Of a stretch of DNA of 61,852 nucleotides, positions 1 through 61,852 are shown piece after piece (the stretch's first letter is position 1; each line of letters starts with the position of its first letter). A model generated the notes under the pieces. The model was not told the DNA's origin, searched no databases, and saw nothing but the letters and a program-made list of their open reading frames with translations. The DNA lies in the NCBI GenBank assembly GCA_934695325.1, contig CAKUVD010000013.1, positions 1 to 61,852 on the forward strand, read 5' to 3'. The position numbers and the translations under genes are program-made. The stretch comes from an uncultured Bacteroidales bacterium (GTDB lineage: Bacteria; Bacteroidota; Bacteroidia; Bacteroidales; UBA932).

Positions 1-179
1 TGGCTGAAAGAGCGGAATACCCTGATGAATGTCTCCTGGGTGGCGTCCTGCGCGTCCTCGCTGTTCACGGTGATTCGCCTGATGTGCCAGTAGATAGGCT
101 CTTTGTACTCTTTCAGGAGCAGGCGGAAGCCCATCTGGGGGTTCCATCCCAGCAGTCTGACTATGTTCTTCTCATTCAT
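1..179 (-). CDS. ECF-type RNA polymerase sigma factor, N-terminal part (runs off the left edge)
   Basis: Only the first 59 or so codons are present; the gene continues beyond position 1. The reading starts at the ATG at 179-177 and gives MNEKNIVRLLG, then a GFRLLLKEYKEPIYWHI stretch and DAQDATQETFIRVFRSF. The last matches region 2 of sigma-70 family factors (the D-A-x-D-x-x-Q-E-x-F signature), which binds core polymerase and the -10 element. The start overlaps the stop of the upstream exported-protein gene by 8 nt, so the two are probably translated together. What it controls cannot be read here. Confidence 0.8.
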   Translation of the reverse strand, partial: MNEKNIVRLLGWNPQMGFRLLLKEYKEPIYWHIRRITVNSEDAQDATQETFIRVFRSFS

Positions 180-561
180 CCGCTAATGTATAAACGACTT
201 TGTTCCCTTTCATTGTCCTGACAAGCGGATTCTGTCTGTCCAGAGTGAAGGAGTCCAGTTCCGCCTCAGCGAACTTGCTGTCCAGTCCGGTGAAGCCGCA
301 GTATTTGCTGACCGAAAGATAGCCATTCTTCTGAATATATGCCACAGCCATCAGCTTGCGCTCCGGACGCGAGGTCTTGTTCACCGTGGTCGTGCGCTCC
401 ACCTGTACTGTCCTGAAAGCCGGAACCACCGCCGTGGCATAGCATCCGTGATGCCTTCCGTAACATCCGCCGTGACGATGTAGTCCGCGTGCTTCCGCAG
501 ATGCGGAAACTGAAAGCATAATCATTGCAGCCATCGCTGCCGTAAGCAATCCTGTTCTCAT
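172..561 (-). CDS. Small exported hypothetical protein
   Basis: This 129-residue protein has a clear signal peptide (MRTGLLTAAMAAMIMLSVSA, cleavage likely after SASA). A His/Gly/Tyr/Cys-rich segment follows (residues about 28-42), then a folded-looking C-terminal half ending in KVVYTLADE. I do not recognise a family. It is probably periplasmic. The His- and Cys-rich stretch just after the signal could bind metal, but this is inference. It overlaps the start of the ECF sigma factor gene, so it lies first in that transcription unit. Such small exported proteins next to sigma factors can be envelope sensors, but nothing here proves that. Confidence 0.7.
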   Translation of the reverse strand: MRTGLLTAAMAAMIMLSVSASAEARGLHRHGGCYGRHHGCYATAVVPAFRTVQVERTTTVNKTSRPERKLMAVAYIQKNGYLSVSKYCGFTGLDSKFAEAELDSFTLDRQNPLVRTMKGNKVVYTLADE

Positions 562-693
562 AATTCCAATGTCTTTAGATGTTGTTTTCTGAGACGTCTC
601 ACTATATATACCCGGCAGGGTGGCGAAAGTAAAAAATGGAGAATGATTTTTTTTCGATTATTTCGTAGACCCAGTCTTGTAAAGATGACACCG

Positions 694-1059
694 CTATTCC
701 ATCATCAAAGTCATATCTCTAAGGTTGATGTTCACATTGCTGAACTTGCGGAGAAGTTCGAGGCCCACCGTACCTGAATGCTGGTTGCCATCCGGCGAGG
801 TGTGAATCATGACAGTATGTATCAGGGCTTTCTTTCCATTCACTACAAAAGTGACCTCCGGCATTGACAGCAGTCCCTTTTTCTCAGTGCTGCCGGTGAA
901 ATTTTCGGCACCTTTTGATGCCATAGTCATAGATAAAAAAACTATTTGAGCATTGTTAAGAGGCTTGGCAAGTTCTTGTGGTGCACAAGATACTACTACT
1001 TTCGTTAAAAACAATGAAATATGACCGGAATCAGTTCTTGTCCGTGTTTTCCTGCACAA
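694..1059 (-). pseudogene. Retropepsin-like aspartyl protease, C-terminal remnant
   Basis: The 121-residue frame ends in SGTVGLELLRKFSNVNINL, which resembles the last strands of retropepsin-like bacterial aspartyl proteases (G-x-x-G-x-x-x-L-x-x-F followed by a hydrophobic strand). The first 45 or so residues look like out-of-gene sequence, and no D-T/S-G catalytic motif is visible. The real protein part probably starts near MTMASKGAENF. Family proteins are about 250-400 residues, so this is most likely the tail of a decayed gene. The surroundings also look like debris. The family call is tentative. Confidence 0.35.
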
Positions 1060-1387
1060 AAAGACTTATCGGCTCTCTTACTCTTTCCTGATATAAAAAC
1101 ACGCCGTTACTGGTGTCCGTCACTTTCTCAATTCGCATTGGGCGGAATTATTCCTCGAACAGCCAGCTAAGGCGCTCGTCAGTGTAGGACTGCTCGAAGG
1201 TGGTCTGATACGACCATTGCTCGGATGCCGGGACTATCGTGCAGGAAGCATTTCGGAACGGCCTATCCGGTTTGGACTGGCATAGGTGCCGTAGGAACGG
1301 TGATTGCCGGGATCCTATGAGCCCACCACATTCTGGAAGCTCTTCTTCATCACGACTTTTATTCTTCCCTCAAAGATTACGCAATAA
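1060..1387. other. Gene-poor stretch with a short coding relic
   Basis: No complete gene is visible in these 328 bases. On the minus strand a frame ending at 1148 reads SEQWSYQTTFEQSYTDERL and then SWLFEE before its stop. It is open back to about 1240 and looks like the C-terminus of a lost protein of unknown family. No RNA gene or clear terminator was seen. Confidence 0.3.
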
Positions 1388-1753
1388 TCACAATACAACA
1401 TTTTTTCGATCGGCAAGGATGGCATCGAAATTTTCTATTGCCCAGCCGATGAGCGAGTCAAGATGAGGGAGGAGGCTGCGGCCTCTGTCCGTGAGGGCAT
1501 ATTCAACCTTGGGAGGGACTCCGGGGTAAAGTGTCCTTGATATGAGTCCGTCTTCCGTCAGAGTCTTCAATGTGGCCGTAAGCATCTTCTGGGAAATGTC
1601 GGGAATGCCGCGGTACAGATCGTTGAAACGCAGTGTGCCTTTCTGTTCGAGGGTGTAGAGCACGAGCATGGTCCATTTGTCGCCTATTCTTGAGAGGATA
1701 TTGCGTATCGGACATTTCGGAAACGCGGCATCCTGTATCATTTTTCTGTCCAT
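1388..1753 (-). CDS. HxlR-family winged-helix transcriptional regulator
   Basis: The protein is 121 residues, the usual size for HxlR/YodB regulators. The signature is present: KCPIRNILSRIGDKWTMLVL near the start, a wing-helix RFNDLYRGIPDISQKMLTATL, and the L-x-x-D-G-L-I-x-R and Y-x-L-T-x-x-G segments. The N-terminal Cys before Pro is the residue that senses thiol or quinone stress in YodB-type members. It lies 123 bp downstream of the metallo-beta-lactamase-like gene on the same strand. A 12-bp dyad TGAC-N4-GTCA at 1824-1835 lies 71-82 bp upstream of its start, and a near copy precedes the upstream gene, so it may control itself and that gene. The target assignment is inference. Confidence 0.85.
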   Translation of the reverse strand: MDRKMIQDAAFPKCPIRNILSRIGDKWTMLVLYTLEQKGTLRFNDLYRGIPDISQKMLTATLKTLTEDGLISRTLYPGVPPKVEYALTDRGRSLLPHLDSLIGWAIENFDAILADRKNVVL

Positions 1754-1823
1754 ATTTTATTCCTGTTCAAATCAATGCAAAATTAGTGAATATGCACGAA
1801 TATCAAGCCATTCTCCGCCAAAA

Positions 1824-1835
1824 TGACTTTCGTCA
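1824..1835. promoter_or_regulatory. Candidate HxlR operator (dyad TGAC-TTTC-GTCA)
   Basis: A perfect 4+4 dyad with a 4-nt centre lies between the HxlR gene and the gene upstream. Its core GAC-N4-GTC recurs in inverted orientation at 2747-2758, in front of the metallo-beta-lactamase-like gene. Assignment to the adjacent HxlR protein is inference from position. Confidence 0.35.
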
Positions 1836-1876
1836 ATCCTGACAGAGAATGGCCATGAACCGAATATGCCAACCCG

Positions 1877-2662
1877 CTATTTGCAGAGTGCTTCCGCAAG
1901 AGCATCGACACCATCCTCTCCTGCGAGTCCCGGATATGCTGCTTTGAGCTGTGCGGAGAAAGTCTTCGCATCCGGTTTGTTCTCAAGAAGTTCCTGGATC
2001 TTGCGGAGATAACCGATCCTGAACTCAAGCGCGGCCTTGTCTGCAACTCCTCCGTGAGATCCGAGCCAAACTTTAGCTCCGGACTCAGATGCGGCAACGA
2101 GCCCTTCAATAGCCTGAACCACAGCCTCCGGAGATGAAATCTGGAGCGTGTTCATATGAGCCTTTGCAGGTGCCCAGTGCATAAGACAAGCTGTGCCGTC
2201 GATAAGAATCATTGAGCCGGGGAAGTCATTGGCCGGACCCCTGTCGAAACGGAAATCAACTCCGGCAAGTTTCACGGTCTGCCCGAAATGAACCTCGCTG
2301 ACTTCTCCTTCCGCAAGTTCCACCATAGAATCGCCGAATGACTGCTTGAATCCCGACATCATCGCCGCATAGACACCTTCATTAGTGAACTTGTGCATTC
2401 CCTGCGGCATCACGATTGCCTGACTTTCCTGTCCGCCGAGATGATAGTCAATGATTGCCGAGGCAACCGGCTTTCCTAACTTCTTGATGTAGGAGTCAAA
2501 CTCCGCGAGCGCGCTCTTGAAAAGCGGGGCTTCGAGGACGACGAGGGCATCCTTACCCTCCACGATGTAGCTGGCATCAGCCATCACGTCATTCGAGTAA
2601 TAGACGTGCAGTGTCGAGTTCCTTAGCTCGACAGTCTCAAATTTACCCTGTGCGTTTACCAT
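1877..2662 (-). CDS. Metallo-beta-lactamase-fold-like protein
   Basis: The start chosen is ATG at 2662 (MVNAQGKFETVEL), because an AAAGGAGAG ribosome site lies about 11 nt upstream; the frame itself is open to 2734. The protein is 261 residues. The layout recalls the MBL fold: an N-terminal SYIVEGKDALVVLEAP strand pair, an IIDYHLGG segment where active enzymes carry HxHxDH, a GSMILIDG strand, and a KVWLGSHGG segment. The metal-binding histidines are mostly missing, so activity is doubtful. No signal peptide is seen, so it is likely cytoplasmic. It lies upstream of the HxlR regulator gene on the same strand. Confidence 0.55.
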   Translation of the reverse strand: MVNAQGKFETVELRNSTLHVYYSNDVMADASYIVEGKDALVVLEAPLFKSALAEFDSYIKKLGKPVASAIIDYHLGGQESQAIVMPQGMHKFTNEGVYAAMMSGFKQSFGDSMVELAEGEVSEVHFGQTVKLAGVDFRFDRGPANDFPGSMILIDGTACLMHWAPAKAHMNTLQISSPEAVVQAIEGLVAASESGAKVWLGSHGGVADKAALEFRIGYLRKIQELLENKPDAKTFSAQLKAAYPGLAGEDGVDALAEALCK

Positions 2663-2746
2663 AACATTTACTCTCCTTTGTATATGTGCTAACTTTATTG
2701 CACTACAAAGGTCTGAAAACATTATGGAACACACAAGAAGGCACGT

Positions 2747-2758
2747 GGACGAAAGTCA
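2747..2758. promoter_or_regulatory. Second candidate HxlR operator
   Basis: GGAC-GAAA-GTCA lies 85-96 bp upstream of the chosen start of the metallo-beta-lactamase-like gene. Its 10-bp core is the inverted copy of the core at 1825-1834 upstream of the HxlR gene. Confidence 0.3.
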
Positions 2759-2849
2759 CGCACCTGAAGGTAAGTATTGTTGGCTGTCAAGGCGTTGCCG
2801 GCTTGAATATAACATCTGGACTATAGTACTTCTTCGTGAATCTCTATGA

Positions 2850-4238
2850 TCATCTCTTGGCGCATACGATGAGGTCTACAACATTGCCATACATCTCATC
2901 ATTGTTCACGCCATCTTCAGAAGTGTCCATAAACAATTCCGTCTTTTCTCCTGCATAGCGGGAACGGATGCGCCAGATCACAGGCTTTCCGTCTTTGTCC
3001 CCGGCAGCGAACACTTCATCCTTGCCTCTGGCCGCAAGCGCATTGATATGACCATTATATGATGTTATTCTGGTAAGCTTGCCGTCCGTCCATAGCGCAG
3101 CCCTGTATTGATCCACATACCCGCCGATATATGTCTTCCCATCATAGCGAAGGATGGCAATGGCTGCAGAATTTCCTCTGTCCCCGTCGGTATCAAGCAG
3201 ATGCAATGCACCATCCTGCCACCAGCAGGCCCGGAAATCATCATCGCCTTTCTTCAGATAGCCACTCGCATATACATCCGAACCCTCAACGACAATATCG
3301 GTAACGACAGCTGCGTCATATCCGTCGTGCGGCATTTCAGTGCCCTTGCGATTCTTCCATATATAACCGACACCTCCGGCATAGACATCATTTCCATCGA
3401 CGGCAATACAGGAGACACTGCCTTCAATGGTCTTGTCCCCACTCAAGTCAGTCATTTCCTCTCCACGCCAATATGCCGGATACTCCTTCTTGTTTTCGGA
3501 CCAGGAACCTCCGGTGAAAAGAGTGAGCCCGGATACTGTAAAATCTGCAGCATTGCAGTTCTCCATCACCTTTTCCTGGACACCGTCCTTATATATTATT
3601 GTCCTGAAATCCTTGCCTTTAGCCAATGCGCACGAATACAGATATCTGTCCTTGAGCATTCCAATTCCCGCAACGAACTCTGAGCCTTCAAGTAATGTCA
3701 ATTTACGGTTGTTCCACATCGCCGCAGATGAACCTCCGCTGAAACTCGCATATACATTCCCGGAGCCGATGATCTCCCAGTCAGCCGGATCATAACCATA
3801 CGAATCCTGATGGCTTTGCATTATATGATATGTAAATATCTTCTGGCCATTCCTGAAGATAACTGCTTCTGCCTTACGGTCTTTCTGCGACATATTCTCG
3901 CTTATCTTCAGATACTTGTACGCATATCCAGACTTCAGGTATTCATCAATGTCTATCCACTTCACAGGTTTTCCGTCAAGCCCCTCCACGGTAACCACAT
4001 CTTCAGGCCTTACGTCATTCTCAAAATAGAAATCAGTCGCATCCGAATATATTGAGACATTCTTCTCTGATTTCTGCTCTGGACCTGAGTCATCTGCAGG
4101 TTTTTCCTCTCCAGTATTACCAGGCGCTTCAGGAATATCTGAAGAGTTGTCCGCCCCATCGCACGCACATACAGAAACAGCAACCGAAAAAGCAAGAATA
4201 ATCCTTGCAAATGATGGCATCCTTAAATCTATTTTCAT
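2850..4238 (-). CDS. Lipoprotein with propeller-like repeats
   Basis: This 462-residue protein starts with a lipoprotein signal (hydrophobic run, then VSVCACDG), followed by an acidic, Pro/Glu-rich linker (residues about 30-60). The rest holds several repeats of the type x-V-Y-A-G/S-G-x-x ... W-x-x-G, for example GNDVYAGGVGYIWKN, SDVYASGYLKKGDDDFRACW and GKTYIGGYVDQYRAALW. This suggests a beta-propeller-like repeat domain exposed from the outer or inner membrane. I do not recognise a characterised homologue. It is a single gene with about 90 bp to the SDR gene upstream on the same strand. Confidence 0.6.
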   Translation of the reverse strand: MKIDLRMPSFARIILAFSVAVSVCACDGADNSSDIPEAPGNTGEEKPADDSGPEQKSEKNVSIYSDATDFYFENDVRPEDVVTVEGLDGKPVKWIDIDEYLKSGYAYKYLKISENMSQKDRKAEAVIFRNGQKIFTYHIMQSHQDSYGYDPADWEIIGSGNVYASFSGGSSAAMWNNRKLTLLEGSEFVAGIGMLKDRYLYSCALAKGKDFRTIIYKDGVQEKVMENCNAADFTVSGLTLFTGGSWSENKKEYPAYWRGEEMTDLSGDKTIEGSVSCIAVDGNDVYAGGVGYIWKNRKGTEMPHDGYDAAVVTDIVVEGSDVYASGYLKKGDDDFRACWWQDGALHLLDTDGDRGNSAAIAILRYDGKTYIGGYVDQYRAALWTDGKLTRITSYNGHINALAARGKDEVFAAGDKDGKPVIWRIRSRYAGEKTELFMDTSEDGVNNDEMYGNVVDLIVCAKR

Positions 4239-4331
4239 CTCTCAAAAGTCGTTTCAATAGAAAAATACTTGACGTTACGATTTTTATTTCATAAGTCACC
4301 CTGCCAAGTACCCCGTAAGTGAGGAACAATG

Positions 4332-5153
4332 TCAGATTGAGAACGCATCGAATCCGCCGTCTACGACACATACGGTTCCTGTCACGGCCGTGGAGGCATC
4401 GGAGGCGAGATAATGGAGAGTGCCGACGAGTTCATCAGGTTCAAGGAAGCGTCCTATAGGCGTATGCGCGAGGATAGTGTGCGAGCGCGGTGTGAGAGAG
4501 CCGTCCTCGTTTGTGAGGAGCGCTCGGTTCTGATTCGTGAGCAGGAAGCCAGGGGCGATTGCATTGACTCGCAGTCCCTCTCCGAATTTCATCGCCAGCT
4601 CGGCGCAGAGATATTTCGTCCAATTAGCCACAGCAGCCTTCGCCACGCCGTAGCCGGCGACACGTGTGAGTGGACGGAGAGCCGACTCCGAAGCGAAGTT
4701 GATGATAGAGCCCTTGCCGGCCTCGGCCATTGACTTGGCGAAGACCATTGTCGGGATTATGGTGCCGAACAGGTTCAGTTCTGTAACCTTCTTCACTGCA
4801 TCCACGTCAAGGTCGAAGATTGTCTTGTCCGGCGGGACTGTCGCAGAAGCCATATTGCCTCCGGCGGCATTCAGAAGGACATCTATCCTGCCGTATTTTT
4901 CGACAATCTGCTCATAGTTGTGCTCAAGCGTCGCCTTGTCGAGCACGTTTGTCGGGAAGAACACGGCTTCACCACCGTCATTGTGGATTTCCTCGACGAG
5001 CTTCTCCCCTATCGCTGCGGCACGTTCAAGGTCGAGAAGTACCACCTTGCAACCTTGTGCGGCGAAATATTTAACAATGGTGCTTCCCAGCACACCGCAG
5101 GCTCCGGTCATCACAACGACCTTGCCCTTTATGTCAAAAAGATTCTGTGTCAT
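4332..5153 (-). CDS. SDR-family oxidoreductase, probable D-mannonate (fructuronate) oxidoreductase
   Basis: The protein is 273 residues from ATG 5153 (MTQNLFDIKGKVV), 11 nt after the uxuA stop. It is a classical SDR: glycine-rich TGACGVLG near residue 17, NAAGG, the catalytic Ser in NFASESA, Y-x-x-x-K (YGVAK), and a VNAIAPGF / VVDGGFDA C-terminus. The place in an operon after kdgK and uxuA fits the step that interconverts fructuronate and D-mannonate. In Bacteroidetes this step is often done by an SDR instead of the long-chain UxuB. Substrate assignment rests on context. Confidence 0.75.
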   Translation of the reverse strand: MTQNLFDIKGKVVVMTGACGVLGSTIVKYFAAQGCKVVLLDLERAAAIGEKLVEEIHNDGGEAVFFPTNVLDKATLEHNYEQIVEKYGRIDVLLNAAGGNMASATVPPDKTIFDLDVDAVKKVTELNLFGTIIPTMVFAKSMAEAGKGSIINFASESALRPLTRVAGYGVAKAAVANWTKYLCAELAMKFGEGLRVNAIAPGFLLTNQNRALLTNEDGSLTPRSHTILAHTPIGRFLEPDELVGTLHYLASDASTAVTGTVCVVDGGFDAFSI

Positions 5154-5164
5154 ATTATGTAATT

Positions 5165-6331
5165 TTATAAGCATCTGATTATCCCCTCCTGCAGGCCGCG
5201 AAGTTCAGCCAGGCTGCGCATTCGCCCATAGCAGGAATAGCCTGGGTTGGACTTGCGGCCAAGGTCATCGCACATCTGATGGCCGTGGTCCGGACGGACA
5301 GGCAGGCTCACCCCGCGTCTCTGTTCAACCTCTAGCAAAGCCTTCATCATACCGTACATATCGACATCCCCTTCAAGCAGGTTTGCCTCGAAGAAGTTGC
5401 CCTCGGCATCACGCTTGGTCGTGCGCAGATGCACGAAGCCAACCCTGTCACCGAACTCGCGCATCATCGCCACACAGTCATTGTCCGGCCGCACCCCGAA
5501 CGATCCGGTGCAGAGGCATAGACCGTTGGATGTGTTCGGGACCGCGGCAATCAGTTTCCTGAAATCCTCCGCGGTGGAGAGAATGCGCGGGAGTCCTAGC
5601 AGCGAGTAAGGGGGATCATCAGGATGAATCACCATAACGGAGCCGCATTCGTCAGCGACCGGGCAGACCTGCTGCAGGAAAAAGATGAGGTTCTCGCGCA
5701 GCTGTTCCTCAGTCACGCCGTCGTAGCGGGAGAGAGCCTCCCTGAACTGCTCCAGAGTGAAACTTTCCTCGCTTCCAGGCAATCCGGCGATCATATTCCT
5801 CGTTATCAGCTGAATCTCAGCCTCGTCCATCTTCTCGTAACGAGCCTTCGCCACAGCGATCTCCTCCGGAGACCATTCGTCGAACGCCGCCTTGCGACCG
5901 AGAATGAAAAGGTCGAACGCTACGAACGCCGCCTTCTCGAACCGCAGTGCACGTGAGCCGTCAGGCATCTCAAACCGAAGATCGGTTCTCGTCCAGTCGA
6001 TGACTGGCATAAAGTTGTAGGTTATGACGTGGATTCCGCACTCGGCGAGATTGCGAATGCTCTGCTTGTAGTTTTCTATATATTTAAGGTACTCCCCCTC
6101 GCGCGTCTTGATGTGCTCGTGTACCGGCACACTCTCGACGACACTCCATTTCAGTCCAGCCTCAGCAATGAGTTCCTGCCTTTTTCTGATTTCATCGACA
6201 GTCCACACTTCCCCATTCGGGATATGATGCAATGCGTGTACAATGTCCGTCACTCCGGCCTGCTTGATATAACTCAGGCTCACCGGGTCGTCCGGCCCGT
6301 ACCACCTCCAGCTTTCGGTCATTCGAATCAT
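5165..6331 (-). CDS. uxuA: Mannonate dehydratase
   Basis: At 388 residues it is the usual size for UxuA, which converts D-mannonate to 2-keto-3-deoxygluconate. The N-terminus [20 protein letters not shown] and then [18 protein letters not shown] are near the family pattern. Later blocks such as [35 protein letters not shown] and RPDHGHQM carry the His, Asp and Cys residues of the Mn/Fe-dependent active site. ATG at 6331 or 6322 could start it. It lies between kdgK (48 nt upstream) and an SDR (11 nt downstream), so the three are likely co-transcribed for hexuronate use. Confidence 0.93.
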
Positions 6332-6379
6332 AATGTTCTCTATTTATATGGTAAAAAATCTGCGATTTGTGATTCCGTC

Positions 6380-7414
6380 TTACCTTGACACTCTACCGGA
6401 ACCGTTGCCGTCCATAAGTGCCTCAACTTCCCCGACAGTCACGCGGTTGTAGTCGCCATCTATCGTATGCTTGAGGCAGGATGCCGCCACGGCGAAGTCA
6501 AGCGCCTTCTGGTCGTCTCCGGCATAGTTCAGCAGACCGTAGATGAGGCCACCGCCAAAAGAGTCGCCACCGCCGACACGATCGACGATGTCCGTAATGT
6601 CGTAGCGCCTCGACGAGAAGAGAGTCTCACCATCGTATAGAACCGCACCCCAGGTATTGTGATCGGCATTCACCGATCCGCGCAAGGTTATCGCCACCTT
6701 CGAGGCCTTCGGGAACTTGGCCATCAGCGACTTCGCAACAAACTCGAACTTCGCCGTGTCAATCACGCCTGCTTCGGCGTTGAAGCCGTCGGGCTTGATG
6801 CCGAAGACTTTCTCCGCATCCTCCTCATTGCCAATGATCACGTCGCAGCCTGCCACGAGAGCAGGCATAACTTCAGACGCCGTCTTACCATATTTCCAGA
6901 GTTTCTTCCTATAGTTAAGGTCGCAGGAGACCTTCACCCTATGACGGGAAGCAGCCTCGATAGCCTCCAGACATACATCAGCCGCACCCTGGCTGATCGC
7001 CGGCGTGATACCGGTCCAGTGAAACCAGTCAGCGCCTTCGAACACCTTGTCCCAGTCAATCATTCCTGGCTTGATCTCCGCAACAGAAGAATGCGCACGA
7101 TCGTAAATCACCTTGCTCGGACGAGAAACGGCCCCCTTCTCTATATAATAGATGCCCATCCTGTCACCACTATCGATGCAGGACTCCACTCCGACACCGA
7201 GACCGCGAAGTTCAGCAAGACAAGCCTTGGCAATGTCGTTTCCCGGAAGTGCCGTGACAAAGTGTGCGTCCTCCCCATAATTTGCGAGAGAAACGGCGAC
7301 ATTCGCCTCCCCTCCTCCGAAAGTGGCTTCAAATGTATGCGCCTGCGAAAAGCGAAGATGCCCTGGTGCGGCAAGCCTCAGCATTATTTCTCCGAATGTT
7401 ACTATTTTCGCCAT
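6380..7414 (-). CDS. kdgK: 2-dehydro-3-deoxygluconate kinase (PfkB family)
   Basis: The protein is 344 residues with the PfkB features: N-terminal GEIMLRL, substrate loop FGGGEANVAVSLANYG, ALPGND, and the ATP/catalytic motif DRVGGGDSFGGGLIYGLL with the base Asp. It phosphorylates 2-keto-3-deoxygluconate made by UxuA to KDPG in the cytosol. It is the first gene of the kdgK-uxuA-SDR operon. No KDPG aldolase gene is present in the window. A palindrome at 7512-7533 lies just upstream and probably controls the operon. Confidence 0.92.
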   Translation of the reverse strand: MAKIVTFGEIMLRLAAPGHLRFSQAHTFEATFGGGEANVAVSLANYGEDAHFVTALPGNDIAKACLAELRGLGVGVESCIDSGDRMGIYYIEKGAVSRPSKVIYDRAHSSVAEIKPGMIDWDKVFEGADWFHWTGITPAISQGAADVCLEAIEAASRHRVKVSCDLNYRKKLWKYGKTASEVMPALVAGCDVIIGNEEDAEKVFGIKPDGFNAEAGVIDTAKFEFVAKSLMAKFPKASKVAITLRGSVNADHNTWGAVLYDGETLFSSRRYDITDIVDRVGGGDSFGGGLIYGLLNYAGDDQKALDFAVAASCLKHTIDGDYNRVTVGEVEALMDGNGSGRVSR

Positions 7415-7488
7415 ATATTCCTACATATCAGATGTTTACATATATTTTTAGGATATATCTCATCTTTAAATTCCGATAACCTCGATGG

Positions 7489-7533
7489 CAAAAATAGATA
7501 TTTTCATCTGATTTCCGTGCACGTACACGGAAA
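7489..7533 (-). promoter_or_regulatory. Promoter and palindromic operator of the kdgK operon
   Basis: On the minus strand a -7 element TATTTTTG (7489-7496) precedes kdgK by about 75 nt. Where the -33 element should be lies an inverted repeat, TTTCCGTG-N6-CACGGAAA (7512-7533; 8-bp arms). The size and symmetry resemble LacI-family sites. The regulator itself is not in this window. Confidence 0.5.
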
Positions 7534-7661
7534 AATATCATAAATTTGTAAAAAAACGAACTCGCATTCATTCTCAGGACGGCCGCGACATCTGCTACCG
7601 CAACACAAAAAACACTTCCAGTTCTGAGGCATTTCCTGAATGAACTTAAAGTGGTTCCTAG

Positions 7662-7892
7662 CGCTCGATAGGACTATCGCCCTGTGCCTGCGGGATTCCG
7701 AATTCCTGTACCGTGCATCCAAAAGCATTGCCGATCGAGATCGGTGCCGACTATATGACAAAGCCAGACACTCCAGCTCCTGTGCAACATGGACAGACCG
7801 TCTTTGTGCTGATGGAGAGTGATGGCTGGAAAATCAAAGACGAGAATATGTTTGGACAGGGAGTTGAGAATCACCCCAATAATTTCTCGTAG
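7662..7892 (+). pseudogene. Possible remnant of a small protein gene
   Basis: The frame is open from 7662 to the stop at 7890 and reads as plausible protein in its second half (PIEIGADYMTKPDTPAPVQ, then GQTVFVLMESDGWKIKDEN). No good start is present, and its end overlaps the end of the convergent GNAT gene. It may be the tail of a decayed gene of unknown family. The rest of 7540-7870 shows nothing else. Confidence 0.25.
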
Positions 7893-8377
7893 GCCATACG
7901 GGCGCCTTGCGGATAGAAAATCTGGCCGCAGAAGGTGAAGCCGGTCTTGTCCAGCAGCCTCAGCATACGGGTGTTATCGTGATTCGTATCCACCTTGAAG
8001 CTGTGGACGCCGGCGGAACTCCCCAGCCGCTCCACCTCCTGTATGAACAGTCGCCCTATCCCGTGCCCTTTTGCACTACCGGTCACTGCAAGCCTGTGCA
8101 GCACCACATAGGGCTGTTCGCTCAGCCATCTGCCTTGTATGTCATTGTAAGCAGGTTCCCCCGTAAAGACTATGGCGCCATATGCGACAATCCGTTCTTC
8201 AAGAAGCATCACATAGGCATTGCCGTCATCAATGTCGGTTTCTATATGCTGCCGCACGGGGTACTCCTCGTCCCACTGATTCTTGCCTTCCCGACGCATC
8301 TGCTGCCTTGCCTCATCTATGATTTCCATAATGCGGTCAATTTCTGTCACTGATGCCTTTCTGAAGATATATTCCAT
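7871..8377 (-). CDS. GNAT-family N-acetyltransferase
   Basis: The protein is 168 residues. The acetyl-CoA binding motif A is clear (VVLHRLAVTGSAKGHGIGRL), followed by FKVDTNHDNTRMLRLLDKTGF, which is motif B of the family. Residues 1-90 hold the variable substrate half with an RQQMRREGKNQWDEEYP stretch common in one GNAT group of anaerobes. The substrate is unknown. It is a single gene; the nearest gene downstream on its strand is kdgK, more than 450 bp away. Confidence 0.85.
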   Translation of the reverse strand: MEYIFRKASVTEIDRIMEIIDEARQQMRREGKNQWDEEYPVRQHIETDIDDGNAYVMLLEERIVAYGAIVFTGEPAYNDIQGRWLSEQPYVVLHRLAVTGSAKGHGIGRLFIQEVERLGSSAGVHSFKVDTNHDNTRMLRLLDKTGFTFCGQIFYPQGARMAYEKLLG

Positions 8378-8640
8378 TACTCCTCCTTTGGATGGCAGGC
8401 GTCAGAAATCATAACGGTCAGTAGAATTATCATCACTATGATAGCAAGGAAAATCATATGCCATCGTTTTTTCGATACGCCTCCGCAGATAATTAGATTA
8501 ATTACCGAGTCTTATCAAATATTTCTAAATTTATGTCATAAAGTTACAATGAAATTTTCATTATGCAAACCCGATGGCTTTTGTCTTCAGCCTCAAATGC
8601 TGCTGATAAGAAAGCCTCCGCAATAAAAATCGAGAAATGC

Positions 8641-8671
8641 TTTGATTTTATGGGGGGGTAAGTTATATTTG
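8641..8671 (+). promoter_or_regulatory. Bacteroidetes-type promoter with a G7 tract in the spacer
   Basis: TTTG (8641-8644) and TATATTTG (8664-8671) are separated by 19 nt, the consensus -33/-7 arrangement of this phylum. The spacer holds seven consecutive G (8652-8658). The start codon of the lipoprotein gene follows at 8690. Confidence 0.75.
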
Positions 8672-8689
8672 CAGAAAAAACAAAGAGAT

Positions 8690-9097
8690 ATGAAAAAGTA
8701 TATTTTCGCATTTATCTGCGCAGCAATGGCACTTGTATGCAGCTGTGGCAAGGAAAGCACTGGAAACGGACCTGTAATCTGCCCGACTGACAAGATAGTA
8801 TGGGCGTCACTCGTCAAGGACTGTCCTTTCCTTGAAGGCTTTCCTGTATTCGACGGCGAGGTGGAGAACTGGCAGTACAAGGAGATCGGCAACGACTTGA
8901 AGACCCTGACATTTTTCGACTACGAGTGCGAGGAATCCGTGGCGACGACCTACTACGCCAAGTTCATCCCGGCAGGGTTCACCAAGAGCGAAGGTGCGGA
9001 AATATACCGTAAGACCGTAGGCGATAACGTGTATGCCTTCAGCGGCAGTTATGGCGGCGGCAATTTCGGGTTGAGTTTTTCAGTGGACGCCAAGTAA
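8690..9097 (+). CDS. Small lipoprotein, function unknown
   Basis: The protein is 135 residues from ATG 8690, 18 nt after a strong -7 element. It has a lipoprotein signal (KKYIFAFICAAMALVCSCGK; the lipidated Cys is in CSCG). The mature part includes WASLVKDCPFLEGFPVF and a Gly-rich end (GSYGGGNFGLSF). The family is not recognised. The outer-membrane-like gene at 9147 follows after 49 nt and is probably in the same operon. The G7 run in the promoter could make expression variable. Confidence 0.7.
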   Translation: MKKYIFAFICAAMALVCSCGKESTGNGPVICPTDKIVWASLVKDCPFLEGFPVFDGEVENWQYKEIGNDLKTLTFFDYECEESVATTYYAKFIPAGFTKSEGAEIYRKTVGDNVYAFSGSYGGGNFGLSFSVDAK

Positions 9098-9146
9098 CCT
9101 TCAAAAAACAACCGGCATCACTGAATATCAAAAATTACCAAGCCTT

Positions 9147-10487
9147 ATGAGGTTCAGCAATGTTTTTATCAGCCTGTCGGCGGCAATGATGCTGCTCGCA
9201 GGGATGTCCGCAAATGCGCAGACGGTATCAGACAAGAAGGCAAGGCGTCAGAAAGACGAAGATGTCAAGGCCACGGTATGGCTCAACAAGGGCGGGCAGC
9301 GTGTTCTCGACGGCTATCTCCGCTCGGCACTTGTCAATCGTCCCGACCATATCGAGTTCAGTCAGACTCCAGACGGCGAGAGAATCAGATATGTCAATGA
9401 AGATGTCGATTCTCTCCTTCTCGAAGGCTCGGACAAATATGTGAAACGGCTCGTCAAGATGTACGGCGCTCTCGGCGGAGCGGCCAAGGTGGAATGGGTG
9501 CGTGAGGAATACCGTGGCAAAGGCATTGACCTGTACTCTCTTTTCACTGTCGAGGCGGAGAGTACCGGAAGGAACATTACCGTAGTGCGCCCTGTACGCT
9601 CGTGGTACCTGAGCATCGCCGGAGATATGGCCATTATGGTGGGTTCGGACACACGGGAGAGTATTTTCGACAGGGCGGAGCCTTCGATGTCCACGTCAAT
9701 GCTGAATATGTATTTCGGAAAGATCTATGACTACCCGGAGTTCGCCGCCAGGATAAAGTCAGGTGAGTTCAGCACCTTTATGGACGTGATCCACGCCTGG
9801 GAGACATCATACGGTAATACAGCCAACCGCACTGACGGGAAGCTTAAGCCAGAGCAGACAGGCGTCCAGGATGGGATAGCAGCCTCTGACGCCGGGAAGA
9901 ATGTCTCCTGGAAACGCACCAAATCTGAAATCGTATTTCCGAAATACTCCAGGACGCTGCAGGTCGGCGTATCACCGGTGATAGCGGACTGGTCAAGGGT
10001 TATGAAGCACGCCACAGATGACGCCGCTGAATCTTCATTCAATATGGCGGTCCCTCCTGTGATGATATATTCGGACATCTGCTTCCTGGACTTCGGCCGT
10101 TTCGGGAGCCTCGGCTGGGCAGTCGGTGGAGAATACTCACGCTATGGCTATAACTGGATGCTGGACAACGGCTACGGAGACAAGCAGCAGGACACATACT
10201 GTAACAGGGTAGATCTCGCCGCAGGCCTCAGCTACCATCTCACTCTCTGTCGTCGTCTCGAATTATACGCCAGGGCGATGGTCGATGCCGGACTGATCGG
10301 AGAACATACCGCTGACCACGAGAGCGGTGAGAAAGCCAGCCCTGCTTTCAACAAGATGGATACGAAAATGGGGGTACTTGCGACGGCCGGACTCCGCTGG
10401 TACTTCTGCGACAAGGCCGGCATCTGGGTGGAAGGCGGCCACGACACGGGCTATGTGTCGGCCGGATTGTCTTTCAAGTTCTACTAG
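9147..10487 (+). CDS. Outer-membrane beta-barrel-like protein
   Basis: The protein is 446 residues with a signal peptide (MRFSNVFISLSAAMMLLAG, cleavage after ANAQ). The N-terminal half is soluble-looking (WLNKGGQRVLDGYLRSALVN...). The C-terminal third alternates hydrophobic and polar residues (GSLGWAVGGEYSRYGYNW, LATAGLRWYFCDKAGIW) and ends in GLSFKFY. The terminal aromatic residue is typical of Bacteroidota outer-membrane barrels. It may contact the lipoprotein encoded just upstream. The exact family is not recognised. Its end overlaps the end of the convergent deacetylase gene by 14 nt. Confidence 0.6.
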   Translation: MRFSNVFISLSAAMMLLAGMSANAQTVSDKKARRQKDEDVKATVWLNKGGQRVLDGYLRSALVNRPDHIEFSQTPDGERIRYVNEDVDSLLLEGSDKYVKRLVKMYGALGGAAKVEWVREEYRGKGIDLYSLFTVEAESTGRNITVVRPVRSWYLSIAGDMAIMVGSDTRESIFDRAEPSMSTSMLNMYFGKIYDYPEFAARIKSGEFSTFMDVIHAWETSYGNTANRTDGKLKPEQTGVQDGIAASDAGKNVSWKRTKSEIVFPKYSRTLQVGVSPVIADWSRVMKHATDDAAESSFNMAVPPVMIYSDICFLDFGRFGSLGWAVGGEYSRYGYNWMLDNGYGDKQQDTYCNRVDLAAGLSYHLTLCRRLELYARAMVDAGLIGEHTADHESGEKASPAFNKMDTKMGVLATAGLRWYFCDKAGIWVEGGHDTGYVSAGLSFKFY

Positions 10488-11175
10488 AACTATCCGACGG
10501 CAGCGGGCGGTCGAACGCATACCCGGCTGCTGACAGGCGATCCAAGAGGACGTTCAGAAGAGCCGGGGCGGCAGGAAGACGGTCGTGAAGAAGGATGACA
10601 GAGCCAGGCTTCAGACGGCCCATAACTCGTCTGATGGTGTCCTCCTGCCAATCCGGAGTGGAACAACGCATCGTGTCAAAACTCCTGATGTTCCACCCGA
10701 CGGTACAGAGGCCGCATCTTCTGACGACTCTCGCCACTGTCGGGTTCACGACTCCGAACGGAGGCCTGAAGAGTGCGATCCCACGCCCGGCTATATGTCC
10801 GAGAGCGGAACGGCATCTCATTATGTCTTCTGTCATCCTGGCCGAGGAATACAGAGGAAATGTGTCCGAGTGGCTCCAGGAATGGATTCCGATTCCGTGT
10901 CCTTCATCAATGATACGACGCACGATTCGCTCCCGGCCTGCTATATTGGTCCCTATTATGAAAAAGGTCGCCCTCGCTCCCCTCTCGCGGAGAACGTCCA
11001 GGACGGCAGGAGTGCTGTCAGCCGGCCCGTCATCAAATGTCAGATATACGACTTTCTCTTCAGTGTCCTCTCTACAGAAAGCCTTCAGATATACACCGGA
11101 GCGGATGCTCGCCGATGCCCACACCAGAAATCCCAAGATAGTCAAGACAATGCAGATGATGATAAGTACAGTCAT
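10474..11175 (-). CDS. Polysaccharide deacetylase (NodB-type) family protein
   Basis: The protein is 233 residues: an N-terminal membrane helix (residues 1-25), then a NodB domain with VVYLTFDDGPADSTP (metal-binding Asp pair), GIHSWSHSD (metal His residues), and a late LKPGSVILLHD motif. Such enzymes remove N-acetyl or related groups from glycans at the cell surface. The stop of the chain-length-factor-like gene lies 10 nt upstream, so it belongs to the ACP-ketosynthase operon. Deacetylases appear in several Bacteroidetes aryl-polyene or flexirubin gene sets, where the exact role is not settled. Confidence 0.85.
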   Translation of the reverse strand: MTVLIIICIVLTILGFLVWASASIRSGVYLKAFCREDTEEKVVYLTFDDGPADSTPAVLDVLRERGARATFFIIGTNIAGRERIVRRIIDEGHGIGIHSWSHSDTFPLYSSARMTEDIMRCRSALGHIAGRGIALFRPPFGVVNPTVARVVRRCGLCTVGWNIRSFDTMRCSTPDWQEDTIRRVMGRLKPGSVILLHDRLPAAPALLNVLLDRLSAAGYAFDRPLPSDSSSRT

Positions 11176-11185
11176 TCTCCGAAGT

Positions 11186-12055
11186 TCAAGAAATCTTTTC
11201 CACGAGCACCATAAGCCCGTCCGGATTCAGGTCATCCATATAAAGAGTAAACGGAGAGCCGTCATAACGGAGCCTGTCAGCGATCATTACAGGAAGCATT
11301 GACCTGAATGCTCCGTATTCGTGCACCCAGTTCCTGCATTTCTCGACATTGACCTGGATGCCGTCAATATCATTCAGGCATCCCGAGACAAAGGCACTTA
11401 CGTCATCCGACACGGAAGTGACACCTCGGATCCTGTGTCCTGCCCCACAGGCATCATCGGAAAGCAGGAAAAATCCGCAACCTTCGCCGAGAGGCATAGG
11501 GACTCCTGGACTATACAGATATATCCCGGAGCGACGCCTGAGTGCATCCACTTCAGGAGTGATCTCGTCAAACCCTCCCACAAGTACGCTCCAGCCGGGA
11601 TTCTCCTCCAGAAGCATCACGGCATCAGCGAACGCAGCGGAAAAGCCGGATGCCTGCTGCACGTATGTGGTATTGTAGGCCCTTATCTTCTTCATCAGAG
11701 CTATATACCCGGATGCTGTGTTGAATGTGGACTGCATAAACGGAGACGGGTTCAGCAGTTCCTCTCCCCTGTCGAAAATGCTGTCGCCAAAAGAGATGGT
11801 GTCTTTCATAAATCCCATCCCAGTGAATGTAATGATACCTGCCACCGATTCAGGACTGACGCCCTGCAACGTCTCCAGACCGCAGCTGACAGACATCTTC
11901 AGAAGCCTGCCCATCCGCCGCCTCAGATTAGCATCGGTTATGACTGCCTTATAGTCAGGCTCCTGGCCCATCTTTGTCTGACACGGGCCGTCATATACGT
12001 GGCATATACAGGAGGACTTGGTTATATAGCACGGTTTTTCTGGAATTATCCTCAT
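11186..12055 (-). CDS. Ketosynthase chain-length-factor-like protein (Ketoacyl-synt_2 type)
   Basis: The protein is 289 residues. It has a thiolase-like fold pattern with SPFMQSTFNTASGYIALM where active ketosynthases carry the catalytic TACS cysteine, so the nucleophile is missing. YNTTYVQQASGFSAAFADAV and VLVGGFDEIT match the type found in aryl polyene and flexirubin loci. There it pairs with an active ketosynthase and sets product length. Its ATG overlaps the stop of the ketosynthase gene (ATGA), which supports a heterodimer. It is shorter than a full ketosynthase (about 400), as usual for this family. Confidence 0.8.
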   Translation of the reverse strand: MRIIPEKPCYITKSSCICHVYDGPCQTKMGQEPDYKAVITDANLRRRMGRLLKMSVSCGLETLQGVSPESVAGIITFTGMGFMKDTISFGDSIFDRGEELLNPSPFMQSTFNTASGYIALMKKIRAYNTTYVQQASGFSAAFADAVMLLEENPGWSVLVGGFDEITPEVDALRRRSGIYLYSPGVPMPLGEGCGFFLLSDDACGAGHRIRGVTSVSDDVSAFVSGCLNDIDGIQVNVEKCRNWVHEYGAFRSMLPVMIADRLRYDGSPFTLYMDDLNPDGLMVLVEKIS

Positions 12056-13254
12056 AACCTGGAAAATATCAGTGAGACACAGTTTCCGCTGAAACCGAAG
12101 GCTGATGACAGCACATTGGCAGGGACATCCATAGGTCCGCCCACATAAGGCGCCAGGCCTGTTTCCTTAATCGGAGCGGAGAACCCTGTCGAGCCCATAA
12201 ATGACATATCCCCATCCCTCAACGCTTTGCATACCAGAGCCGCCTCGATGCCTTCGGAGGCTCCGAGCGTATGCCCGACATATGGCTTCAGAGAACTGAA
12301 CGGAGGCACTTCCCCACCGAACACCCGGAGCATCGCATTGCTCTCCGCCAGGTCGTTCACCTGGGTGCCGGTCCCGTGAGTATTGATGAATCCGATGTCC
12401 TCCGGATGAAGGCCGGCCATCGTCAATGCTGATGACATTGCGAGTCCTGGGCCTATGCCATCGGGAGTGCTCGATGTCTGATGGTATGCTTCATTGGCAT
12501 TTCCCCAGCCTGAAAGCGTACAATAGGCATTGCCCTCTATTCCGGTGAGTATCAAGTATCCTGCCCCTTCCCCGAGATTAAGTCCGGAGCGTGAGTCGTC
12601 GAACGGACGGCACACGTCTTCATCCAGGATGCGCAGCGAATTGAAGCCGTTCAGTGTGAAGCGGCACAATGCATCCGTCCCTCCGGCTATCACGACATCC
12701 GCCATACCGCAGCGGAGCATCCTGGCCCCGGTCATTATGGCATTCCCGGCTGCCGAGCAGGCAGTACTTATGGTCGTGACGAATGCCAGCTCCCCAGTAA
12801 ACGCCGTGATGTATTCCGCCATCGCAGACGTGACGGCCCCAGGAGAGTGCATCTTCAGCAGCTCGACGTCGCCGCGGGAAAGGTCTCCCCTATTATTCTC
12901 CCAGAACACCTCGCTCAGATCCATTCCGCCCACGGACGTGCCTGATATGAAGGCGATTCGTCTCCCCTTCAGGCTCCCGACACGTCTCGCGCAATCCTCC
13001 ACAGCCTCCCTGACGGCCTTAAGCCCGAGCAATGCTGTCCTGCTCATAATGCCATCAGCGCGGATACCAAGCTCCGCCTTGAGGTCAATGTCCGTGTCAG
13101 GAATCTCTCCCACTGGCACCTTCACCGCTGTATGGAAACGGAGGACAGGAGAGAGGCGGGATTGGCCGCATTTCATAGAAGCGACATTCGAGCAGACATC
13201 TCTTCCTGCGGCTGACACCACCCCGAGACCGCTGACATATATATGTTTCATCAA
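12052..13254 (-). CDS. Beta-ketoacyl-ACP synthase (FabF-like)
   Basis: The protein is 400 residues with the full catalytic triad: Cys in ISTACSAAGNAIM, His in INTHGTGTQVND and His in KPYVGHTLGASEG. AGGTDALCRFTLNGFNSLR and GLNLGEGAGYLIL are also family blocks. It condenses acyl and malonyl groups on an acyl carrier protein. Position between a dedicated ACP and a chain-length-factor-like partner suggests a specialised polyene or fatty product rather than housekeeping FabF. ATG at 13254 or 13251 may start it. Confidence 0.9.
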   Translation of the reverse strand: MMKHIYVSGLGVVSAAGRDVCSNVASMKCGQSRLSPVLRFHTAVKVPVGEIPDTDIDLKAELGIRADGIMSRTALLGLKAVREAVEDCARRVGSLKGRRIAFISGTSVGGMDLSEVFWENNRGDLSRGDVELLKMHSPGAVTSAMAEYITAFTGELAFVTTISTACSAAGNAIMTGARMLRCGMADVVIAGGTDALCRFTLNGFNSLRILDEDVCRPFDDSRSGLNLGEGAGYLILTGIEGNAYCTLSGWGNANEAYHQTSSTPDGIGPGLAMSSALTMAGLHPEDIGFINTHGTGTQVNDLAESNAMLRVFGGEVPPFSSLKPYVGHTLGASEGIEAALVCKALRDGDMSFMGSTGFSAPIKETGLAPYVGGPMDVPANVLSSAFGFSGNCVSLIFSRL

Positions 13255-13270
13255 GATTGTGAGGAAGCGG

Positions 13271-13555
13271 TTACATTCTTGTGGACTCGATATAGTCCGC
13301 CATTGTCTTCACGGACCGGAAAACCTCCTTTCCTTCCGCCGGGTTCTTCAGTTTGATCCCGTATTCCTTGTCAAGCAGGAGTATAATCTCAAGTGCGTCA
13401 ATAGAGTCAAGTCCCAGGCCTTCATCACCGAACAGCGGCGCCTCCGGATCGATGTCCTCAGGCTTCATCTCTTCAAGGTTCAACGCCTCTATCAGCTGTT
13501 CTTTCAGTTTTTCGATAAGATTGTCCATTACAAAATTTTTCTTCGTATTCTGCAA
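13271..13555 (-). CDS. Acyl carrier protein
   Basis: The protein is 94 residues. The 4'-phosphopantetheine attachment site is GLGLDSIDALEI (Ser in DSID). The surrounding acidic helix II and the C-terminal VKTMADYI complete the ACP fold. It is the first gene of the operon that continues with the ketosynthase (16 nt gap), chain-length-factor-like gene and deacetylase. A -7 like TATTTTTG on the minus strand (13551-13558) lies close to the start. The housekeeping AcpP is expected elsewhere. Confidence 0.88.
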   Translation of the reverse strand: MQNTKKNFVMDNLIEKLKEQLIEALNLEEMKPEDIDPEAPLFGDEGLGLDSIDALEIILLLDKEYGIKLKNPAEGKEVFRSVKTMADYIESTRM

Positions 13556-13651
13556 AAATAGCGATTATCCGCCGCAAACGCAATAGCACATAAGTTTCAC
13601 AAATTCCGAAACTACTTCTATATTTGCCTGACGAATCATCAAATGATCAGA

Positions 13652-16156
13652 ATGAAAGAAAACATCGACGGCACGAGACCGGACAGGATCCTGGTCCGAG
13701 GGGCCAGAGTACATAATCTCAAGAACATTGACGTGGACATTCCGCTCAATCGGATTGTCGGCATCTCCGGCGTGTCCGGATCAGGCAAGTCCTCGCTGGC
13801 TCTCGGAGTGCTGTATGCGGAAGGCTCAAGACGATATCTGGAATCATTGTCCACTTACACGAGACGTCGTATGACGCAGGCTTCCAGAGCCCTCGTGGAT
13901 GATGTCCTGTATGTCCCGGCGGCATTGGCCCTGCATCAGAGACCGGCCGTCCCAGGTATCAGAAGCACTTTCGGCACCGGCACCGAACTGCTTAACAGCC
14001 TCAGGCTTATGTTCTCCAGACTGGCAAGCCATCGCTGCCCGTTCTGCGGAGGCCGCCTCGCCCCGACACTCAAGGTAGCCGCAGGGCAGGAACTGACCTG
14101 TCCGAGTTGCGGCAAGGGCTTCTACGCACCGTCAGCGGAAGAACTGTCATTCAACAGCCAGGGAGCTTGCAAGACCTGTGACGGGACGGGGACAGTCCGG
14201 ACCGTGGACGAATCCACGCTCGTGCCTGACGAGAGCCTCACGATAGACGAGGGTGCAGTCGCTCCGTGGAACACATTGATGTGGTCGCTGATGACTGATG
14301 TATGCCGTGAGATGGGAGTGCGTACGGATGTGCCTTTCAGGGAGTTGAGCGACAAGGAAAGGGACATTGTCTTTCACGGCCCGGCCGAGAAGAAGCACAT
14401 CTTCTATCACTCCAAGAACTCAAACCAGGCCGGCGAGCTCGACTTCACCTATTACAATGCAGTCTATACAGTGCAGAACGCACTGGCCAAAGTCAAGGAC
14501 GAAAAGGGTATGAAAAGGGTGGAAAAGTTCCTGAAGACGGATATCTGCCCGGACTGTCACGGCACGAGGCTGTCCGATGCCGCCCGAGCCCCCGAGATTC
14601 TCGGCAAGTCACTGGCTGATGTATGCACGATGACATTGACAGATGCCATAGAATGGGTGAAGAGCGTTCCGGCGTCACTTCCCGAAGAGATGCGGGCAAT
14701 GGCCGAAAGCATCTGCGAATCCTTCCTGGACACGGCCGGAAGGCTCATTGACTTAGGGATAGGATACCTGTCACTCGACAGAGCGGCATCGACATTGTCC
14801 ACTGGAGAGAGACAGCGTATGCAGCTGGCAAGGGCGGTGAGGAACAGGACTACAGGGGTGCTCTATGTGCTGGACGAGCCTTCCATCGGGCTTCATCCTG
14901 CGAATATCGAGGGTCTCTCGGCGGTGATGGCCGACCTGGTATCGGACGGGAACTCGGTGGTGCTCGTGGATCACGACACGCAGATTCTCTCAGGCGCTGA
15001 CTGGTTCGTAGAGATGGGGCCGGGCGCAGGTTCAGATGGCGGCTGTGTCATAGCAGAAGGGACATTGGAAGACATCGAGAACAATCCAGCCTCAAGGATA
15101 GGGCCGTTCCTTTCCGGGAAAGCCCGTATTGACGTCCGTGAGAAAGCGCGTCCGGAACATATATTCGACTTGGGGGCAATCCATATCTCGACAGGCCCGA
15201 TACATACAGTCAAGCCATTGGAAATCAGCATACCTAAAGGACGGCTCACGGTCGTCACCGGCGTGTCCGGCTCAGGCAAGACGACGGTCGTGCTGGAATC
15301 TATCGTCCCGGGACTGCAGGCCCACATCGACGGCACGATGCTTCCCGACCACGTGAAGGCGGTCAATGCTGACGGCATCAGGCAGGTGAAACTGATCGAC
15401 GCCTCCCCTATCGGAATCAATGTCCGTTCGACAGTCGCCACCTACGCCAATGTCCACGATGAGCTCAGAAAGATATATGCCAAGACCCAGGACGCGAAAG
15501 AGCACGGCTATACGAACAGCGATTTCTCCTATAATACTGGCCGGCTGAGATGTCCCACCTGTGACGGAACAGGCATCATAAGCCTCGACGTGCAGTTCCT
15601 TCCGGATGTAAGCATACCGTGTCCTGACTGCCGCGGCTCCAGATATTCCAGGGCCGCAGGACTCATCAGGAGGGAGAACAAGAAAGGCGAGTCATATTCT
15701 CTCCCGGAGCTGATGGATATGGACATAAAGGACGCCCTGGAGGCGTGTGACGACCTCAAGCTCGTAAAGCAGAGGCTTCTGGTACTGCAGGATCTGGGGC
15801 TAGGCTATCTAACACTGGGAGAGGAGACTCCGAGCCTGTCAGGAGGCGAGGCGCAGCGGCTCAAGCTCGCAAGTGAGATGGGACGAGGCCAGAATGATTC
15901 CGTATTCGTGTTCGATGAGCCTACAATAGGTCTCCATCCGTCTGACGTCCAGACGCTCATATCCGTATTTCAGGGACTTGTGGACCACGGGGCCACAGTC
16001 ATTGTCATAGAACACGACCTGGACGTCATCAGAAATGCGGACTACATCATCGATATGGGGCCTGGAGGAGGATCCGATGGTGGCACGATAGTATGCAGCG
16101 GGACGCCCGAGCAGGTCCGTGACGCCACCGAGAGCCTCACAGGAAGATATATCTGA
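13652..16156 (+). CDS. UvrA paralogue (UvrA2/DrrC-like) lacking the UvrB-binding insert
   Basis: The protein is about 834 residues (ATG 13652 or 13643). It has two ABC modules: ISGVSGSGKSSLALG and VTGVSGSGKTTVVLE as Walker A, and LSTGERQRMQLA and LSGGEAQRLKLA as signatures. Zn modules are CPFCGG...CPSCG, CPDCHG and CPTCDG...CPDCRG. Canonical UvrA is about 940 residues; here the segment between the first CPxC pair and the next is very short, so the UvrB-binding domain is missing. This matches class-II UvrA proteins, some of which protect producers of DNA-binding compounds. It is divergent from the ACP-ketosynthase operon, about 95 bp away. A -7 element TATATTTG lies at 13619-13626. Confidence 0.88.
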   Translation: MKENIDGTRPDRILVRGARVHNLKNIDVDIPLNRIVGISGVSGSGKSSLALGVLYAEGSRRYLESLSTYTRRRMTQASRALVDDVLYVPAALALHQRPAVPGIRSTFGTGTELLNSLRLMFSRLASHRCPFCGGRLAPTLKVAAGQELTCPSCGKGFYAPSAEELSFNSQGACKTCDGTGTVRTVDESTLVPDESLTIDEGAVAPWNTLMWSLMTDVCREMGVRTDVPFRELSDKERDIVFHGPAEKKHIFYHSKNSNQAGELDFTYYNAVYTVQNALAKVKDEKGMKRVEKFLKTDICPDCHGTRLSDAARAPEILGKSLADVCTMTLTDAIEWVKSVPASLPEEMRAMAESICESFLDTAGRLIDLGIGYLSLDRAASTLSTGERQRMQLARAVRNRTTGVLYVLDEPSIGLHPANIEGLSAVMADLVSDGNSVVLVDHDTQILSGADWFVEMGPGAGSDGGCVIAEGTLEDIENNPASRIGPFLSGKARIDVREKARPEHIFDLGAIHISTGPIHTVKPLEISIPKGRLTVVTGVSGSGKTTVVLESIVPGLQAHIDGTMLPDHVKAVNADGIRQVKLIDASPIGINVRSTVATYANVHDELRKIYAKTQDAKEHGYTNSDFSYNTGRLRCPTCDGTGIISLDVQFLPDVSIPCPDCRGSRYSRAAGLIRRENKKGESYSLPELMDMDIKDALEACDDLKLVKQRLLVLQDLGLGYLTLGEETPSLSGGEAQRLKLASEMGRGQNDSVFVFDEPTIGLHPSDVQTLISVFQGLVDHGATVIVIEHDLDVIRNADYIIDMGPGGGSDGGTIVCSGTPEQVRDATESLTGRYI

Positions 16157-16202
16157 TGAGCCTATGCTGCCAAGCAGCGGAAGCCGGTCAGCATAGACTC
16201 AT
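16157..16202. terminator. Possible hairpin between uvrA2 and dtd
   Basis: Convergent genes are separated by an inverted repeat with arms TGAGcCTATGCTG and CAGCATAGaCTCA. No strong T run follows on the plus strand, so terminator function is uncertain. Confidence 0.35.
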
Positions 16203-16651
16203 TCCTTGATTCTCGAATCAATGATTATGGTCACCGGACCGTCATTGACCAGGGACACCTGCATATCAGCACCGAACACGCCGCGTCCTACCGGTTTGCC
16301 TAAGGCTTCCGACAGGTCTTCGCAATATCTTTCGTAAAGCGGGACCGCCACATCGTGTCCTGCGGCACGGAAATACGATGGCCGGTTTCCCTTCCTCGTG
16401 GATGCTGTCAATGTGAACTGAGACACCGCAAGCACTTCTCCGTCAATGTCTTTCACGCTCCTGTTCATCACCCCGTCATCATCGTCGAAGATTCGCAACG
16501 CCGCCGTCTTCCCGACCAGCCACTTCATATCGTCCTCGGTGTCACAGGCCTCCACGCCCACAAGCACCAGCATTCCCCTGCCGATGCCGGACACTTGTCT
16601 TCCGTCAATGCTGACTGACGCCTCTGTCACACGTTGTATCACTATTCTCAT
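16199..16651 (-). CDS. dtd: D-aminoacyl-tRNA deacylase
   Basis: The protein is 150 residues from MRIVIQRVTEASV (ATG 16651), the normal Dtd length. Diagnostic motifs are SQFTLTAST (catalytic Thr region) and NDGPVTIIID (Gly-Pro cross-subunit motif). The homodimer removes D-amino acids or glycine mischarged on tRNA. The ketopantoate-reductase-like gene lies 45 bp upstream on the same strand, so they may be co-transcribed, though the functions are unrelated. Confidence 0.95.
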   Translation of the reverse strand: MRIVIQRVTEASVSIDGRQVSGIGRGMLVLVGVEACDTEDDMKWLVGKTAALRIFDDDDGVMNRSVKDIDGEVLAVSQFTLTASTRKGNRPSYFRAAGHDVAVPLYERYCEDLSEALGKPVGRGVFGADMQVSLVNDGPVTIIIDSRIKE

Positions 16652-16696
16652 TGTCTCTGCATCTTGTTTTTGTAGCACAATCTGCGCAGGGCTATC

Positions 16697-17713
16697 CTAC
16701 TTGCTCTGCCTTCCGAAAAGCAGTATGTTTTCCCCGCAAGCCTTCAGCTCCCCATTCTCGATACGATGGATAATCTCCACCACCTTGTCATTGACAGGAG
16801 TCGGGACACCTGCCTTCCGCCCCTGGGCGCACACTGCGCCGTTGATCGAATCCACCTCTGTCTTCTTGCCGCGCTCTATGTCCTGCAACATACTGGCCTT
16901 CAGGCGTGCGTGCTTGCGTATCGCTATCGGTATGATAAAAAACGAGACGGCTTTCTTTATAGGATTGCTGTAATCAAGCAACCTTACCACATCCTTGCCC
17001 TGTATCGGCTCGATATGTATGCCGGATGCAGCGCAGACATCGATGCATTCCTTTATCAGCTGCTGCACTATGCGTCTGGAGTCGTGCGGCTCAGCGGCTT
17101 CTCCGAATGTGCATCCCAACACTGCGCTCATTCCTGAGAATGAGGCGTTTATCAGAAGCTTGCTCCAGCGCGTGCCTATAAAATTCTTATCCAAGTCCAC
17201 TGGCCCCATCATCTCCAGAAGAGCCTTTACTTCATCGAAATGATTTCCGCGCTTCTTGAAGATGGTTCCGAGTGAGAATGTCAGGCTGTCCGGGGAGCTT
17301 GTCAATTCACAGACTCCAGGGGCGGTCATCGTCGCACCCCACGCCACTGTGCACCCAAGCACCCTGTCCTCTCCCACTATTTCCGCAATCAATGGCTCAG
17401 GCAGGCCGTTCTGCAGGGTGACGACCACTCCGTCATCTGCAAGATAGTCTTTCAGAAACGTCACTGTCTCGCGGTTTCCCTGCTGCTTGGTCATAAGGAA
17501 GATGATGTCGTAAAGTCCTGTCATCTCCTTATCTGTCAAAGCATTGACCTTCTGGACGAATTCCATTGTGCCGATGACGTGCGCCCCGTTCTGTCTCAGC
17601 GCCGCCACGTGCTTCTCGTTATGGTTTATGAGGTCTATCTGTCCTCCGTTCCTGCTTATGAATGCGCCGAGTATCGTCCCGAGAGAACCGGCGCCATAAA
17701 TCGCTGCTCTCAT
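16697..17713 (-). CDS. Ketopantoate reductase (PanE/ApbA) family oxidoreductase
   Basis: The protein is 338 residues from ATG 17713 (MRAAIYGAGSLGTILG). It has an N-terminal Rossmann fold with GAGSLG and FLMTKQQGN, and a C-terminal helical domain with SKLLINASFSGMSAVLG, where the Lys and Asn correspond to the catalytic Lys and substrate Asn of PanE. RGKKTEVDSINGAV matches the conserved GRPTEIDAINGA-type segment of the family. It likely uses NADPH to reduce a 2-oxo acid. Several paralogues of this family act on other substrates, so panE itself is not claimed. The start is divergent from the exporter operon. Confidence 0.85.
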   Translation of the reverse strand: MRAAIYGAGSLGTILGAFISRNGGQIDLINHNEKHVAALRQNGAHVIGTMEFVQKVNALTDKEMTGLYDIIFLMTKQQGNRETVTFLKDYLADDGVVVTLQNGLPEPLIAEIVGEDRVLGCTVAWGATMTAPGVCELTSSPDSLTFSLGTIFKKRGNHFDEVKALLEMMGPVDLDKNFIGTRWSKLLINASFSGMSAVLGCTFGEAAEPHDSRRIVQQLIKECIDVCAASGIHIEPIQGKDVVRLLDYSNPIKKAVSFFIIPIAIRKHARLKASMLQDIERGKKTEVDSINGAVCAQGRKAGVPTPVNDKVVEIIHRIENGELKACGENILLFGRQSK

Positions 17714-17747
17714 TATTTTCTGTTTTTCCGGTGCAAAGATAATCAAA

Positions 17748-17785
17748 TGTAAAATTAGTTTACAGGAATGTAAAGTTTCTTTACA
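17748..17785 (+). promoter_or_regulatory. Double-dyad enhancer-like element, copy 1
   Basis: Two TGTAAA-N5-TTTACA dyads are separated by GGAA (17748-17764 and 17769-17785). The same arrangement with spacer GGAT occurs at 31465-31502 upstream of the TolC-like gene. Both end 56 nt before a TGGCAC box. This looks like a tandem binding site for the NtrC-type regulator encoded at 23648. Confidence 0.7.
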
Positions 17786-17841
17786 TCACGTCAGATGCTT
17801 ACCGAAGCATAATGATTTATTAATCAAAGACATATATTGAG

Positions 17842-17857
17842 TGGCACAGTAGTGGAT
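17842..17857 (+). promoter_or_regulatory. Possible sigma-54 promoter of the exporter operon
   Basis: TGGCAC is the -24 half of a sigma-54 promoter; the -12 half is imperfect (GGA in place of TGC). The spacing to the double dyad (56 nt) equals that of copy 2, which supports it. The ATG follows at 17957. Confidence 0.4.
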
Positions 17858-17956
17858 ATCATTCGTCTCGGCACGGGGAATAGACGTCATCCCGTCGCCA
17901 GGAAGCTGTATGAAGGAATCGGACAGCAATAACAAGGACCTGTATAAGGACAGAAG

Positions 17957-20407
17957 ATGAATATATTTAACTACATAGCCTCGACTGTGAGGACATTGCC
18001 TATGAAGGGCAGGCGAAACGCCCTCAAGATATTGACACTCGGAATCGGGCTGTCAGTCGGCCTGGTGCTGACTTCCGAGGTCTGTTTCGAGCAGACATTC
18101 GATGACTTCTATGACGGCGCTGACCGCATATATTATCTGAATGAAGCAGTGGAACTTAACGGCTCCTACCGTGTGTTCTCATCAGTTTCCGGAGGAATGG
18201 CCCCGAAACTGAAGGAATACTTTCCGCAGATAGAGGACGCCACCAGGTTCACCTATATACAATATGAATCCACTGCCGTCCTGGAGGAGTCGGGAAGGCG
18301 CGTGAATGCAGGCCGGGCCTGTCTTGCCGATACCTCTCTGTTCAGGATTCTCGACCGTCCATGTCTCGCCGGAAACATTACCGGCTCGCTGGACATTGAA
18401 GGAAACGTGGTGATTTCATCATCGCTCGCCTCCAAGGTGACATCAGCATTGACCTCGGGCGGAAAGATGAACGAAAGAGCGGCGGCAGCCTCGGTTCTCG
18501 GCCGGAAATTCGCGCTTGCAGGCTACGATGGAGATGTGATGCTGACGATAAGCGGTGTCTATGAGGACTTTCCGCTCAACTCCAGCTATCGTCCGGATAT
18601 TGTGATTGCGATGCCGACCATAGGGCACTATATATGGGACGGCTCCGAGAATATGGTTGGGAACGATAGGTACAAAGGCTTTCTGAAACTGAGAAAGGGA
18701 GTTTCCATAGATGAGATTACAGGCGGAATGCAGGGCTTCAAGGAGAAATATCTCCCTCTGGAGGAGATGCGTGCGGCAGGTTTCGACCCGTATTATCCGG
18801 TAAAGCCTTTTATCAAGTATCATAACGAAGACGAGACGCAGCGTAACATGACACTCGTCCTGGCATTCGTCGCATTCGCCTTGCTGCTGACATCGATGCT
18901 GAACTATCTCCTTATCGTGCTGTCGTCCGCAGCGACCCGCGCCCGTGAGATGGCACTCCGCAAATGTCTGGGAAGCAGCAGAATGGACATCTTCGCTATG
19001 ATGTTCAGCGAGGCTCTGGTCCACACTATGCTCGCCGCCGCTCTCGCCGCAGTCTTGATCCTTGCGTTCAAGTCAATGATAGAGACCCTCCTAGGTGTCA
19101 ATGTCGCCGCCCTGTTCACCGGACGTCCGCTGGCATTGTCCATCGCCGTCATTGTCGTGCTCATTGCGCTGAACAGCATTGTCCCGACAGTCTTCTTCAA
19201 CAGGATTCCTGTGGCGACGGCATTCCGCAACTATCGCTCCGGCAGGCGTCTCTGGAAGCTCGGGCTGCTTGCCGTCGAGTTCGCGGCCGTGGTATTCCTG
19301 GCTGTCGTGATGGGCGTCATCTCTCTGCAATATGACAAGATGATGAATGCCGACCTGGGTTTCAAATATGACAAGGTGGCGATGGTCTCAATGCAGGAGG
19401 CTACCGATGCTCAGAAGAATACGCTTATGAATGAGATACGCGCGATGTCTGATGTCGATGATGCCGCGTTCTCCTACCAGTCGCCGTTCGACGGCTATTC
19501 AGGTGACAATGTAATGGTCCCTGGCGAGGAGCGTCAGCTGTTCAATGTGCGCGATGCCTACTATGTGGATGACCATTTCTTCAATGTGCTTGGAATAAAG
19601 ATCCGTGAGGGAAGCAACTTCGACCCGACTCTGAATGCCGATGCGGAAGTGATTGTGGACAGAAATTTCATCGAGACAATGAAGAAGGCAGCAGGATGGG
19701 ACGAAGTGCTTGGCCGCGAGGTCGAGGTGACGTCACATAACAGTAATGGCCCGACAAGGATATGCGGAGTCATTGACGACATACATACAGGAGGATTTTC
19801 GGTGGAGGAAACCGGGTTCAGTGGCCGTCCTATGGCTATATTCTATTGCAACCCTGAAAGGTCAGCATTATGGTTCTCAAATATCTTCATAAAGTATCAT
19901 AAGATGTCGCCTGAGGTACTGCAGCGCACGGATGAAATCGTGAAGAAGGTCCTTGACGGGCAGGCGTACAAGCTTATGCCTTGCAGCGAGATGTCGGCGA
20001 TGCTTTACGAGGACACGCTGAACACTAGGAACGCGATTCTCGCCGGCGGCATCGTGACCCTCTTCATCGCCCTCATCGGGCTGGTCGGCTATACCATTGA
20101 CGAGGTTCGCAGGCGCAGCAAGGAAATCGCCGTGCGTCGAGTGAATGGCGCCCAGTTCGGGCAGATAAGGTCAATGTTCTTGCGCGATGTTATGGCCGTG
20201 GCCATGCCGTCAGTGGCTGTGGGAAGCGTGCTTGCCTACATCGTGGCAGGCAGATGGGAGCATAACTTCAGCATCCAGGCAGGGCTTCCGTGGTGGCTCT
20301 TCGTAGTGGCGACAGTATCAGCGCTCGTCATAGTGGCCGTAGTATCAGATATCTATGTGCTGAAGACAGCAGGCTCCAACCCTGCTGAAAGCATCAAGAC
20401 AGAGTAA
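17957..20407 (+). CDS. ABC transporter permease (MacB/FtsX type)
   Basis: The protein is 816 residues. The start is MNIFNYIASTVRTLPMKGRR, then one membrane helix and a large periplasmic MacB-core region with SYRPDIVIAMPT. Two FtsX-like membrane blocks follow: around residues 295-440 (AFALLLTSMLNYLLIVL with REMALRKCLG) and at the end (ALIGLVGYTIDEVRRRSKEIAVRRVNGA). It is the first gene of an operon with an ABC ATPase and a second permease, and most likely forms part of a mechanotransmission-type exporter. The substrate is unknown. It is expressed from the element at 17748-17857. Confidence 0.9.
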   Translation: MNIFNYIASTVRTLPMKGRRNALKILTLGIGLSVGLVLTSEVCFEQTFDDFYDGADRIYYLNEAVELNGSYRVFSSVSGGMAPKLKEYFPQIEDATRFTYIQYESTAVLEESGRRVNAGRACLADTSLFRILDRPCLAGNITGSLDIEGNVVISSSLASKVTSALTSGGKMNERAAAASVLGRKFALAGYDGDVMLTISGVYEDFPLNSSYRPDIVIAMPTIGHYIWDGSENMVGNDRYKGFLKLRKGVSIDEITGGMQGFKEKYLPLEEMRAAGFDPYYPVKPFIKYHNEDETQRNMTLVLAFVAFALLLTSMLNYLLIVLSSAATRAREMALRKCLGSSRMDIFAMMFSEALVHTMLAAALAAVLILAFKSMIETLLGVNVAALFTGRPLALSIAVIVVLIALNSIVPTVFFNRIPVATAFRNYRSGRRLWKLGLLAVEFAAVVFLAVVMGVISLQYDKMMNADLGFKYDKVAMVSMQEATDAQKNTLMNEIRAMSDVDDAAFSYQSPFDGYSGDNVMVPGEERQLFNVRDAYYVDDHFFNVLGIKIREGSNFDPTLNADAEVIVDRNFIETMKKAAGWDEVLGREVEVTSHNSNGPTRICGVIDDIHTGGFSVEETGFSGRPMAIFYCNPERSALWFSNIFIKYHKMSPEVLQRTDEIVKKVLDGQAYKLMPCSEMSAMLYEDTLNTRNAILAGGIVTLFIALIGLVGYTIDEVRRRSKEIAVRRVNGAQFGQIRSMFLRDVMAVAMPSVAVGSVLAYIVAGRWEHNFSIQAGLPWWLFVVATVSALVIVAVVSDIYVLKTAGSNPAESIKTE

Positions 20408-20438
20408 AGAATATAGACAATAAAAAACATACAATATT

Positions 20439-21119
20439 ATGATCAAGATTACAAACATCTGCAAGGTCTTCAGGACCGAGGAAATCGAGACAGTCGCTCT
20501 CGACAATGTATCATTCGAAATCAAGGACGGCGAATTCGTCTCCATTATGGGCCCGTCAGGATGCGGAAAATCCACGCTCCTTAACATCCTCGGCCTGCTG
20601 GACAATCCTACATCCGGCAGCTACCAGCTTCTCGGACAGGAAGTTGCGCAGCTCAAGGAAAAGGAGCGCACCAAGTTCCGCAAGGGAAACATCGGCTTCG
20701 TGTTCCAGAGCTTCAACCTTATCGACGAGCTCAATGTCTACGAGAACATTGAACTTCCACTAAGATATATGGACTTCAGCGCAGCCGAGCGCAAGGAGAA
20801 GGTCGAGGCGGTGATGGCACGTATGAACATCAGCCACCGGGCAAAGCATTTCCCGCAGCAGCTCTCCGGAGGTCAGCAGCAGCGCGTCGCCATCGCCCGC
20901 GCCGTAGTCGCCAACCCTAAACTGATACTCGCCGATGAGCCTACCGGAAACCTCGACTCCAAGAACGGCAAGGAAGTTATGGACCTGCTCTGCGAACTTA
21001 ACCGCGAGGGCACGACCATCGTGATGGTGACCCACTCCCAAAAGGATGCGGCAATGGCGCAGCGCACCATCGACCTGTTCGACGGGCATATTGTCAGCGA
21101 TGTAAAAAACGAACTGTAA
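20439..21119 (+). CDS. ABC transporter ATP-binding protein (MacB/LolD type)
   Basis: The protein is 226 residues with Walker A MGPSGCGKSTLL, Q-loop FVFQSFNLIDEL, signature LSGGQQQRVAIARA, Walker B LILADEPTGNLD and an H-loop MVTHS. This set is typical of ATPases that serve FtsX-type permeases. It sits 31 nt after the first permease and 3 nt before the second, so the three products likely assemble as one exporter. The third permease at 34543 has no ATPase of its own and may share this one. Confidence 0.95.
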   Translation: MIKITNICKVFRTEEIETVALDNVSFEIKDGEFVSIMGPSGCGKSTLLNILGLLDNPTSGSYQLLGQEVAQLKEKERTKFRKGNIGFVFQSFNLIDELNVYENIELPLRYMDFSAAERKEKVEAVMARMNISHRAKHFPQQLSGGQQQRVAIARAVVANPKLILADEPTGNLDSKNGKEVMDLLCELNREGTTIVMVTHSQKDAAMAQRTIDLFDGHIVSDVKNEL

Positions 21120-21122
21120 ATA

Positions 21123-23540
21123 ATGAAATATCTTTTTCATAATTTTATTAGCACGTTGAGGCGGTACAGGATGTCGAGCCTGCTGAACATCATCGGTATG
21201 GCTGTGGCATTCTCGGCATTCTACGTGATAATGACGCAGGTCTGCTGGAACTTCAGCTACAACAAGTCTCTGAAGGATGCCGACAGGACATTCGTCATAT
21301 CTCTGCCGTCCCAGTACAACCCGGGCAAATACAATATCTGGGTATGCAGACCGCTGGCTGAAGCTATGGTATCAGGATCTTCTTCAGTGGAGTCCGGCGG
21401 GCTGTATGAAACCTTCAAGTCAGATAAGGAGTCTCTCTGCTGGACAAGAAAAGACGGTGTTCCCGTCAAGATGCACCTGGACTTGAGCCAATTCTCTTCA
21501 GGAAGCATCAAAGCATTGAATTTCAGCGCCGTAGAAGGATCTATGGACGGCCTCTCCAAGCCTGGGACTATCGCTTTGTCTGAATCCTTTGCGAAGAAGA
21601 ACAGACTGACGATAGGTGACCGGATCTCGTGGCAGGACCCGGAAGGCGAACAGAATGCCCAGGAGATTGTCGCGATCTATGCTGATTTCCCCGAGAACTC
21701 TGACCTGGGAATGACCAATGCCATATATGACATAAAGGACAATGGCATAGATGACAATTCCGAATGGTCATACAACTATATCGTCAAGCTATATGACAAG
21801 TCGCTGAAAGAGGAGTTCGAGAAGGACTGCGACAAGTTTGTAAGAGAATATATAGAGAAATTATATGACGGCAGCGGCGCAGATGAAGCCGAACTTGACG
21901 AAATCAGCAGCGGGGTAAAAGTCAAGCTTGTATCTCTTTCGGACATTTTTTACTCGCAGGAACTTGACGGGACGCCCGGACGCAGAGGCAACAAGACCAC
22001 GGATATGACTCTGCTTGCAGTGGCGATACTCACCATCCTCATCGCCCTGATAAACTTCGTCAATTTCTTCTTCGCACTGGTTCCCGCACGTCTTCGCTCC
22101 GTGAATACATACAAGATTTTCGGGGTATCGCGTACTGCATTGGTCCTTAACTTTATATTTGAGTCGGTCGGACTCGTCGTGATTGCACTTGCACTGTCCG
22201 CATTGGCAGTACTCCTGTTTATGCGCACCTCGGCCGCCGGAATCCTGACGGCACCGGTGTGGGGCAATGCCCTCGTGCTCTGGATGACTATCGGGGCTGC
22301 GGTCGTGACAGCAGTCGTGGGCAGCATATATCCTGCGCTCTACATAACCTCATTCCAGCCGGCTCTCGTGCTGAAAGGCTCGTTCAGCGGCTCCGCTGCC
22401 GGGAGAAGTCTGCGCAACACACTGATTTGCTTTCAGTTCGTTATTTCTATGTCGCTCATCATCTGTGCCATGTTCATCAGAATGCAGCACACATATATGA
22501 TGAACTACGATATGGGATTCGACAAGTCACATCTGCTCAGCGGAAAGATGCCTTACGGACTTTGCTGGTACGGCTCGCAGAACGAGGCGTTCGAGGACAA
22601 GCTCCGCAGCAACCCTGACATCCTGGACATCACATGGGCTGACGGCAAGATTGTGAACACATCCAGAATGGGCTGGGGACGGGATTACAAGGGTGAAAGC
22701 ATAAACTTCCAGTGCTATCCGGTCGCATACAACTTCCTGAGTTTTATGGGAATCGATATAGTAAAAGGACGTAATTTCACGAAGTCTGACGAGCTTTCAG
22801 ATGGCGGCACGATGATATTCAATGAGCAGGCACAGAAGGAATTCGACATTGACCTGGAGACCCCTGCACCCGGGCACGTGGACGGCAGCATAACAGCCGG
22901 AATCTGCAAGGACTTCAACTTCAAGCCTCTGCAGTACGGTCGCGACGCCTTTGCATTCTATGTGTTCGGAAAGAACAGATGGCGTAGAGGCCTTCAGCAG
23001 ATTTATGTCAGGACCGCGCCGGGGGCTGATGTCCGTGCCGTGATAAAGTTCATCCTTGACACGGTTAAGGAGATGCGTCCGGATGTGGATCCGGAGCTGT
23101 ACTACATTGACTTCTTCGAACAGGAGCTCGGCGCCCAGTATAAGCAGGAAAGCCGCTTGTCAATGCTCATAAGCATATTCACAATGATAGCGATAATCAT
23201 CTCGCTGATGGGAGTCTTCGGCCTGGTGCTGTTCGACACTCAGCACAGAAGCCGCGAGATTGCAGTGAGACGTGTGATGGGCGGAAGCATCGGCGACATC
23301 ATCAGGATGTTCAATGCCAAGTATATACGCATTGTCCTGGCCGGTTTTGTCATCGCCGCTCCGCTGAGCTGGTGGATTGTCCGCCGCTACTTTGCCGGGT
23401 TTGCATATCATACTGCCATAAGCTGGTGGGTATTCGCAGTCGCATTGCTGATTGTGCTCGCAATCACTGTGCTTATCGTGACACTCCGAAGTTTGAAGGC
23501 CGCCACATCGAACCCTGTAGAGCAACTGAAGAACGATTAG
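21123..23540 (+). CDS. ABC transporter permease (MacB/FtsX type)
   Basis: The protein is 805 residues. It starts with YLFHNFISTLRRYRMSSLL and a membrane helix (NIIGMAVAFSAFYVIM), then a periplasmic domain. Membrane helices near residues 290-430 and a second N-terminal-like helix (LICFQFVISMSLIICAMFI) follow. The terminal FtsX block reads LISIFTMIAIIISLMGVFG with REIAVRRVMGGS and ends in SNPVEQLKND. The C-terminal SNPVE/SNPAE signature is shared with the first permease. A strong terminator follows at 23563, closing this part of the operon. Confidence 0.9.
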   Translation: MKYLFHNFISTLRRYRMSSLLNIIGMAVAFSAFYVIMTQVCWNFSYNKSLKDADRTFVISLPSQYNPGKYNIWVCRPLAEAMVSGSSSVESGGLYETFKSDKESLCWTRKDGVPVKMHLDLSQFSSGSIKALNFSAVEGSMDGLSKPGTIALSESFAKKNRLTIGDRISWQDPEGEQNAQEIVAIYADFPENSDLGMTNAIYDIKDNGIDDNSEWSYNYIVKLYDKSLKEEFEKDCDKFVREYIEKLYDGSGADEAELDEISSGVKVKLVSLSDIFYSQELDGTPGRRGNKTTDMTLLAVAILTILIALINFVNFFFALVPARLRSVNTYKIFGVSRTALVLNFIFESVGLVVIALALSALAVLLFMRTSAAGILTAPVWGNALVLWMTIGAAVVTAVVGSIYPALYITSFQPALVLKGSFSGSAAGRSLRNTLICFQFVISMSLIICAMFIRMQHTYMMNYDMGFDKSHLLSGKMPYGLCWYGSQNEAFEDKLRSNPDILDITWADGKIVNTSRMGWGRDYKGESINFQCYPVAYNFLSFMGIDIVKGRNFTKSDELSDGGTMIFNEQAQKEFDIDLETPAPGHVDGSITAGICKDFNFKPLQYGRDAFAFYVFGKNRWRRGLQQIYVRTAPGADVRAVIKFILDTVKEMRPDVDPELYYIDFFEQELGAQYKQESRLSMLISIFTMIAIIISLMGVFGLVLFDTQHRSREIAVRRVMGGSIGDIIRMFNAKYIRIVLAGFVIAAPLSWWIVRRYFAGFAYHTAISWWVFAVALLIVLAITVLIVTLRSLKAATSNPVEQLKND

Positions 23541-23562
23541 TTTAACATAGATATTTTTTGTC

Positions 23563-23600
23563 GCCGCGCCCAGCCTGTGAAGGTCCGGCGCGGCTTTTTT
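23563..23600 (+). terminator. Rho-independent terminator after the permease genes
   Basis: GCCGCGCC (23563-23570) pairs with GGCGCGGC (23587-23594), followed by six T. The downstream regulator gene therefore has its own promoter, whose -33 box overlaps the T run. Confidence 0.85.
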
Positions 23601-23629
23601 GTTTCTATGGCCGAAAAAACGTATTTTTG
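23598..23629 (+). promoter_or_regulatory. Promoter of the NtrC-like regulator gene
   Basis: TTTG (23598-23601), a 20-nt spacer and TATTTTTG (23622-23629) match the Bacteroidetes consensus. The ATG follows at 23648. It lies directly behind the terminator, so regulator and kinase can be made without the exporter. Confidence 0.6.
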
Positions 23630-23647
23630 TATCAAACGAATGTGACA

Positions 23648-24978
<1,331 letters not shown>

Positions 24979-24982
<4 letters not shown>

Positions 24983-26208
24983 GCCTTCTTGTGACAGCGG
25001 CATTGACAGAACCCGGCATAATTGCGCTGGGGATGGCCGTCGTCGCAGCATTGACCTGCCTTGTGACGAAAGCCCTGGTCCGGCGAAAGATTATCAGTAA
25101 GATAGATTTTATGTCGGATGCGCTGGACAGCGGCGAATCTGCGTTCCGTTATTCCGAGCGGATGTGGGCCGACCGTAGGCTGAACCGCTCGCTGAACCGC
25201 CTTCGGTCGATTTTCGAGGCTGAAAAGAACGATATCCGCGAGCGCGAAAGATATTTCGGGGCAATGCTGGACCACGTCCGGAGCGGCGTCATTGTCCTGG
25301 ACGGGGAACGGATTGACTACTCCAACACTGTCGCCAGGGGGCTGTTGGGAGTAGCCGACATCTCTTCTATGCGGCAGGTGGAGCGCATCTCCCCGGAACT
25401 GGCGGATGCTTTCCGCAATGCGTCAGAGACAGAGTCCAGGGCATCTCTGACATCGGAGCGAGGAGAGGTGCAACTATCCATAAGTTCTTGTCCTGCAATG
25501 CTCCACGCAAAGAATGTCCGCATCGTCACTTTCAATGACATCACGCACGAGATGGAGAACAATGAGACCGAGTCCTGGACCCGCCTCATCCGTGTGCTGA
25601 CGCACGAGATAATGAATACTGTCACGCCTATCGCCACGCTCAGTTCCGCATTGTCGCAGAACCTGGAAGGCTACGACGAGGACGATATCCGCTCCGCTCT
25701 GGGAACCATAGCCTCGTCCTCCGAAGGACTCATCAGTTTCGTGCAGTCATACCGCTCGCTGACGCATATCTCCGCTCCTGTGCGCAAGGCGTTCTATTTC
25801 AGGGATCTGGCCAATGATTCCGTCACTATCGCCAAGGCTAACTGGCCTTCTGTCAATGTCTCGTATCGTGAACTGTCCGATGACGTGATTCTCTATGCCG
25901 ACTATGGGCAGGTGTCTCAGGTCCTGAACAATCTTGTAAAGAATGCCGTGCAGGCTGGGGCGTCAAATGTCAGCATAACGGCTTCCATAGACAAGCGCGA
26001 CAAGGTGGTCATAGATGTGGCAAATGACGGAGAGCCGATAAGCAAGGCCAGCCAGGAGCAGATATTCGTTCCGTTCTTCACGACGAAAGGCTCGTCCGGA
26101 ACCGGTGTCGGACTGAGCCTCTGTCGCCAGATGATCCGCCTGAACGGCGGCACCATCAAACTCTCGTCAAGTAATCCTGATTCGACTGTATTTACGATTG
26201 TATTGTAG
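24979..26208 (+). CDS. Sensor histidine kinase (NtrB-like) partner
   Basis: The protein is 409 residues. One N-terminal membrane segment (about residues 10-32) is followed by a coiled stretch, a PAS-like domain (YFGAMLDHVRSGVIVLDGER), phosphorylation-site helix VLTHEIMNTVTPI (His), and an ATPase domain with NNLVKNAVQAG (N box), NDGEPI and FFTTKGSSGTGVGLSLC. No sizeable periplasmic loop is seen, so the signal is probably sensed in or at the membrane. It is translationally coupled to the regulator gene (ATGA overlap at 24979-24982). Confidence 0.92.
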
Positions 26209-26214
26209 GAAGTT

Positions 26215-27081
26215 CTACTTCACGACACCGTCAGAGGAAATTCTTACCTTTATCTCTGAGTCTCCCTTCTCAAGCTCTATCACATACCAGCTTCCGGAAG
26301 GCGTATCGACATACTCTGCATCGTCGATTCTCCAAGACGGATAGTCAGCATTGATCCTATCGGTCACAGCTGTCGGCAATTCAGACTTGCGGACGTCCCA
26401 TTCGGTGCGGATCCACGTCCTGTCAATGCTGAAGTACACGTCTTTTCCTTTTCTCTCGTGCACGATTTCCACTTCTATCGCATTGTCATCATATTCTATA
26501 TCCATTATGACTGCGCCAGGATATTTTGTGCCGACCAGATTCCTTATTTCTGATTCGATGTCTGAAGGAAGGTAGTCTTCGTAGTCATAATCAGGGTCTT
26601 CGTCCAGGACTGCCTTTATGATGACCCCGTCTGCGGAGAAGTAGATGTCCGCCTCTTTTTCGACGTTCCCGGAGCGAGTCTCGACTTCAATGACATAGAT
26701 GATTTCCATTCCCGCTCTCTCGAGTCTGTCGATGTCATCTATTCTCCAGTTTGCGTACTCGCTGGAAGAGAATGCTTTCTTGACTGCCTCCGGCAGCATT
26801 TCATACGTTATCTCGCTTTCTGTCATACACCATTTGCCGGTACTGCTGAACCACGCGGCGTAGTCGTGTCCGGACGATGCTGAGCGTGTTGCCGGCATAT
26901 TGAATTTGGCGACGAAGTAGCCGTTCTTAGAAGTCCATTCCACATCCGTGGCGGCTGGATAGCGCTCTGTTAGTCCAGCTTTTGCCGAAGCGTTGATACC
27001 GTCGTTGTCTGCTGTGGCTTTATTGCAGCCTGCAAGTGTCATCAGGCAGATGCACATTGCTGTAATAAAAAAGTTCTTCAT
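26215..27081 (-). CDS. PepSY-like periplasmic lipoprotein with repeated domains
   Basis: The protein is 288 residues from MKNFFITAMCICLMTLAGCN (ATG 27081), with a lipobox LAGC. About three repeats follow, each with a W-[RD]-x-D or V-E-W strand, long acidic beta stretches and a phrase such as VYFSIDRTWI or IYFSADGVIIKA. These are typical of the PepSY-like family (DUF2874) of Bacteroidales. It is encoded downstream of a smaller PepSY-like gene and the OmpR-type two-component pair. It is therefore likely part of their regulon or a periplasmic inhibitor or modulator. The exact activity is unknown. Confidence 0.75.
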   Translation of the reverse strand: MKNFFITAMCICLMTLAGCNKATADNDGINASAKAGLTERYPAATDVEWTSKNGYFVAKFNMPATRSASSGHDYAAWFSSTGKWCMTESEITYEMLPEAVKKAFSSSEYANWRIDDIDRLERAGMEIIYVIEVETRSGNVEKEADIYFSADGVIIKAVLDEDPDYDYEDYLPSDIESEIRNLVGTKYPGAVIMDIEYDDNAIEVEIVHERKGKDVYFSIDRTWIRTEWDVRKSELPTAVTDRINADYPSWRIDDAEYVDTPSGSWYVIELEKGDSEIKVRISSDGVVK

Positions 27082-27148
27082 AATAATATGATTTTTGAAA
27101 GTTGATCTTAAATTCGTGTACCTCAAGAATTTCTCTTGAATGAGGAAC

Positions 27149-27601
27149 TTATCTGTCAATGCCGATGAGGGCTCCTCGGCTGTCGAATTTCAGTTCCAGC
27201 CCATTGTCCAGTTCTGTCTCAACCTCGCTGTCATCACGTTCGGCTTTGGTGATGAATGAATCCGGATACAGTTCATTGATCTTGGCCGTGATTTGTGCAG
27301 GTATTATCCCACTGGGAATTTCCGCACGGTGCCTGTCGATTTCCTTCCATTCTCCGTTCCGGCGGAATTCCAGTTTCGTCCCGTCCGTGAGGAGTATTTC
27401 GTAGGTCATCTTCAGAAAGTCCCTGTCCTGTTTGGCGAAAGCTATCTTTTCTCCAGGAAAATTAGTTCCGATGAATGTCAGGACCTTATCCGGAAGCGTG
27501 TCCGGCTGTACGGCCTTGTCATAGACAAGGTTGGTCAGATAATACCCGGCTGCACCTGCGAGTGCCAAAGCCGCCGTGGCGATTATGATTTTTTTCAGCA
27601 T
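27149..27601 (-). CDS. PepSY-like protein, membrane-anchored
   Basis: The protein is 150 residues. An N-terminal hydrophobic anchor (IIIATAALALAGAAGYYL) is followed by two PepSY-like units: ILLTDGTKLEFRRNGEWKEID, and a second unit with YPDSFITKAERDD and GLELKFDSRGALIGID. It faces the periplasm. It sits between the kinase gene (24 nt upstream) and the larger PepSY-like lipoprotein gene (67 nt downstream), all on the minus strand, so the four genes likely form one operon. Confidence 0.75.
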   Translation of the reverse strand: MLKKIIIATAALALAGAAGYYLTNLVYDKAVQPDTLPDKVLTFIGTNFPGEKIAFAKQDRDFLKMTYEILLTDGTKLEFRRNGEWKEIDRHRAEIPSGIIPAQITAKINELYPDSFITKAERDDSEVETELDNGLELKFDSRGALIGIDR

Positions 27602-27625
27602 TGTATCTTTTTTTGCGAAATTACA

Positions 27626-28924
27626 TTATGATTCTGAAATGAATCTGGAATTATTGAATGACAATCTGAATATATGTATACCATTGATGAACGAATATGA
27701 CAATTCCATTCCGCTTCTGTCTGCGACAGCCTTGGACAAGGCCAGTCCGAGGCCGGTGGAGCCTTCCTTCTTGGATCCTTGGTAGAATCTGTCGAAGATT
27801 CGGGTACCGTCCAATGCAGAATCGCCGCTGTTCGCTATGGTCAATGCTTCCGGGGTCAATGTAATCGTGATTTCGCCGCCTTCCTTGCTGTGTACGAATG
27901 CGTTCTTTATCAGGTTGGAAACGAGTACTGTCGCCAGTGTCTCGTTCATCCGGATATGAACACTTTGAGCCTGGGGCTCCAGGTGGCAGCTGATATCCTT
28001 TCCGGTGAATACCTCAGAGTAGATTTCCTTCTGGTGCATCACAAGGCTGGTAAGATCTACGTCGCTGATTTCAGGGAACTGTCCGTTGTCGATCTTGGTC
28101 ATAAGCAGCAACGTCTTGTTCAGTCTGGAGATATGCCCGATCTCGCGTTTCATCTGTATGAGCTCGCCCATATTCTCCTCGCCGAGAGCATCATTGTCCA
28201 GCATCAAGTCTATACGATTTCCGAGTACGGCGAGAGGTGTCTGCAATTCGTGTGAAGCGTTGCCGATGAACTGTTTCTGATTTTCGAACGCCTCGTCCGA
28301 ACGCTCAACCGCATCCCTTGCCGCCTTTTCCAATTGTCTGAATTCGTCAATGTCGGTATTTACGGAGAGTATGCCGTGAGAATGGCACGGTGTATATGAA
28401 TTGAGCCAGTCCAGAATGGAGTAGAAAGGTTTCATACTTTTCTGGAACACGGCCAATGTAACGACTACTACTGTGAATATCAGGATGATATATAAGGCAA
28501 GCAGCCACCATAGGATGGTTTCTATCAGGTCGTCCTTCTCGAATGTAGGCGTGGATACGATCAGTTCGAAGTATCGTCCTTCCTTGTCACGGAAAATGGT
28601 CTTCAGGAACCTGGCAGGCTCGGTCTCGTCTGTCTCCTGGATGTAGAAGTCGGCGTCATAGTATTCCATACCAGGGTGCGAGTCGGCGTAAGACTCCGCC
28701 ACCTGCGAGATGCTGTAGTGCCCGTCCGTCATAATGTTTGTCACAGGCAGTTCGTGCCCGGACAGTTTCTTGACCATCAGCTGTTCCGCATAGCTTTCCA
28801 GAAGGTCGTCAGCTTCATCGTTGATTTCATCGACCATCACGAAGTAGAAAACCATCGCCCATAGCGCAATGACGGGCATAAGGGCCAGCGACAGCCGGAT
28901 TGCGAGGTTGTCAATCAGTTTCAT
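27626..28924 (-). CDS. Sensor histidine kinase (OmpR-system partner)
   Basis: The protein is 432 residues. Two membrane helices (about residues 9-31 and 138-160) enclose a periplasmic sensor of about 105 residues. Then come the HisKA helix FIGNASHELQTPLAVL (phospho-His) and an ATPase domain with SNLIKNAFVHS, IANSGDSAL and STGLGLALSKAVAD. Its ATG overlaps the stop of the response regulator gene. The periplasmic loop may be read by, or compete with, the PepSY-like proteins encoded downstream. Confidence 0.93.
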   Translation of the reverse strand: MKLIDNLAIRLSLALMPVIALWAMVFYFVMVDEINDEADDLLESYAEQLMVKKLSGHELPVTNIMTDGHYSISQVAESYADSHPGMEYYDADFYIQETDETEPARFLKTIFRDKEGRYFELIVSTPTFEKDDLIETILWWLLALYIILIFTVVVVTLAVFQKSMKPFYSILDWLNSYTPCHSHGILSVNTDIDEFRQLEKAARDAVERSDEAFENQKQFIGNASHELQTPLAVLGNRIDLMLDNDALGEENMGELIQMKREIGHISRLNKTLLLMTKIDNGQFPEISDVDLTSLVMHQKEIYSEVFTGKDISCHLEPQAQSVHIRMNETLATVLVSNLIKNAFVHSKEGGEITITLTPEALTIANSGDSALDGTRIFDRFYQGSKKEGSTGLGLALSKAVADRSGMELSYSFINGIHIFRLSFNNSRFISES

Positions 28925-29604
28925 ACCGCCTTTTGCACGAGTTTGTATCCGAATCCATAGACAGACTTTATCTCGACATCCGCCCCGGCTTCCTCAAGTT
29001 TTTTTCTCAGGTTCTTGACCTGTGAGTATATGAAGTCGAAATTGTCTGCAAGATATATGAAGTCTCCCCAGACGGCTTCCGCAAGGACTGACTTGTCCAC
29101 CATATGCTCAGGCCTTGATATGAAGTAATTGAGGATGTCATACTCTTTTTTCACCAGGGGCAGAGCCTTTCCTCCTACTTCGGCAGTCCGCCGGTCCTGG
29201 TCCAGCATTATGTTCCCGAATGTGATCAGACTTCTTCCTGTTCCGTTGCTTCTTCGGATGACGCTTTTGACACGTGCGAGAAGCTCGGCCATATGAAATG
29301 GCTTCGGCAGATAGTCGTCTGCACCTTCTTCAAGTCCGAGTACCTTGTCTTCCAATGAATTGCGTGCTGAGATTATAATCACGTTAGGAGCCTTTCCCTC
29401 GGTCTTGAATGTCTTGAGCAGATCCAGTCCGTTTCCGTCCGGCAGCATAATGTCCAGAAGTATGCAGTCGTAGGTGAACATTTCAAGCCTTTCGCAAGCC
29501 TCATCGTATGTGGCAGCCTCTTCCACGACATATTGCTCTTTCTTCAGGGCTCTGGATATAAGCTCCCGCAGCGCATTCTCGTCCTCTATTATCAATACTT
29601 TCAT
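28921..29604 (-). CDS. OmpR/PhoB-family response regulator
   Basis: The protein is 227 residues. The receiver has DD pair IIEDENALR, phospho-acceptor Asp in DCILLDIMLPDGNGL, and Lys in DYLPKPF. The C-terminal winged helix has LVKKEYDILNYFISRPEHMV and VKNLRKKLEEAGADVEIKSV, with YGFGYKL. It is the first gene of the operon with the kinase and two PepSY-like genes. The gene is divergent from the monooxygenase-like gene at 29713. Confidence 0.95.
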   Translation of the reverse strand: MKVLIIEDENALRELISRALKKEQYVVEEAATYDEACERLEMFTYDCILLDIMLPDGNGLDLLKTFKTEGKAPNVIIISARNSLEDKVLGLEEGADDYLPKPFHMAELLARVKSVIRRSNGTGRSLITFGNIMLDQDRRTAEVGGKALPLVKKEYDILNYFISRPEHMVDKSVLAEAVWGDFIYLADNFDFIYSQVKNLRKKLEEAGADVEIKSVYGFGYKLVQKAV

Positions 29605-29712
29605 TGTATTTCCGCAAAGTTTCCGTAAAAATACAAAGTAAATCTGAAAAGAAACTGAAAAGAGAAGCTCCTATTCAGTAATCCTTAAAAAATAACTTGA
29701 ACTTTTTTTGGC

Positions 29713-30045
29713 ATGCATTCTCCCCATTGGATGTTCGTAGAATTGGAAAGAATTCGCGCCTCAAAATATCTTGACGAATATATTCGATATGCCACCGAGG
29801 TCGGAGAAGTCTCATTGCGGATTGAGCCAGGCGTGCTGACGATGTATGCAGTTTCCGAAAAGGACCCTCCTTGGATGGTTACTATTCTGGAACTTTACGC
29901 GAGCAATGAGTCTTACGGAAAGCACATTGAATCGGAACATTTCCTAAGATACAAAAACGAGACAGAGCATATGGTCAAGTCGCTGGTACTGTCAGATCAG
30001 ACGCCTCTGAACAAGGCGAACATAATCAGCAACTTCATTCAATGA
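29713..30045 (+). CDS. Antibiotic biosynthesis monooxygenase (ABM)-like domain protein
   Basis: The protein is 110 residues, a single alpha/beta ferredoxin-like domain as in YgiN and related ABM proteins. Matching blocks are YIRYATEVGEVSLRIEPGVL, VTILELYASNESYGKHIES, and HFLRYKNETEHMVKSLVL with the conserved D-x-x-P-L end. ATG 29731 (MFVELERIR) could also be the start. Members can act on quinols or only bind small ligands. The substrate is not predictable here. Confidence 0.7.
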   Translation: MHSPHWMFVELERIRASKYLDEYIRYATEVGEVSLRIEPGVLTMYAVSEKDPPWMVTILELYASNESYGKHIESEHFLRYKNETEHMVKSLVLSDQTPLNKANIISNFIQ

Positions 30046-30052
30046 CGAGGAT

Positions 30053-30265
30053 TCACTCGTCATACTCGTCATCCACAGGCAGGATAATGTCGGGGTGAAG
30101 GAATTGTAATTGGGTAGTTTTGTCCGGCGAAAGAAGATTATCCCGGACATATTGTTCAAAACACAATCCCATAGAGCATAGACTGTTCTCGCAGATAACC
30201 CGAAGCTGGAGCGGTGCTCCGCTCCTATCACTCGAGGATGCCGCCAGACAGGCTGCCGAAACCAC
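30053..30265 (-). pseudogene. Possible C-terminal remnant of an unknown gene
   Basis: The region 30046-30357 holds no complete gene. On the minus strand a frame reads VICENSLCSMGLCFEQYVRD, then NLLSPDKTTQLQFLHPDIIL, and ends PVDDEYDE, which looks protein-like. Its first 20 or so residues do not, and no ribosome site is seen. It is probably the tail of a lost gene. The family is unknown. Confidence 0.25.
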
Positions 30266-30357
30266 GACATCTAAAGGGCTTAATTTTTACCAAGTTATTT
30301 TTTAATGTTTACTCAGTAGAAGCTTCTCCAAAAGCCGGGCCGAGTCCGTTTGAAGGC

Positions 30358-31038
30358 CTAATGCCTTACGACATCGTACCGCAGCCAGACTGTACCTGCA
30401 TTGGCACGCTCCACACTTTTCAGATTGAGGTGAGTGAGCGGCTGATTCATCTGGAGCCCGTCGAACACTGCCGCCATTCCCTTGCGGCCGTCGATTCCGG
30501 AGCCGATCATCACGCTGACTTCGTCAAGCAGGCCTGCCGCGAGAAAGCCGCCATTGATGTGACCGCCGCCGACAACAGCCATCCTGCGCACCCAGAAATT
30601 GTCGCTCAGAGTCTCCACCAGGCGGTTAAGGTCAATGCTGCCCTTTCCTGTCGCAATCCATGATATTCCTTGTCTGGTCAATGCCTCCAGGTATTCTGCG
30701 GCGCAGTCTTCGCATACAGCTACGAGAAGCGGTCTGCCTTCGTAATGATTCGACGGCCAGCGGAGCTTTCCGTGAGTATCCATCGCCACAGAATAGCCGT
30801 CAGCCTTGGCGGCGATGTGGAAAGCCTCCTTTCCGAGTGGCGTGTTGTCCGTGGCAACGAACTGTTCTCCGTCAGCGAAATGCATCTGCATAGTGACTCT
30901 TCCTGCCAGCTGTGTCGGGCATTCCAGTTTGTCCAGTGCATCATAATAAATGTTGCTCGGCTCCATCTCTTCCGTCATCGTGCAGTCAATCCTGCCGTCC
31001 ACGGAGCTCATCATATGACATATAATGTAAGGCCTCAT
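30358..31038 (-). CDS. RibD C-terminal / dihydrofolate reductase-like family protein
   Basis: The protein is 226 residues. The N-terminus RPYIICHMMSSVDGRIDC is the NADPH-binding start of the RibD_C fold. Further family blocks are QGISWIATGKGSIDLNRLVE, VVGGGHINGGFLAAGLLDE and VMIGSGIDGRKG. Stand-alone members of this family are NADPH-dependent reductases, and some act on pyrimidine intermediates. Without riboflavin genes nearby the role stays open. It is encoded just upstream of the deleted SDR gene's 5' region, convergent with nothing obvious. Confidence 0.8.
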   Translation of the reverse strand: MRPYIICHMMSSVDGRIDCTMTEEMEPSNIYYDALDKLECPTQLAGRVTMQMHFADGEQFVATDNTPLGKEAFHIAAKADGYSVAMDTHGKLRWPSNHYEGRPLLVAVCEDCAAEYLEALTRQGISWIATGKGSIDLNRLVETLSDNFWVRRMAVVGGGHINGGFLAAGLLDEVSVMIGSGIDGRKGMAAVFDGLQMNQPLTHLNLKSVERANAGTVWLRYDVVRH

Positions 31039-31130
31039 ATTGTATTTTGTTATTTTTAAATCTTGATATCCAGCTGTTTATAGCTTTAAATTCATCATCG
31101 TGGCCGCCTATGGCGCAACCGGAAGGACTC

Positions 31131-31355
31131 TTATTGTATCTGTGGTTTCAGCGGGCCATAGAAATAGGATGCTGTGGCGCCGCCGTCCATCAGGAAGTCG
31201 GAACCTGTGACGAACGCGCCCATAGGGCTCATCAGAAGCTCGGCGGCATTGGCCTTCCGCCTGTCGCCGATTACGATTTTCATCCCATAGCCGAGTCTGC
31301 GGGCGATTGCCATCCCGATCTGTCCAGCCCCGGTAAGTATCATTACGTCTTTCAT
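31131..31355 (-). pseudogene. SDR-family oxidoreductase with large internal deletion
   Basis: The frame from ATG 31355 is only about 74 residues, but it joins the two ends of a full SDR. The cofactor-binding start is DVMILTGAGQIGMAIARRLG plus KIVIGDRRKANA. This is fused directly to a typical SDR C-terminus, AELLMSPMGAFVTGSDFLMD then GGATASYFYGPLKP. The middle of about 190-200 residues, with NAG, Ser and YxxxK active-site motifs, is gone, yet the reading frame is kept. It is almost certainly inactive as an oxidoreductase. Confidence 0.8.
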
Positions 31356-31464
31356 ATCTATAGCGATCTGAATTTCACGATGCAAATTTACATCACGGAC
31401 TCATTTCCGTGCATATCTGCGTTACTTGTCATTGTACCATATTTACGTTCACTGGCCGACACGG

Positions 31465-31502
31465 TGTAAAACAAATTTACAGGATTGTAAAATATCTTTA
31501 CA
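31465..31502 (+). promoter_or_regulatory. Double-dyad enhancer-like element, copy 2
   Basis: Two TGTAAA-N5-TTTACA dyads are separated by GGAT (31465-31481 and 31486-31502), the same architecture as 17748-17785. It ends 56 nt before TGGCAC at 31559 and 98 nt before the TolC-like start codon. Confidence 0.72.
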
Positions 31503-31557
31503 TCTCCATTCGACAAAGAAACAAGGTTACTAATTAAGAATCAAATAGTTACATATA

Positions 31558-31574
31558 TTGGCACGTGTAATGCT
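31558..31574 (+). promoter_or_regulatory. Sigma-54 promoter of the TolC-like operon
   Basis: TTGGCACG followed by TGTAATGCT matches the -24/-12 consensus with the correct GG to GC spacing (12 nt). A transcript would start near 31583, 18 nt before the ATG. Confidence 0.6.
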
Positions 31575-31600
31575 GCATACTAGGCACAAACAGACAGATT

Positions 31601-33076
31601 ATGAGATATGAAATTATGATATCAGCGCTTATGCTTGCGGCGATGCAGTCCGCAAACGGGCGGCAGGCAGTAGGCGGGCCGCAGGCGGGCACCGTCCTGG
31701 AGGCCGCAGATACGCTGGATGTTATAGAACTACAGGACTTCAAGGAGGCACAGACGGTCTCGGATACACAGAAAGTCCCTGAGCAGCAGAAAGCCGAAAA
31801 GACATTGACCTTGCGCGAATGTATGGAGTATGCGGTCAGCCATTCCACACAGGTGCGCATACAGCAGTCCAGGAACGATGATGCGCGACTTGACAGACGT
31901 GATGCGATACTCGACGCCTTCACCCCGCAGGTGGATGGAAATTCCTATGGATATTACAGATGGGGCCGCTCCATCGACCCGGAGACCAACACCTATGTCA
32001 CCACGACATCGTTGAACCAGGGATTCTCAGTCTCGGCCGGATTCTCTCTGTTCAACGGATTCTCGGCCATAAACAACCTGAAGATCGCCAAGACATCCGT
32101 GGCAATGGGGACTACCCAGGAGCAGCAGGAGAAAGACAAGGTATGCCTCGCGACAATTGAGGCATATTTCAATGTGCTGTATTTCACGCAGTTGTCAGAC
32201 ATTCTCTCGGAGCAGGTGGAGAATGCGAGACGTGCGGTGGCTCTTGCCGAAAGGCAGGAGGAGCTGGGATCCAAGGGCTATGCCGATGTCGTGCAGATGA
32301 AAGCAGACCTGGCCGACCGAGAATACGAGTTCACATCGGCGAGGAACAGCAGGGACAATGCCATTACGACTCTGGAGGATGTAATGTTCTGGCCCACGGA
32401 TGAAAAGCTGGTCATTGACACAGACCTTTCAGCATTGGCACTGGTAGTTGGAGCGACCTCCACGACAGAAGAAATCATAGGAAACGCATTGACCTCGATG
32501 CCGTCGGTCTTGGTCGCGAAGGGGACGATGGACAATGCTCTTCTCAGCCTCCGCACCGCCAAGTGGCAGTTCCTGCCTTCACTCGGCCTTTATGGAGGGT
32601 GGTCCACAAGCTACTACACTTATCCGGGGCAGGCTGGTTACACCCCTACGCCTTACTGGCATCAGTTCAAGAACAACGGAGGAGAATATGTCCAGTTGTC
32701 ATTGAACATTCCTATCTACGACAGGCTTCAGAAGCATACGAGCCTGGCCAGGAGGCGCAATGCCTACCAGCGTTCAAGTATGGAATACGACAAGTCTCTC
32801 CGGGACGTGGAATCGGAAGTGCGCCGTGCCGTGCAAGACAGGGACGGGGCCGAGGCGGCATTGCTTCAGGCAGACAGACGTGCGGAAGTCTATGACGAGG
32901 CTTTCAAGCTGAACGCCCGCAAGTTCGAGCAGGGGCTGATTTCCTCCATCGAATATAACACAGCCTCGTCCAACTATCTCAAGGCTCGTGCGGAAAGGCT
33001 CAATGCGGAACTTCAGTATCAGCTTAAACGTCGCGTAGTGGAGTATTACAACGGTGTGCCGTATCTGGCGCAATAA
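31601..33076 (+). CDS. TolC-family outer-membrane efflux channel
   Basis: The protein is 491 residues with a signal peptide (ISALMLAAMQSANG). The N-terminus of the mature part is extended, followed by KTLTLRECMEYAVSHSTQV, the classical opening of TolC repeats. Two helical repeat halves follow, with LAERQEELGSKGYADVVQMK and RKFEQGLISSIEYNTASSNY as the twin conserved turns. It forms a trimeric outer-membrane tunnel. The adaptor and a permease are encoded directly downstream, so it completes the exporter whose ATPase and other permeases lie at 17957-23540. Confidence 0.93.
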   Translation: MRYEIMISALMLAAMQSANGRQAVGGPQAGTVLEAADTLDVIELQDFKEAQTVSDTQKVPEQQKAEKTLTLRECMEYAVSHSTQVRIQQSRNDDARLDRRDAILDAFTPQVDGNSYGYYRWGRSIDPETNTYVTTTSLNQGFSVSAGFSLFNGFSAINNLKIAKTSVAMGTTQEQQEKDKVCLATIEAYFNVLYFTQLSDILSEQVENARRAVALAERQEELGSKGYADVVQMKADLADREYEFTSARNSRDNAITTLEDVMFWPTDEKLVIDTDLSALALVVGATSTTEEIIGNALTSMPSVLVAKGTMDNALLSLRTAKWQFLPSLGLYGGWSTSYYTYPGQAGYTPTPYWHQFKNNGGEYVQLSLNIPIYDRLQKHTSLARRRNAYQRSSMEYDKSLRDVESEVRRAVQDRDGAEAALLQADRRAEVYDEAFKLNARKFEQGLISSIEYNTASSNYLKARAERLNAELQYQLKRRVVEYYNGVPYLAQ

Positions 33077-33173
33077 TAGATAATAGCGGATCATAAACAG
33101 ATTGCCATCCAAAAACGTGCAGAATGAGGTTCAGAACTGTCTGGCAATCAAGAACGAATGAAAAAAGCAAACT

Positions 33174-34433
33174 ATGGACAAGATAATCGAAAAGAAAAAA
33201 GGACTTGCGGCGGCATTCACGAGAAACGCCGTGAAATACTGGGCCGGGGCAGCATTGGCATTGGTGCTCGTCATCTTGATAATTACGGGGAAGGGCTCGG
33301 CTCTGAGAGTAGACGGAAGCACGATGATTACCGGCGAGGCCAGGCGCGGTGAGTTCAATGACTATATCCGTGTGAGTGGCCAGGTGCAGCCGATGACCAC
33401 AGTCCAGCTCAGCCCGACCGAAGGCGGCAATGTCCAGAGAATCGTCACGGAAGAGGGAAGCAAAGTCAATGCAGGCGATGTCATAGTCGAGCTTTCCAAT
33501 GAGAACCTGGATATGCAGATCCTGAACTCCGAGGCCGAACTCGCAGAGAAGGAGAACATCTTGCGCAACACGATGATTTCCATGGAGCAGCAGAAACTGT
33601 CCGTGAGACAGGACAGGCTTTCCCTCCAGCTGGAGGTGCGCAGGGCGAAAAGGTCATACGAACAGAACAAGGCCTTGTACAATGAAAAGCTCATCGCCAA
33701 GGAAGACTACTTGAAAGCGGCTGAGGATTACGAACTTGCAAAGGACAAGCTTGAGCTCGTGGTGGACCGCGAACGCCAGGACAGCCTCTACCGCAGCACA
33801 CAGATTTCCCAGATGCACGAGAGCCTGGAGAACATGAGGATCAACATGAACATGATACGCAAGCGCAAGGAGAACCTTTCCGTCAAGGCTCCCATAAGCG
33901 GAGAACTCGGCCTGCTGGACGTCGAACTCGGACAGTCAGTAGCCGCAGGAGCCAAGATCGGTCAGGTCAACGACCTTGATTCATATAAGATAGAGGCTCA
34001 GATCGACGAGCATTATATCGACAGGGTCACTCCAGGGTTGGAAGCGACATTCGAGAGGCAGAACGAGAAGTATTCCGCCGCCATCCGCAAGGTGTACCCG
34101 GAAGTCCGCGACGGCAAGTTCAAGGCTGACTTCCGTTTCACAGGACAGCAGCCGGAGAATATCCGCACAGGACAGACCTATTACCTGAACCTGCAGCTCG
34201 GCCAGCCTGCCGAGGCGATCATCATCCCTCGCGGCTCGTTCTACCAGACTACCGGCGGCAAGTGGGTGTATGTCGTCAATGCTGACGGCACCAGGGCTGT
34301 AAAGCGCAGCGTGCGCATCGGCAGGCAGAATCCTCAGTATTATGAGGTCCTGGAGGGCCTGGAGCCGGGCGAGAAAGTCATCATATCTTCATACGAAAGC
34401 TTCGGAGACAATGACGAACTGATTATTAAATAA
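33174..34433 (+). CDS. Periplasmic adaptor (HlyD/MacA-type membrane fusion protein)
   Basis: The protein is 419 residues. An N-terminal membrane anchor (residues about 22-40) is followed by the first lipoyl half (VSGQVQPMTTVQLSPTEGG), a long coiled coil rich in Glu/Lys/Gln (residues about 110-225), the second lipoyl half (VKAPISGELGLLDVELGQSV), and beta-barrel and membrane-proximal domains. It bridges the inner-membrane permease and the TolC-like channel. It lies 97 nt after the channel gene and 109 nt before the permease gene. Confidence 0.93.
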   Translation: MDKIIEKKKGLAAAFTRNAVKYWAGAALALVLVILIITGKGSALRVDGSTMITGEARRGEFNDYIRVSGQVQPMTTVQLSPTEGGNVQRIVTEEGSKVNAGDVIVELSNENLDMQILNSEAELAEKENILRNTMISMEQQKLSVRQDRLSLQLEVRRAKRSYEQNKALYNEKLIAKEDYLKAAEDYELAKDKLELVVDRERQDSLYRSTQISQMHESLENMRINMNMIRKRKENLSVKAPISGELGLLDVELGQSVAAGAKIGQVNDLDSYKIEAQIDEHYIDRVTPGLEATFERQNEKYSAAIRKVYPEVRDGKFKADFRFTGQQPENIRTGQTYYLNLQLGQPAEAIIIPRGSFYQTTGGKWVYVVNADGTRAVKRSVRIGRQNPQYYEVLEGLEPGEKVIISSYESFGDNDELIIK

Positions 34434-34542
34434 GTCCTATGCTGATTATCAATCAGTTGCTGGACCAGAAGCCCGGAATGATGAACTTTCGACTTAGTAA
34501 CTGCCTGATACCCAAGGGAAGTTTCCGAATAAAGTGAATACA

Positions 34543-36876
34543 ATGAATACATACCTTAAATTTTTGTCGAAGAACAAGCTTTATGCGGCGATCGAGGCAT
34601 TCGGTCTCGCAGTAGCATTAGGTTTCGTCATAATCCTTGGCTCCTATGCCAAAACCGAGTTCAGTGTCGGTGCGAAACAGCCGCTCTCAAAGCAGCTGTA
34701 TGCCATAGGCACTGGAAATTGCGTCGGAATGACGCTCGGCACTGCCGAGGAGTTCTTTCAGTCCGTGCCTGAGATAACATCCTGGACTAGGGTCGGGTCA
34801 TTCGGAGATACGGACATCACAGTGGATGGGGATTACTATCGCGGCTCTGCAGTGTGCATTGACACTAATTTTCTTCAGTTGTTTGACTATAGACTGTACG
34901 GAGGAAGCCGCAGCAACATATTGTCGGACAAGAACGATGTGATCCTTTCAGAGAAATTCGCACGTAAGGTCTTCGGAAACACTGATGCCGTCGGAAAGCA
35001 AGTCAGAATCGGGAAAGGTCTGATGACAGTGTCCGGAGTCCTGCAAGACTTCGGCCCGTATGATGAATTCTGCCAATATGATATTTTCTTGAGCATCAAA
35101 TTCCTGAGCGGCTTCGTTCAGAGAATGGACAATTTCGGAATGGTTCAGACCTTTGTCACGCTCCAAGAAGGGGCGTCGCCTGACGTGGTTGCGGATAAAC
35201 TACTGGACAGATATGTCGGTTACTGGAAAGACTGGTACACCCGAGACGGCTCAAACGGCGGTTTTCTATGGGGTTCCACATTGACAAGATTCGATAAACT
35301 GTATTTCAGTGACATAGATATCTACGATCCGCTTCGGAAAGGCGACAAGAAGATGGTGGAGATGCTTCTGGCGGTAGCGCTGGTGCTTCTCATCTCCGCC
35401 ATATTCAACTACATTAACCTGACCGTGGCACAGACCGGAAAGCGTGCAAAGGAGATGGCTACGAGACGACTCCTCGGCGAATCCTCCGGCAGCATTGTCG
35501 GAAGGTATATGACTGAATCTTTCCTGTTCACGGCTTTTTGTCTGGCGCTGGGAGCGCTGACGGCCATCGCATTCAAGAGCTGGATGTGCAGGATATTGAG
35601 TGCTGAGATTATGCTCGTCCCGGACGCGACGACAGTGACCACAGGCATTGCCCTTCTGATTGTGGTGTCAGTGATTTCCGGTGCGCTCCCGGCATTGGCG
35701 GTGTCCAGGTTCAAACCGATTGATGTCGTCAAGGGAAATTTCCGCTTCCGCAGCAAGATGGTGTTCAGCAAGGTGTTCATCGTCTGTCAGAACATCATAA
35801 GCACCGTGCTTATCGCAATGGCGCTTACAATGACTCTACAGATTCATCACCTCGCTACTCTTTCTTATGGATACAATACGGATCTTCTGACCATACAGAC
35901 GTATGTCCTGGGGCATAATGACAGAGGTGCTCAGGAAACACTTCGTCAGAAACTGCTTGAACTTCCGCAAGTGACGGATGTGGCTATGATAGGGCAGCCC
36001 CCGTATTCCTGCGGAAGCAACGGAGTGCACATCGGCGAAGAGATATCGTGGCTGCAGATGCCTGTCCTGGACAGTACGGCTTTCCGTCTTCTTGGATTCA
36101 AGGTGCTTGAACAGTATTCTGACCCTCTTGATGGAACTTGCTGGCTTACAGAAGAGGCGAAGATGCGTTATGGCGTCAATACAGAGAACAGGGCTGTGGG
36201 TGCCGCCAAGGATGGTAAGGCTCAATATGAGTGCTGTGGAATCGTCGCTGATTTCCGAGCCGGGAATGCACTGAGCAAGCCTATGAAAGACAGTCACGTA
36301 GCAATCAGGAACGAGACTGGTATATGTTTTTATCAGATTGCGAAGACGACAGGTGACAGAAAGGAGGCTATGGATGCTGTAAGAAATGTATGGAAAGAAG
36401 TCGCTAAAGAATATCTCGGTGTCCCTAGAGAGACTATGATATCATATATGGATGACACGCTGAATGATTCGCTGGACGGCACCAGGGATATGATGAAACT
36501 TGTGAGCATATTTATGTTCCTCGCCGTGATTATTTCAGCGCTTGGGCTGTTCGCTATGTCTGTCTATTATACTGACCAGCAGGCCAGGCAGATAGCACTG
36601 CGGAAGATTTTCGGCTCAGGGGTGAGTGCGGCCGTATGGAAACTATCGAGTTCTTTCCTGCTGATGTCCGCAATATCTGTGGCAATCGCAGTTCCGCTGT
36701 GCATCAAGTCAATGCGTTATTACCTGGCTGACTTCTACAATGCCATTGCCTTTCCGTGGTGGGCCATCCTTGTGGCCGCTGCACTGACCTTCATCATAGC
36801 TTTCGTCTCCATCATAGCCCGTACCTGGCATTCTGCAACGCAGAATCCGGTCGAGACTCTGAAACAGGACAACTGA
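34543..36876 (+). CDS. ABC transporter permease (MacB/FtsX type)
   Basis: The protein is 777 residues from ATG 34543 (MNTYLKFLSKNKLYAAIEAF). It has the same two-block plan as the permeases at 17957 and 21123: a periplasmic core with VDGDYYRGSAVCIDTNFLQL, membrane helices with AKEMATRRLLGES, and a second block with ARQIALRKIFGSG and terminal QNPVETLKQD. No ATPase gene is next to it, so it probably uses the ATPase at 20439. A terminator follows at 36921. Confidence 0.9.
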   Translation: MNTYLKFLSKNKLYAAIEAFGLAVALGFVIILGSYAKTEFSVGAKQPLSKQLYAIGTGNCVGMTLGTAEEFFQSVPEITSWTRVGSFGDTDITVDGDYYRGSAVCIDTNFLQLFDYRLYGGSRSNILSDKNDVILSEKFARKVFGNTDAVGKQVRIGKGLMTVSGVLQDFGPYDEFCQYDIFLSIKFLSGFVQRMDNFGMVQTFVTLQEGASPDVVADKLLDRYVGYWKDWYTRDGSNGGFLWGSTLTRFDKLYFSDIDIYDPLRKGDKKMVEMLLAVALVLLISAIFNYINLTVAQTGKRAKEMATRRLLGESSGSIVGRYMTESFLFTAFCLALGALTAIAFKSWMCRILSAEIMLVPDATTVTTGIALLIVVSVISGALPALAVSRFKPIDVVKGNFRFRSKMVFSKVFIVCQNIISTVLIAMALTMTLQIHHLATLSYGYNTDLLTIQTYVLGHNDRGAQETLRQKLLELPQVTDVAMIGQPPYSCGSNGVHIGEEISWLQMPVLDSTAFRLLGFKVLEQYSDPLDGTCWLTEEAKMRYGVNTENRAVGAAKDGKAQYECCGIVADFRAGNALSKPMKDSHVAIRNETGICFYQIAKTTGDRKEAMDAVRNVWKEVAKEYLGVPRETMISYMDDTLNDSLDGTRDMMKLVSIFMFLAVIISALGLFAMSVYYTDQQARQIALRKIFGSGVSAAVWKLSSSFLLMSAISVAIAVPLCIKSMRYYLADFYNAIAFPWWAILVAAALTFIIAFVSIIARTWHSATQNPVETLKQDN

Positions 36877-36920
36877 CACAGACCATTCTATGAGCACTTT
36901 CGCAGCTTTGCAACAGAAAA

Positions 36921-36955
36921 AAGAAGGCCATCAACTGTGATGGTCTTCTTTTTTT
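36921..36955. terminator. Strong bidirectional terminator
   Basis: AAGAAGgCCATCA (36921-36933) pairs with TGATGGtCTTCTT (36938-36950) around a 4-nt loop. A T run follows on the plus strand, and an A run precedes it for the minus strand. It separates the exporter operon from convergent rpmE2. Confidence 0.9.
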
Positions 36956-36974
36956 AATCCGTAGACAGATATGA

Positions 36975-37226
36975 TTATTTCTGTCTGCTCTTGTATCTCT
37001 GATAGAATTTGTCTACGCGACCTGCAGTGTCCACGAGCTTAACCTTACCGGTGTAGAATGGATGTGAGGTGTTGGAAATCTCGACTTTCACTACTGGATA
37101 CTCAACTCCGTCGACCATCAGAGTCTCCTTTGTGGTGGCGCAAGAACGAGTGATGAACACTGTGTCATTAGACATATCCTTGAAAGCTACAAGACGGTAG
37201 TTTTCGGGATGAATTCCTTTCTTCAT
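36975..37226 (-). CDS. rpmE2: 50S ribosomal protein L31, type B
   Basis: The protein is 83 residues from [20 protein letters not shown] (ATG 37226). The KGIHPENYR start, the [20 protein letters not shown] core and the short basic tail are diagnostic. The CxxC zinc ligands of type-A L31 are absent, as expected for type B. A consensus promoter lies just upstream at 37263-37294. The frame extends 13 codons further, but these lie over the promoter and are not used. Confidence 0.96.
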
Positions 37227-37262
37227 TTTCTTATAATTTAATTTAAACAAAAATTCGGACTG

Positions 37263-37294
37263 CAAATGTAGGCATAATTACCCACAATTCCAAA
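37263..37294 (-). promoter_or_regulatory. Promoter of rpmE2
   Basis: On the minus strand TTTG (37291-37294), a 20-nt spacer and TACATTTG (37263-37270) match the Bacteroidetes consensus. The start codon is 37 nt downstream. Confidence 0.7.
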
Positions 37295-37369
37295 CGTCTC
37301 TAGATATTTTCAAACTTTTCAAGACATTTTCATAAAAACACACCGTAAAGGCGCTGAGCCCGCAAATCA

Positions 37370-38434
37370 TTACTTGATCCGGCACGGCGGATCGTCATAC
37401 AGCATAAAACGCTTTGCCTTCCTGATCCACTTCTGTTCCTCCGCCTTCACATACTCTTTCGCGTCGTGAAAAGAAATTCCGCCATCAAGATATGAAGCCA
37501 GAGTATCGTCTGCAAGCTTCCTGTAGAATTCATCTGACAGGGAGAACTCGGGATATATATCCTTGAAGTATCGTATAAGCTGAAGTGTATGGAGCAGCGA
37601 GTGATATTGCGCCCCTGGCTTCAGCATAATCTGATAGCCGTAGCATTTCTCTCCGGCATACCGTCCGGCAGAAGGCTTGAAAGAGCAAGGACGAAGGAGC
37701 ACACCGTCCGGAGCAGGCAGCCTGTCATACGGTCCGTGCGTGATGAACGGAGCGCCGAAATACTCGTATGGACGCGCAGTACCGATGGCCGGAGTAATGT
37801 TCGTATTGTTCCAGAGACCACCTCCGCTATACATATAGCAGGTGAACATCCCCGGTATGTCCGACGCAGGTGCGATAGTCCACGGAAGCAGGTCCTTATT
37901 GTAGTCCGAGGCCAATGCCGATATCACGTGAAGAGGGTACCTCGCGCCGATCTCGGCATAGAACAAGTTGCAGAGTTCGCCGAGAGTGAGGCCGTGCCTA
38001 TGTGCCACTCGCGGAATGAATGACTCGCACTCCCCTGTCGGCACAGTTCCCTCCACAACACGCCCGGCAGGATTGACGTGATCCACGATATACAATGCAG
38101 GAGGCTCATCGAGCACAGTCAGCAGCATCATAAGGCGGATCACATCCTTCGTGTAGTTGAAATATCTCGAGCCTACGTCCTGAATCTCCACGACCACTGC
38201 ACTCAGCCCCTTCAGTGATTCCGAATCGAAATGGATATGGTTAGTGCCCGGGGTCAGCTCAGCATCTTCCGGCTGGAAAAGCCGCACCAGATTTCCTCTT
38301 TCCTTGAAGATCTGATACATATAGCGGTCGCTGCTCGTATCCCAGCAGTTCTGGGTACAGAAGCAGCCGACCTTCCCATCCACAAGAGCCTTGTCCAGCT
38401 GATCCTCCAGAGGCGTTGTCCTGAAAGAGAACAT
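37370..38434 (-). CDS. DUF1343 (NamZ-like exo-beta-N-acetylmuramidase family) protein
   Basis: The protein is 354 residues. Family blocks include VVVEIQDVGSRYFNYTKDV, GTVPTGECESFIPRVAHRHG, YSGGGLWNNTNITPAIGTAR and EYFGAPFITHG. Characterised NamZ proteins cleave MurNAc from peptidoglycan ends. Secreted homologues carry a signal peptide, while here the N-terminus MFSFRTTPLEDQLDKALVDG is soluble, so this one may act on recycled wall fragments in the cytosol or be processed differently. It starts 1 nt downstream of the glmM stop, so the pair is probably co-transcribed; both concern amino-sugar or wall metabolism. Confidence 0.8.
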   Translation of the reverse strand: MFSFRTTPLEDQLDKALVDGKVGCFCTQNCWDTSSDRYMYQIFKERGNLVRLFQPEDAELTPGTNHIHFDSESLKGLSAVVVEIQDVGSRYFNYTKDVIRLMMLLTVLDEPPALYIVDHVNPAGRVVEGTVPTGECESFIPRVAHRHGLTLGELCNLFYAEIGARYPLHVISALASDYNKDLLPWTIAPASDIPGMFTCYMYSGGGLWNNTNITPAIGTARPYEYFGAPFITHGPYDRLPAPDGVLLRPCSFKPSAGRYAGEKCYGYQIMLKPGAQYHSLLHTLQLIRYFKDIYPEFSLSDEFYRKLADDTLASYLDGGISFHDAKEYVKAEEQKWIRKAKRFMLYDDPPCRIK

Positions 38435-38435
38435 C

Positions 38436-39854
38436 CTATCCTTTTATTATCTTTTCGGCGACAGCTATCACCTCTTCACCAAGTTTCACGGCCTCGGCCT
38501 CCGTAGGCGCCTCAGAATAGATGCGGATGATAGGCTCAGTGTTGGACTTGCGCAGGTGAACCCACTGGCGCTTGGACTCGAAACTGATCTTCACGCCGTC
38601 AATGTCATTGACATTCTCATCGACATAGATCTTCTTCAGTTCTGACAGAATCTTGTCTATCAGCGACTTGTCGGAAAGTTCAATCTTGTTCTTGGCGATA
38701 TGGTACTCTGGATAGGTGCGCTTGAGCTCAGAGACCTTCATCTTCTTGTGCGCGAGGTTCGAGAGGAACAATGCGACACCGACCATAGCGTCACGTCCGT
38801 AATGGATGGCAGGATAGATCACGCCTCCATTGCCCTCGCCGCCTATGATTGCGCCTTTCTCACGCATAAGCGTAGTGACATTGACCTCTCCGACGGCGGA
38901 AGCGTAATATGTACCGCCGTGGCTCTCGGTGACATCCCGCAGCGCTCTGGATGATGACAGGTTGGATACCGTGACAAGATTCTTCACGCCCTCGGCCTCG
39001 GCTCGTGCGAGCACGTAGTCGGCCACGCTTACCAGGGTATATTCCTCCACGAAAGGCTCTCCGTTCTCGCAGATGAAGGCAAGCCTGTCCACATCCGGAT
39101 CCACAGAGATCCCGAGGTCAGCCTTCTCCCGCACCACAGTCTCGCTAAGGTCAATGAGATTCTTCGGAAGCGGTTCCGGGTTATGTGCGAAGTCACCTGT
39201 CGGCTCGCAGTTCAGGCAGATGCACTTGACTCCGAGACGATCCAGCAGCCGCGGCATAATGATTCCCCCGACTGAGTTTATGGCATCCAGCACAACGGTG
39301 AAATGTGCGTCTCTGATGGCCTCTGCATCTATTGCAGGAAGCGCCATAACCGCATCGAGGTGCTTGTCCGTAAAATCCTCGTCCGTTATGACACCGAGAC
39401 TGTCCACATCACTGAAATCGAAATCGTCGGACTCCGCGCACTCCAGAACGGCCTGGCCCTCGGCTGCGGTAAGGAATTCGCCTTTCTCGTTAAGGAGCTT
39501 CAGGGCGTTCCACTGTCTAGGGTTATGTGATGCCGTGAGGATAAGTCCTCCGTCAGCACCTGATAGAATCACTGCCATCTCAGTGGTAGGTGTCGATGCG
39601 AATCCTGCCCTGATGACATCGACGCCGCACGCCACAAGTGTGCCGCAGACGACACTTTCCACCATCTCCCCGGACAGCCTGGCATCCTTGCCCACGACTA
39701 CGGTATATCTCTCGCCTGCCGACTTCGGCCTACGCTCGCGAAGCTTCACACAGTACGCATAAACGAATTTGACAATATCAACAGGTGTCAATGCCTGCCC
39801 AGGTTTTCCGCCTATCGTTCCACGGATTCCCGAAATGGATTTGATCAAGGTCAT
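38436..39854 (-). CDS. glmM: Phosphoglucosamine mutase
   Basis: The protein is 472 residues. Domain marks in order are LIKSISGIRGTIGG, the phospho-Ser loop LTASHNPRQWNALKLL, the metal loop ISVDPDVDRLAFICENG, the sugar loop GEGNGGVIYPAIHYGRD, and the phosphate loop RKSNTEPIIRIYSEA. It converts glucosamine-6-phosphate to glucosamine-1-phosphate for UDP-GlcNAc synthesis. A phosphomannomutase role cannot be excluded from sequence alone. The DUF1343 gene follows directly. Confidence 0.88.
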   Translation of the reverse strand: MTLIKSISGIRGTIGGKPGQALTPVDIVKFVYAYCVKLRERRPKSAGERYTVVVGKDARLSGEMVESVVCGTLVACGVDVIRAGFASTPTTEMAVILSGADGGLILTASHNPRQWNALKLLNEKGEFLTAAEGQAVLECAESDDFDFSDVDSLGVITDEDFTDKHLDAVMALPAIDAEAIRDAHFTVVLDAINSVGGIIMPRLLDRLGVKCICLNCEPTGDFAHNPEPLPKNLIDLSETVVREKADLGISVDPDVDRLAFICENGEPFVEEYTLVSVADYVLARAEAEGVKNLVTVSNLSSSRALRDVTESHGGTYYASAVGEVNVTTLMREKGAIIGGEGNGGVIYPAIHYGRDAMVGVALFLSNLAHKKMKVSELKRTYPEYHIAKNKIELSDKSLIDKILSELKKIYVDENVNDIDGVKISFESKRQWVHLRKSNTEPIIRIYSEAPTEAEAVKLGEEVIAVAEKIIKG

Positions 39855-40032
39855 TATGATAATTTTTCAAAACACTTTCGCTGCGATTCCGTAGCCGATT
39901 TCTCTTGGAAGCCCCACAATAGGCTACGAATCTTGCGAAGATAAGATTTTATATGTGCTTGGGCAAATTTTTGGCAATCCATTCCCCAAACTTTTGCTAA
40001 TTTTGCGGTTGGAAAATCAATTTGTCGTTAGA

Positions 40033-40401
40033 ATGAAAGTATTATTGACAGTGCTGCTTCTAGTCACGTCCAACATTTTTATGACATTCGCCTGGTATGG
40101 ACACTTGAAGCTTCAGGAGATGAAAATATCTACAGGATGGCCACTGATTCTCGTAATCCTGTTCTCGTGGGGACTCGCCTTCTTCGAGTATTGCGCCCAA
40201 GTGCCGGCGAACCGCATCGGTTTCTCAGGAAACGGCGGGCCGTTCAACATAATGCAGCTGAAGGTTATTCAGGAAGCCATATCCCTTACCGTGTTCACCA
40301 TCATAGTGACATTTCTCTTCAAAGGGCAGCCTCTCCAGTGGAATCATATCGCGGCATTCTTCTGCCTTATCCTGGCAGTGTTTTTCGTGTTCATCAAATA
40401 A
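40033..40401 (+). CDS. DMT-type small membrane protein (DUF486 family)
   Basis: The protein is 122 residues from MKVLLTVLLLVTSNIFMTFA (ATG 40033), with four hydrophobic helices. FAWYGHLKL, FSWGLAFFEYCAQVPANRIG and LKVIQEAISLTVFTIIVTF are the conserved blocks of DUF486. The function is not known; related four-helix proteins are small transporters. A -7 element TAATTTTG is at 39998-40005. It is a monocistronic gene before the tRNA. Confidence 0.88.
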   Translation: MKVLLTVLLLVTSNIFMTFAWYGHLKLQEMKISTGWPLILVILFSWGLAFFEYCAQVPANRIGFSGNGGPFNIMQLKVIQEAISLTVFTIIVTFLFKGQPLQWNHIAAFFCLILAVFFVFIK

Positions 40402-40531
40402 ATGCCAGACAAACAGCCGGACAGATATTATCCAAATTTTGCACAAAAGTCATCATTACGCTCAAAATCAATGGATTCCATAGCACATATCATCAGGAAT
40501 TGAAAAATATCGCAAAAAAGTAGCGAAAAAA

Positions 40532-40562
40532 TTTGCAGAGAACGAAAAAATGCCTACCTTTG
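40532..40562 (+). promoter_or_regulatory. Promoter of the tRNA-Glu gene
   Basis: TTTG (40532-40535), a 19-nt spacer and TACCTTTG (40555-40562) give a perfect consensus promoter 62 nt before the mature tRNA 5' end. Confidence 0.8.
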
Positions 40563-40624
40563 CAATCCCAAACAACAAGAGCGTGTCACAAAACATCTCT
40601 GGAAGGGCGGGGAAAACATACAAT

Positions 40625-40696
40625 GCTGGGTTCGTATAACGGTTAGTACTCAAGATTCTCAATCTTGCAATATGGGTTCGATTCCCGTACCCAGTA
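40625..40696 (+). tRNA. tRNA-Glu, anticodon CTC
   Basis: A complete cloverleaf can be drawn: acceptor GCTGGGT/ACCCAGT, D stem GTA/TAC, anticodon stem CAAGA/TCTTG with loop TTCTCAA (anticodon CTC at 40658-40660), variable CAAT, and T arm ATGGG-TTCGATT-CCCGT. The discriminator is A; CCA is not encoded. The D-loop TTCGTATAACGGTTAG is typical of Glu tRNAs. A terminator follows at once. Confidence 0.88.
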
Positions 40697-40704
40697 CGAA
40701 CAGG

Positions 40705-40737
40705 AAGGATGACCAAATTTTCAGGCCATCCTTTTTT
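40705..40737 (+). terminator. Terminator after tRNA-Glu
   Basis: AAGGATG (40705-40711) pairs with CATCCTT (40727-40733), ending in six T. It lies 9 nt behind the tRNA. Confidence 0.75.
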
Positions 40738-40871
40738 GTGATATATCCCCGATAGAGGCCGGCCGAGATGGTATAATGGTTTAATTGCCAAAACTGGTTG
40801 GTGGAATCCTTGCAATTTATTGATTCTCCGCAGATTTGCGCAAATTAGATGAAAACATTTTCATCTAATGA

Positions 40872-41048
40872 GTGATAAGCAAAAAAATACGACGCCGTCT
40901 GCGATGCCCGAGATGCGGCTCTTTGGACAATATGAAGTGGGGCATCAGGGAGGGAGTCAAACGATATAAATGTGTGCCGAGCCAGAAGCATATATCTATT
41001 ATGCTTATGCCAAGGCAGGGAAGTCAAGACGAGAGAAGTGGGTTCTGA
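40872..41048 (+). pseudogene. Transposase zinc-ribbon remnant
   Basis: A 58-codon frame contains RCPRCGSLDNMKW then GIREGVKRYKCV, the N-terminal zinc ribbon (CPxC ... YKC) used by IS1595-like and related transposases. The second Cys pair is incomplete and the frame then decays. No catalytic domain or inverted repeats are found, so this is a relic next to the tRNA gene. The rest of 40740-41118 shows no other gene. Confidence 0.6.
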
Positions 41049-41118
41049 CGTCGAAACTCAAACCCAGACGGCAGGCCATCAGTTCTCCTTGTGGACGCCA
41101 CTCCGTTTCTTCATAGCT

Positions 41119-42354
41119 TTACCCCCCCCCCACACAATTTTCGGAACGATACTGTGACGGCGTCTTGCCGACTATTTTCTTGAATGTCTTCGTGAGGGCC
41201 GAAGCATCCGCAAAACCTGTACGGATTGCCACTTCAAGCAGAGTGATTCCCGGGTCGGATTCCAGGATACTTTTCACCTCCGCGATCCTAAGAGAATTGA
41301 TCCAGGCATTGAAATTCATATTCAGGACATTGTTCAGGTAATCAGAAAGAAGGCGCGGGCTCAGGTGAATTGATTCAGCCGCCACTGCCAGCGTGATTCC
41401 CTCCTTGAGATACGGCTTGCTCGGATCGGTGCTCCAGTCCGATACAATGTCGCAGATTCGCTTTCCCTCGATCATACTCATAACCGCGGGGACATATCCT
41501 GTATTGCCGCCTTCCGCATTGGCCACAGGAGACTCAGGGTCCTTTGCCGGAGGAATCCCTACAGGGGATTCTGCGTCTGCGGCATATCGTTTCGCAAATG
41601 CCGGGGAAAAGCGGATGAACAGGCGCTCGATGTTTATGACCTGAACCACGAAAAACATAAACAATACCGTAGTGGTCCACAACAGTATTATGCTTGGCAC
41701 GACGGCGTGACATACAGCGTTCGCACCGGCAAGAATGAAGTATGTGAAATAAGCGTAGACGAGAACAATGAGGCGTTTTCCGGCACGGACATCCTGCCCG
41801 GAATAAAATCTGTCCATAATGTCACCGTAGCGGCGTATGTCGCCGACCAACAGAACCCCGAGGACCAGGAGTTCAGCAAGTATCACGGCATATAGCACAC
41901 CACACATAGCGTTAGAAAAGACTGTCCCGAGGAATGCCTCATACGATTTTATGGATATGGCACCTCTGCAATGCACCAGGAATGCGGCAAAATGCGTCAC
42001 GACCAATGTAAAGACCGGAAATATCATCTGCTTCAGGTTGATGCGCGCCAATTCCTTTGAGTGCATCAGTGTGAGCATCGAGACGGAAGCCATAAAGAGT
42101 TGGGCATAGAATATCACCGGTATGAACACCCAGCCCGATATGAAATAATCCACTTTATAGAATTGCATCAGAATGATCACTGTATCGACGAGAACATCCA
42201 GGAATGCCGCACAGGCAATGAATATCTTCACTTTTCTGAATTCTCTTCCGCTACCGACGTAATCAGTTTTTACTGCAATGAGGACTATTCCAAGTACCAG
42301 ACAGGCAAGGCCGGAGCACAAGTACGTAAGAAATTCCAACATCTTCAAACTCAT
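41119..42354 (-). CDS. AraC-family regulator with membrane-spanning N-terminus
   Basis: The protein is 411 residues. Seven or so hydrophobic helices fill residues 5-245 (for example YLCSGLACLVLGIVLIAV and VLYAVILAELLVLGVLLVGD). A Pro/Ala-rich linker follows, then an AraC DNA-binding domain with KEGITLAVAAESIHLSPRLL, FNAWINSLRIAEVKSILES and VAIRTGFADASALTKTFKKI, ending in GKTPSQYR. This membrane-bound design is frequent in Bacteroidota and allows direct sensing. The gene ends in a G10 tract encoding Val-Gly-Gly-Gly, so slippage would change the C-terminal tail. Confidence 0.88.
   Translation of the reverse strand: MSLKMLEFLTYLCSGLACLVLGIVLIAVKTDYVGSGREFRKVKIFIACAAFLDVLVDTVIILMQFYKVDYFISGWVFIPVIFYAQLFMASVSMLTLMHSKELARINLKQMIFPVFTLVVTHFAAFLVHCRGAISIKSYEAFLGTVFSNAMCGVLYAVILAELLVLGVLLVGDIRRYGDIMDRFYSGQDVRAGKRLIVLVYAYFTYFILAGANAVCHAVVPSIILLWTTTVLFMFFVVQVINIERLFIRFSPAFAKRYAADAESPVGIPPAKDPESPVANAEGGNTGYVPAVMSMIEGKRICDIVSDWSTDPSKPYLKEGITLAVAAESIHLSPRLLSDYLNNVLNMNFNAWINSLRIAEVKSILESDPGITLLEVAIRTGFADASALTKTFKKIVGKTPSQYRSENCVGGG
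41122..41131. repeat. Homopolymer tract C10 (G10 on the coding strand)
   Basis: Ten consecutive C lie directly before the stop of the AraC-type gene. One-base slippage would give tails VKL or KAMKKRSGVHKEN in place of the present end. Confidence 0.8.
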
Positions 42355-42393
42355 AAACGCAAAAATATAAAATTTTCATAAAATGTCAAAGGG

Positions 42394-42439
42394 TGACGAC
42401 GACGCTCCGCTATAAAAGCAATAATGCCGGCATCACGCC
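42394..42439 (+). repeat. 46-bp direct repeat, copy 1
   Basis: It is nearly identical to 42545-42590 (one difference, TATA versus TCTA). Both start with TGACGACGACGCTCCGCT. The spacer of 105 bp holds two hairpins (GGGAC/GTCCC, and GTATTTGC/GCAAATAC). Between the AraC gene and trmD, the stretch 42355-42861 holds no protein gene. Confidence 0.75.
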
Positions 42440-42544
42440 AACTTCTTTTCATCGGGACTCTGTCCCGAACCCTGTCACTCCGTGCGCCCTATCGGCCTCC
42501 ACGTATTTGCTGACGCAAATACCCGGCCCCGGGCGGTCGTCTGA

Positions 42545-42590
42545 TGACGACGACGCTCCGCTCTAAAAGCAATAATGCCGGCATCACGCC
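42545..42590 (+). repeat. 46-bp direct repeat, copy 2
   Basis: Second copy of the repeat at 42394-42439. Here the repeat continues into a long hairpin (42569-42601) that copy 1 lacks. Confidence 0.75.
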
Positions 42591-42601
42591 GGCATTATTG
42601 C
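42569..42601. terminator. 14-bp perfect hairpin, terminator-like
   Basis: GCAATAATGCCGGC pairs with GCCGGCATTATTGC around a 5-nt loop. It lacks a clear T run, so it may be a structural repeat rather than a true terminator. Confidence 0.5.
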
Positions 42602-42861
42602 TTATCAAAATTAGTGGAGTGTTACTTTAACTTTCTTCGGCAGTGGTTGATTGCCGATATTCGTCTAATTATGGTTGGTTACAGCCTTGCGGCTAACGAT
42701 TTAAAAAAATCTCTCTTTAACGTTTTATTAAAACAATGCAAATTTAGCGCAAATTTTGTAAAGCGCAAGCGGTTTTCTAAAATATTTCGGCCAGATTCGA
42801 GATATTAGACCTTTTTATCATTTTAGAAGCCTTCCGGCAACATTAAAACCACTCCGAATCA

Positions 42862-43557
42862 TCAGCATTGACCTCCCCCTTTTTCGTCCACCAGGTGCGG
42901 ACGCGCCTTCTTGGTGCGCTCTATCGCCTGCTGCATCTGCCACTCCTGGATGAGTCTCGGATTTCCGCTCAGAAGCACATCCGGGACCTTCCACCCGTTG
43001 AATTCAGCCGGCCTCGTATATACAGGAGGTGACACCAGCCCGTCCTGGAAGCTGTCGCTCAACGCCGAGGTCTCATCCGTCAATGCTCCGGGTATGAGCC
43101 TCACTATGGAGTCGGCAAGAAGCGCTGCAGGTATCTCCCCTCCGCTGACGACATAGTCCCCTACCGATATCTCCCTGGTTATAAGATGCTCTCTTATCCT
43201 CTCGTCAATGCCTTTGTAGTGGCCGCAAAGTATCATTATGTTACCCTTCAGCGAAAGTTCATTGGAAATTCCCTGAGTAAGCTGCTCCCCGTCAGGAGAC
43301 ATATATATGACCTCGTCATATTCCCGCTCAGACTTGAGCTCGTTAATCATCCTGAACACTGGCTCCACCATCATCACCATACCGGCATCTCCGCCATAGC
43401 AATAATCATCTACCGTATTTCTCGGGCCGAGCCCATATTTCCTTATATTGTGGACATTGATCTCCACCAGTCCTTTCTTTCTCGCCCTGCCCACTATTGA
43501 ATAGCCGAGAGGGCTCTCCAGAAGTTCCGGGACAACTGTCAGAATATCTATTCTCAT
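42862..43557 (-). CDS. trmD: tRNA (guanine-N1)-methyltransferase
   Basis: The protein is 231 residues from [20 protein letters not shown]. TrmD motifs are [47 protein letters not shown] (trefoil-knot AdoMet site), and [20 protein letters not shown]. It methylates G37 of tRNAs that read CUN, CCN or CGG. The usual rpsP-rimM-trmD-rplS neighbourhood is not present, which is common in Bacteroidota. Confidence 0.95.
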
Positions 43558-43611
43558 CATTTCATTGATTATGCCGACAAATTTACATAATTATTTCGGA
43601 TTGTCGGAGCG

Positions 43612-43686
43612 ATGAGCAGCCTTTCCATAGTCGTCAGCGGAATTCTCACCGCAGTGGCAGCATCTCTATTCGCAGGAATCATCTGA
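43612..43686 (+). CDS. Possible 24-residue hydrophobic peptide
   Basis: ATG 43612 is preceded by GGAG 4 nt away. The frame reads MSSLSIVVSGILTAVAAS then LFAGII before TGA, a single hydrophobic helix. It lies in the gap between trmD and the sigma factor gene, on the opposite strand to both. It could be a small membrane peptide or the first codons of a lost transporter gene. Confidence 0.3.
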   Translation: MSSLSIVVSGILTAVAASLFAGII

Positions 43687-43694
43687 CAGGAAGG

Positions 43695-44249
43695 CTATCC
43701 AAGATATTTCTCCAATTCGTCGGTCAGTATCGCCAATGCACGTTTGATATGGTATTTCACAGTATTTATGGAGATTGAGAGGTCCTGAGCGATTTCAGAG
43801 TATTTCTTATATTCAAAACGACTCTTGCTGAACACTTTGCGGGTCTCTTCCGGAAGGCTGTCCACCGCTTTCATTATCACGTTTTCCATTTCCTTCTCCA
43901 GAAGTGAGCCAAGAGGATGTGACTTGTCGCTCATACATTCCGCCATTTCTTGATCCAAGGACATAGAGGCCGCGGTCTTTCTCGAATCACGGATATAGTT
44001 AAGGCATCTGTTGCGGACCGCATTGACCAGATACACTCTTATAGAGGAACTGATTTCCAGGGAATTGCGAATCTCCCATAGATGAAAGATGACATCATCT
44101 ACAATGGCTCTCGCCAGGAAATCGTCACACAGAATCGTTACGGCTATGTGACAGAGCACGACATAATGCTCCTCGTATAGCTGTCTGTATGCGCTTTCCG
44201 ATCCGGCCTTAAGTCCAGAAAGCAGTATCTTTTCCTTGTTCTCCATCAA
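43695..44249 (-). CDS. ECF-type RNA polymerase sigma factor (Bacteroidetes group)
   Basis: The protein is 184 residues. Region 2 includes YRQLYEEHYVVLCHIAVTIL and ARAIVDDVIFHLWEIR; region 4 includes LPEETRKVFSKSRFEYKKYS then EIAQDLSISINTVKYHIKRAL. This is the pattern of Bacteroidetes RpoE-like factors that often control Sus-type systems, but no anti-sigma or SusCD genes are near. It starts 11 nt after the stop of the exonuclease-RecQ-UvrD gene on the same strand, so both may be co-transcribed. Confidence 0.88.
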   Translation of the reverse strand: MMENKEKILLSGLKAGSESAYRQLYEEHYVVLCHIAVTILCDDFLARAIVDDVIFHLWEIRNSLEISSSIRVYLVNAVRNRCLNYIRDSRKTAASMSLDQEMAECMSDKSHPLGSLLEKEMENVIMKAVDSLPEETRKVFSKSRFEYKKYSEIAQDLSISINTVKYHIKRALAILTDELEKYLG

Positions 44250-44260
44250 ACCTTCACTTT

Positions 44261-47200
44261 TCAGTCCGCCCCCGAATTCAAGCAGCCAGAATCACCATAA
44301 TGCCTACCGGTCGAGAGCAACAGGTCCGGAAGGAGAATCAGGTCTTCACGCCAAGCAGGTGGCGTAACTTCCCGGTCTTCGTGATGCCAATAGACCTGAA
44401 AGCGCACCTCGCCGGATAATAGTGTGTACCCGCAGGAAATCAACGCATTGACCTTATCGGAAAAGGCCGTGGAGTATTTCACGACCCGAACCGGGCCTTT
44501 GCCTAAGTCCGCATACAGGCCATCATCCCTTACAACCAGAGGACTCCCGGAATGCAACTTCTGATACGGCACCCATTTCTTCAGAAACGCACTGAGCACT
44601 ACGTCCTTATGGCTCAGCTGAAGAAGAATTTCCGACGGCTGTCCATAATCGGTTTCATCCACTGAATAGTTCATCGAGGAAATGGCATCGACGTCGAACA
44701 AGGAAGGATTGTCATAATGCACCGACAGATTGTTCTTCGCCCGCGTCATACCGACATACACGGCCCTGCGCTCCTTATCCGAAATGCAGCGAAGTCCCTT
44801 CAGAGACATATATACATTGTCATATTCCCGACCCTTGGCCTTGTGAATCGTGGACACGATGATTTCTGAGGAATCTCCAGGAATGAATGTCTCCAGGCTG
44901 GATTCCCGAAGGTAGTTCTCGAAGTCTGACAGATATATCAGATGGTGTCCTTCAGACTCAAACCCGGCAATGCAGTTCAGCGCGACATCAAGGCATTGGC
45001 TGTCAGAATACTTCTCGCTCATTTCATTCTTCGCCTGTTCCCAGTCGTTCAGGTCAATGCTGATGGCTTCCGGTTTTCTTACCAACGAGTGGAAATAATG
45101 CAGCTCCGCAAGGTCCTGAAGATTGAAATCCAGTTTGGACTGAATGAGGCGCGCCTTGCGGCCGCTGCGGTTCAGCAATGCGGAAATTATCAGAGCATCG
45201 TCATTGGTCAGAGTCAATACGCAGGTCGAACCGCCAAGGCTGTCGGAAACAATCTCATTGACAATGGCCTGCTCGTAATTGGTGGACCTATGGAGGTGGG
45301 CATTGACCTTACCCCTGGTCTGACGCACGCCCTTTATCGGAACCGCTTTCAGCCTTCCCCTGATTTCTTGCACGAAAGCATTGGCGACGGAGATGACGTC
45401 ATCCGAGCTACGGAAATTGTCCGTCATATTATAGACGGTTGCGCCATAGTTGGAAATCAGCGACTTCATATAGCAGGAGTCGGAGCCTCTGAACTCATAT
45501 ATGTTCTGGTCGTCATCCCCGACGGCTATCACGCGCATATCATCGTTGAGCCTGATCAGCATTTCCACCAGAGCGAACTCATCGGCACTCATATCCTGCG
45601 CTTCGTCGATGACGAGTATCGACTTCGTGACCTGACTGCGCTCCACCTTGCCTTCGCACATTGCAGTGACAGCATCCCGCACCACGTGTTCAGAATCCTC
45701 TACCGTTCCCATCTTCCCGAGCAGGTCGAAGCAATATGAGTGGAACGTCTTGATTTCCACGAATCTGGCAGCGCCTCCGATAAGAGCTTCAAGCCTGGTC
45801 TTGAATTCAGTGGCGGCCGCCCGGGAGAATGTCAGCATCAGCAGCTGCTCCGACTTCACGTCCTCCATAAGGATGAGCGAGGCAAGCTTGCGCACCAGCA
45901 CGTATGTCTTACCGCTGCCAGGACCAGCAGGAACTACAATGAACCTGGAGTCCTTATCGTTGATTATTGCACTCTGGACACCTGTCAGGCTTCCGAAGAT
46001 TTCATCGTATTTCCGCTTGCTTACATTGCGGCTTATCTCCTCAGCCTCAGAAGCGTCGAAGTATTTCTTTATGAATGCCTTGAAATCCAAGGTAAAGTAG
46101 TCGTGGACATAAGCCAGGGCCTCCTTTTCGTCAGAGACCATCATATTGGCATATTTGCCCACGATATGGATCTGCTGGATACGCTGCCTGTAGAAATCGT
46201 CAAGGCTGCGATAATCGTCTTTCTTATAGCGGCTTCTGTTGTCCTTGTTCAGACGTTCCAGCTCTATCTTGTTGTACAGCACCATAAAGCCGCCTTCGAT
46301 ATTGACAATGCCTGTCTTGGCGAGGAAAAGCAATGCTTCCTCCACGACATCGACATCTGCCACTTCCGTCTGGAAAAGGCTCTCGGAATTATAGCCTTCG
46401 ACAAGTTCCGTCAATGAGAAGTTCACTTTGATATCCTGCCCGTCGTCGTGAGCCTGAGCCTTGAATTTGTTCAATATGTAGCGGGCGACTGCATTTCTCC
46501 GTAATGCGGAGGCGTGAAATTTATCCAGATCCAGCTTGAGGCGCACGACGATATGCCCCTCCGACAATGATGTCTTCTCCATATAGTCGCGGATGGTCCA
46601 GAAGAACAGAACAGTCCGGATATCTTTTACAGTAGAGCTTGATATCCCTTCAGCTAAAGCCTTTTCATTCAGTTCTTTTATGCTGATCTTTCCATCCGTC
46701 TCCGCCACGGAGTCCAAAAGGCATTGCTCGAGCTTGGCGTAGAATCCAAGTCTGCGAACCTGGGAAGTCCTCAGATATGCGGTCATATCGTTGTCCCTGG
46801 CTAATATGCCATTGACACGCATCCTCTCGATTATACCTATTACCTTGCGTATTTCGATCCCGAGCATATCCGAGAGATAATCGACGCGGGATTCGGCCTC
46901 CGCAGTGCCGGCCTTCGCACGGCTGCGTTCCGAGATCAATGATTTTATTATCCTGCGGGCATTGACCTTGTCTTCCTCTGTGAAATCAGCGCACTTTTCT
47001 ATTTTTTCTGAAGCCTCGTCCATTGTCCTGGGGACAATGCTGGTGGCGAATATCCTCGGACTGTTCATTCCGCGCCGAAGGAATCCGGCATTCTCCAACG
47101 CGGCGATCGCGCTTTTCACTTTCGTCTCCACATCCCGTATCTCATCCCATCCAGCTTTGCGTGCTATCTCAAGTGCCGAGATATTCACTCTGTCATGTTT

Positions 47201-49081
47201 GGATGTCAGATTTTTCACCGCCCTCCACACCTGGTTTATCTCGCTGAGTGTCAGTTTAGTTTGATTGAGCAATATAAAGTGGCGGTTCAGGTCGTCATCA
47301 TTGTAAAGGACATAGCAGTCCGCCTCTGACCTCACATCGCGGCCCGCACGTCCCGCCTCCTGGATATAGTTCTCCAGAGAGTCTGAAATCTCATAATGCA
47401 CCACAAGCCCGACATCGCTCTTGTCCACTCCCATTCCGAATGCAGAGGTCGCCACGACAATGCGGACGCGGTTATTCATAAAGTCATCCTGAGCCTGGAC
47501 CTTTATGCGTGTTTCCATCTGGCCGTGGAATGCCTTCGCCTCCAGACCATCTCTCGAAAGGCGCGAAGCGATGTCCTCCGCTGTCTTCGTCCTCGTGACA
47601 TAGACAATCGCCGGGCAGGTCGTGTCATAGAGAAGATTCCTTAGGGTCGGGTACTTCTCGTCATTCGTGCGGTACAGGACAGTGTAATGCAGGTTCGTTC
47701 TGGAAGCGTCTGTAGTGTATCTTTTCAGTTCCAGATGCAGCCTGTCCCTGAAGTAGTCCGCTATATCGCTGATTACCTTAGGCTTGGCGGTCGCTGTAAA
47801 GCAGGACACGGGGATAGGCGCATTCAGCCCTTTCTTGCTTTGCAACTGCTGTATGAAATCAGCGATATGCATATATTCTATGCGGAAATCCTGTCCCCAG
47901 GCAGAAAAGCAATGTGCCTCGTCTATGACAATGCGGACTACAGTCCTTCCAAGCAGCACTTTCTCTATGGTCTTGGACCTCAATGACTCAGGGGCGATGT
48001 ACAGAAGGGATGCTTCACCTGATATGATTCTGTCCAGAGCATTCTTCCGTTCGACTGGAGACAGCAAACCATTGATATACACGGCATCAGAGATTCCTTT
48101 CTTTTCCAGGTTCTCGACCTGGTCTTTCATCAGCGACTGGAGCGGAGAAATGACGACAGTCAATCCTCGCACGGACTCCCCTGCCATCAGGGCAGGTATC
48201 TGGAAGGTCAATGACTTTCCGCCTCCTGTCGGGAATATGGCAAGTATCGACTGCCCTTCAAGCGCAGCATTCACTGCGTTTTCCTGTAGCGGCTCGCCTC
48301 CGAACTTGCGGAAATGCTCATACCCGTACCATCGTTTCAGTGCGGCTTCAGGGTTTCTCTTCGATATGCAGTACGGGCATCTTCCGCAGTCGCATTCCCT
48401 GAGCTGGCGCATAATACGTTCTGCATCAGGATAGTTTTTGAGCACCCACGGAGCCATTATGGAGTTTCTGTCATCCGTAAGGATCAGGGCCATGGCATAG
48501 GCAACAGCGACTTTGTTCTCTTTAATTATGCCGGAGACGTCTGCATTGTCACAGATCATTCCGGACAGAGCCTCACGGATGCCGTCAGCAGGTGACCTCC
48601 GGAAAAAGAACGGACGCCTCTCCGGGGTGTAGGAGGAGGCCTCAAGGAAATGACGGAAATGCTTGTCGTCAGATGTCAAGTCATAATACAGCTGCTGTAT
48701 CCGTTTGTCTGTGTGCCTGAAGACATTGACCTCATCCTCGAACAAATCCCGAGCCTTGATTGCGTCGTTTAGAGGGTTGTTAAGTTCATCGGAAATGATC
48801 TTGTCGTCCTTCAAAAGCCTATGGTAAGGCTTCTTCGGGAACAATAGCGGCGAAAGATACAGTGTGTCAATCAGTTTATACTCCTTGCCCAGAAACGGCT
48901 TGAGGTATTTGCAGTCGTGTTCGATGATATTATGTCCGCACAGATATTCCGCATCGCCGATGAATCTGACAAGTTCTGCGATGCGCGATGTATGAATTGT
49001 TTTTCCGTCTCTTATGGCTCCGGCGTCCAATATCTTGCCGCGGCCGTCTATCTCGAGGTCGATAAAAGCGATGTTTCCCAT
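44261..49081 (-). CDS. Exonuclease-RecQ-UvrD fusion helicase
   Basis: The protein is 1606 residues. Residues 1-120 form a DnaQ-like fold (FIDLEIDG with Asp8/Glu10, GHNIIEHD with Asp56, NNPLNDAIKA with Asp106; the usual catalytic His is Asn101). A CxCxxCxxC cluster is at 230-238. The RecQ core has FPTGGGKS 283-290, DEAH 387-390, and HGQ...GMGVDKSDV...QEAGRAGRD to 581. A middle of helical and winged-helix-like modules (600-1030) follows, then an SF1 UvrD-type helicase with AGPGSGKT 1052-1059, VIDEAQ 1157-1162, DDDQNIYEFRG, STIHKAKGREYDNVYM and YVGMTRAKNNL. This joins two translocases and a nuclease in one chain, suggesting DNA repair or defence. The function is not known. Confidence 0.9.
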   Translation of the reverse strand: MGNIAFIDLEIDGRGKILDAGAIRDGKTIHTSRIAELVRFIGDAEYLCGHNIIEHDCKYLKPFLGKEYKLIDTLYLSPLLFPKKPYHRLLKDDKIISDELNNPLNDAIKARDLFEDEVNVFRHTDKRIQQLYYDLTSDDKHFRHFLEASSYTPERRPFFFRRSPADGIREALSGMICDNADVSGIIKENKVAVAYAMALILTDDRNSIMAPWVLKNYPDAERIMRQLRECDCGRCPYCISKRNPEAALKRWYGYEHFRKFGGEPLQENAVNAALEGQSILAIFPTGGGKSLTFQIPALMAGESVRGLTVVISPLQSLMKDQVENLEKKGISDAVYINGLLSPVERKNALDRIISGEASLLYIAPESLRSKTIEKVLLGRTVVRIVIDEAHCFSAWGQDFRIEYMHIADFIQQLQSKKGLNAPIPVSCFTATAKPKVISDIADYFRDRLHLELKRYTTDASRTNLHYTVLYRTNDEKYPTLRNLLYDTTCPAIVYVTRTKTAEDIASRLSRDGLEAKAFHGQMETRIKVQAQDDFMNNRVRIVVATSAFGMGVDKSDVGLVVHYEISDSLENYIQEAGRAGRDVRSEADCYVLYNDDDLNRHFILLNQTKLTLSEINQVWRAVKNLTSKHDRVNISALEIARKAGWDEIRDVETKVKSAIAALENAGFLRRGMNSPRIFATSIVPRTMDEASEKIEKCADFTEEDKVNARRIIKSLISERSRAKAGTAEAESRVDYLSDMLGIEIRKVIGIIERMRVNGILARDNDMTAYLRTSQVRRLGFYAKLEQCLLDSVAETDGKISIKELNEKALAEGISSSTVKDIRTVLFFWTIRDYMEKTSLSEGHIVVRLKLDLDKFHASALRRNAVARYILNKFKAQAHDDGQDIKVNFSLTELVEGYNSESLFQTEVADVDVVEEALLFLAKTGIVNIEGGFMVLYNKIELERLNKDNRSRYKKDDYRSLDDFYRQRIQQIHIVGKYANMMVSDEKEALAYVHDYFTLDFKAFIKKYFDASEAEEISRNVSKRKYDEIFGSLTGVQSAIINDKDSRFIVVPAGPGSGKTYVLVRKLASLILMEDVKSEQLLMLTFSRAAATEFKTRLEALIGGAARFVEIKTFHSYCFDLLGKMGTVEDSEHVVRDAVTAMCEGKVERSQVTKSILVIDEAQDMSADEFALVEMLIRLNDDMRVIAVGDDDQNIYEFRGSDSCYMKSLISNYGATVYNMTDNFRSSDDVISVANAFVQEIRGRLKAVPIKGVRQTRGKVNAHLHRSTNYEQAIVNEIVSDSLGGSTCVLTLTNDDALIISALLNRSGRKARLIQSKLDFNLQDLAELHYFHSLVRKPEAISIDLNDWEQAKNEMSEKYSDSQCLDVALNCIAGFESEGHHLIYLSDFENYLRESSLETFIPGDSSEIIVSTIHKAKGREYDNVYMSLKGLRCISDKERRAVYVGMTRAKNNLSVHYDNPSLFDVDAISSMNYSVDETDYGQPSEILLQLSHKDVVLSAFLKKWVPYQKLHSGSPLVVRDDGLYADLGKGPVRVVKYSTAFSDKVNALISCGYTLLSGEVRFQVYWHHEDREVTPPAWREDLILLPDLLLSTGRHYGDSGCLNSGAD

Positions 49082-49222
49082 TGGTAATCAGTCTTGCTGT
49101 CAAGCAAATATAAGAAAAATATGCAGATATGGCGCAATGCCTGAATCTTCATCGCCTTTCATCAAATCAGCGGAAATACAATCTTATCGTATTCCTCCTA
49201 TACGAGGATTTAGCCGTCTCGA

Positions 49223-49759
49223 TTATATGCTCATACCTAATTCATAGGCTTCCTGCAGTTTAGCATTGCCCTGGATGTCATTCGGCTTTTCCACGCCTCC
49301 GCAGAAGAGAGTGCCGGCAAGCCTGCTTTTCGGGTAGCAGTCAATCCAGCCTGCCAGCCCGGCCTCAGCACGCTTCGGAGCATTCGGTGAATCCTCTGCC
49401 GCCGTGGAGAGCATATAGACATCACGGAACTTATAATCAAGGGAATACATCGCATTCATCCTGTCAATGAGGACTTTCATCTGGCCGCTCATCTCGTAGT
49501 AATAGATCGGGGTAGCCCAGCAGACGACATCAGCATTGAGGACCTTGCTCATAATCGCATTGACATCGTCATCTATGACACATCTGCCAATCTTCTGGCA
49601 AGCAAGGCATCCACGGCAGAAGCTTATGTTCTTGCCGATAAGCGAGATCTTTTCGACCTCGTTGCCTGCTGCGGTGGCTCCTTCGATGAATTTGTCCGCA
49701 AGCGCATCGCTGTTCGACCCGGCCCTGAGGCTGGTGGAAATCACTATTACTTTCTTCAT
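49223..49759 (-). CDS. Flavodoxin-fold NAD(P)H-dependent oxidoreductase
   Basis: The protein is 178 residues from MKKVIVISTSLRAGSNSDAL (ATG 49759). The FMN phosphate loop is STSLRAGSNSD. FCRGCLACQKIGRCVIDDD carries a cluster of Cys typical of the iron-sulfur flavoprotein/WrbA-like group, and WATPIYYYEMSGQMKVLIDR is the flavin-contact block. It transfers electrons to quinones or other acceptors in the cytosol. The start is divergent from the AAA-ATPase gene, with -7 elements for both genes at 49784-49791 (minus) and 49813-49820 (plus). Confidence 0.88.
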   Translation of the reverse strand: MKKVIVISTSLRAGSNSDALADKFIEGATAAGNEVEKISLIGKNISFCRGCLACQKIGRCVIDDDVNAIMSKVLNADVVCWATPIYYYEMSGQMKVLIDRMNAMYSLDYKFRDVYMLSTAAEDSPNAPKRAEAGLAGWIDCYPKSRLAGTLFCGGVEKPNDIQGNAKLQEAYELGMSI

Positions 49760-49841
49760 GTTTGATTGTTGTTTTCTGTGACTGCAAATATACGAATTAG
49801 ACGAATGTTTGCTATCTTTGTTTGACAAATTGTTGAGAAAT

Positions 49842-51383
49842 ATGTTGTACCCTATCGGAATACAAAGTTTTTCGGAAATCCGCAACGGCGGATATGTGTA
49901 TGTGGATAAGACAAATGCCATCTACAGCCTTGCGTCCACAGGAAAGTATTATTTCCTGAGCCGGCCGCGCAGGTTCGGCAAGAGCCTGCTGATCTCGACT
50001 ATGGAGGCGTATTTCAGCGGAAGGAAGGAACTGTTCCGGGGGCTTGCGATGGAGACGCTGGAGAAGGAATGGACTGAATATCCTGTGCTGCATCTGGACC
50101 TGACAGGCAGCAGGTACACTTCCGTCGCGGATCTGGAGGAATGTCTCGGACAGCATCTTTGCAGATGGGAGTCGCTCTATGGCGTATCCTCCCGCTTTGA
50201 GGACCCGTCATCACGTTTCAAAGCCGTCATAGATGCTGTATATCAGAGAACTGGCCAGAAGGTCGTAATCCTCATTGACGAGTACGAGAAGCCGATCATC
50301 GACAATATGGACGACCCGGAGCTGATGGAGAAGTTCCGCAGGGAACTGCAGGGGTTCTACAGCGTCATCAAGGGCAAGGACGAGTTCATCAGGTTCGCCT
50401 TCCTCACCGGCGTCACCAAGCTCGGCAAGATGAGCATCTTCAGCTGGCTGAACAACCTTAACGACATCTCCATGGACCTGGAGTTCTCGGACATCTGCGG
50501 CGTGTCGGAGGCTGAGCTGAAGGAATATTTCGACGGGAGCGTGGAGGAGCTGGCAAAGGTCTGCAGGATGAGCAAGGAGGAGTGCTATGCCAAGCTGAGG
50601 ACTATGTATGACGGGTATCATTTCTGCGAGGACGCTCCTGGAGTATATAATCCGTTCAGCCTGATCAATACGTTCAAGGCCAGGCGATTCCGTATGTACT
50701 GGTTCGAGACCGGGACGCCTACGTTCCTCGTGCGATATCTAAAGCAGGGACGATATAACCTCGACCGTATTTCCAAGAATGATGTGCCGGTAGAGACGCT
50801 GACTGGTGCGAACTATGTGAGTCCTGCGCCGATAACGCTGATGTACCAGACCGGATACCTGACGATAAAAGGATATGACGAGCGTTTCAACTCATACTAC
50901 CTTGACTATCCAAACGAGGAGGTGAAGGCGGGGTTCCTTAACTCACTAAGCCAGCTGTACGCTCCGGCACTCGCAGGAGGAGACTTGTCCGCAGCTCAGT
51001 TCGTGCGCGACATCGAGCGGGGTGACGTGCAGGGCTTTATGGACCGCTTCACCGCATTTCTTTCCGGCAACGACTACGAGATCCAGGGCGACCTCGAGCT
51101 GTACTTCCAGAACACGATGTCCGTAATGCTGAAGATGATGGGGCTGTATGTCAAGACCGAGTACCACACATCCAACGGCCGCATTGACATAGTCTTCGAC
51201 ACCGACAAGTATGTCTATGTCATCGAGCTGAAGCGTGACCAGTCCCCGGAGGTGGCATTGAAGCAGATTGACGAGAAAGGCTACGACAAGCCGTTTCTCG
51301 CAAGCGGGAAGGAAATCATAAAGCTCGGAATCAACTTCTCCTCCGAGACGCATACCGTGGATGGCTGGGAAGTGAAAAGATAA
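49842..51383 (+). CDS. AAA-ATPase-like / PD-(D/E)XK nuclease protein, copy 1
   Basis: The protein is 513 residues from MLYPIGIQSFSEIRNGGYVY (ATG 49842; the frame opens 11 codons earlier, but copy 2 supports this start). The AAA-ATPase_like domain has RPRRFGKSLLISTMEAYF as Walker A region and VVILIDEYEKP as Walker B. The C-terminal PDDEXK_9 domain has GRIDIVFDTDKYVYVIELKR with the D and E-x-K residues. Such proteins are multi-copy in Bacteroidales; the role is unknown, possibly defence or mobile-element linked. Bases 50001-50944 appear identical to copy 2. A -7 element TATCTTTG is at 49813-49820. Confidence 0.88.
   Translation: MLYPIGIQSFSEIRNGGYVYVDKTNAIYSLASTGKYYFLSRPRRFGKSLLISTMEAYFSGRKELFRGLAMETLEKEWTEYPVLHLDLTGSRYTSVADLEECLGQHLCRWESLYGVSSRFEDPSSRFKAVIDAVYQRTGQKVVILIDEYEKPIIDNMDDPELMEKFRRELQGFYSVIKGKDEFIRFAFLTGVTKLGKMSIFSWLNNLNDISMDLEFSDICGVSEAELKEYFDGSVEELAKVCRMSKEECYAKLRTMYDGYHFCEDAPGVYNPFSLINTFKARRFRMYWFETGTPTFLVRYLKQGRYNLDRISKNDVPVETLTGANYVSPAPITLMYQTGYLTIKGYDERFNSYYLDYPNEEVKAGFLNSLSQLYAPALAGGDLSAAQFVRDIERGDVQGFMDRFTAFLSGNDYEIQGDLELYFQNTMSVMLKMMGLYVKTEYHTSNGRIDIVFDTDKYVYVIELKRDQSPEVALKQIDEKGYDKPFLASGKEIIKLGINFSSETHTVDGWEVKR
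50001..50944 (+). repeat. 944-bp tract shared with the second AAA-ATPase gene (copy 1)
   Basis: It matches 54169-55112 with no difference seen by eye, including third codon positions and antisense frames. The flanks on both sides differ at many sites. Confidence 0.85.
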
Positions 51384-51398
51384 TTAGGCTCTGAGATT

Positions 51399-52181
51399 AT
51401 GAATACCGCATTGATTGCAATATTGACGATTCCATTCATCGGCACTGCGACTGGAGCCGCTATGGTCTTCGTGATGCGAAGAGATCTGTCTTCCAACATT
51501 CAGAAGCTCCTGCTCGGTTTTGCATCAGGAGTAATGGTGGCAGCCTCGGTATGGTCACTGCTGATTCCAGCCATCGAGATGAACGCCACCGCCGGGAAGA
51601 TTGCTGTCATTCCAGCCGCTGTGGGATTCCTCTGTGGAATAGCCTTTCTATTGACTATGGACACCATCATCCCGCATCTGCATCTTAACAGCGATGGCCC
51701 GGAAGGCCCCAGGAGCCATATTTCCAAGACCGCAATGCTGACATTGGCCGTGACTCTCCACAACATCCCGGAGGGAATGGCTGTAGGAGTGGCTTTTGCT
51801 GGGGCAATGAGCGGAGATGTGGGGATGTCCATCGCCGGTGCAATCGCTCTCGCGGTCGGAATCGCAATCCAAAACTTTCCGGAAGGGGCAATAATATCAA
51901 TGCCTCTGCTGAATGCAGGCAACTCCAGGCGGAAATCTTTCGCAATCGGCGCACTGAGCGGAATCGTAGAGCCTATAGGGGCTGCATTGACCATACTCCT
52001 GGCCGAAATAGTAGTGCCGATACTCCCCTACCTTCTCGCATTCGCCGCAGGGGCGATGTTGTATGTCGTGGTCGAGGAGCTGATTCCGGAAGCCTCATCC
52101 GGAAGCCACTCAAATCTGGGCACCATCGGTTTCGCATCCGGCTTCGTCCTGATGATGATCCTGGATGTCGTGTTCGGGTGA
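51399..52181 (+). CDS. ZIP-family divalent metal transporter
   Basis: The protein is 260 residues with eight hydrophobic helices. Helix IV carries LTLAVTLHNIPEGMAVG (His-Asn and Glu metal ligands), helix V has IQNFPEGAIISMPL, and LYVVVEELIPE lies near the end. IIPHLHLNSDGPEGPRSH is the short His loop between helices III and IV. It probably imports zinc or other divalent metals, as GufA/ZupT do. It starts 15 nt after copy 1 of the AAA-ATPase gene, so read-through is likely. Confidence 0.92.
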   Translation: MNTALIAILTIPFIGTATGAAMVFVMRRDLSSNIQKLLLGFASGVMVAASVWSLLIPAIEMNATAGKIAVIPAAVGFLCGIAFLLTMDTIIPHLHLNSDGPEGPRSHISKTAMLTLAVTLHNIPEGMAVGVAFAGAMSGDVGMSIAGAIALAVGIAIQNFPEGAIISMPLLNAGNSRRKSFAIGALSGIVEPIGAALTILLAEIVVPILPYLLAFAAGAMLYVVVEELIPEASSGSHSNLGTIGFASGFVLMMILDVVFG

Positions 52182-52184
52182 CAC

Positions 52185-52721
52185 CTACTTTGCGGTGAAA
52201 GTATAGGTAATCGTTCCTTTCTGGAAGTCTGGAGCTTCTGGCAGATAATTGAAATCCGTCTGCAATGCGGCTTTCTTGCAGGCCTCAATAACTTCTTCAT
52301 CTGTGATTGTACTTCCGGAATTGAGCCTGGCCTTTGACACGTCTCCTAAATGTGAAACTGTAATGTCAAGTATGACCGTCCCTTCCTTACTTCCAATGAA
52401 CTCCGGGGTGCAGACTCTGTAGCTGACATAACGGTCCTCCAATCTATATGAAGAACTGACTGTAATCTTTTGGAGGTTTTCCGCCTTTCTTGCCTTGCGG
52501 TATTCTTTTTCCGCCTCTGAAATTATCTCATCAAATATAGATGATGCACGAGAGGGAGCCGGCTTTGCGATTACACCTCCCGCTAAGGAGTCAATCTTTT
52601 GCCAGACAATCTTGTTTTCTTCAAGAAGCTCGTGCATCTCTTGATTGGTCTTATAGATCCAATATCCTAAGCCGAGACAAATAAGCAAGGTAATCACCTG
52701 CAGTAATTTATTTCCATCCAT
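52185..52721 (-). CDS. TonB C-terminal-like membrane protein
   Basis: The protein is 178 residues with one N-terminal helix (LLQVITLLICLGLGYWIY) and a coiled linker. A C-terminal domain resembles the TonB energy-transducer end: GTVILDITVSHLGDVSKARL, then a segment with EACKKAALQTDFNYLPEAPD and GTITYTF. There is no Pro-rich spanning region, so it is too short for a full TonB, and it may act at the inner membrane only. The gene is convergent with the ZIP gene (3 nt apart). Confidence 0.6.
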   Translation of the reverse strand: MDGNKLLQVITLLICLGLGYWIYKTNQEMHELLEENKIVWQKIDSLAGGVIAKPAPSRASSIFDEIISEAEKEYRKARKAENLQKITVSSSYRLEDRYVSYRVCTPEFIGSKEGTVILDITVSHLGDVSKARLNSGSTITDEEVIEACKKAALQTDFNYLPEAPDFQKGTITYTFTAK

Positions 52722-52885
52722 AATGATATTATGATTATTAGAAGTTATTACAGAACACAGAGAATACTATTATTAGTTTTGCTATTAATAACACTAACAA
52801 AAGTACTGAAATTTTTAGGAACTATATATCTGGTTATCCGGGTCTTCATAATATCCTAAAAACATCAATTTTATTGAAAGAAATG

Positions 52886-52921
52886 ACAGTGTCTTGAATA
52901 TATAATAATACAAGACACTGT
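52886..52921. repeat. 11-bp inverted repeat beside a transposase relic
   Basis: ACAGTGTCTTG (52886-52896) and CAAGACACTGT (52911-52921) are perfect arms around an A/T-only-like 14-nt centre. It lies 15 nt before the IS1595-type fragment. It may be a terminator hairpin or an IS end. The rest of 52722-53103 shows no gene. Confidence 0.5.
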
Positions 52922-52935
52922 TATTATGATATCTC

Positions 52936-53082
52936 ACAGGTTATTTTGACAGTGAGACAAAATGCAGAAATGCAGTCTTTGAATCCAGATGGGACAAAGA
53001 TGATGTTGAATGTCCTTTCTGTGGCAGCATAAATGTTATGAGGAATGACAGTCCATTTCATGAATTGTTTGTTATATTTTAG
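52936..53082 (+). pseudogene. IS1595-family transposase N-terminal remnant
   Basis: A 48-codon frame reads TGYFDSETKCRNAVFESRWD then KDDVECPFCGSINVMRND, closely following the start of IS1595-type transposases (F-x-x-E-x-x-C-R ... R-W-x-x-x-x-x-C-P-x-C-G). It has no start codon and stops after the zinc ribbon, so the catalytic part is lost. Confidence 0.6.
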
Positions 53083-53103
53083 AGTAAGTAAATCTGATTA
53101 GGT

Positions 53104-53886
53104 ATGGAAAAAATAAAAAGTTTCAATGAGTTTATAAATGACAAGTCCATTCCCTCAATAGATGAAGTCCTGAAAGACAGCATCACAGAAGAGAAAAGAT
53201 GGGAAAAGATTATGAAGATGGATTTTGATGAGACATCCATCAATCATGAGTTCAAAGTAGATATGAGGTTTGACAACTATTATGTTTATGAAAGCTCAAG
53301 ACATAAGCCCTGTGTTTATTTCAGGGTTGGTGAAGGTGAGTCTGATTTTTTACCAATGATGATATCAGACACACCTTATGTCCCATATTCATTTGAACAG
53401 ACCATCAGTGATGAGGATCTGTACTGGGTGAGCAATTTTGTGAAGACAAACAAGGCAAATCTGCTGAAATATGCAGATGGTGAGTTTGGATACAGCTCAT
53501 TTATGTCCCTTGTGAATAAATGTGAAAACATTGCAGAAATCACAGAGGACTCAAAAAGAATACATCCATCAGATACAAATCTGAGCAGGGTTATCTGGAT
53601 CGGACCATATGACAAGACCAGACATTATTTGAGAATTAAGATTCAAACACCCAAGAATAGTCATAATTCTGAAGAATGGGCTGCATTGACCATACCTGAA
53701 CTGAAGTTGATACCTAATATAAGTAAGACTGACATATCAAGGGCTGAGCTGAAGGCATTCAAGGACTTTGCAATAAAACACAAAGATCTCATTGACAAGT
53801 TTGCAAAAGGTGAGATAGATTTCAAAGAGTTCTGCAAAAATCTGAAAGGGGAAAAGACCACAAATACTGGTCAAGAAGAAAAATAG
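53104..53886 (+). CDS. AT-rich orphan gene encoding a two-repeat protein
   Basis: The protein is 260 residues, soluble and charged, of no family I recognise. It contains two similar halves. Residues about 115-155 (ISDEDLYWVSNFVKTNKANL then LKYADGEFGYSSF) resemble residues about 205-248 (ISRAELKAFKDFAIKHKDLI then DKFAKGEIDFKEF). The preceding stretches also look related. The gene is clearly richer in A/T than its neighbours and uses A/T-ending codons, which points to lateral transfer. It lies between a transposase relic and copy 2 of the AAA-ATPase gene and has its own terminator. Confidence 0.75.
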   Translation: MEKIKSFNEFINDKSIPSIDEVLKDSITEEKRWEKIMKMDFDETSINHEFKVDMRFDNYYVYESSRHKPCVYFRVGEGESDFLPMMISDTPYVPYSFEQTISDEDLYWVSNFVKTNKANLLKYADGEFGYSSFMSLVNKCENIAEITEDSKRIHPSDTNLSRVIWIGPYDKTRHYLRIKIQTPKNSHNSEEWAALTIPELKLIPNISKTDISRAELKAFKDFAIKHKDLIDKFAKGEIDFKEFCKNLKGEKTTNTGQEEK

Positions 53887-53906
53887 ATATAGAATGTTGC
53901 AGATGT

Positions 53907-53939
53907 AAAAGTCTTGAGTTTATGGTCTCAAGACTTTTT
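53907..53939 (+). terminator. Terminator of the orphan gene
   Basis: AAAAGTCTTGAG (53907-53918) pairs with CTCAAGACTTTT (53927-53938), with a T run at the end. Confidence 0.85.
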
Positions 53940-54009
53940 GTATTACTGTGGGTGATCAGGTATATAGTTCCCAAATTTTTCTAACTTTGTCTGCAAAGAT
54001 TTTTATTAT

Positions 54010-55551
54010 ATGTTGTACCCTATCGGAATACAGAGCTTCGAGAAAATAAGAACCGGTGGTTTCGTCTATGTGGACAAGACTGCTATGATTTATAATCTTG
54101 CAGCGACAGGACAGTATTATTTTCTGAGCCGTCCTAGGCGTTTCGGAAAGAGCCTGCTGATCTCGACGATGGAGGCGTATTTCAGCGGAAGGAAGGAACT
54201 GTTCCGGGGGCTTGCGATGGAGACGCTGGAGAAGGAATGGACTGAATATCCTGTGCTGCATCTGGACCTGACAGGCAGCAGGTACACTTCCGTCGCGGAT
54301 CTGGAGGAATGTCTCGGACAGCATCTTTGCAGATGGGAGTCGCTCTATGGCGTATCCTCCCGCTTTGAGGACCCGTCATCACGTTTCAAAGCCGTCATAG
54401 ATGCTGTATATCAGAGAACTGGCCAGAAGGTCGTAATCCTCATTGACGAGTACGAGAAGCCGATCATCGACAATATGGACGACCCGGAGCTGATGGAGAA
54501 GTTCCGCAGGGAACTGCAGGGGTTCTACAGCGTCATCAAGGGCAAGGACGAGTTCATCAGGTTCGCCTTCCTCACCGGCGTCACCAAGCTCGGCAAGATG
54601 AGCATCTTCAGCTGGCTGAACAACCTTAACGACATCTCCATGGACCTGGAGTTCTCGGACATCTGCGGCGTGTCGGAGGCTGAGCTGAAGGAATATTTCG
54701 ACGGGAGCGTGGAGGAGCTGGCAAAGGTCTGCAGGATGAGCAAGGAGGAGTGCTATGCCAAGCTGAGGACTATGTATGACGGGTATCATTTCTGCGAGGA
54801 CGCTCCTGGAGTATATAATCCGTTCAGCCTGATCAATACGTTCAAGGCCAGGCGATTCCGTATGTACTGGTTCGAGACCGGGACGCCTACGTTCCTCGTG
54901 CGATATCTAAAGCAGGGACGATATAACCTCGACCGTATTTCCAAGAATGATGTGCCGGTAGAGACGCTGACTGGTGCGAACTATGTGAGTCCTGCGCCGA
55001 TAACGCTGATGTACCAGACCGGATACCTGACGATAAAAGGATATGACGAGCGTTTCAACTCATACTACCTTGACTATCCAAACGAGGAGGTGAAGGCGGG
55101 GTTCCTTAACTCTCTGAGTCAGCTGTACGCCCCGGCATTGATTAACGGAGACTTCTCAGTGTACAACTTCGTCGAGGATATCGAGCGCGGTGACGTGCGG
55201 GGCTTTATGGACAGGTTCACGGCATTCCTCTCCGGCAACGGCTACGAGATCCGGGGAGACCTGGAGCTGTACTTCCAGAACACCATGTCCGTAATGCTGA
55301 AGATGATGGGGCTGTATGTCAAGACCGAGTACCACACATCCAACGGCCGCATTGACATAGTCTTCGACACCGACAAGTATGTCTATGTCATCGAGCTGAA
55401 GCGTGACCAGTCCCCGGAGGTCGCACTCAAGCAGATCGAGGAGAGAGGCTACGACAGGCCGTTCCTCGCAAGCGGTAAGGAAATCATAAAGCTCGGAATC
55501 AACTTCTCCTCCGAGACGCATACCGTGGATGGCTGGGAAGTGAAAAGATAA
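54010..55551 (+). CDS. AAA-ATPase-like / PD-(D/E)XK nuclease protein, copy 2
   Basis: The protein is 513 residues from MLYPIGIQSFEKIRTGGFVY, with the same domain plan as copy 1: RFGKSLLI and VVILIDEYEKP motifs, then the PDDEXK_9 end GRIDIVFDTDKYVYVIELKR. Residues about 54-368 are identical to copy 1, while residues 11-45 and 369-415 differ. A -7 element TAACTTTG is at 53982-53989. It is followed by a small membrane protein and the interrupted GIY-YIG gene. Function as for copy 1: unknown, possibly defence-related. Confidence 0.88.
   Translation: MLYPIGIQSFEKIRTGGFVYVDKTAMIYNLAATGQYYFLSRPRRFGKSLLISTMEAYFSGRKELFRGLAMETLEKEWTEYPVLHLDLTGSRYTSVADLEECLGQHLCRWESLYGVSSRFEDPSSRFKAVIDAVYQRTGQKVVILIDEYEKPIIDNMDDPELMEKFRRELQGFYSVIKGKDEFIRFAFLTGVTKLGKMSIFSWLNNLNDISMDLEFSDICGVSEAELKEYFDGSVEELAKVCRMSKEECYAKLRTMYDGYHFCEDAPGVYNPFSLINTFKARRFRMYWFETGTPTFLVRYLKQGRYNLDRISKNDVPVETLTGANYVSPAPITLMYQTGYLTIKGYDERFNSYYLDYPNEEVKAGFLNSLSQLYAPALINGDFSVYNFVEDIERGDVRGFMDRFTAFLSGNGYEIRGDLELYFQNTMSVMLKMMGLYVKTEYHTSNGRIDIVFDTDKYVYVIELKRDQSPEVALKQIEERGYDRPFLASGKEIIKLGINFSSETHTVDGWEVKR
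54169..55112 (+). repeat. 944-bp tract shared with the first AAA-ATPase gene (copy 2)
   Basis: Partner of 50001-50944 at a constant offset of 4168 bp. A second shared stretch near the 3' ends (about 51116-51253 versus 55284-55421) is also nearly identical. Confidence 0.85.
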
Positions 55552-55571
55552 CCATAAACACCATCATAACA

Positions 55572-55808
55572 ATGTCAGATTATGAAGACCCTGCCTGGGA
55601 AGAATACTTGAGCACAGGCGAAGACCCGACAGGTGGAGACCTCGACGATGATGAGACTTTATATGAAGTGTCTCGTCAGACAACCAAACCGAAAGCCAAG
55701 CCGGTTCCGACAAACAAGGAAAAACAAGGTCCAAGTGACTTTAGCGGAATTGGCTGCCTGCTATGGATCATTGTCGGAATCATTCTTGGAATCATTTGGA
55801 TATTGTAA
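55572..55808 (+). CDS. Small tail-anchored membrane protein
   Basis: The protein is 78 residues with an acidic N-terminus (YEDPAWEEYLSTGEDP), a basic middle and a C-terminal helix GCLLWIIVGIILGIIWIL. The family is not recognised. It starts 20 nt after copy 2 of the AAA-ATPase gene and precedes the GIY-YIG gene, so it may belong to that transcript. Confidence 0.6.
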   Translation: MSDYEDPAWEEYLSTGEDPTGGDLDDDETLYEVSRQTTKPKAKPVPTNKEKQGPSDFSGIGCLLWIIVGIILGIIWIL

Positions 55809-56442
55809 GGAGCTGAGTGCGATATTCGAGTGTATCATCAGCATTGATTTTTGACTACCAACTTTTGGATTAATATGAATACCCAACAAGAAAAAGGCTA
55901 CGTTTATATACTGACAAATCCATCCTTCAGAGAGGACTGGGTCAAGATAGGCAAGAGTTCAAGGCCGGTGGATATACGGTCCAAGGAGTTGGACAATACT
56001 GCCGTGCCTCTTCCCTTTGAAGTCTATGCAACACTATACACAAGCAAATATGGTCAGGTAGAGAAACAGATCCACAAGCAGATAGACCGTCTGACAGACT
56101 TGAGAATCAGACAGAATCGAGAATTTTTCAACATCTCTCCAGCAATGGCTCTTGATATTATGCGTGACATCGCAGATTTACTTGACGATGCTGAACTCGC
56201 CATCTACATTGATGGGAAACCGGTAGTTTCAAACAGCAAGGCTGAAGACAAAGATCTAAAGACAAAGGAATCAACAAAAAACAGGCAATCACGCCCACCG
56301 TTCAAGTTCCATATGCTCGGAATAAATATCGGCGACACCGTCGTTTTCGATGCTCTGAATCTCCCTGTCCACGTGGCGACTGACGAAAAGATTGAATACG
56401 AGGGGCGACTATACAGTCTGTCAGCATTTACCGGGACTTTTC

Positions 56443-56449
56443 TTCCTCT
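56443..56449 (+). repeat. Target-site duplication, left copy
   Basis: TTCCTCT directly before the left end of the insertion sequence. The same 7 bases follow the right end at 57925-57931. Confidence 0.75.
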
Positions 56450-57924
56450 CAATATTTCGTTAATTTTTTCAGGTCCTAAGCGGCCCTGTCAGTAAATAAA
56501 ACCAGTTCTTTGAAAAGTTTGTCAATAACTTGTGTGTCCGGTTGCAAACCGGACACGCAAATAAATCGATTGAGCATATAAGCGTTATGGATGATCGACT
56601 TGCAGGAGGATATTGAGAATGGTATTCCCAGTTCCTTGCAGGCTGCCTTGGCAATGTTGACGCTTGCAAAGGACGCGTTCCTGTGGAACTCAAGTTTTCT
56701 GAGATCGGTTGACTGGCAGTCATTCAGACCGGCATAGTGCTTACCATCTCTAAAGCAAAATTCCAATTGAAAACGTGCTTTGTAGCAATCAATTATATCC
56801 TTGGCACTCATTGCGTCATCGGTGCTGAAGTAAATTTGCCACTTAGTCCTATCCTCTTCATCAGGATACCATATGGCGACCTTAATGAAGCGCTTGAGCG
56901 ACTTGGAATAAGTTTTCAGTCCGAACAGGCGGCCTTTGTCCACCTCTGCCTCCTCGCATCTGGAGAGGTCGAGACTGGAGAAGCTAACCTTGCCATCATA
57001 CCACTTCGGATGACCTCTTTTCCCTGTTGGCTTCTGGAGTGTGGGATAGAACAATACGGCATCATTTCGGAGCCTGCTTATCACATGGAAGCCTTCCTTG
57101 AGCAGAGGATTGACGAATGCCTCTTTTGAGAAGAAAGCGTCGGCCACTATCAGACTCGAGATCTTCTGGAGTTTCTCCTTGAGGATGATCAGGTTTTGAC
57201 AGTACCATTCAACGAGGTTGTAGTCCATCTCCTCTAGAGATTTGGCGTCAGGGGTCTGTATGGCGCTCAGCGTCATGCAATCGCGGTTGTCCACATCAAT
57301 GACACCGACTCCGAAGACCTCCTGCCCACGCTTCATCTCGCCTGCAACTCCGGACCAGAAGCGTCCTATCCAAGGGGTCTTCTTGCCTGACTTGGGAAGA
57401 AAACTGGGATCGACCGCGATGGACAGAAGCTTTCCCGTCAGAGTCCTTCTGATGAGGTGCTCGTTGAAAGCGAACCAGTCGAAGGGCTCGTTCTCGAAGT
57501 TGTTGCGGTAGGTCTGTTCAGAGAACTCGCCGTATCTGCCCATCTGAAGGAAATTGACCTTGCCGGGGATCGCCATGAAGAGCTTAAGCGTATCCATAAA
57601 CACTTTCTCAAAAGGTTTGTTTATCTTTGCTGCTGATTTGAGAGCCTCAAGGCACTCGGATTGGTATTGCATAAGTAGGCTTGATGAACTCATAACTCAA
57701 AGGGGTTGAATACTTTAAGTTACTAATAATCAGCGACTTATGCAATACTTTTATTGTCTAATTATCAATATTTTAGACATTTTTTTCAGAGTCTTTTCGG
57801 ATCTTTCATCAGCTTGCCAAGCGACAGTTATTGACAGTATTTCAATGAACTTTTATATAGAGGAACCGGTCACCCGGCTTCTAATGTTTAACTTTTAATG
57901 CGGTAAATTTTTACCGAAGTATTG
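56450..57924 (-). mobile_element. IS4-family insertion sequence, complete (1475 bp)
   Basis: The ends are imperfect inverted repeats: left CAATATTTCGTTAA and right (reverse complement) CAATACTTCGGTAA, 12 of 14 matching. They are flanked by TTCCTCT on both sides. One intact transposase gene fills the element. The element lacks the CATTGAC word that is frequent elsewhere, as expected for recent arrival. Confidence 0.85.
56476..57693 (-). CDS. IS4-family transposase (DDE)
   Basis: The protein is 405 residues. The catalytic triad is visible: Asp in LLSIAVDPSFLPKSGK, Asp in SSLIVADAFFSKEAF, and Glu in the Y-(2)-R-(3)-E-(6)-K signature YKARFQLEFCFRDGKH. This signature is diagnostic for the IS4 family. 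The reading frame is intact from MSSSSLLMQYQSECLEALKS, so the element may still move. It catalyses cut-and-paste transposition at the ends listed for the element. Confidence 0.92.
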   Translation of the reverse strand: MSSSSLLMQYQSECLEALKSAAKINKPFEKVFMDTLKLFMAIPGKVNFLQMGRYGEFSEQTYRNNFENEPFDWFAFNEHLIRRTLTGKLLSIAVDPSFLPKSGKKTPWIGRFWSGVAGEMKRGQEVFGVGVIDVDNRDCMTLSAIQTPDAKSLEEMDYNLVEWYCQNLIILKEKLQKISSLIVADAFFSKEAFVNPLLKEGFHVISRLRNDAVLFYPTLQKPTGKRGHPKWYDGKVSFSSLDLSRCEEAEVDKGRLFGLKTYSKSLKRFIKVAIWYPDEEDRTKWQIYFSTDDAMSAKDIIDCYKARFQLEFCFRDGKHYAGLNDCQSTDLRKLEFHRNASFASVNIAKAACKELGIPFSISSCKSIIHNAYMLNRFICVSGLQPDTQVIDKLFKELVLFTDRAA

Positions 57925-57931
57925 TTCCTCT
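57925..57931 (+). repeat. Target-site duplication, right copy
   Basis: TTCCTCT, identical to 56443-56449. After it the GIY-YIG reading frame resumes at 57932. Confidence 0.75.
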
Positions 57932-58109
57932 GGACAAGCAGAATAATTCAGGTGCATACCAAGGACCGAAATATTTCAGCTACAAAGGGGAAAAACTTTC
58001 CGACCTGAGGAAAGAGATGGAAGGAAAATAATCAGAAACTTTCAGATAATAGATAAGTTATATCAGAGAAATCACTAGCGAATTATTTCTAAAGATAGCA
58101 CAAAGCTGC

Positions 58110-58388
58110 CTACGGAGCAAGTAGCAGTTCCATATCTATTACGTCCAGCGTCTGACAGAACTTCTCTCCTACGCCTATGAAATGCGAGACCTGGCGGAAG
58201 CCCAGTTCCTTATGCAGGGCGATGCTGCCTTCGTTGCCTGCTGTTATGCAGGCTATTATGGCATGATAGCCTTCGGCTGACGCATCAGCTATAAGAGCGG
58301 TCTGCATTGATCTGCCGATTCCCGGGCGGTGGTACTGGAGCGCGATATAAATGGTGTCCTCAAGTCTGACTTTCCGTAAAGTTCCCAT
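58110..58388 (-). pseudogene. PAT/GNAT acetyltransferase lacking its N-terminal half
   Basis: The 92 residues from ATG 58388 (MGTLRKVRLEDTIYIALQYH) match only the second half of phosphinothricin-acetyltransferase-like GNATs: HRPGIGRSMQTALIADASAE (CoA loop), IACITAGNEGSIALHKELGF, and the end GVGEKFCQTLDVIDMELLL. The first 70-75 residues of the fold are missing. The start is 2 nt after the MATE stop, so ribosomes may continue from that gene. Probably not active. Confidence 0.7.
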
Positions 58389-58390
58389 AA

Positions 58391-59740
58391 TCAATGTAAT
58401 TTTCTTATGACAATCCTGCTGACGGCTATGAGTATGAAGGTCAATGTTTCCGAGACAGGGAGAGCAAGCCAGATGCCAGGCGTTCCGGCCAGATGCGGCA
58501 TCATTATGAATGACGGAACCAGGAAGACCAGGCCCCTTGCCAATGAATAGACGGTCGCAGGCATTGCCCGCTCAACGCTCTGGAAATAGCCGATCGCAGT
58601 GACATTGACAACATAAAAAGCAAATCCCGTAGCCATCAGAGGTATTCCGGAGGATGCGATTGCATAGCCTTCTGTCTCCGGACTGAGGAAAAGCGCCGCG
58701 ACATACTTGACGCCGAGAGCGAAAGCCATAGAAAGGGCAATCCCGGCGCCGAGAGCAGTAAGCAACGCCACTTTCCGCGCCTCCACCACCCTGTTCCGGT
58801 TTCCTGCTCCATAATTATAGCTGATGATAGGCTGGGCCGACTGGGAAATGGCATTGCCGGTCATAAATATGAAAGGCATAATATAGCAGCCGATGGAGAA
58901 TGCGGCGACACCATCTTCTCCTAAGTATCGCATAAACACATAGTTTCCCGTGAACATCAGTACTGATATGCTACATTCTCCGAGAAAGGCCGACAGTCCG
59001 AGACGGAACTGATAGCCGATATTGCGGGCGAACAATTTGAGGCTTGTCAATGTCCATTTCAGGTGATACATCTTCATTGTCCTGGATCTGAAGAGAATAT
59101 AGAAAAGCACCATCGCACCGCCGGCCCAACAGCCAATGCACGTGGCAATTGCAACGCCCTCAAGCCCCTTGTGAAGAATGAACAGGAATACATAGTCGAG
59201 GATGACATTGACGACGGACGGAAGTGCTGAGCAGAACATCGCGTAAGTCGGGGAACCATCAAGACGGATGATGAGAAGACCGACGGACTGGAGGAAAATA
59301 GCGCAGAATGCCAATGCAAGCCAACGCTGATAGTCAAGCACATACGGCAACAGTCTGTCGGACGAGCCGAGCAGATAGGCCGTGCGGGCGGGAAGGCTCT
59401 CCACAAGGAGCGTGATGGCCAAGGTCAATGCTGAACCGAACAGAAGCGTCTGCGTCATATTGATTCGGGCTGCCTTTTCATTGCCCTGCGAAAGATGGAT
59501 AGACGCAACGACCGAGCAGCCGATGCCGAGCATCAGGCCTATTGCGCTCATCAGCAGCCAGAAAGGTGAAAATATGTTAACAGATGCCAATGCATCGCTG
59601 CCAACGCCGTGACCGACGAATACTCCGTCAATGGTGGTCATAACAGACATACACAGCATACCCAGCAATGTCGGCATCAGTATCTTGCGGAAAAGCCCCG
59701 GAATGCTGTCCGAGCCGAAGTCTATTGAATCTCTCTGCAT
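58391..59740 (-). CDS. MATE-family efflux transporter
   Basis: The protein is 449 residues with twelve hydrophobic helices in two similar halves. Conserved parts are TTIDGVFVGHGVGSDALASV near the start and AISQSAQPIISYNYGAGNRN in the second half. These belong to the Na+ or H+-driven MATE group (MepA-like). It likely exports cationic drugs or metabolites. A -7-like element TATCTTTG on the minus strand (59775-59782) precedes it; the start region faces the bcp gene. Confidence 0.92.
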   Translation of the reverse strand: MQRDSIDFGSDSIPGLFRKILMPTLLGMLCMSVMTTIDGVFVGHGVGSDALASVNIFSPFWLLMSAIGLMLGIGCSVVASIHLSQGNEKAARINMTQTLLFGSALTLAITLLVESLPARTAYLLGSSDRLLPYVLDYQRWLALAFCAIFLQSVGLLIIRLDGSPTYAMFCSALPSVVNVILDYVFLFILHKGLEGVAIATCIGCWAGGAMVLFYILFRSRTMKMYHLKWTLTSLKLFARNIGYQFRLGLSAFLGECSISVLMFTGNYVFMRYLGEDGVAAFSIGCYIMPFIFMTGNAISQSAQPIISYNYGAGNRNRVVEARKVALLTALGAGIALSMAFALGVKYVAALFLSPETEGYAIASSGIPLMATGFAFYVVNVTAIGYFQSVERAMPATVYSLARGLVFLVPSFIMMPHLAGTPGIWLALPVSETLTFILIAVSRIVIRKLH

Positions 59741-59803
59741 TGTTTCTTAATCTACCTTTTTTTAATCTGGTGCGCAAAGATAGGATTGTTTACGCAAAAA
59801 GAG

Positions 59804-59811
59804 TATCTTTG
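59804..59811 (+). promoter_or_regulatory. -7 promoter element of bcp-mnmE
   Basis: TATCTTTG lies 22 nt before the bcp ATG. No good -33 box at the usual distance; a TTG is at 59786-59788. The same octamer on the minus strand at 59775-59782 may serve the divergent MATE gene. Confidence 0.45.
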
Positions 59812-59833
59812 TTTGACTTAAACGTGGTTTATT

Positions 59834-60280
59834 ATGCTTGAACTTGGTAATAAGATGCCTGAATTCTCAGCTCCGGATCAGAATGGGAACATCATTTCAT
59901 CCAGCTCTCTGATAGGCAAGAAGACCGTTATATATTTCTACCCCAAAGCCAATACGCCTGGTTGCACGACAGAGGCCTGCAGCATTAGGGATAATTACGA
60001 AAGATTCCTTTCATTGGGCTATAATGTAATCGGCATAAGCCGTGATAGCATAAAGGCGCAAAGCAACTTCAGTGTTAAATATGCATTGCCCTTCTCTCTT
60101 CTTTCAGACCCGGATGCTGTTATTATCAAGGAGTTCGGAGCCTGGGGCGAGAAGAAGCTGTATGGCAGGACTTATGAAGGAATCCTGCGCAAGACATATA
60201 TCTTCGACGAGGCAGGAACACTGACAGAAATCATTGACAAGGTCAATACGAAAAATCACGCAGAACAGATTCTGGGATAA
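59834..60280 (+). CDS. bcp: Thioredoxin-dependent peroxiredoxin (Bcp/PrxQ)
   Basis: The protein is 148 residues. The peroxidatic Cys is in FYPKANTPGCTTEACSIRDN, with a likely resolving Cys five residues later as in PrxQ. VIGISRDSIKAQSNFSVKYA and LPFSLLSDPDA complete the fold. It reduces hydroperoxides in the cytosol. mnmE follows after 6 nt, so both are in one operon. Confidence 0.95.
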   Translation: MLELGNKMPEFSAPDQNGNIISSSSLIGKKTVIYFYPKANTPGCTTEACSIRDNYERFLSLGYNVIGISRDSIKAQSNFSVKYALPFSLLSDPDAVIIKEFGAWGEKKLYGRTYEGILRKTYIFDEAGTLTEIIDKVNTKNHAEQILG

Positions 60281-60286
60281 CGCATT

Positions 60287-61786
60287 ATGGTGAATTATCA
60301 GCTTACGGGAGGGACAATCTGCGCTCCGGCCACGATTCCAGGCACAGGTGCGATATCCATAATAAGAGTCAGCGGAAAAGAGGCATTGACCTTGGCAGAC
60401 AAGATTATATGCGTCAATGGTGCGCCACTGGCCGAGACGGAGGGGTACCGGCTGCGCTATGGGACAATCCTGGAGACCAATGGTACTGTTCTAGACAATG
60501 TCGTGGTCAGCGTGTTCCGTGCGCCGCATTCCTATACCGGCGAGGACTCGGTCGAGATTTCGTGCCACGCGTCGAAGTATATTGTCAATGCCATTATGGC
60601 TCAGCTGATTGCGGCAGGTGCACGTGTCGCAGCACCTGGAGAGTTCACGCGTCGCGCCTTTATGAACGGAAAGATGGACCTGGCACAGGCGGAGGCCGTT
60701 GCGGATGTCATCGCATCTCAGAGCGCCGCGTCGCATCGTGTGGCGATGAACCAGCTGAAAGGTGGCTTTTCCAAGGAGCTGAAAGAGCTTCGTGAGCAGC
60801 TTCTGAAGATGACTTCACTGCTGGAGCTTGAGCTGGATTTCAGCGAGGAAGATGTGGAGTTCGCCAGCCGTGAGGAGTTGGGAATGTTAGTCGATAGTAC
60901 ATTGTCACATATAGGCCGGCTGACGGATTCTTTCAGCAGGGGCAATGCCATAAAGAACGGGGTGCCGGTTGCTATCGTCGGGGCGACTAATACGGGAAAG
61001 AGCACTCTGCTCAATGCCCTCTTGGGCGAAGACCGCGCAATCGTCTCGGATATTGCAGGGACTACGCGTGATACCATAGAGGAAACGCTTGACATAGACG
61101 GCGTGATGTTCAGATTCATTGACACTGCCGGCATCAGGGAAACTGACGAAGTGGTTGAAAAAATCGGCATCGAGAGGACGTTCAGGAAGATGGATGAAGC
61201 TGCCATAGTTTTAGGCATGACCGATTTGACACGCGGGGAGGATGCTGTGGTTGCAGATGCCGAATATATTCTCGGCAAGGTTTCCGCTGATGCCAGGCCT
61301 GTGCTTCTGGTGAACAAATGCGATGAGATGGATGATTGCGTTTTCTCGGAGGATGAACAGGATATCTCCGGAGAAACGCCTAACAATGATGTCAATACCT
61401 ATAACAATATAGTTTCTCACCTTAAGAATAAAGGGTTTACCGTACCTATAGTTCCTATATCAGCGAAAAAGGGGCTCGGACTTTCAACATTGACCTCAAA
61501 ACTGGCGGAAATCGGTCACGAGATTACAGGTGACACCGATGAAACGCTGGTGACTAATGCCAGACATTATGAGGCGCTGGTCAATGCCGCCACAGCGTTG
61601 AATCGTGTGCGTGGCGGGCTTGGCGTCCCTCTCATCGGGAGCTCTTCCGCTAGTACTCCCCTGCCTCCCGACCTTGTCGCACAGGACCTCCACGAGGCGC
61701 TGTATCATCTCGGCTCCATCGTCGGTGAAATCACAACAGACGAGGTGCTCGGGAACATTTTTCGGAATTTCTGCATCGGGAAATAA
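60287..61786 (+). CDS. mnmE: tRNA modification GTPase MnmE
   Basis: The protein is 499 residues. The N-terminal folate-binding domain ends with GEFTRRAFMNGKMDLAQAEA. The G domain has VGATNTGKSTLLNALLG (G1), DIAGTTRDTIEE (G2), DTAGIRET (G3) and NKCD (G4). The C-terminus is FRNFCIGK, with the catalytic Cys of the CIGK motif. With MnmG it modifies U34 of tRNAs. It is about 45 residues longer than typical MnmE (about 450): extra sequence follows NKCD (EDEQDISGETPNNDVNTYNN), and a Ser-rich loop GSSSASTPLPPD lies near the end. Confidence 0.96.
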   Translation: MVNYQLTGGTICAPATIPGTGAISIIRVSGKEALTLADKIICVNGAPLAETEGYRLRYGTILETNGTVLDNVVVSVFRAPHSYTGEDSVEISCHASKYIVNAIMAQLIAAGARVAAPGEFTRRAFMNGKMDLAQAEAVADVIASQSAASHRVAMNQLKGGFSKELKELREQLLKMTSLLELELDFSEEDVEFASREELGMLVDSTLSHIGRLTDSFSRGNAIKNGVPVAIVGATNTGKSTLLNALLGEDRAIVSDIAGTTRDTIEETLDIDGVMFRFIDTAGIRETDEVVEKIGIERTFRKMDEAAIVLGMTDLTRGEDAVVADAEYILGKVSADARPVLLVNKCDEMDDCVFSEDEQDISGETPNNDVNTYNNIVSHLKNKGFTVPIVPISAKKGLGLSTLTSKLAEIGHEITGDTDETLVTNARHYEALVNAATALNRVRGGLGVPLIGSSSASTPLPPDLVAQDLHEALYHLGSIVGEITTDEVLGNIFRNFCIGK

Positions 61787-61852
61787 CGGGGTAAAAGCAA
61801 GCGGAAGAATAGTTCCTTATTTGGGATAAATCGTTGAGTTTCAGAGCCGAGA

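Follow-up and report, generated by a model that had tools for sequence, protein, structure and literature searches.

Paired dyads upstream of sigma-54-type promoters probably place two exporter gene groups under an NtrC-type regulator in an uncultured Bacteroidales bacterium

Exporter and regulator genes of the locus

The DNA that we analyzed (61,852 nucleotides of contig CAKUVD010000013.1, from an uncultured Bacteroidales bacterium; hereafter the window) contains two groups of exporter genes, each preceded by a paired-dyad element (Table 1). The coordinates agree with the arrangement described in an earlier note on this DNA: one element precedes permease, ATPase, and permease genes (arm 1), the other precedes TolC, adaptor, and permease genes (arm 2), and the regulator and kinase genes lie between them. 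Channel, adaptor, MacB-type permease, and ATPase, the parts of a tripartite ABC exporter, are all present across the two arms, with three duplicated permeases of about 800 residues to one ATPase. The window also encodes an OmpR-type regulator (28921-29604).

Table 1. Features of the exporter locus (window coordinates)
Feature	Coordinates	Strand	Basis
Arm 1 enhancer (putative): TGTAAA-N5-TTTACA dyad twice, spacer GGAA, centers 21 bp apart	17748..17785	+	Direct sequence reading; relatives with the same architecture
Arm 1 sigma-54-type promoter, TGGCACAGTAGTGGATA: good -24 box TGGCAC, poor -12 box	17842..17858	+	Comparison with 74 related modules
permA, duplicated MacB/FtsX-type permease (ADOP-like), 816 aa	17957..20407	+	Pfam, NCBIfam
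ATPase subunit, MacB/LolD/DarD kind	20439..21119	+	Pfam, NCBIfam; relatives
permB, duplicated MacB/FtsX-type permease, 805 aa	21123..23540	+	Pfam, NCBIfam
Strong intrinsic terminator between arm 1 and regulator genes: GC-rich stem 23563-23594, then T run	23563..23600	+	Fold
Vegetative Bacteroidota-type promoter for regulator genes: TTG, 20 nt, TATTTTTG matching TAnnTTTG	23599..23629	+	Motif match
NtrC-type response regulator: receiver, sigma-54 AAA+ (GAFTDA loop), Fis-type HTH with SRPTLY	23648..24982	+	Pfam, sequence comparison
Sensor histidine kinase, 4-nt overlap with regulator gene	24979..26208	+	Pfam, NCBIfam
Arm 2 enhancer (putative): TGTAAA-N5-TTTACA dyad twice, spacer GGAT	31465..31502	+	Direct sequence reading
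Arm 2 sigma-54-type promoter, both boxes present, TGGCACGTGTAATGCTG	31559..31575	+	Comparison with related modules
TolC-family outer-membrane channel	31601..33076	+	Pfam, NCBIfam
Periplasmic adaptor, HlyD/MacA/DarC kind	33174..34433	+	Pfam, structure-database match, NCBIfam
permC, duplicated MacB/FtsX-type permease, about 780 aa	34534..36876	+	Pfam, NCBIfam

The regulator (likely start at the ATG at 23648, inside a longer listed frame at 23558-24982) matches PF00072, PF00158, PF25601, and PF02954, all above the Pfam cut-off, and combines the receiver, sigma-54 AAA+ domain, and Fis-type HTH of the NtrC type. The phospho-acceptor aspartate lies in an LLDMN motif found in at least 37 of 39 regulator sequences, and the partner kinase is encoded by the overlapping reading frame. 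The sigma-54 contact loop reads GAFTDA, not GAFTGA; D is the natural residue in 38 of the 39 sequences, including that of the window, and H occurs in one. This loop is compatible with membership of the NtrC type, because, in published excerpts, it is functional in NorR (see below) and is listed for DVU2106 of Desulfovibrio.

The terminator between arm 1 and the regulator genes has a predicted fold of -24.6 kcal/mol (z -4.41); the terminator scanner did not list this hairpin, probably owing to its loop limit of 8. The upstream TTG of the regulator-gene promoter we take to be a further box of that promoter, whose main match, TAnnTTTG, is described as the sigma-A -7 box in Bacteroidota (excerpts of PMC9723704). 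Judging from these signals, the regulator genes carry their own promoter and are insulated from arm 1 by the predicted terminator. Positive feedback through arm 1 transcripts that continue into the regulator genes was set aside, because both signals precede these genes. In one relative, G003, a double-dyad element lies directly 5' of the regulator gene, and feedback by the regulator is likely there.

Two paired dyads upstream of sigma-54-type promoters

Both 38-bp double dyads described in the earlier note were recovered with their GGAA and GGAT spacers, as was the equal gap of 56 nt between each of them and TGGCAC (17786-17841 and 31503-31558, with TGGCAC starting at 17842 and 31559). The arm 2 promoter has the fitting -12 half ascribed to it and agrees with the sigma-54 boxes (TGGCAC/TTGC, with GG-N10-GC spacing); the arm 1 promoter is well matched in the -24 box only, having no TG at positions 13-14. 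A search of the window for the single dyad with up to two mismatches returned four matches, all perfect and all within the two pairs. The bare count is weak evidence, because 1.33 matches are expected and four were reached in 3 of 100 shuffles; the weight of the dyad evidence is in the perfection, pairing, and spacing rather than in the number. Counting both strands, the window contains 23 copies of TGGCAC (1.9e-4 per position), which makes an accidental equal spacing unlikely. Set against 74 related modules (among the matches listed; see below), the gap of 56 nt falls just beyond their range of 50-55 nt, and the window spacers differ from CCAC, the commonest spacer of those modules.

Conservation of the module in related genomes

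The genome-wide scan proposed in the earlier note was run on the contigs of relatives with the double dyad alone as the query, and it returned at least 143 sites in at least 119 stretches, mostly from Bacteroidales. Among the matches listed, TGGCA follows 105 of 143 sites at a distance of 50-58 nt, and for 102 of these 105 the distance is 53-55 nt (52 sites at 53 nt, 35 at 54 nt, and 15 at 55 nt, where our own arithmetic predicts fewer than one), and the other 38 have no TGGCA at 50-58 nt. In most of these listed matches, then, the dyad pair lies at a near-fixed distance 5' of TGGCA, as an activator site does. Removal of 31 exact duplicates from the 105 modules left 74 distinct modules (among the matches listed), and in their alignment the TG of the -12 box (positions 13-14), which is absent from the query, is present as T in 97% and G in 99%. 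An exporter-like or regulator-like gene lies within 900 nt of 56 of the 74 distinct modules listed; three of the remaining 18 are at a contig end and 15 precede other genes (seven of these proteins were checked against Pfam, and the other eight were judged by eye from translations). Among the matches listed, double dyads are conserved, and in many relatives they lie 5' of exporter genes of the window's kind.

Association with the regulator and its recognition helix

The double dyad (at most two mismatches) is found in four of the 149 genomes searched from a single order, and all four have a close regulator orthologue; the regulator is found at E<=1e-160 in six genomes, and these include all four carriers of the element. 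The center genome, G001, had been chosen because it bears the element and was hence left out of the association test; without it, the element is present in three of five close-regulator genomes and in none of the 143 others (p 1.9e-5). Ten further window-type genomes were picked by regulator only, and four of them have the double dyad; the strict form is absent from six of the ten, as well as from G051 and G121. Near the regulator, G564 has a version of the dyads with a 2-nt spacer, G447 and G121 have denser or irregular half-site clusters, and no dyad module was found in G159, G530, G211, G584, or G051 (the contigs of G159 and G584 are short). The rpoN gene is present in all 18 relatives tested. 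Among the genomes sampled from the order, none showed a regulator orthologue closer than 63-64% identity; the closest regulator proteins, 94% identical, are listed without genomic context.

The half-site varies with the recognition helix while the enhancer spacing stays the same: RPTLY goes with TGTAAA, and RQTLY mostly with TGTCYA. When TGTCYA double dyads were searched for without the promoter, TGGCA was found 55-56 nt downstream of seven of eight, six of these seven being at places outside those that had defined the pattern; of the five genomes from which TGTCYA had been derived, the strict search missed G033, G035, and G069. The one match without a promoter (L203, in G099) is probably a chance occurrence. 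L187, L190, and L192 did not enter the comparison of helix and half-site, in which the promoter pattern used misses arm 1 of the window. Because the window-type helix forms a single clade (support 0.98), the half-site shift counts as one correlated change. A strict one-to-one recognition code was softened in view of mixed loci and exceptions: RQTLY loci L181, L185, L189, L193, and L194 have mixed TGTAAA-like and TGTCTA-like half-sites; no module was found near the RPTLY regulators L187, L190, and L192, which lie outside the window-type clade; L095 and L097 (RQTIY) run the opposite way, with TGTAAA dyads and TGTCAA sites nearby; and the module at L184 scores 22, below the 23 that marks the 99.9% level of random positions.

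Probable sigma-54 enhancers and alternative readings

The spacing in the scan, the co-occurrence with the regulator, and the helix-linked half-site shift with kept architecture lead us to read the dyad pairs as sigma-54 enhancers, this NtrC-type regulator being very probably the protein that binds them. That the dyads are likely regulator sites, as had been suggested, gains strength from their conservation, near-fixed promoter distance, and exporter targets and from their tracking of the window-type regulator and its helix; elements, geometry, conservation, target genes, regulator co-occurrence, and site shift can all be read from the DNA. We consider it quite probable that the two upstream elements, bound by the NtrC-type regulator, drive both exporter arms from sigma-54 promoters. 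Binding of these enhancers by another NtrC-type paralogue, or by the OmpR-type regulator of the window, is unlikely. In Prevotella-type genomes, TGTAAA double dyads do adjoin the gene of a distant NtrC paralogue (34-39% identical, likewise with RPTLY), and the site is therefore not exclusive to one orthologue group; however, in the genomes searched the element tracks the close orthologue, lies beside that orthologue's own genes in G003 and G005, and has half-sites that shift with its recognition helix. OmpR-type regulators are not known to activate sigma-54 promoters; the 17-bp dyad is shaped like the sites of Fis-type HTH proteins, for instance the 17-bp inverted repeat bound by NtrC. It is very improbable that the TGTAAA pairs are functionless chance or mobile repeats: copies at L002, L015, L067, and L072 overlap or repeat regularly without a promoter, but the two-box promoter at near-fixed spacing, the specificity for target genes, and the linkage to the regulator argue against this. 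Judged by sequence, the occurrence of the dyad pairs is not a matter of chance, and the putative control module is common to many relatives from animal guts.

The earlier note had further proposed that the two arms form one machine switched on together. The first part is plausible, because in G003 and G121 a single run of genes (TolC-HlyD-permease-ATPase-permease) lies beside the regulator genes; the poor -12 box of arm 1 makes equal activation of the two arms doubtful. The ATPases of these two runs are 86% (G003) and 85% (G121) identical to that of the window and the adaptor 69%, and across six window-type relatives the ATPase is 80-86% identical; no counterpart of permA was found in the examined parts of the two runs, and this, together with the three permeases to one ATPase in the window, tempers the single-machine reading. 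Two separate machines under shared control, with arm 1 a channel-free ABC system (LolCDE-like or YbbAP-like) and arm 2 served by an outside ATPase, are possible but somewhat doubtful. Each permease of about 800 aa has two FtsX stretches and the ADOP duplicated-permease model was matched below its cut-off, so that a single permease together with two ATPase subunits could make up a complete transporter, and for 25 of the 74 modules (among the matches listed) the best-matching gene within 900 nt encodes a permease. Against this stand the joined runs of G003 and G121 and the Pfam scan of the window, which covered a UvrA-like protein and 18 others and found no second ABC ATPase among those 18.

A model of the control circuit

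In the single-regulator reading that we prefer, the kinase encoded at 24979 would phosphorylate the regulator encoded at 23648, and regulator dimers would occupy both adjacent dyads, whose centers are 21 bp, or two helical turns, apart. The bound regulator would form an AAA+ ring and contact sigma-54 RNA polymerase at the -24/-12 promoter, which lies about 65 bp 3' of the center of the nearer dyad. Arms 1 and 2 would be switched on and would together make a single tripartite ABC exporter, or a few exporters that use the same ATPase, adaptor, and channel, with the regulator-kinase pair expressed from its own vegetative promoter behind the terminator. Binding, phosphorylation, activation, and joint working of the arms are steps that we infer; the inducing signal, as far as the target genes tell, is probably envelope or antimicrobial stress.

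It is quite possible, and we propose it tentatively, that the module belongs to a sigma-54 regulon for envelope export present in much of the Bacteroidales, with GAFTDA activators, half-sites that differ between clades (TGTAAA versus TGTCYA-like) and track the P or Q of the helix, fixed geometry, and a role in the envelope-stress response. If so, targets beyond pumps would include GIN-domain surface proteins and outer-membrane barrels. Site, spacing rule, regulator family, and targets are all defined well enough to be put to the test, and the regulon could be charted across many genomes by simple sequence searching. Should the pumps answer to antimicrobial compounds, they would represent a coordinated defense of gut and rumen Bacteroidales.

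Comparison with known systems

The exporter and regulator parts are of known kinds; the wiring and the target set look new. To our knowledge, the pairing of activators with sigma-54 promoters is poorly known in Bacteroidota. The system resembles the NtrC family (NtrC/glnA, ZraR, AtoC, and QseF/GlrR) in its receiver-AAA+-Fis HTH regulator with a partner kinase and in its inverted-repeat sites 5' of a -24/-12 promoter, and it differs in the TGTAAA half-site, the GAFTDA loop, and the directly adjacent dyads, 21 bp from center to center, whereas the NtrC sites of Escherichia coli glnA are about 32 bp apart. All of the 25 NCBIfam matches listed, of 81, were below cut-off. According to excerpts of PMC2941729, E. 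coli NorR G266D (GAFTDA) remains able to form open complexes together with sigma-54 polymerase, and the change makes NorR constitutive, free from repression; the loop sequence is the same, but D is natural in the window family and a constitutive variant in NorR.

The exporter resembles DarBCD and MacAB without being a member, as the equivalog cut-offs of DarB, DarC, DarD, MacA, and MacB were not reached: the adaptor scores 205 bits with the DarC model, the ATPase 289 bits with DarD, and the permeases 96, 62, and 49 bits with DarB (cut-offs 450, 375, and 700, respectively). MacA is the nearest solved structure to the adaptor, and permC has weak matches to 3is6 (an unnamed ABC permease), YknZ, and MacB. 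Compared with DarBCD and MacAB-TolC, the window system has ATPase and permease as separate chains, three permeases, and two transcription units.

Promoters of the sigma-54 regulon of Flavobacterium psychrophilum were mapped by start sites and envelope-stress functions are among the targets (PMC9723704); in the excerpts available most targets are chaperones, proteases, or proteins that are exported or serve gliding, and no activator site is given. A sigma-54 regulon predicted for Bacteroidia by promoter matrix (PLoS One 2025, PMC12316311) includes FtsX/COG0577 permeases, and the available part of that paper claims the first evidence for a link, in this class, between sigma-54 promoters and ABC permeases of the FtsX type; in that part it names neither an enhancer site nor a cognate activator. 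Its activator filter, as worded there, retains GAFTGA proteins only, so the GAFTDA family would fall out of it, which suggests that filtering activators by GAFTGA can lose a whole functional family.

The regulatory module and its conservation

The window holds one layout twice, as the earlier note had described: two perfect TGTAAA-N5-TTTACA dyads lie 4 nt apart, with TGGCAC 56 nt downstream in both copies. Dyads with at most two mismatches occur at four places in the 61.8 kb, all within these two double dyads. The fitting -12 half reported for the second copy is also present, the arm 2 promoter being complete in its -24 and -12 boxes; the arm 1 promoter has a good -24 box and a poor -12 box.

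Positions of the elements and neighboring features in the window
Feature	Position (strand)	Remark
First double dyad	17748-17785	
Permease-ATPase-permease (arm 1)	17957-23540	Downstream of first element
Intrinsic terminator stem	23563-23594	-24.6 kcal/mol, z -4.41
Vegetative promoter	23622	TATTTTTG (TAnnTTTG type), TTG 20 nt upstream
NtrC-type regulator	23648-24982 (+)	Same strand as arms
Partner kinase	24979-26208 (+)	Same strand as arms
Two adjoining PepSY-like proteins, second kinase, OmpR-type regulator	26215-29604 (-)	Possibly a separate envelope-sensing unit
RibD-like protein	(-)	Between the arms
Second double dyad	31465-31502	
TolC-adaptor-permease (arm 2)	31601-36876	Downstream of second element

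We scanned genome contigs with the 38-bp double-dyad pattern alone (no promoter in the query) and found at least 119 matching stretches, mostly Bacteroidales by title and many from ruminants, containing 143 double-dyad sites. Among the matches listed, TGGCA starts 53, 54 and 55 nt downstream 52, 35 and 15 times, where fewer than one occurrence is expected (286 directions, three positions, 1 in 1,024), and falls at 50-58 nt for 105 of the 143 sites. The other 38 include Prevotella-type loci and four loci (L002, L015, L067 and L072) with promoterless TGTAAA double dyads; because their copies overlap or recur at regular spacing, these four are repeat arrays and not promoters. The next commonest distances, 108 nt (15) and 107 nt (8), probably mark start codons in a family of genes whose first bases are ATGGCA, as judged by eye. 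When 74 distinct modules from the same matches were aligned, a second box appeared, with the TG at the -12 position conserved at 97% and 99%; this box lay outside the query. A 4-nt spacer between dyads goes with a gap of 52-56 nt (one of 50) and a 5-nt spacer with 52-55 nt. At loci of some regulator orthologues (L195 and L175, upstream of TolC), the sigma-54 box is preceded not by a clean double dyad but by a denser, irregularly spaced array of TGTAAA half-sites.

A gene resembling the window exporter genes or the regulator starts within 900 nt of 56 of these 74 modules. The enhancer plus sigma-54 promoter module is real and conserved. The remaining modules lie at contig ends (three) or beside different genes (15). 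Of the seven of these 15 proteins that were scanned, two carry a GIN domain (DUF2807), three are outer-membrane barrel or CarboxypepD_reg-like proteins, and the last two are a GNAT acetyltransferase and another MacB/FtsX permease. Secreted proteins resembling GIN-domain proteins follow the module at L003, L007, L023, L039, L061, L100 and L110 (the Pfam scan covered L003 and L110), and CarboxypepD_reg-like proteins follow it at L041, L060, L061 (by eye) and L101, those at L060 and L101 being outer-membrane barrels. Three of these last four proteins share with the GIN-domain proteins a near-identical signal peptide, MAKKSFLTALL.

The probable regulator of the module

One close orthologue of the window regulator is present in each of nine of ten relatives (58-64% identity); other long matches in those nine reach 35-43%, and partial AAA+ matches 43-49%. 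The tenth, G010, shows only a C-terminal fragment (54%). We sampled 149 genomes from the order of G001 (record titled Bacteroidales), a genome chosen as the center because it contains the element. A regulator was found at E ≤ 1e-120 in 41 of them and the TGTAAA double dyad (at most two mismatches) in four, all among the six best-scoring regulators; the same four have the complete exact module. Read-backwards controls gave one genome in 149 for each double-dyad search (TGTCYA and TGTAAA) and none for the complete exact module. With G001 excluded, the double dyad occurs in three of five close-regulator genomes versus none of 143 others (p = 1.9e-5).

Among ten further genomes selected by regulator alone (from 17 of 393 at E ≤ 1e-160), four have the double dyad; over 20 genomes the same search matched 12, eight of the 20 having been found through the element. 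In the six without it, the vicinity of the regulator holds a dyad pair with a 2-nt spacer (G564), a half-site cluster before a sigma-54 box (G447), or no site that we could find (G159, G530, G211 and G584, two of them on short contigs). rpoN is present in all 18 relatives tested. These comparisons support the proposal that the dyads are the likely regulator sites, and the NtrC-type regulator is very probably the activator of the module. The phosphorylated protein would bind the pair of dyads, whose centers are 21 bp (two turns) apart and which would therefore place two dimers on the same DNA face; its AAA+ ring would next open the sigma-54 promoter.

A strong terminator after the arm 1 genes and a vegetative promoter for the regulator-kinase operon (23563-23629) indicate that the regulator is not simply part of the arm 1 operon, and with this insulation and its own promoter the regulator-kinase operon is likely to be expressed steadily. 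G003 has the element immediately upstream of the regulator gene, which implies self-activation there.

One exporter or several

That the two arms form one machine, as the earlier note proposed, is plausible. G003 and G121 carry all parts in one run (regulator, kinase, TolC, HlyD, permease, ATPase, permease; identity to the window 86% and 85% for the ATPase, 69% for the adaptor, 49% and 48% for the channel), which supports reading the window arms as a split version of one system. The two permeases of these runs match permB (arm 1) and permC (arm 2) best; no counterpart of permA, the first arm 1 permease, was found in the fetched stretches of G003 and G121, and permA-like genes are present in G111, G006, G132 and G154. 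A set of alternative permeases that share a single ATPase, adaptor and channel would fit equally well, however: the window permeases are duplicated proteins of about 800 residues with two FtsX stretches each (nearest model ADOP, below its cut-off), and relatives place permeases under separate elements.

Recognition helix and half-site

The window-type regulators in the tree, with SRPTLY in the recognition helix, group as a single clade of 15 members (support 0.98), and the ten regulators from the genomes chosen by regulator alone have SRPTLY too. The 24 other aligned regulators at E ≤ 1e-120 (L145-L168) comprise 20 with RQT(L/I)Y, three with RPTLY and one with RTSLY. When the half-site sequence was left free in the search, five RQTLY loci showed the same double-dyad architecture at 53-55 nt, with half-sites near TGTCYA. 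At half-site position 4, the window-type class has A in 60 of 64 half-sites (25 loci, including one probable false match and one irregular site) and the RQTLY class has C in 14 of 20 (11 loci); sigma-54-like sites at the cut-off number 16 of 86 and 5 of 33, with null rates of 1.6% and 1.5%. Searched without a promoter, the TGTCYA double dyad matched five of the 149 genomes, all with RQTLY regulators; two of the five, G115 and G131, were among the genomes from which the pattern was defined, and three others from that set, G033, G035 and G069, gave no match. Seven of the eight places have TGGCA 55-56 nt downstream, six of these being new. Against a shift of site with helix stand several loci with mixed half-sites, L095 and L097 (RQTIY helix but TGTAAA dyads, with TGTCAA sites nearby), and the fact that there is a single clade-level change. 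The half-site appears to change together with the recognition helix, as one clade-level change with exceptions.

In Prevotella-type genomes a separate NtrC paralogue with SRPTLY (seen in seven of eight loci; L051 was not aligned) adjoins TGTAAA double dyads, which lie just past its 3' end (L019, L031, L036, L046, L051, L064, L107 and L112); a count by eye puts sigma-54-like boxes at a distance of about 88 nt in L019 and 101 nt in L046.

Comparison with known systems

In literature covered by title and abstract opening, with subscription papers mostly outside that coverage, we found no mention of this enhancer, of its spacing or of its activator. For Flavobacterium, sigma-54 promoters have been described together with targets in envelope stress (PMC9723704), and a 2025 survey already places FtsX-type permeases of Bacteroidia under predicted sigma-54 control, claiming the first such link (PMC12316311). 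What is of interest beyond the module is the shift in DNA specificity and a loop variant of the regulator. Its sigma-54 contact loop reads GAFTDA, not GAFTGA; of 39 sequences, counting the window's own, 38 have D as the fifth residue and one has H. The 2025 survey treats GAFTGA as invariant and discards activators without it, and a 2011 survey also filters on GAFTGA, with some substitutions allowed (PMC3162934). Two further papers list Desulfovibrio DVU2106 with GAFTDA (PMC4641369) and describe NorR with the same loop change as a constitutive activator that is still sigma-54-competent (PMC2941729).
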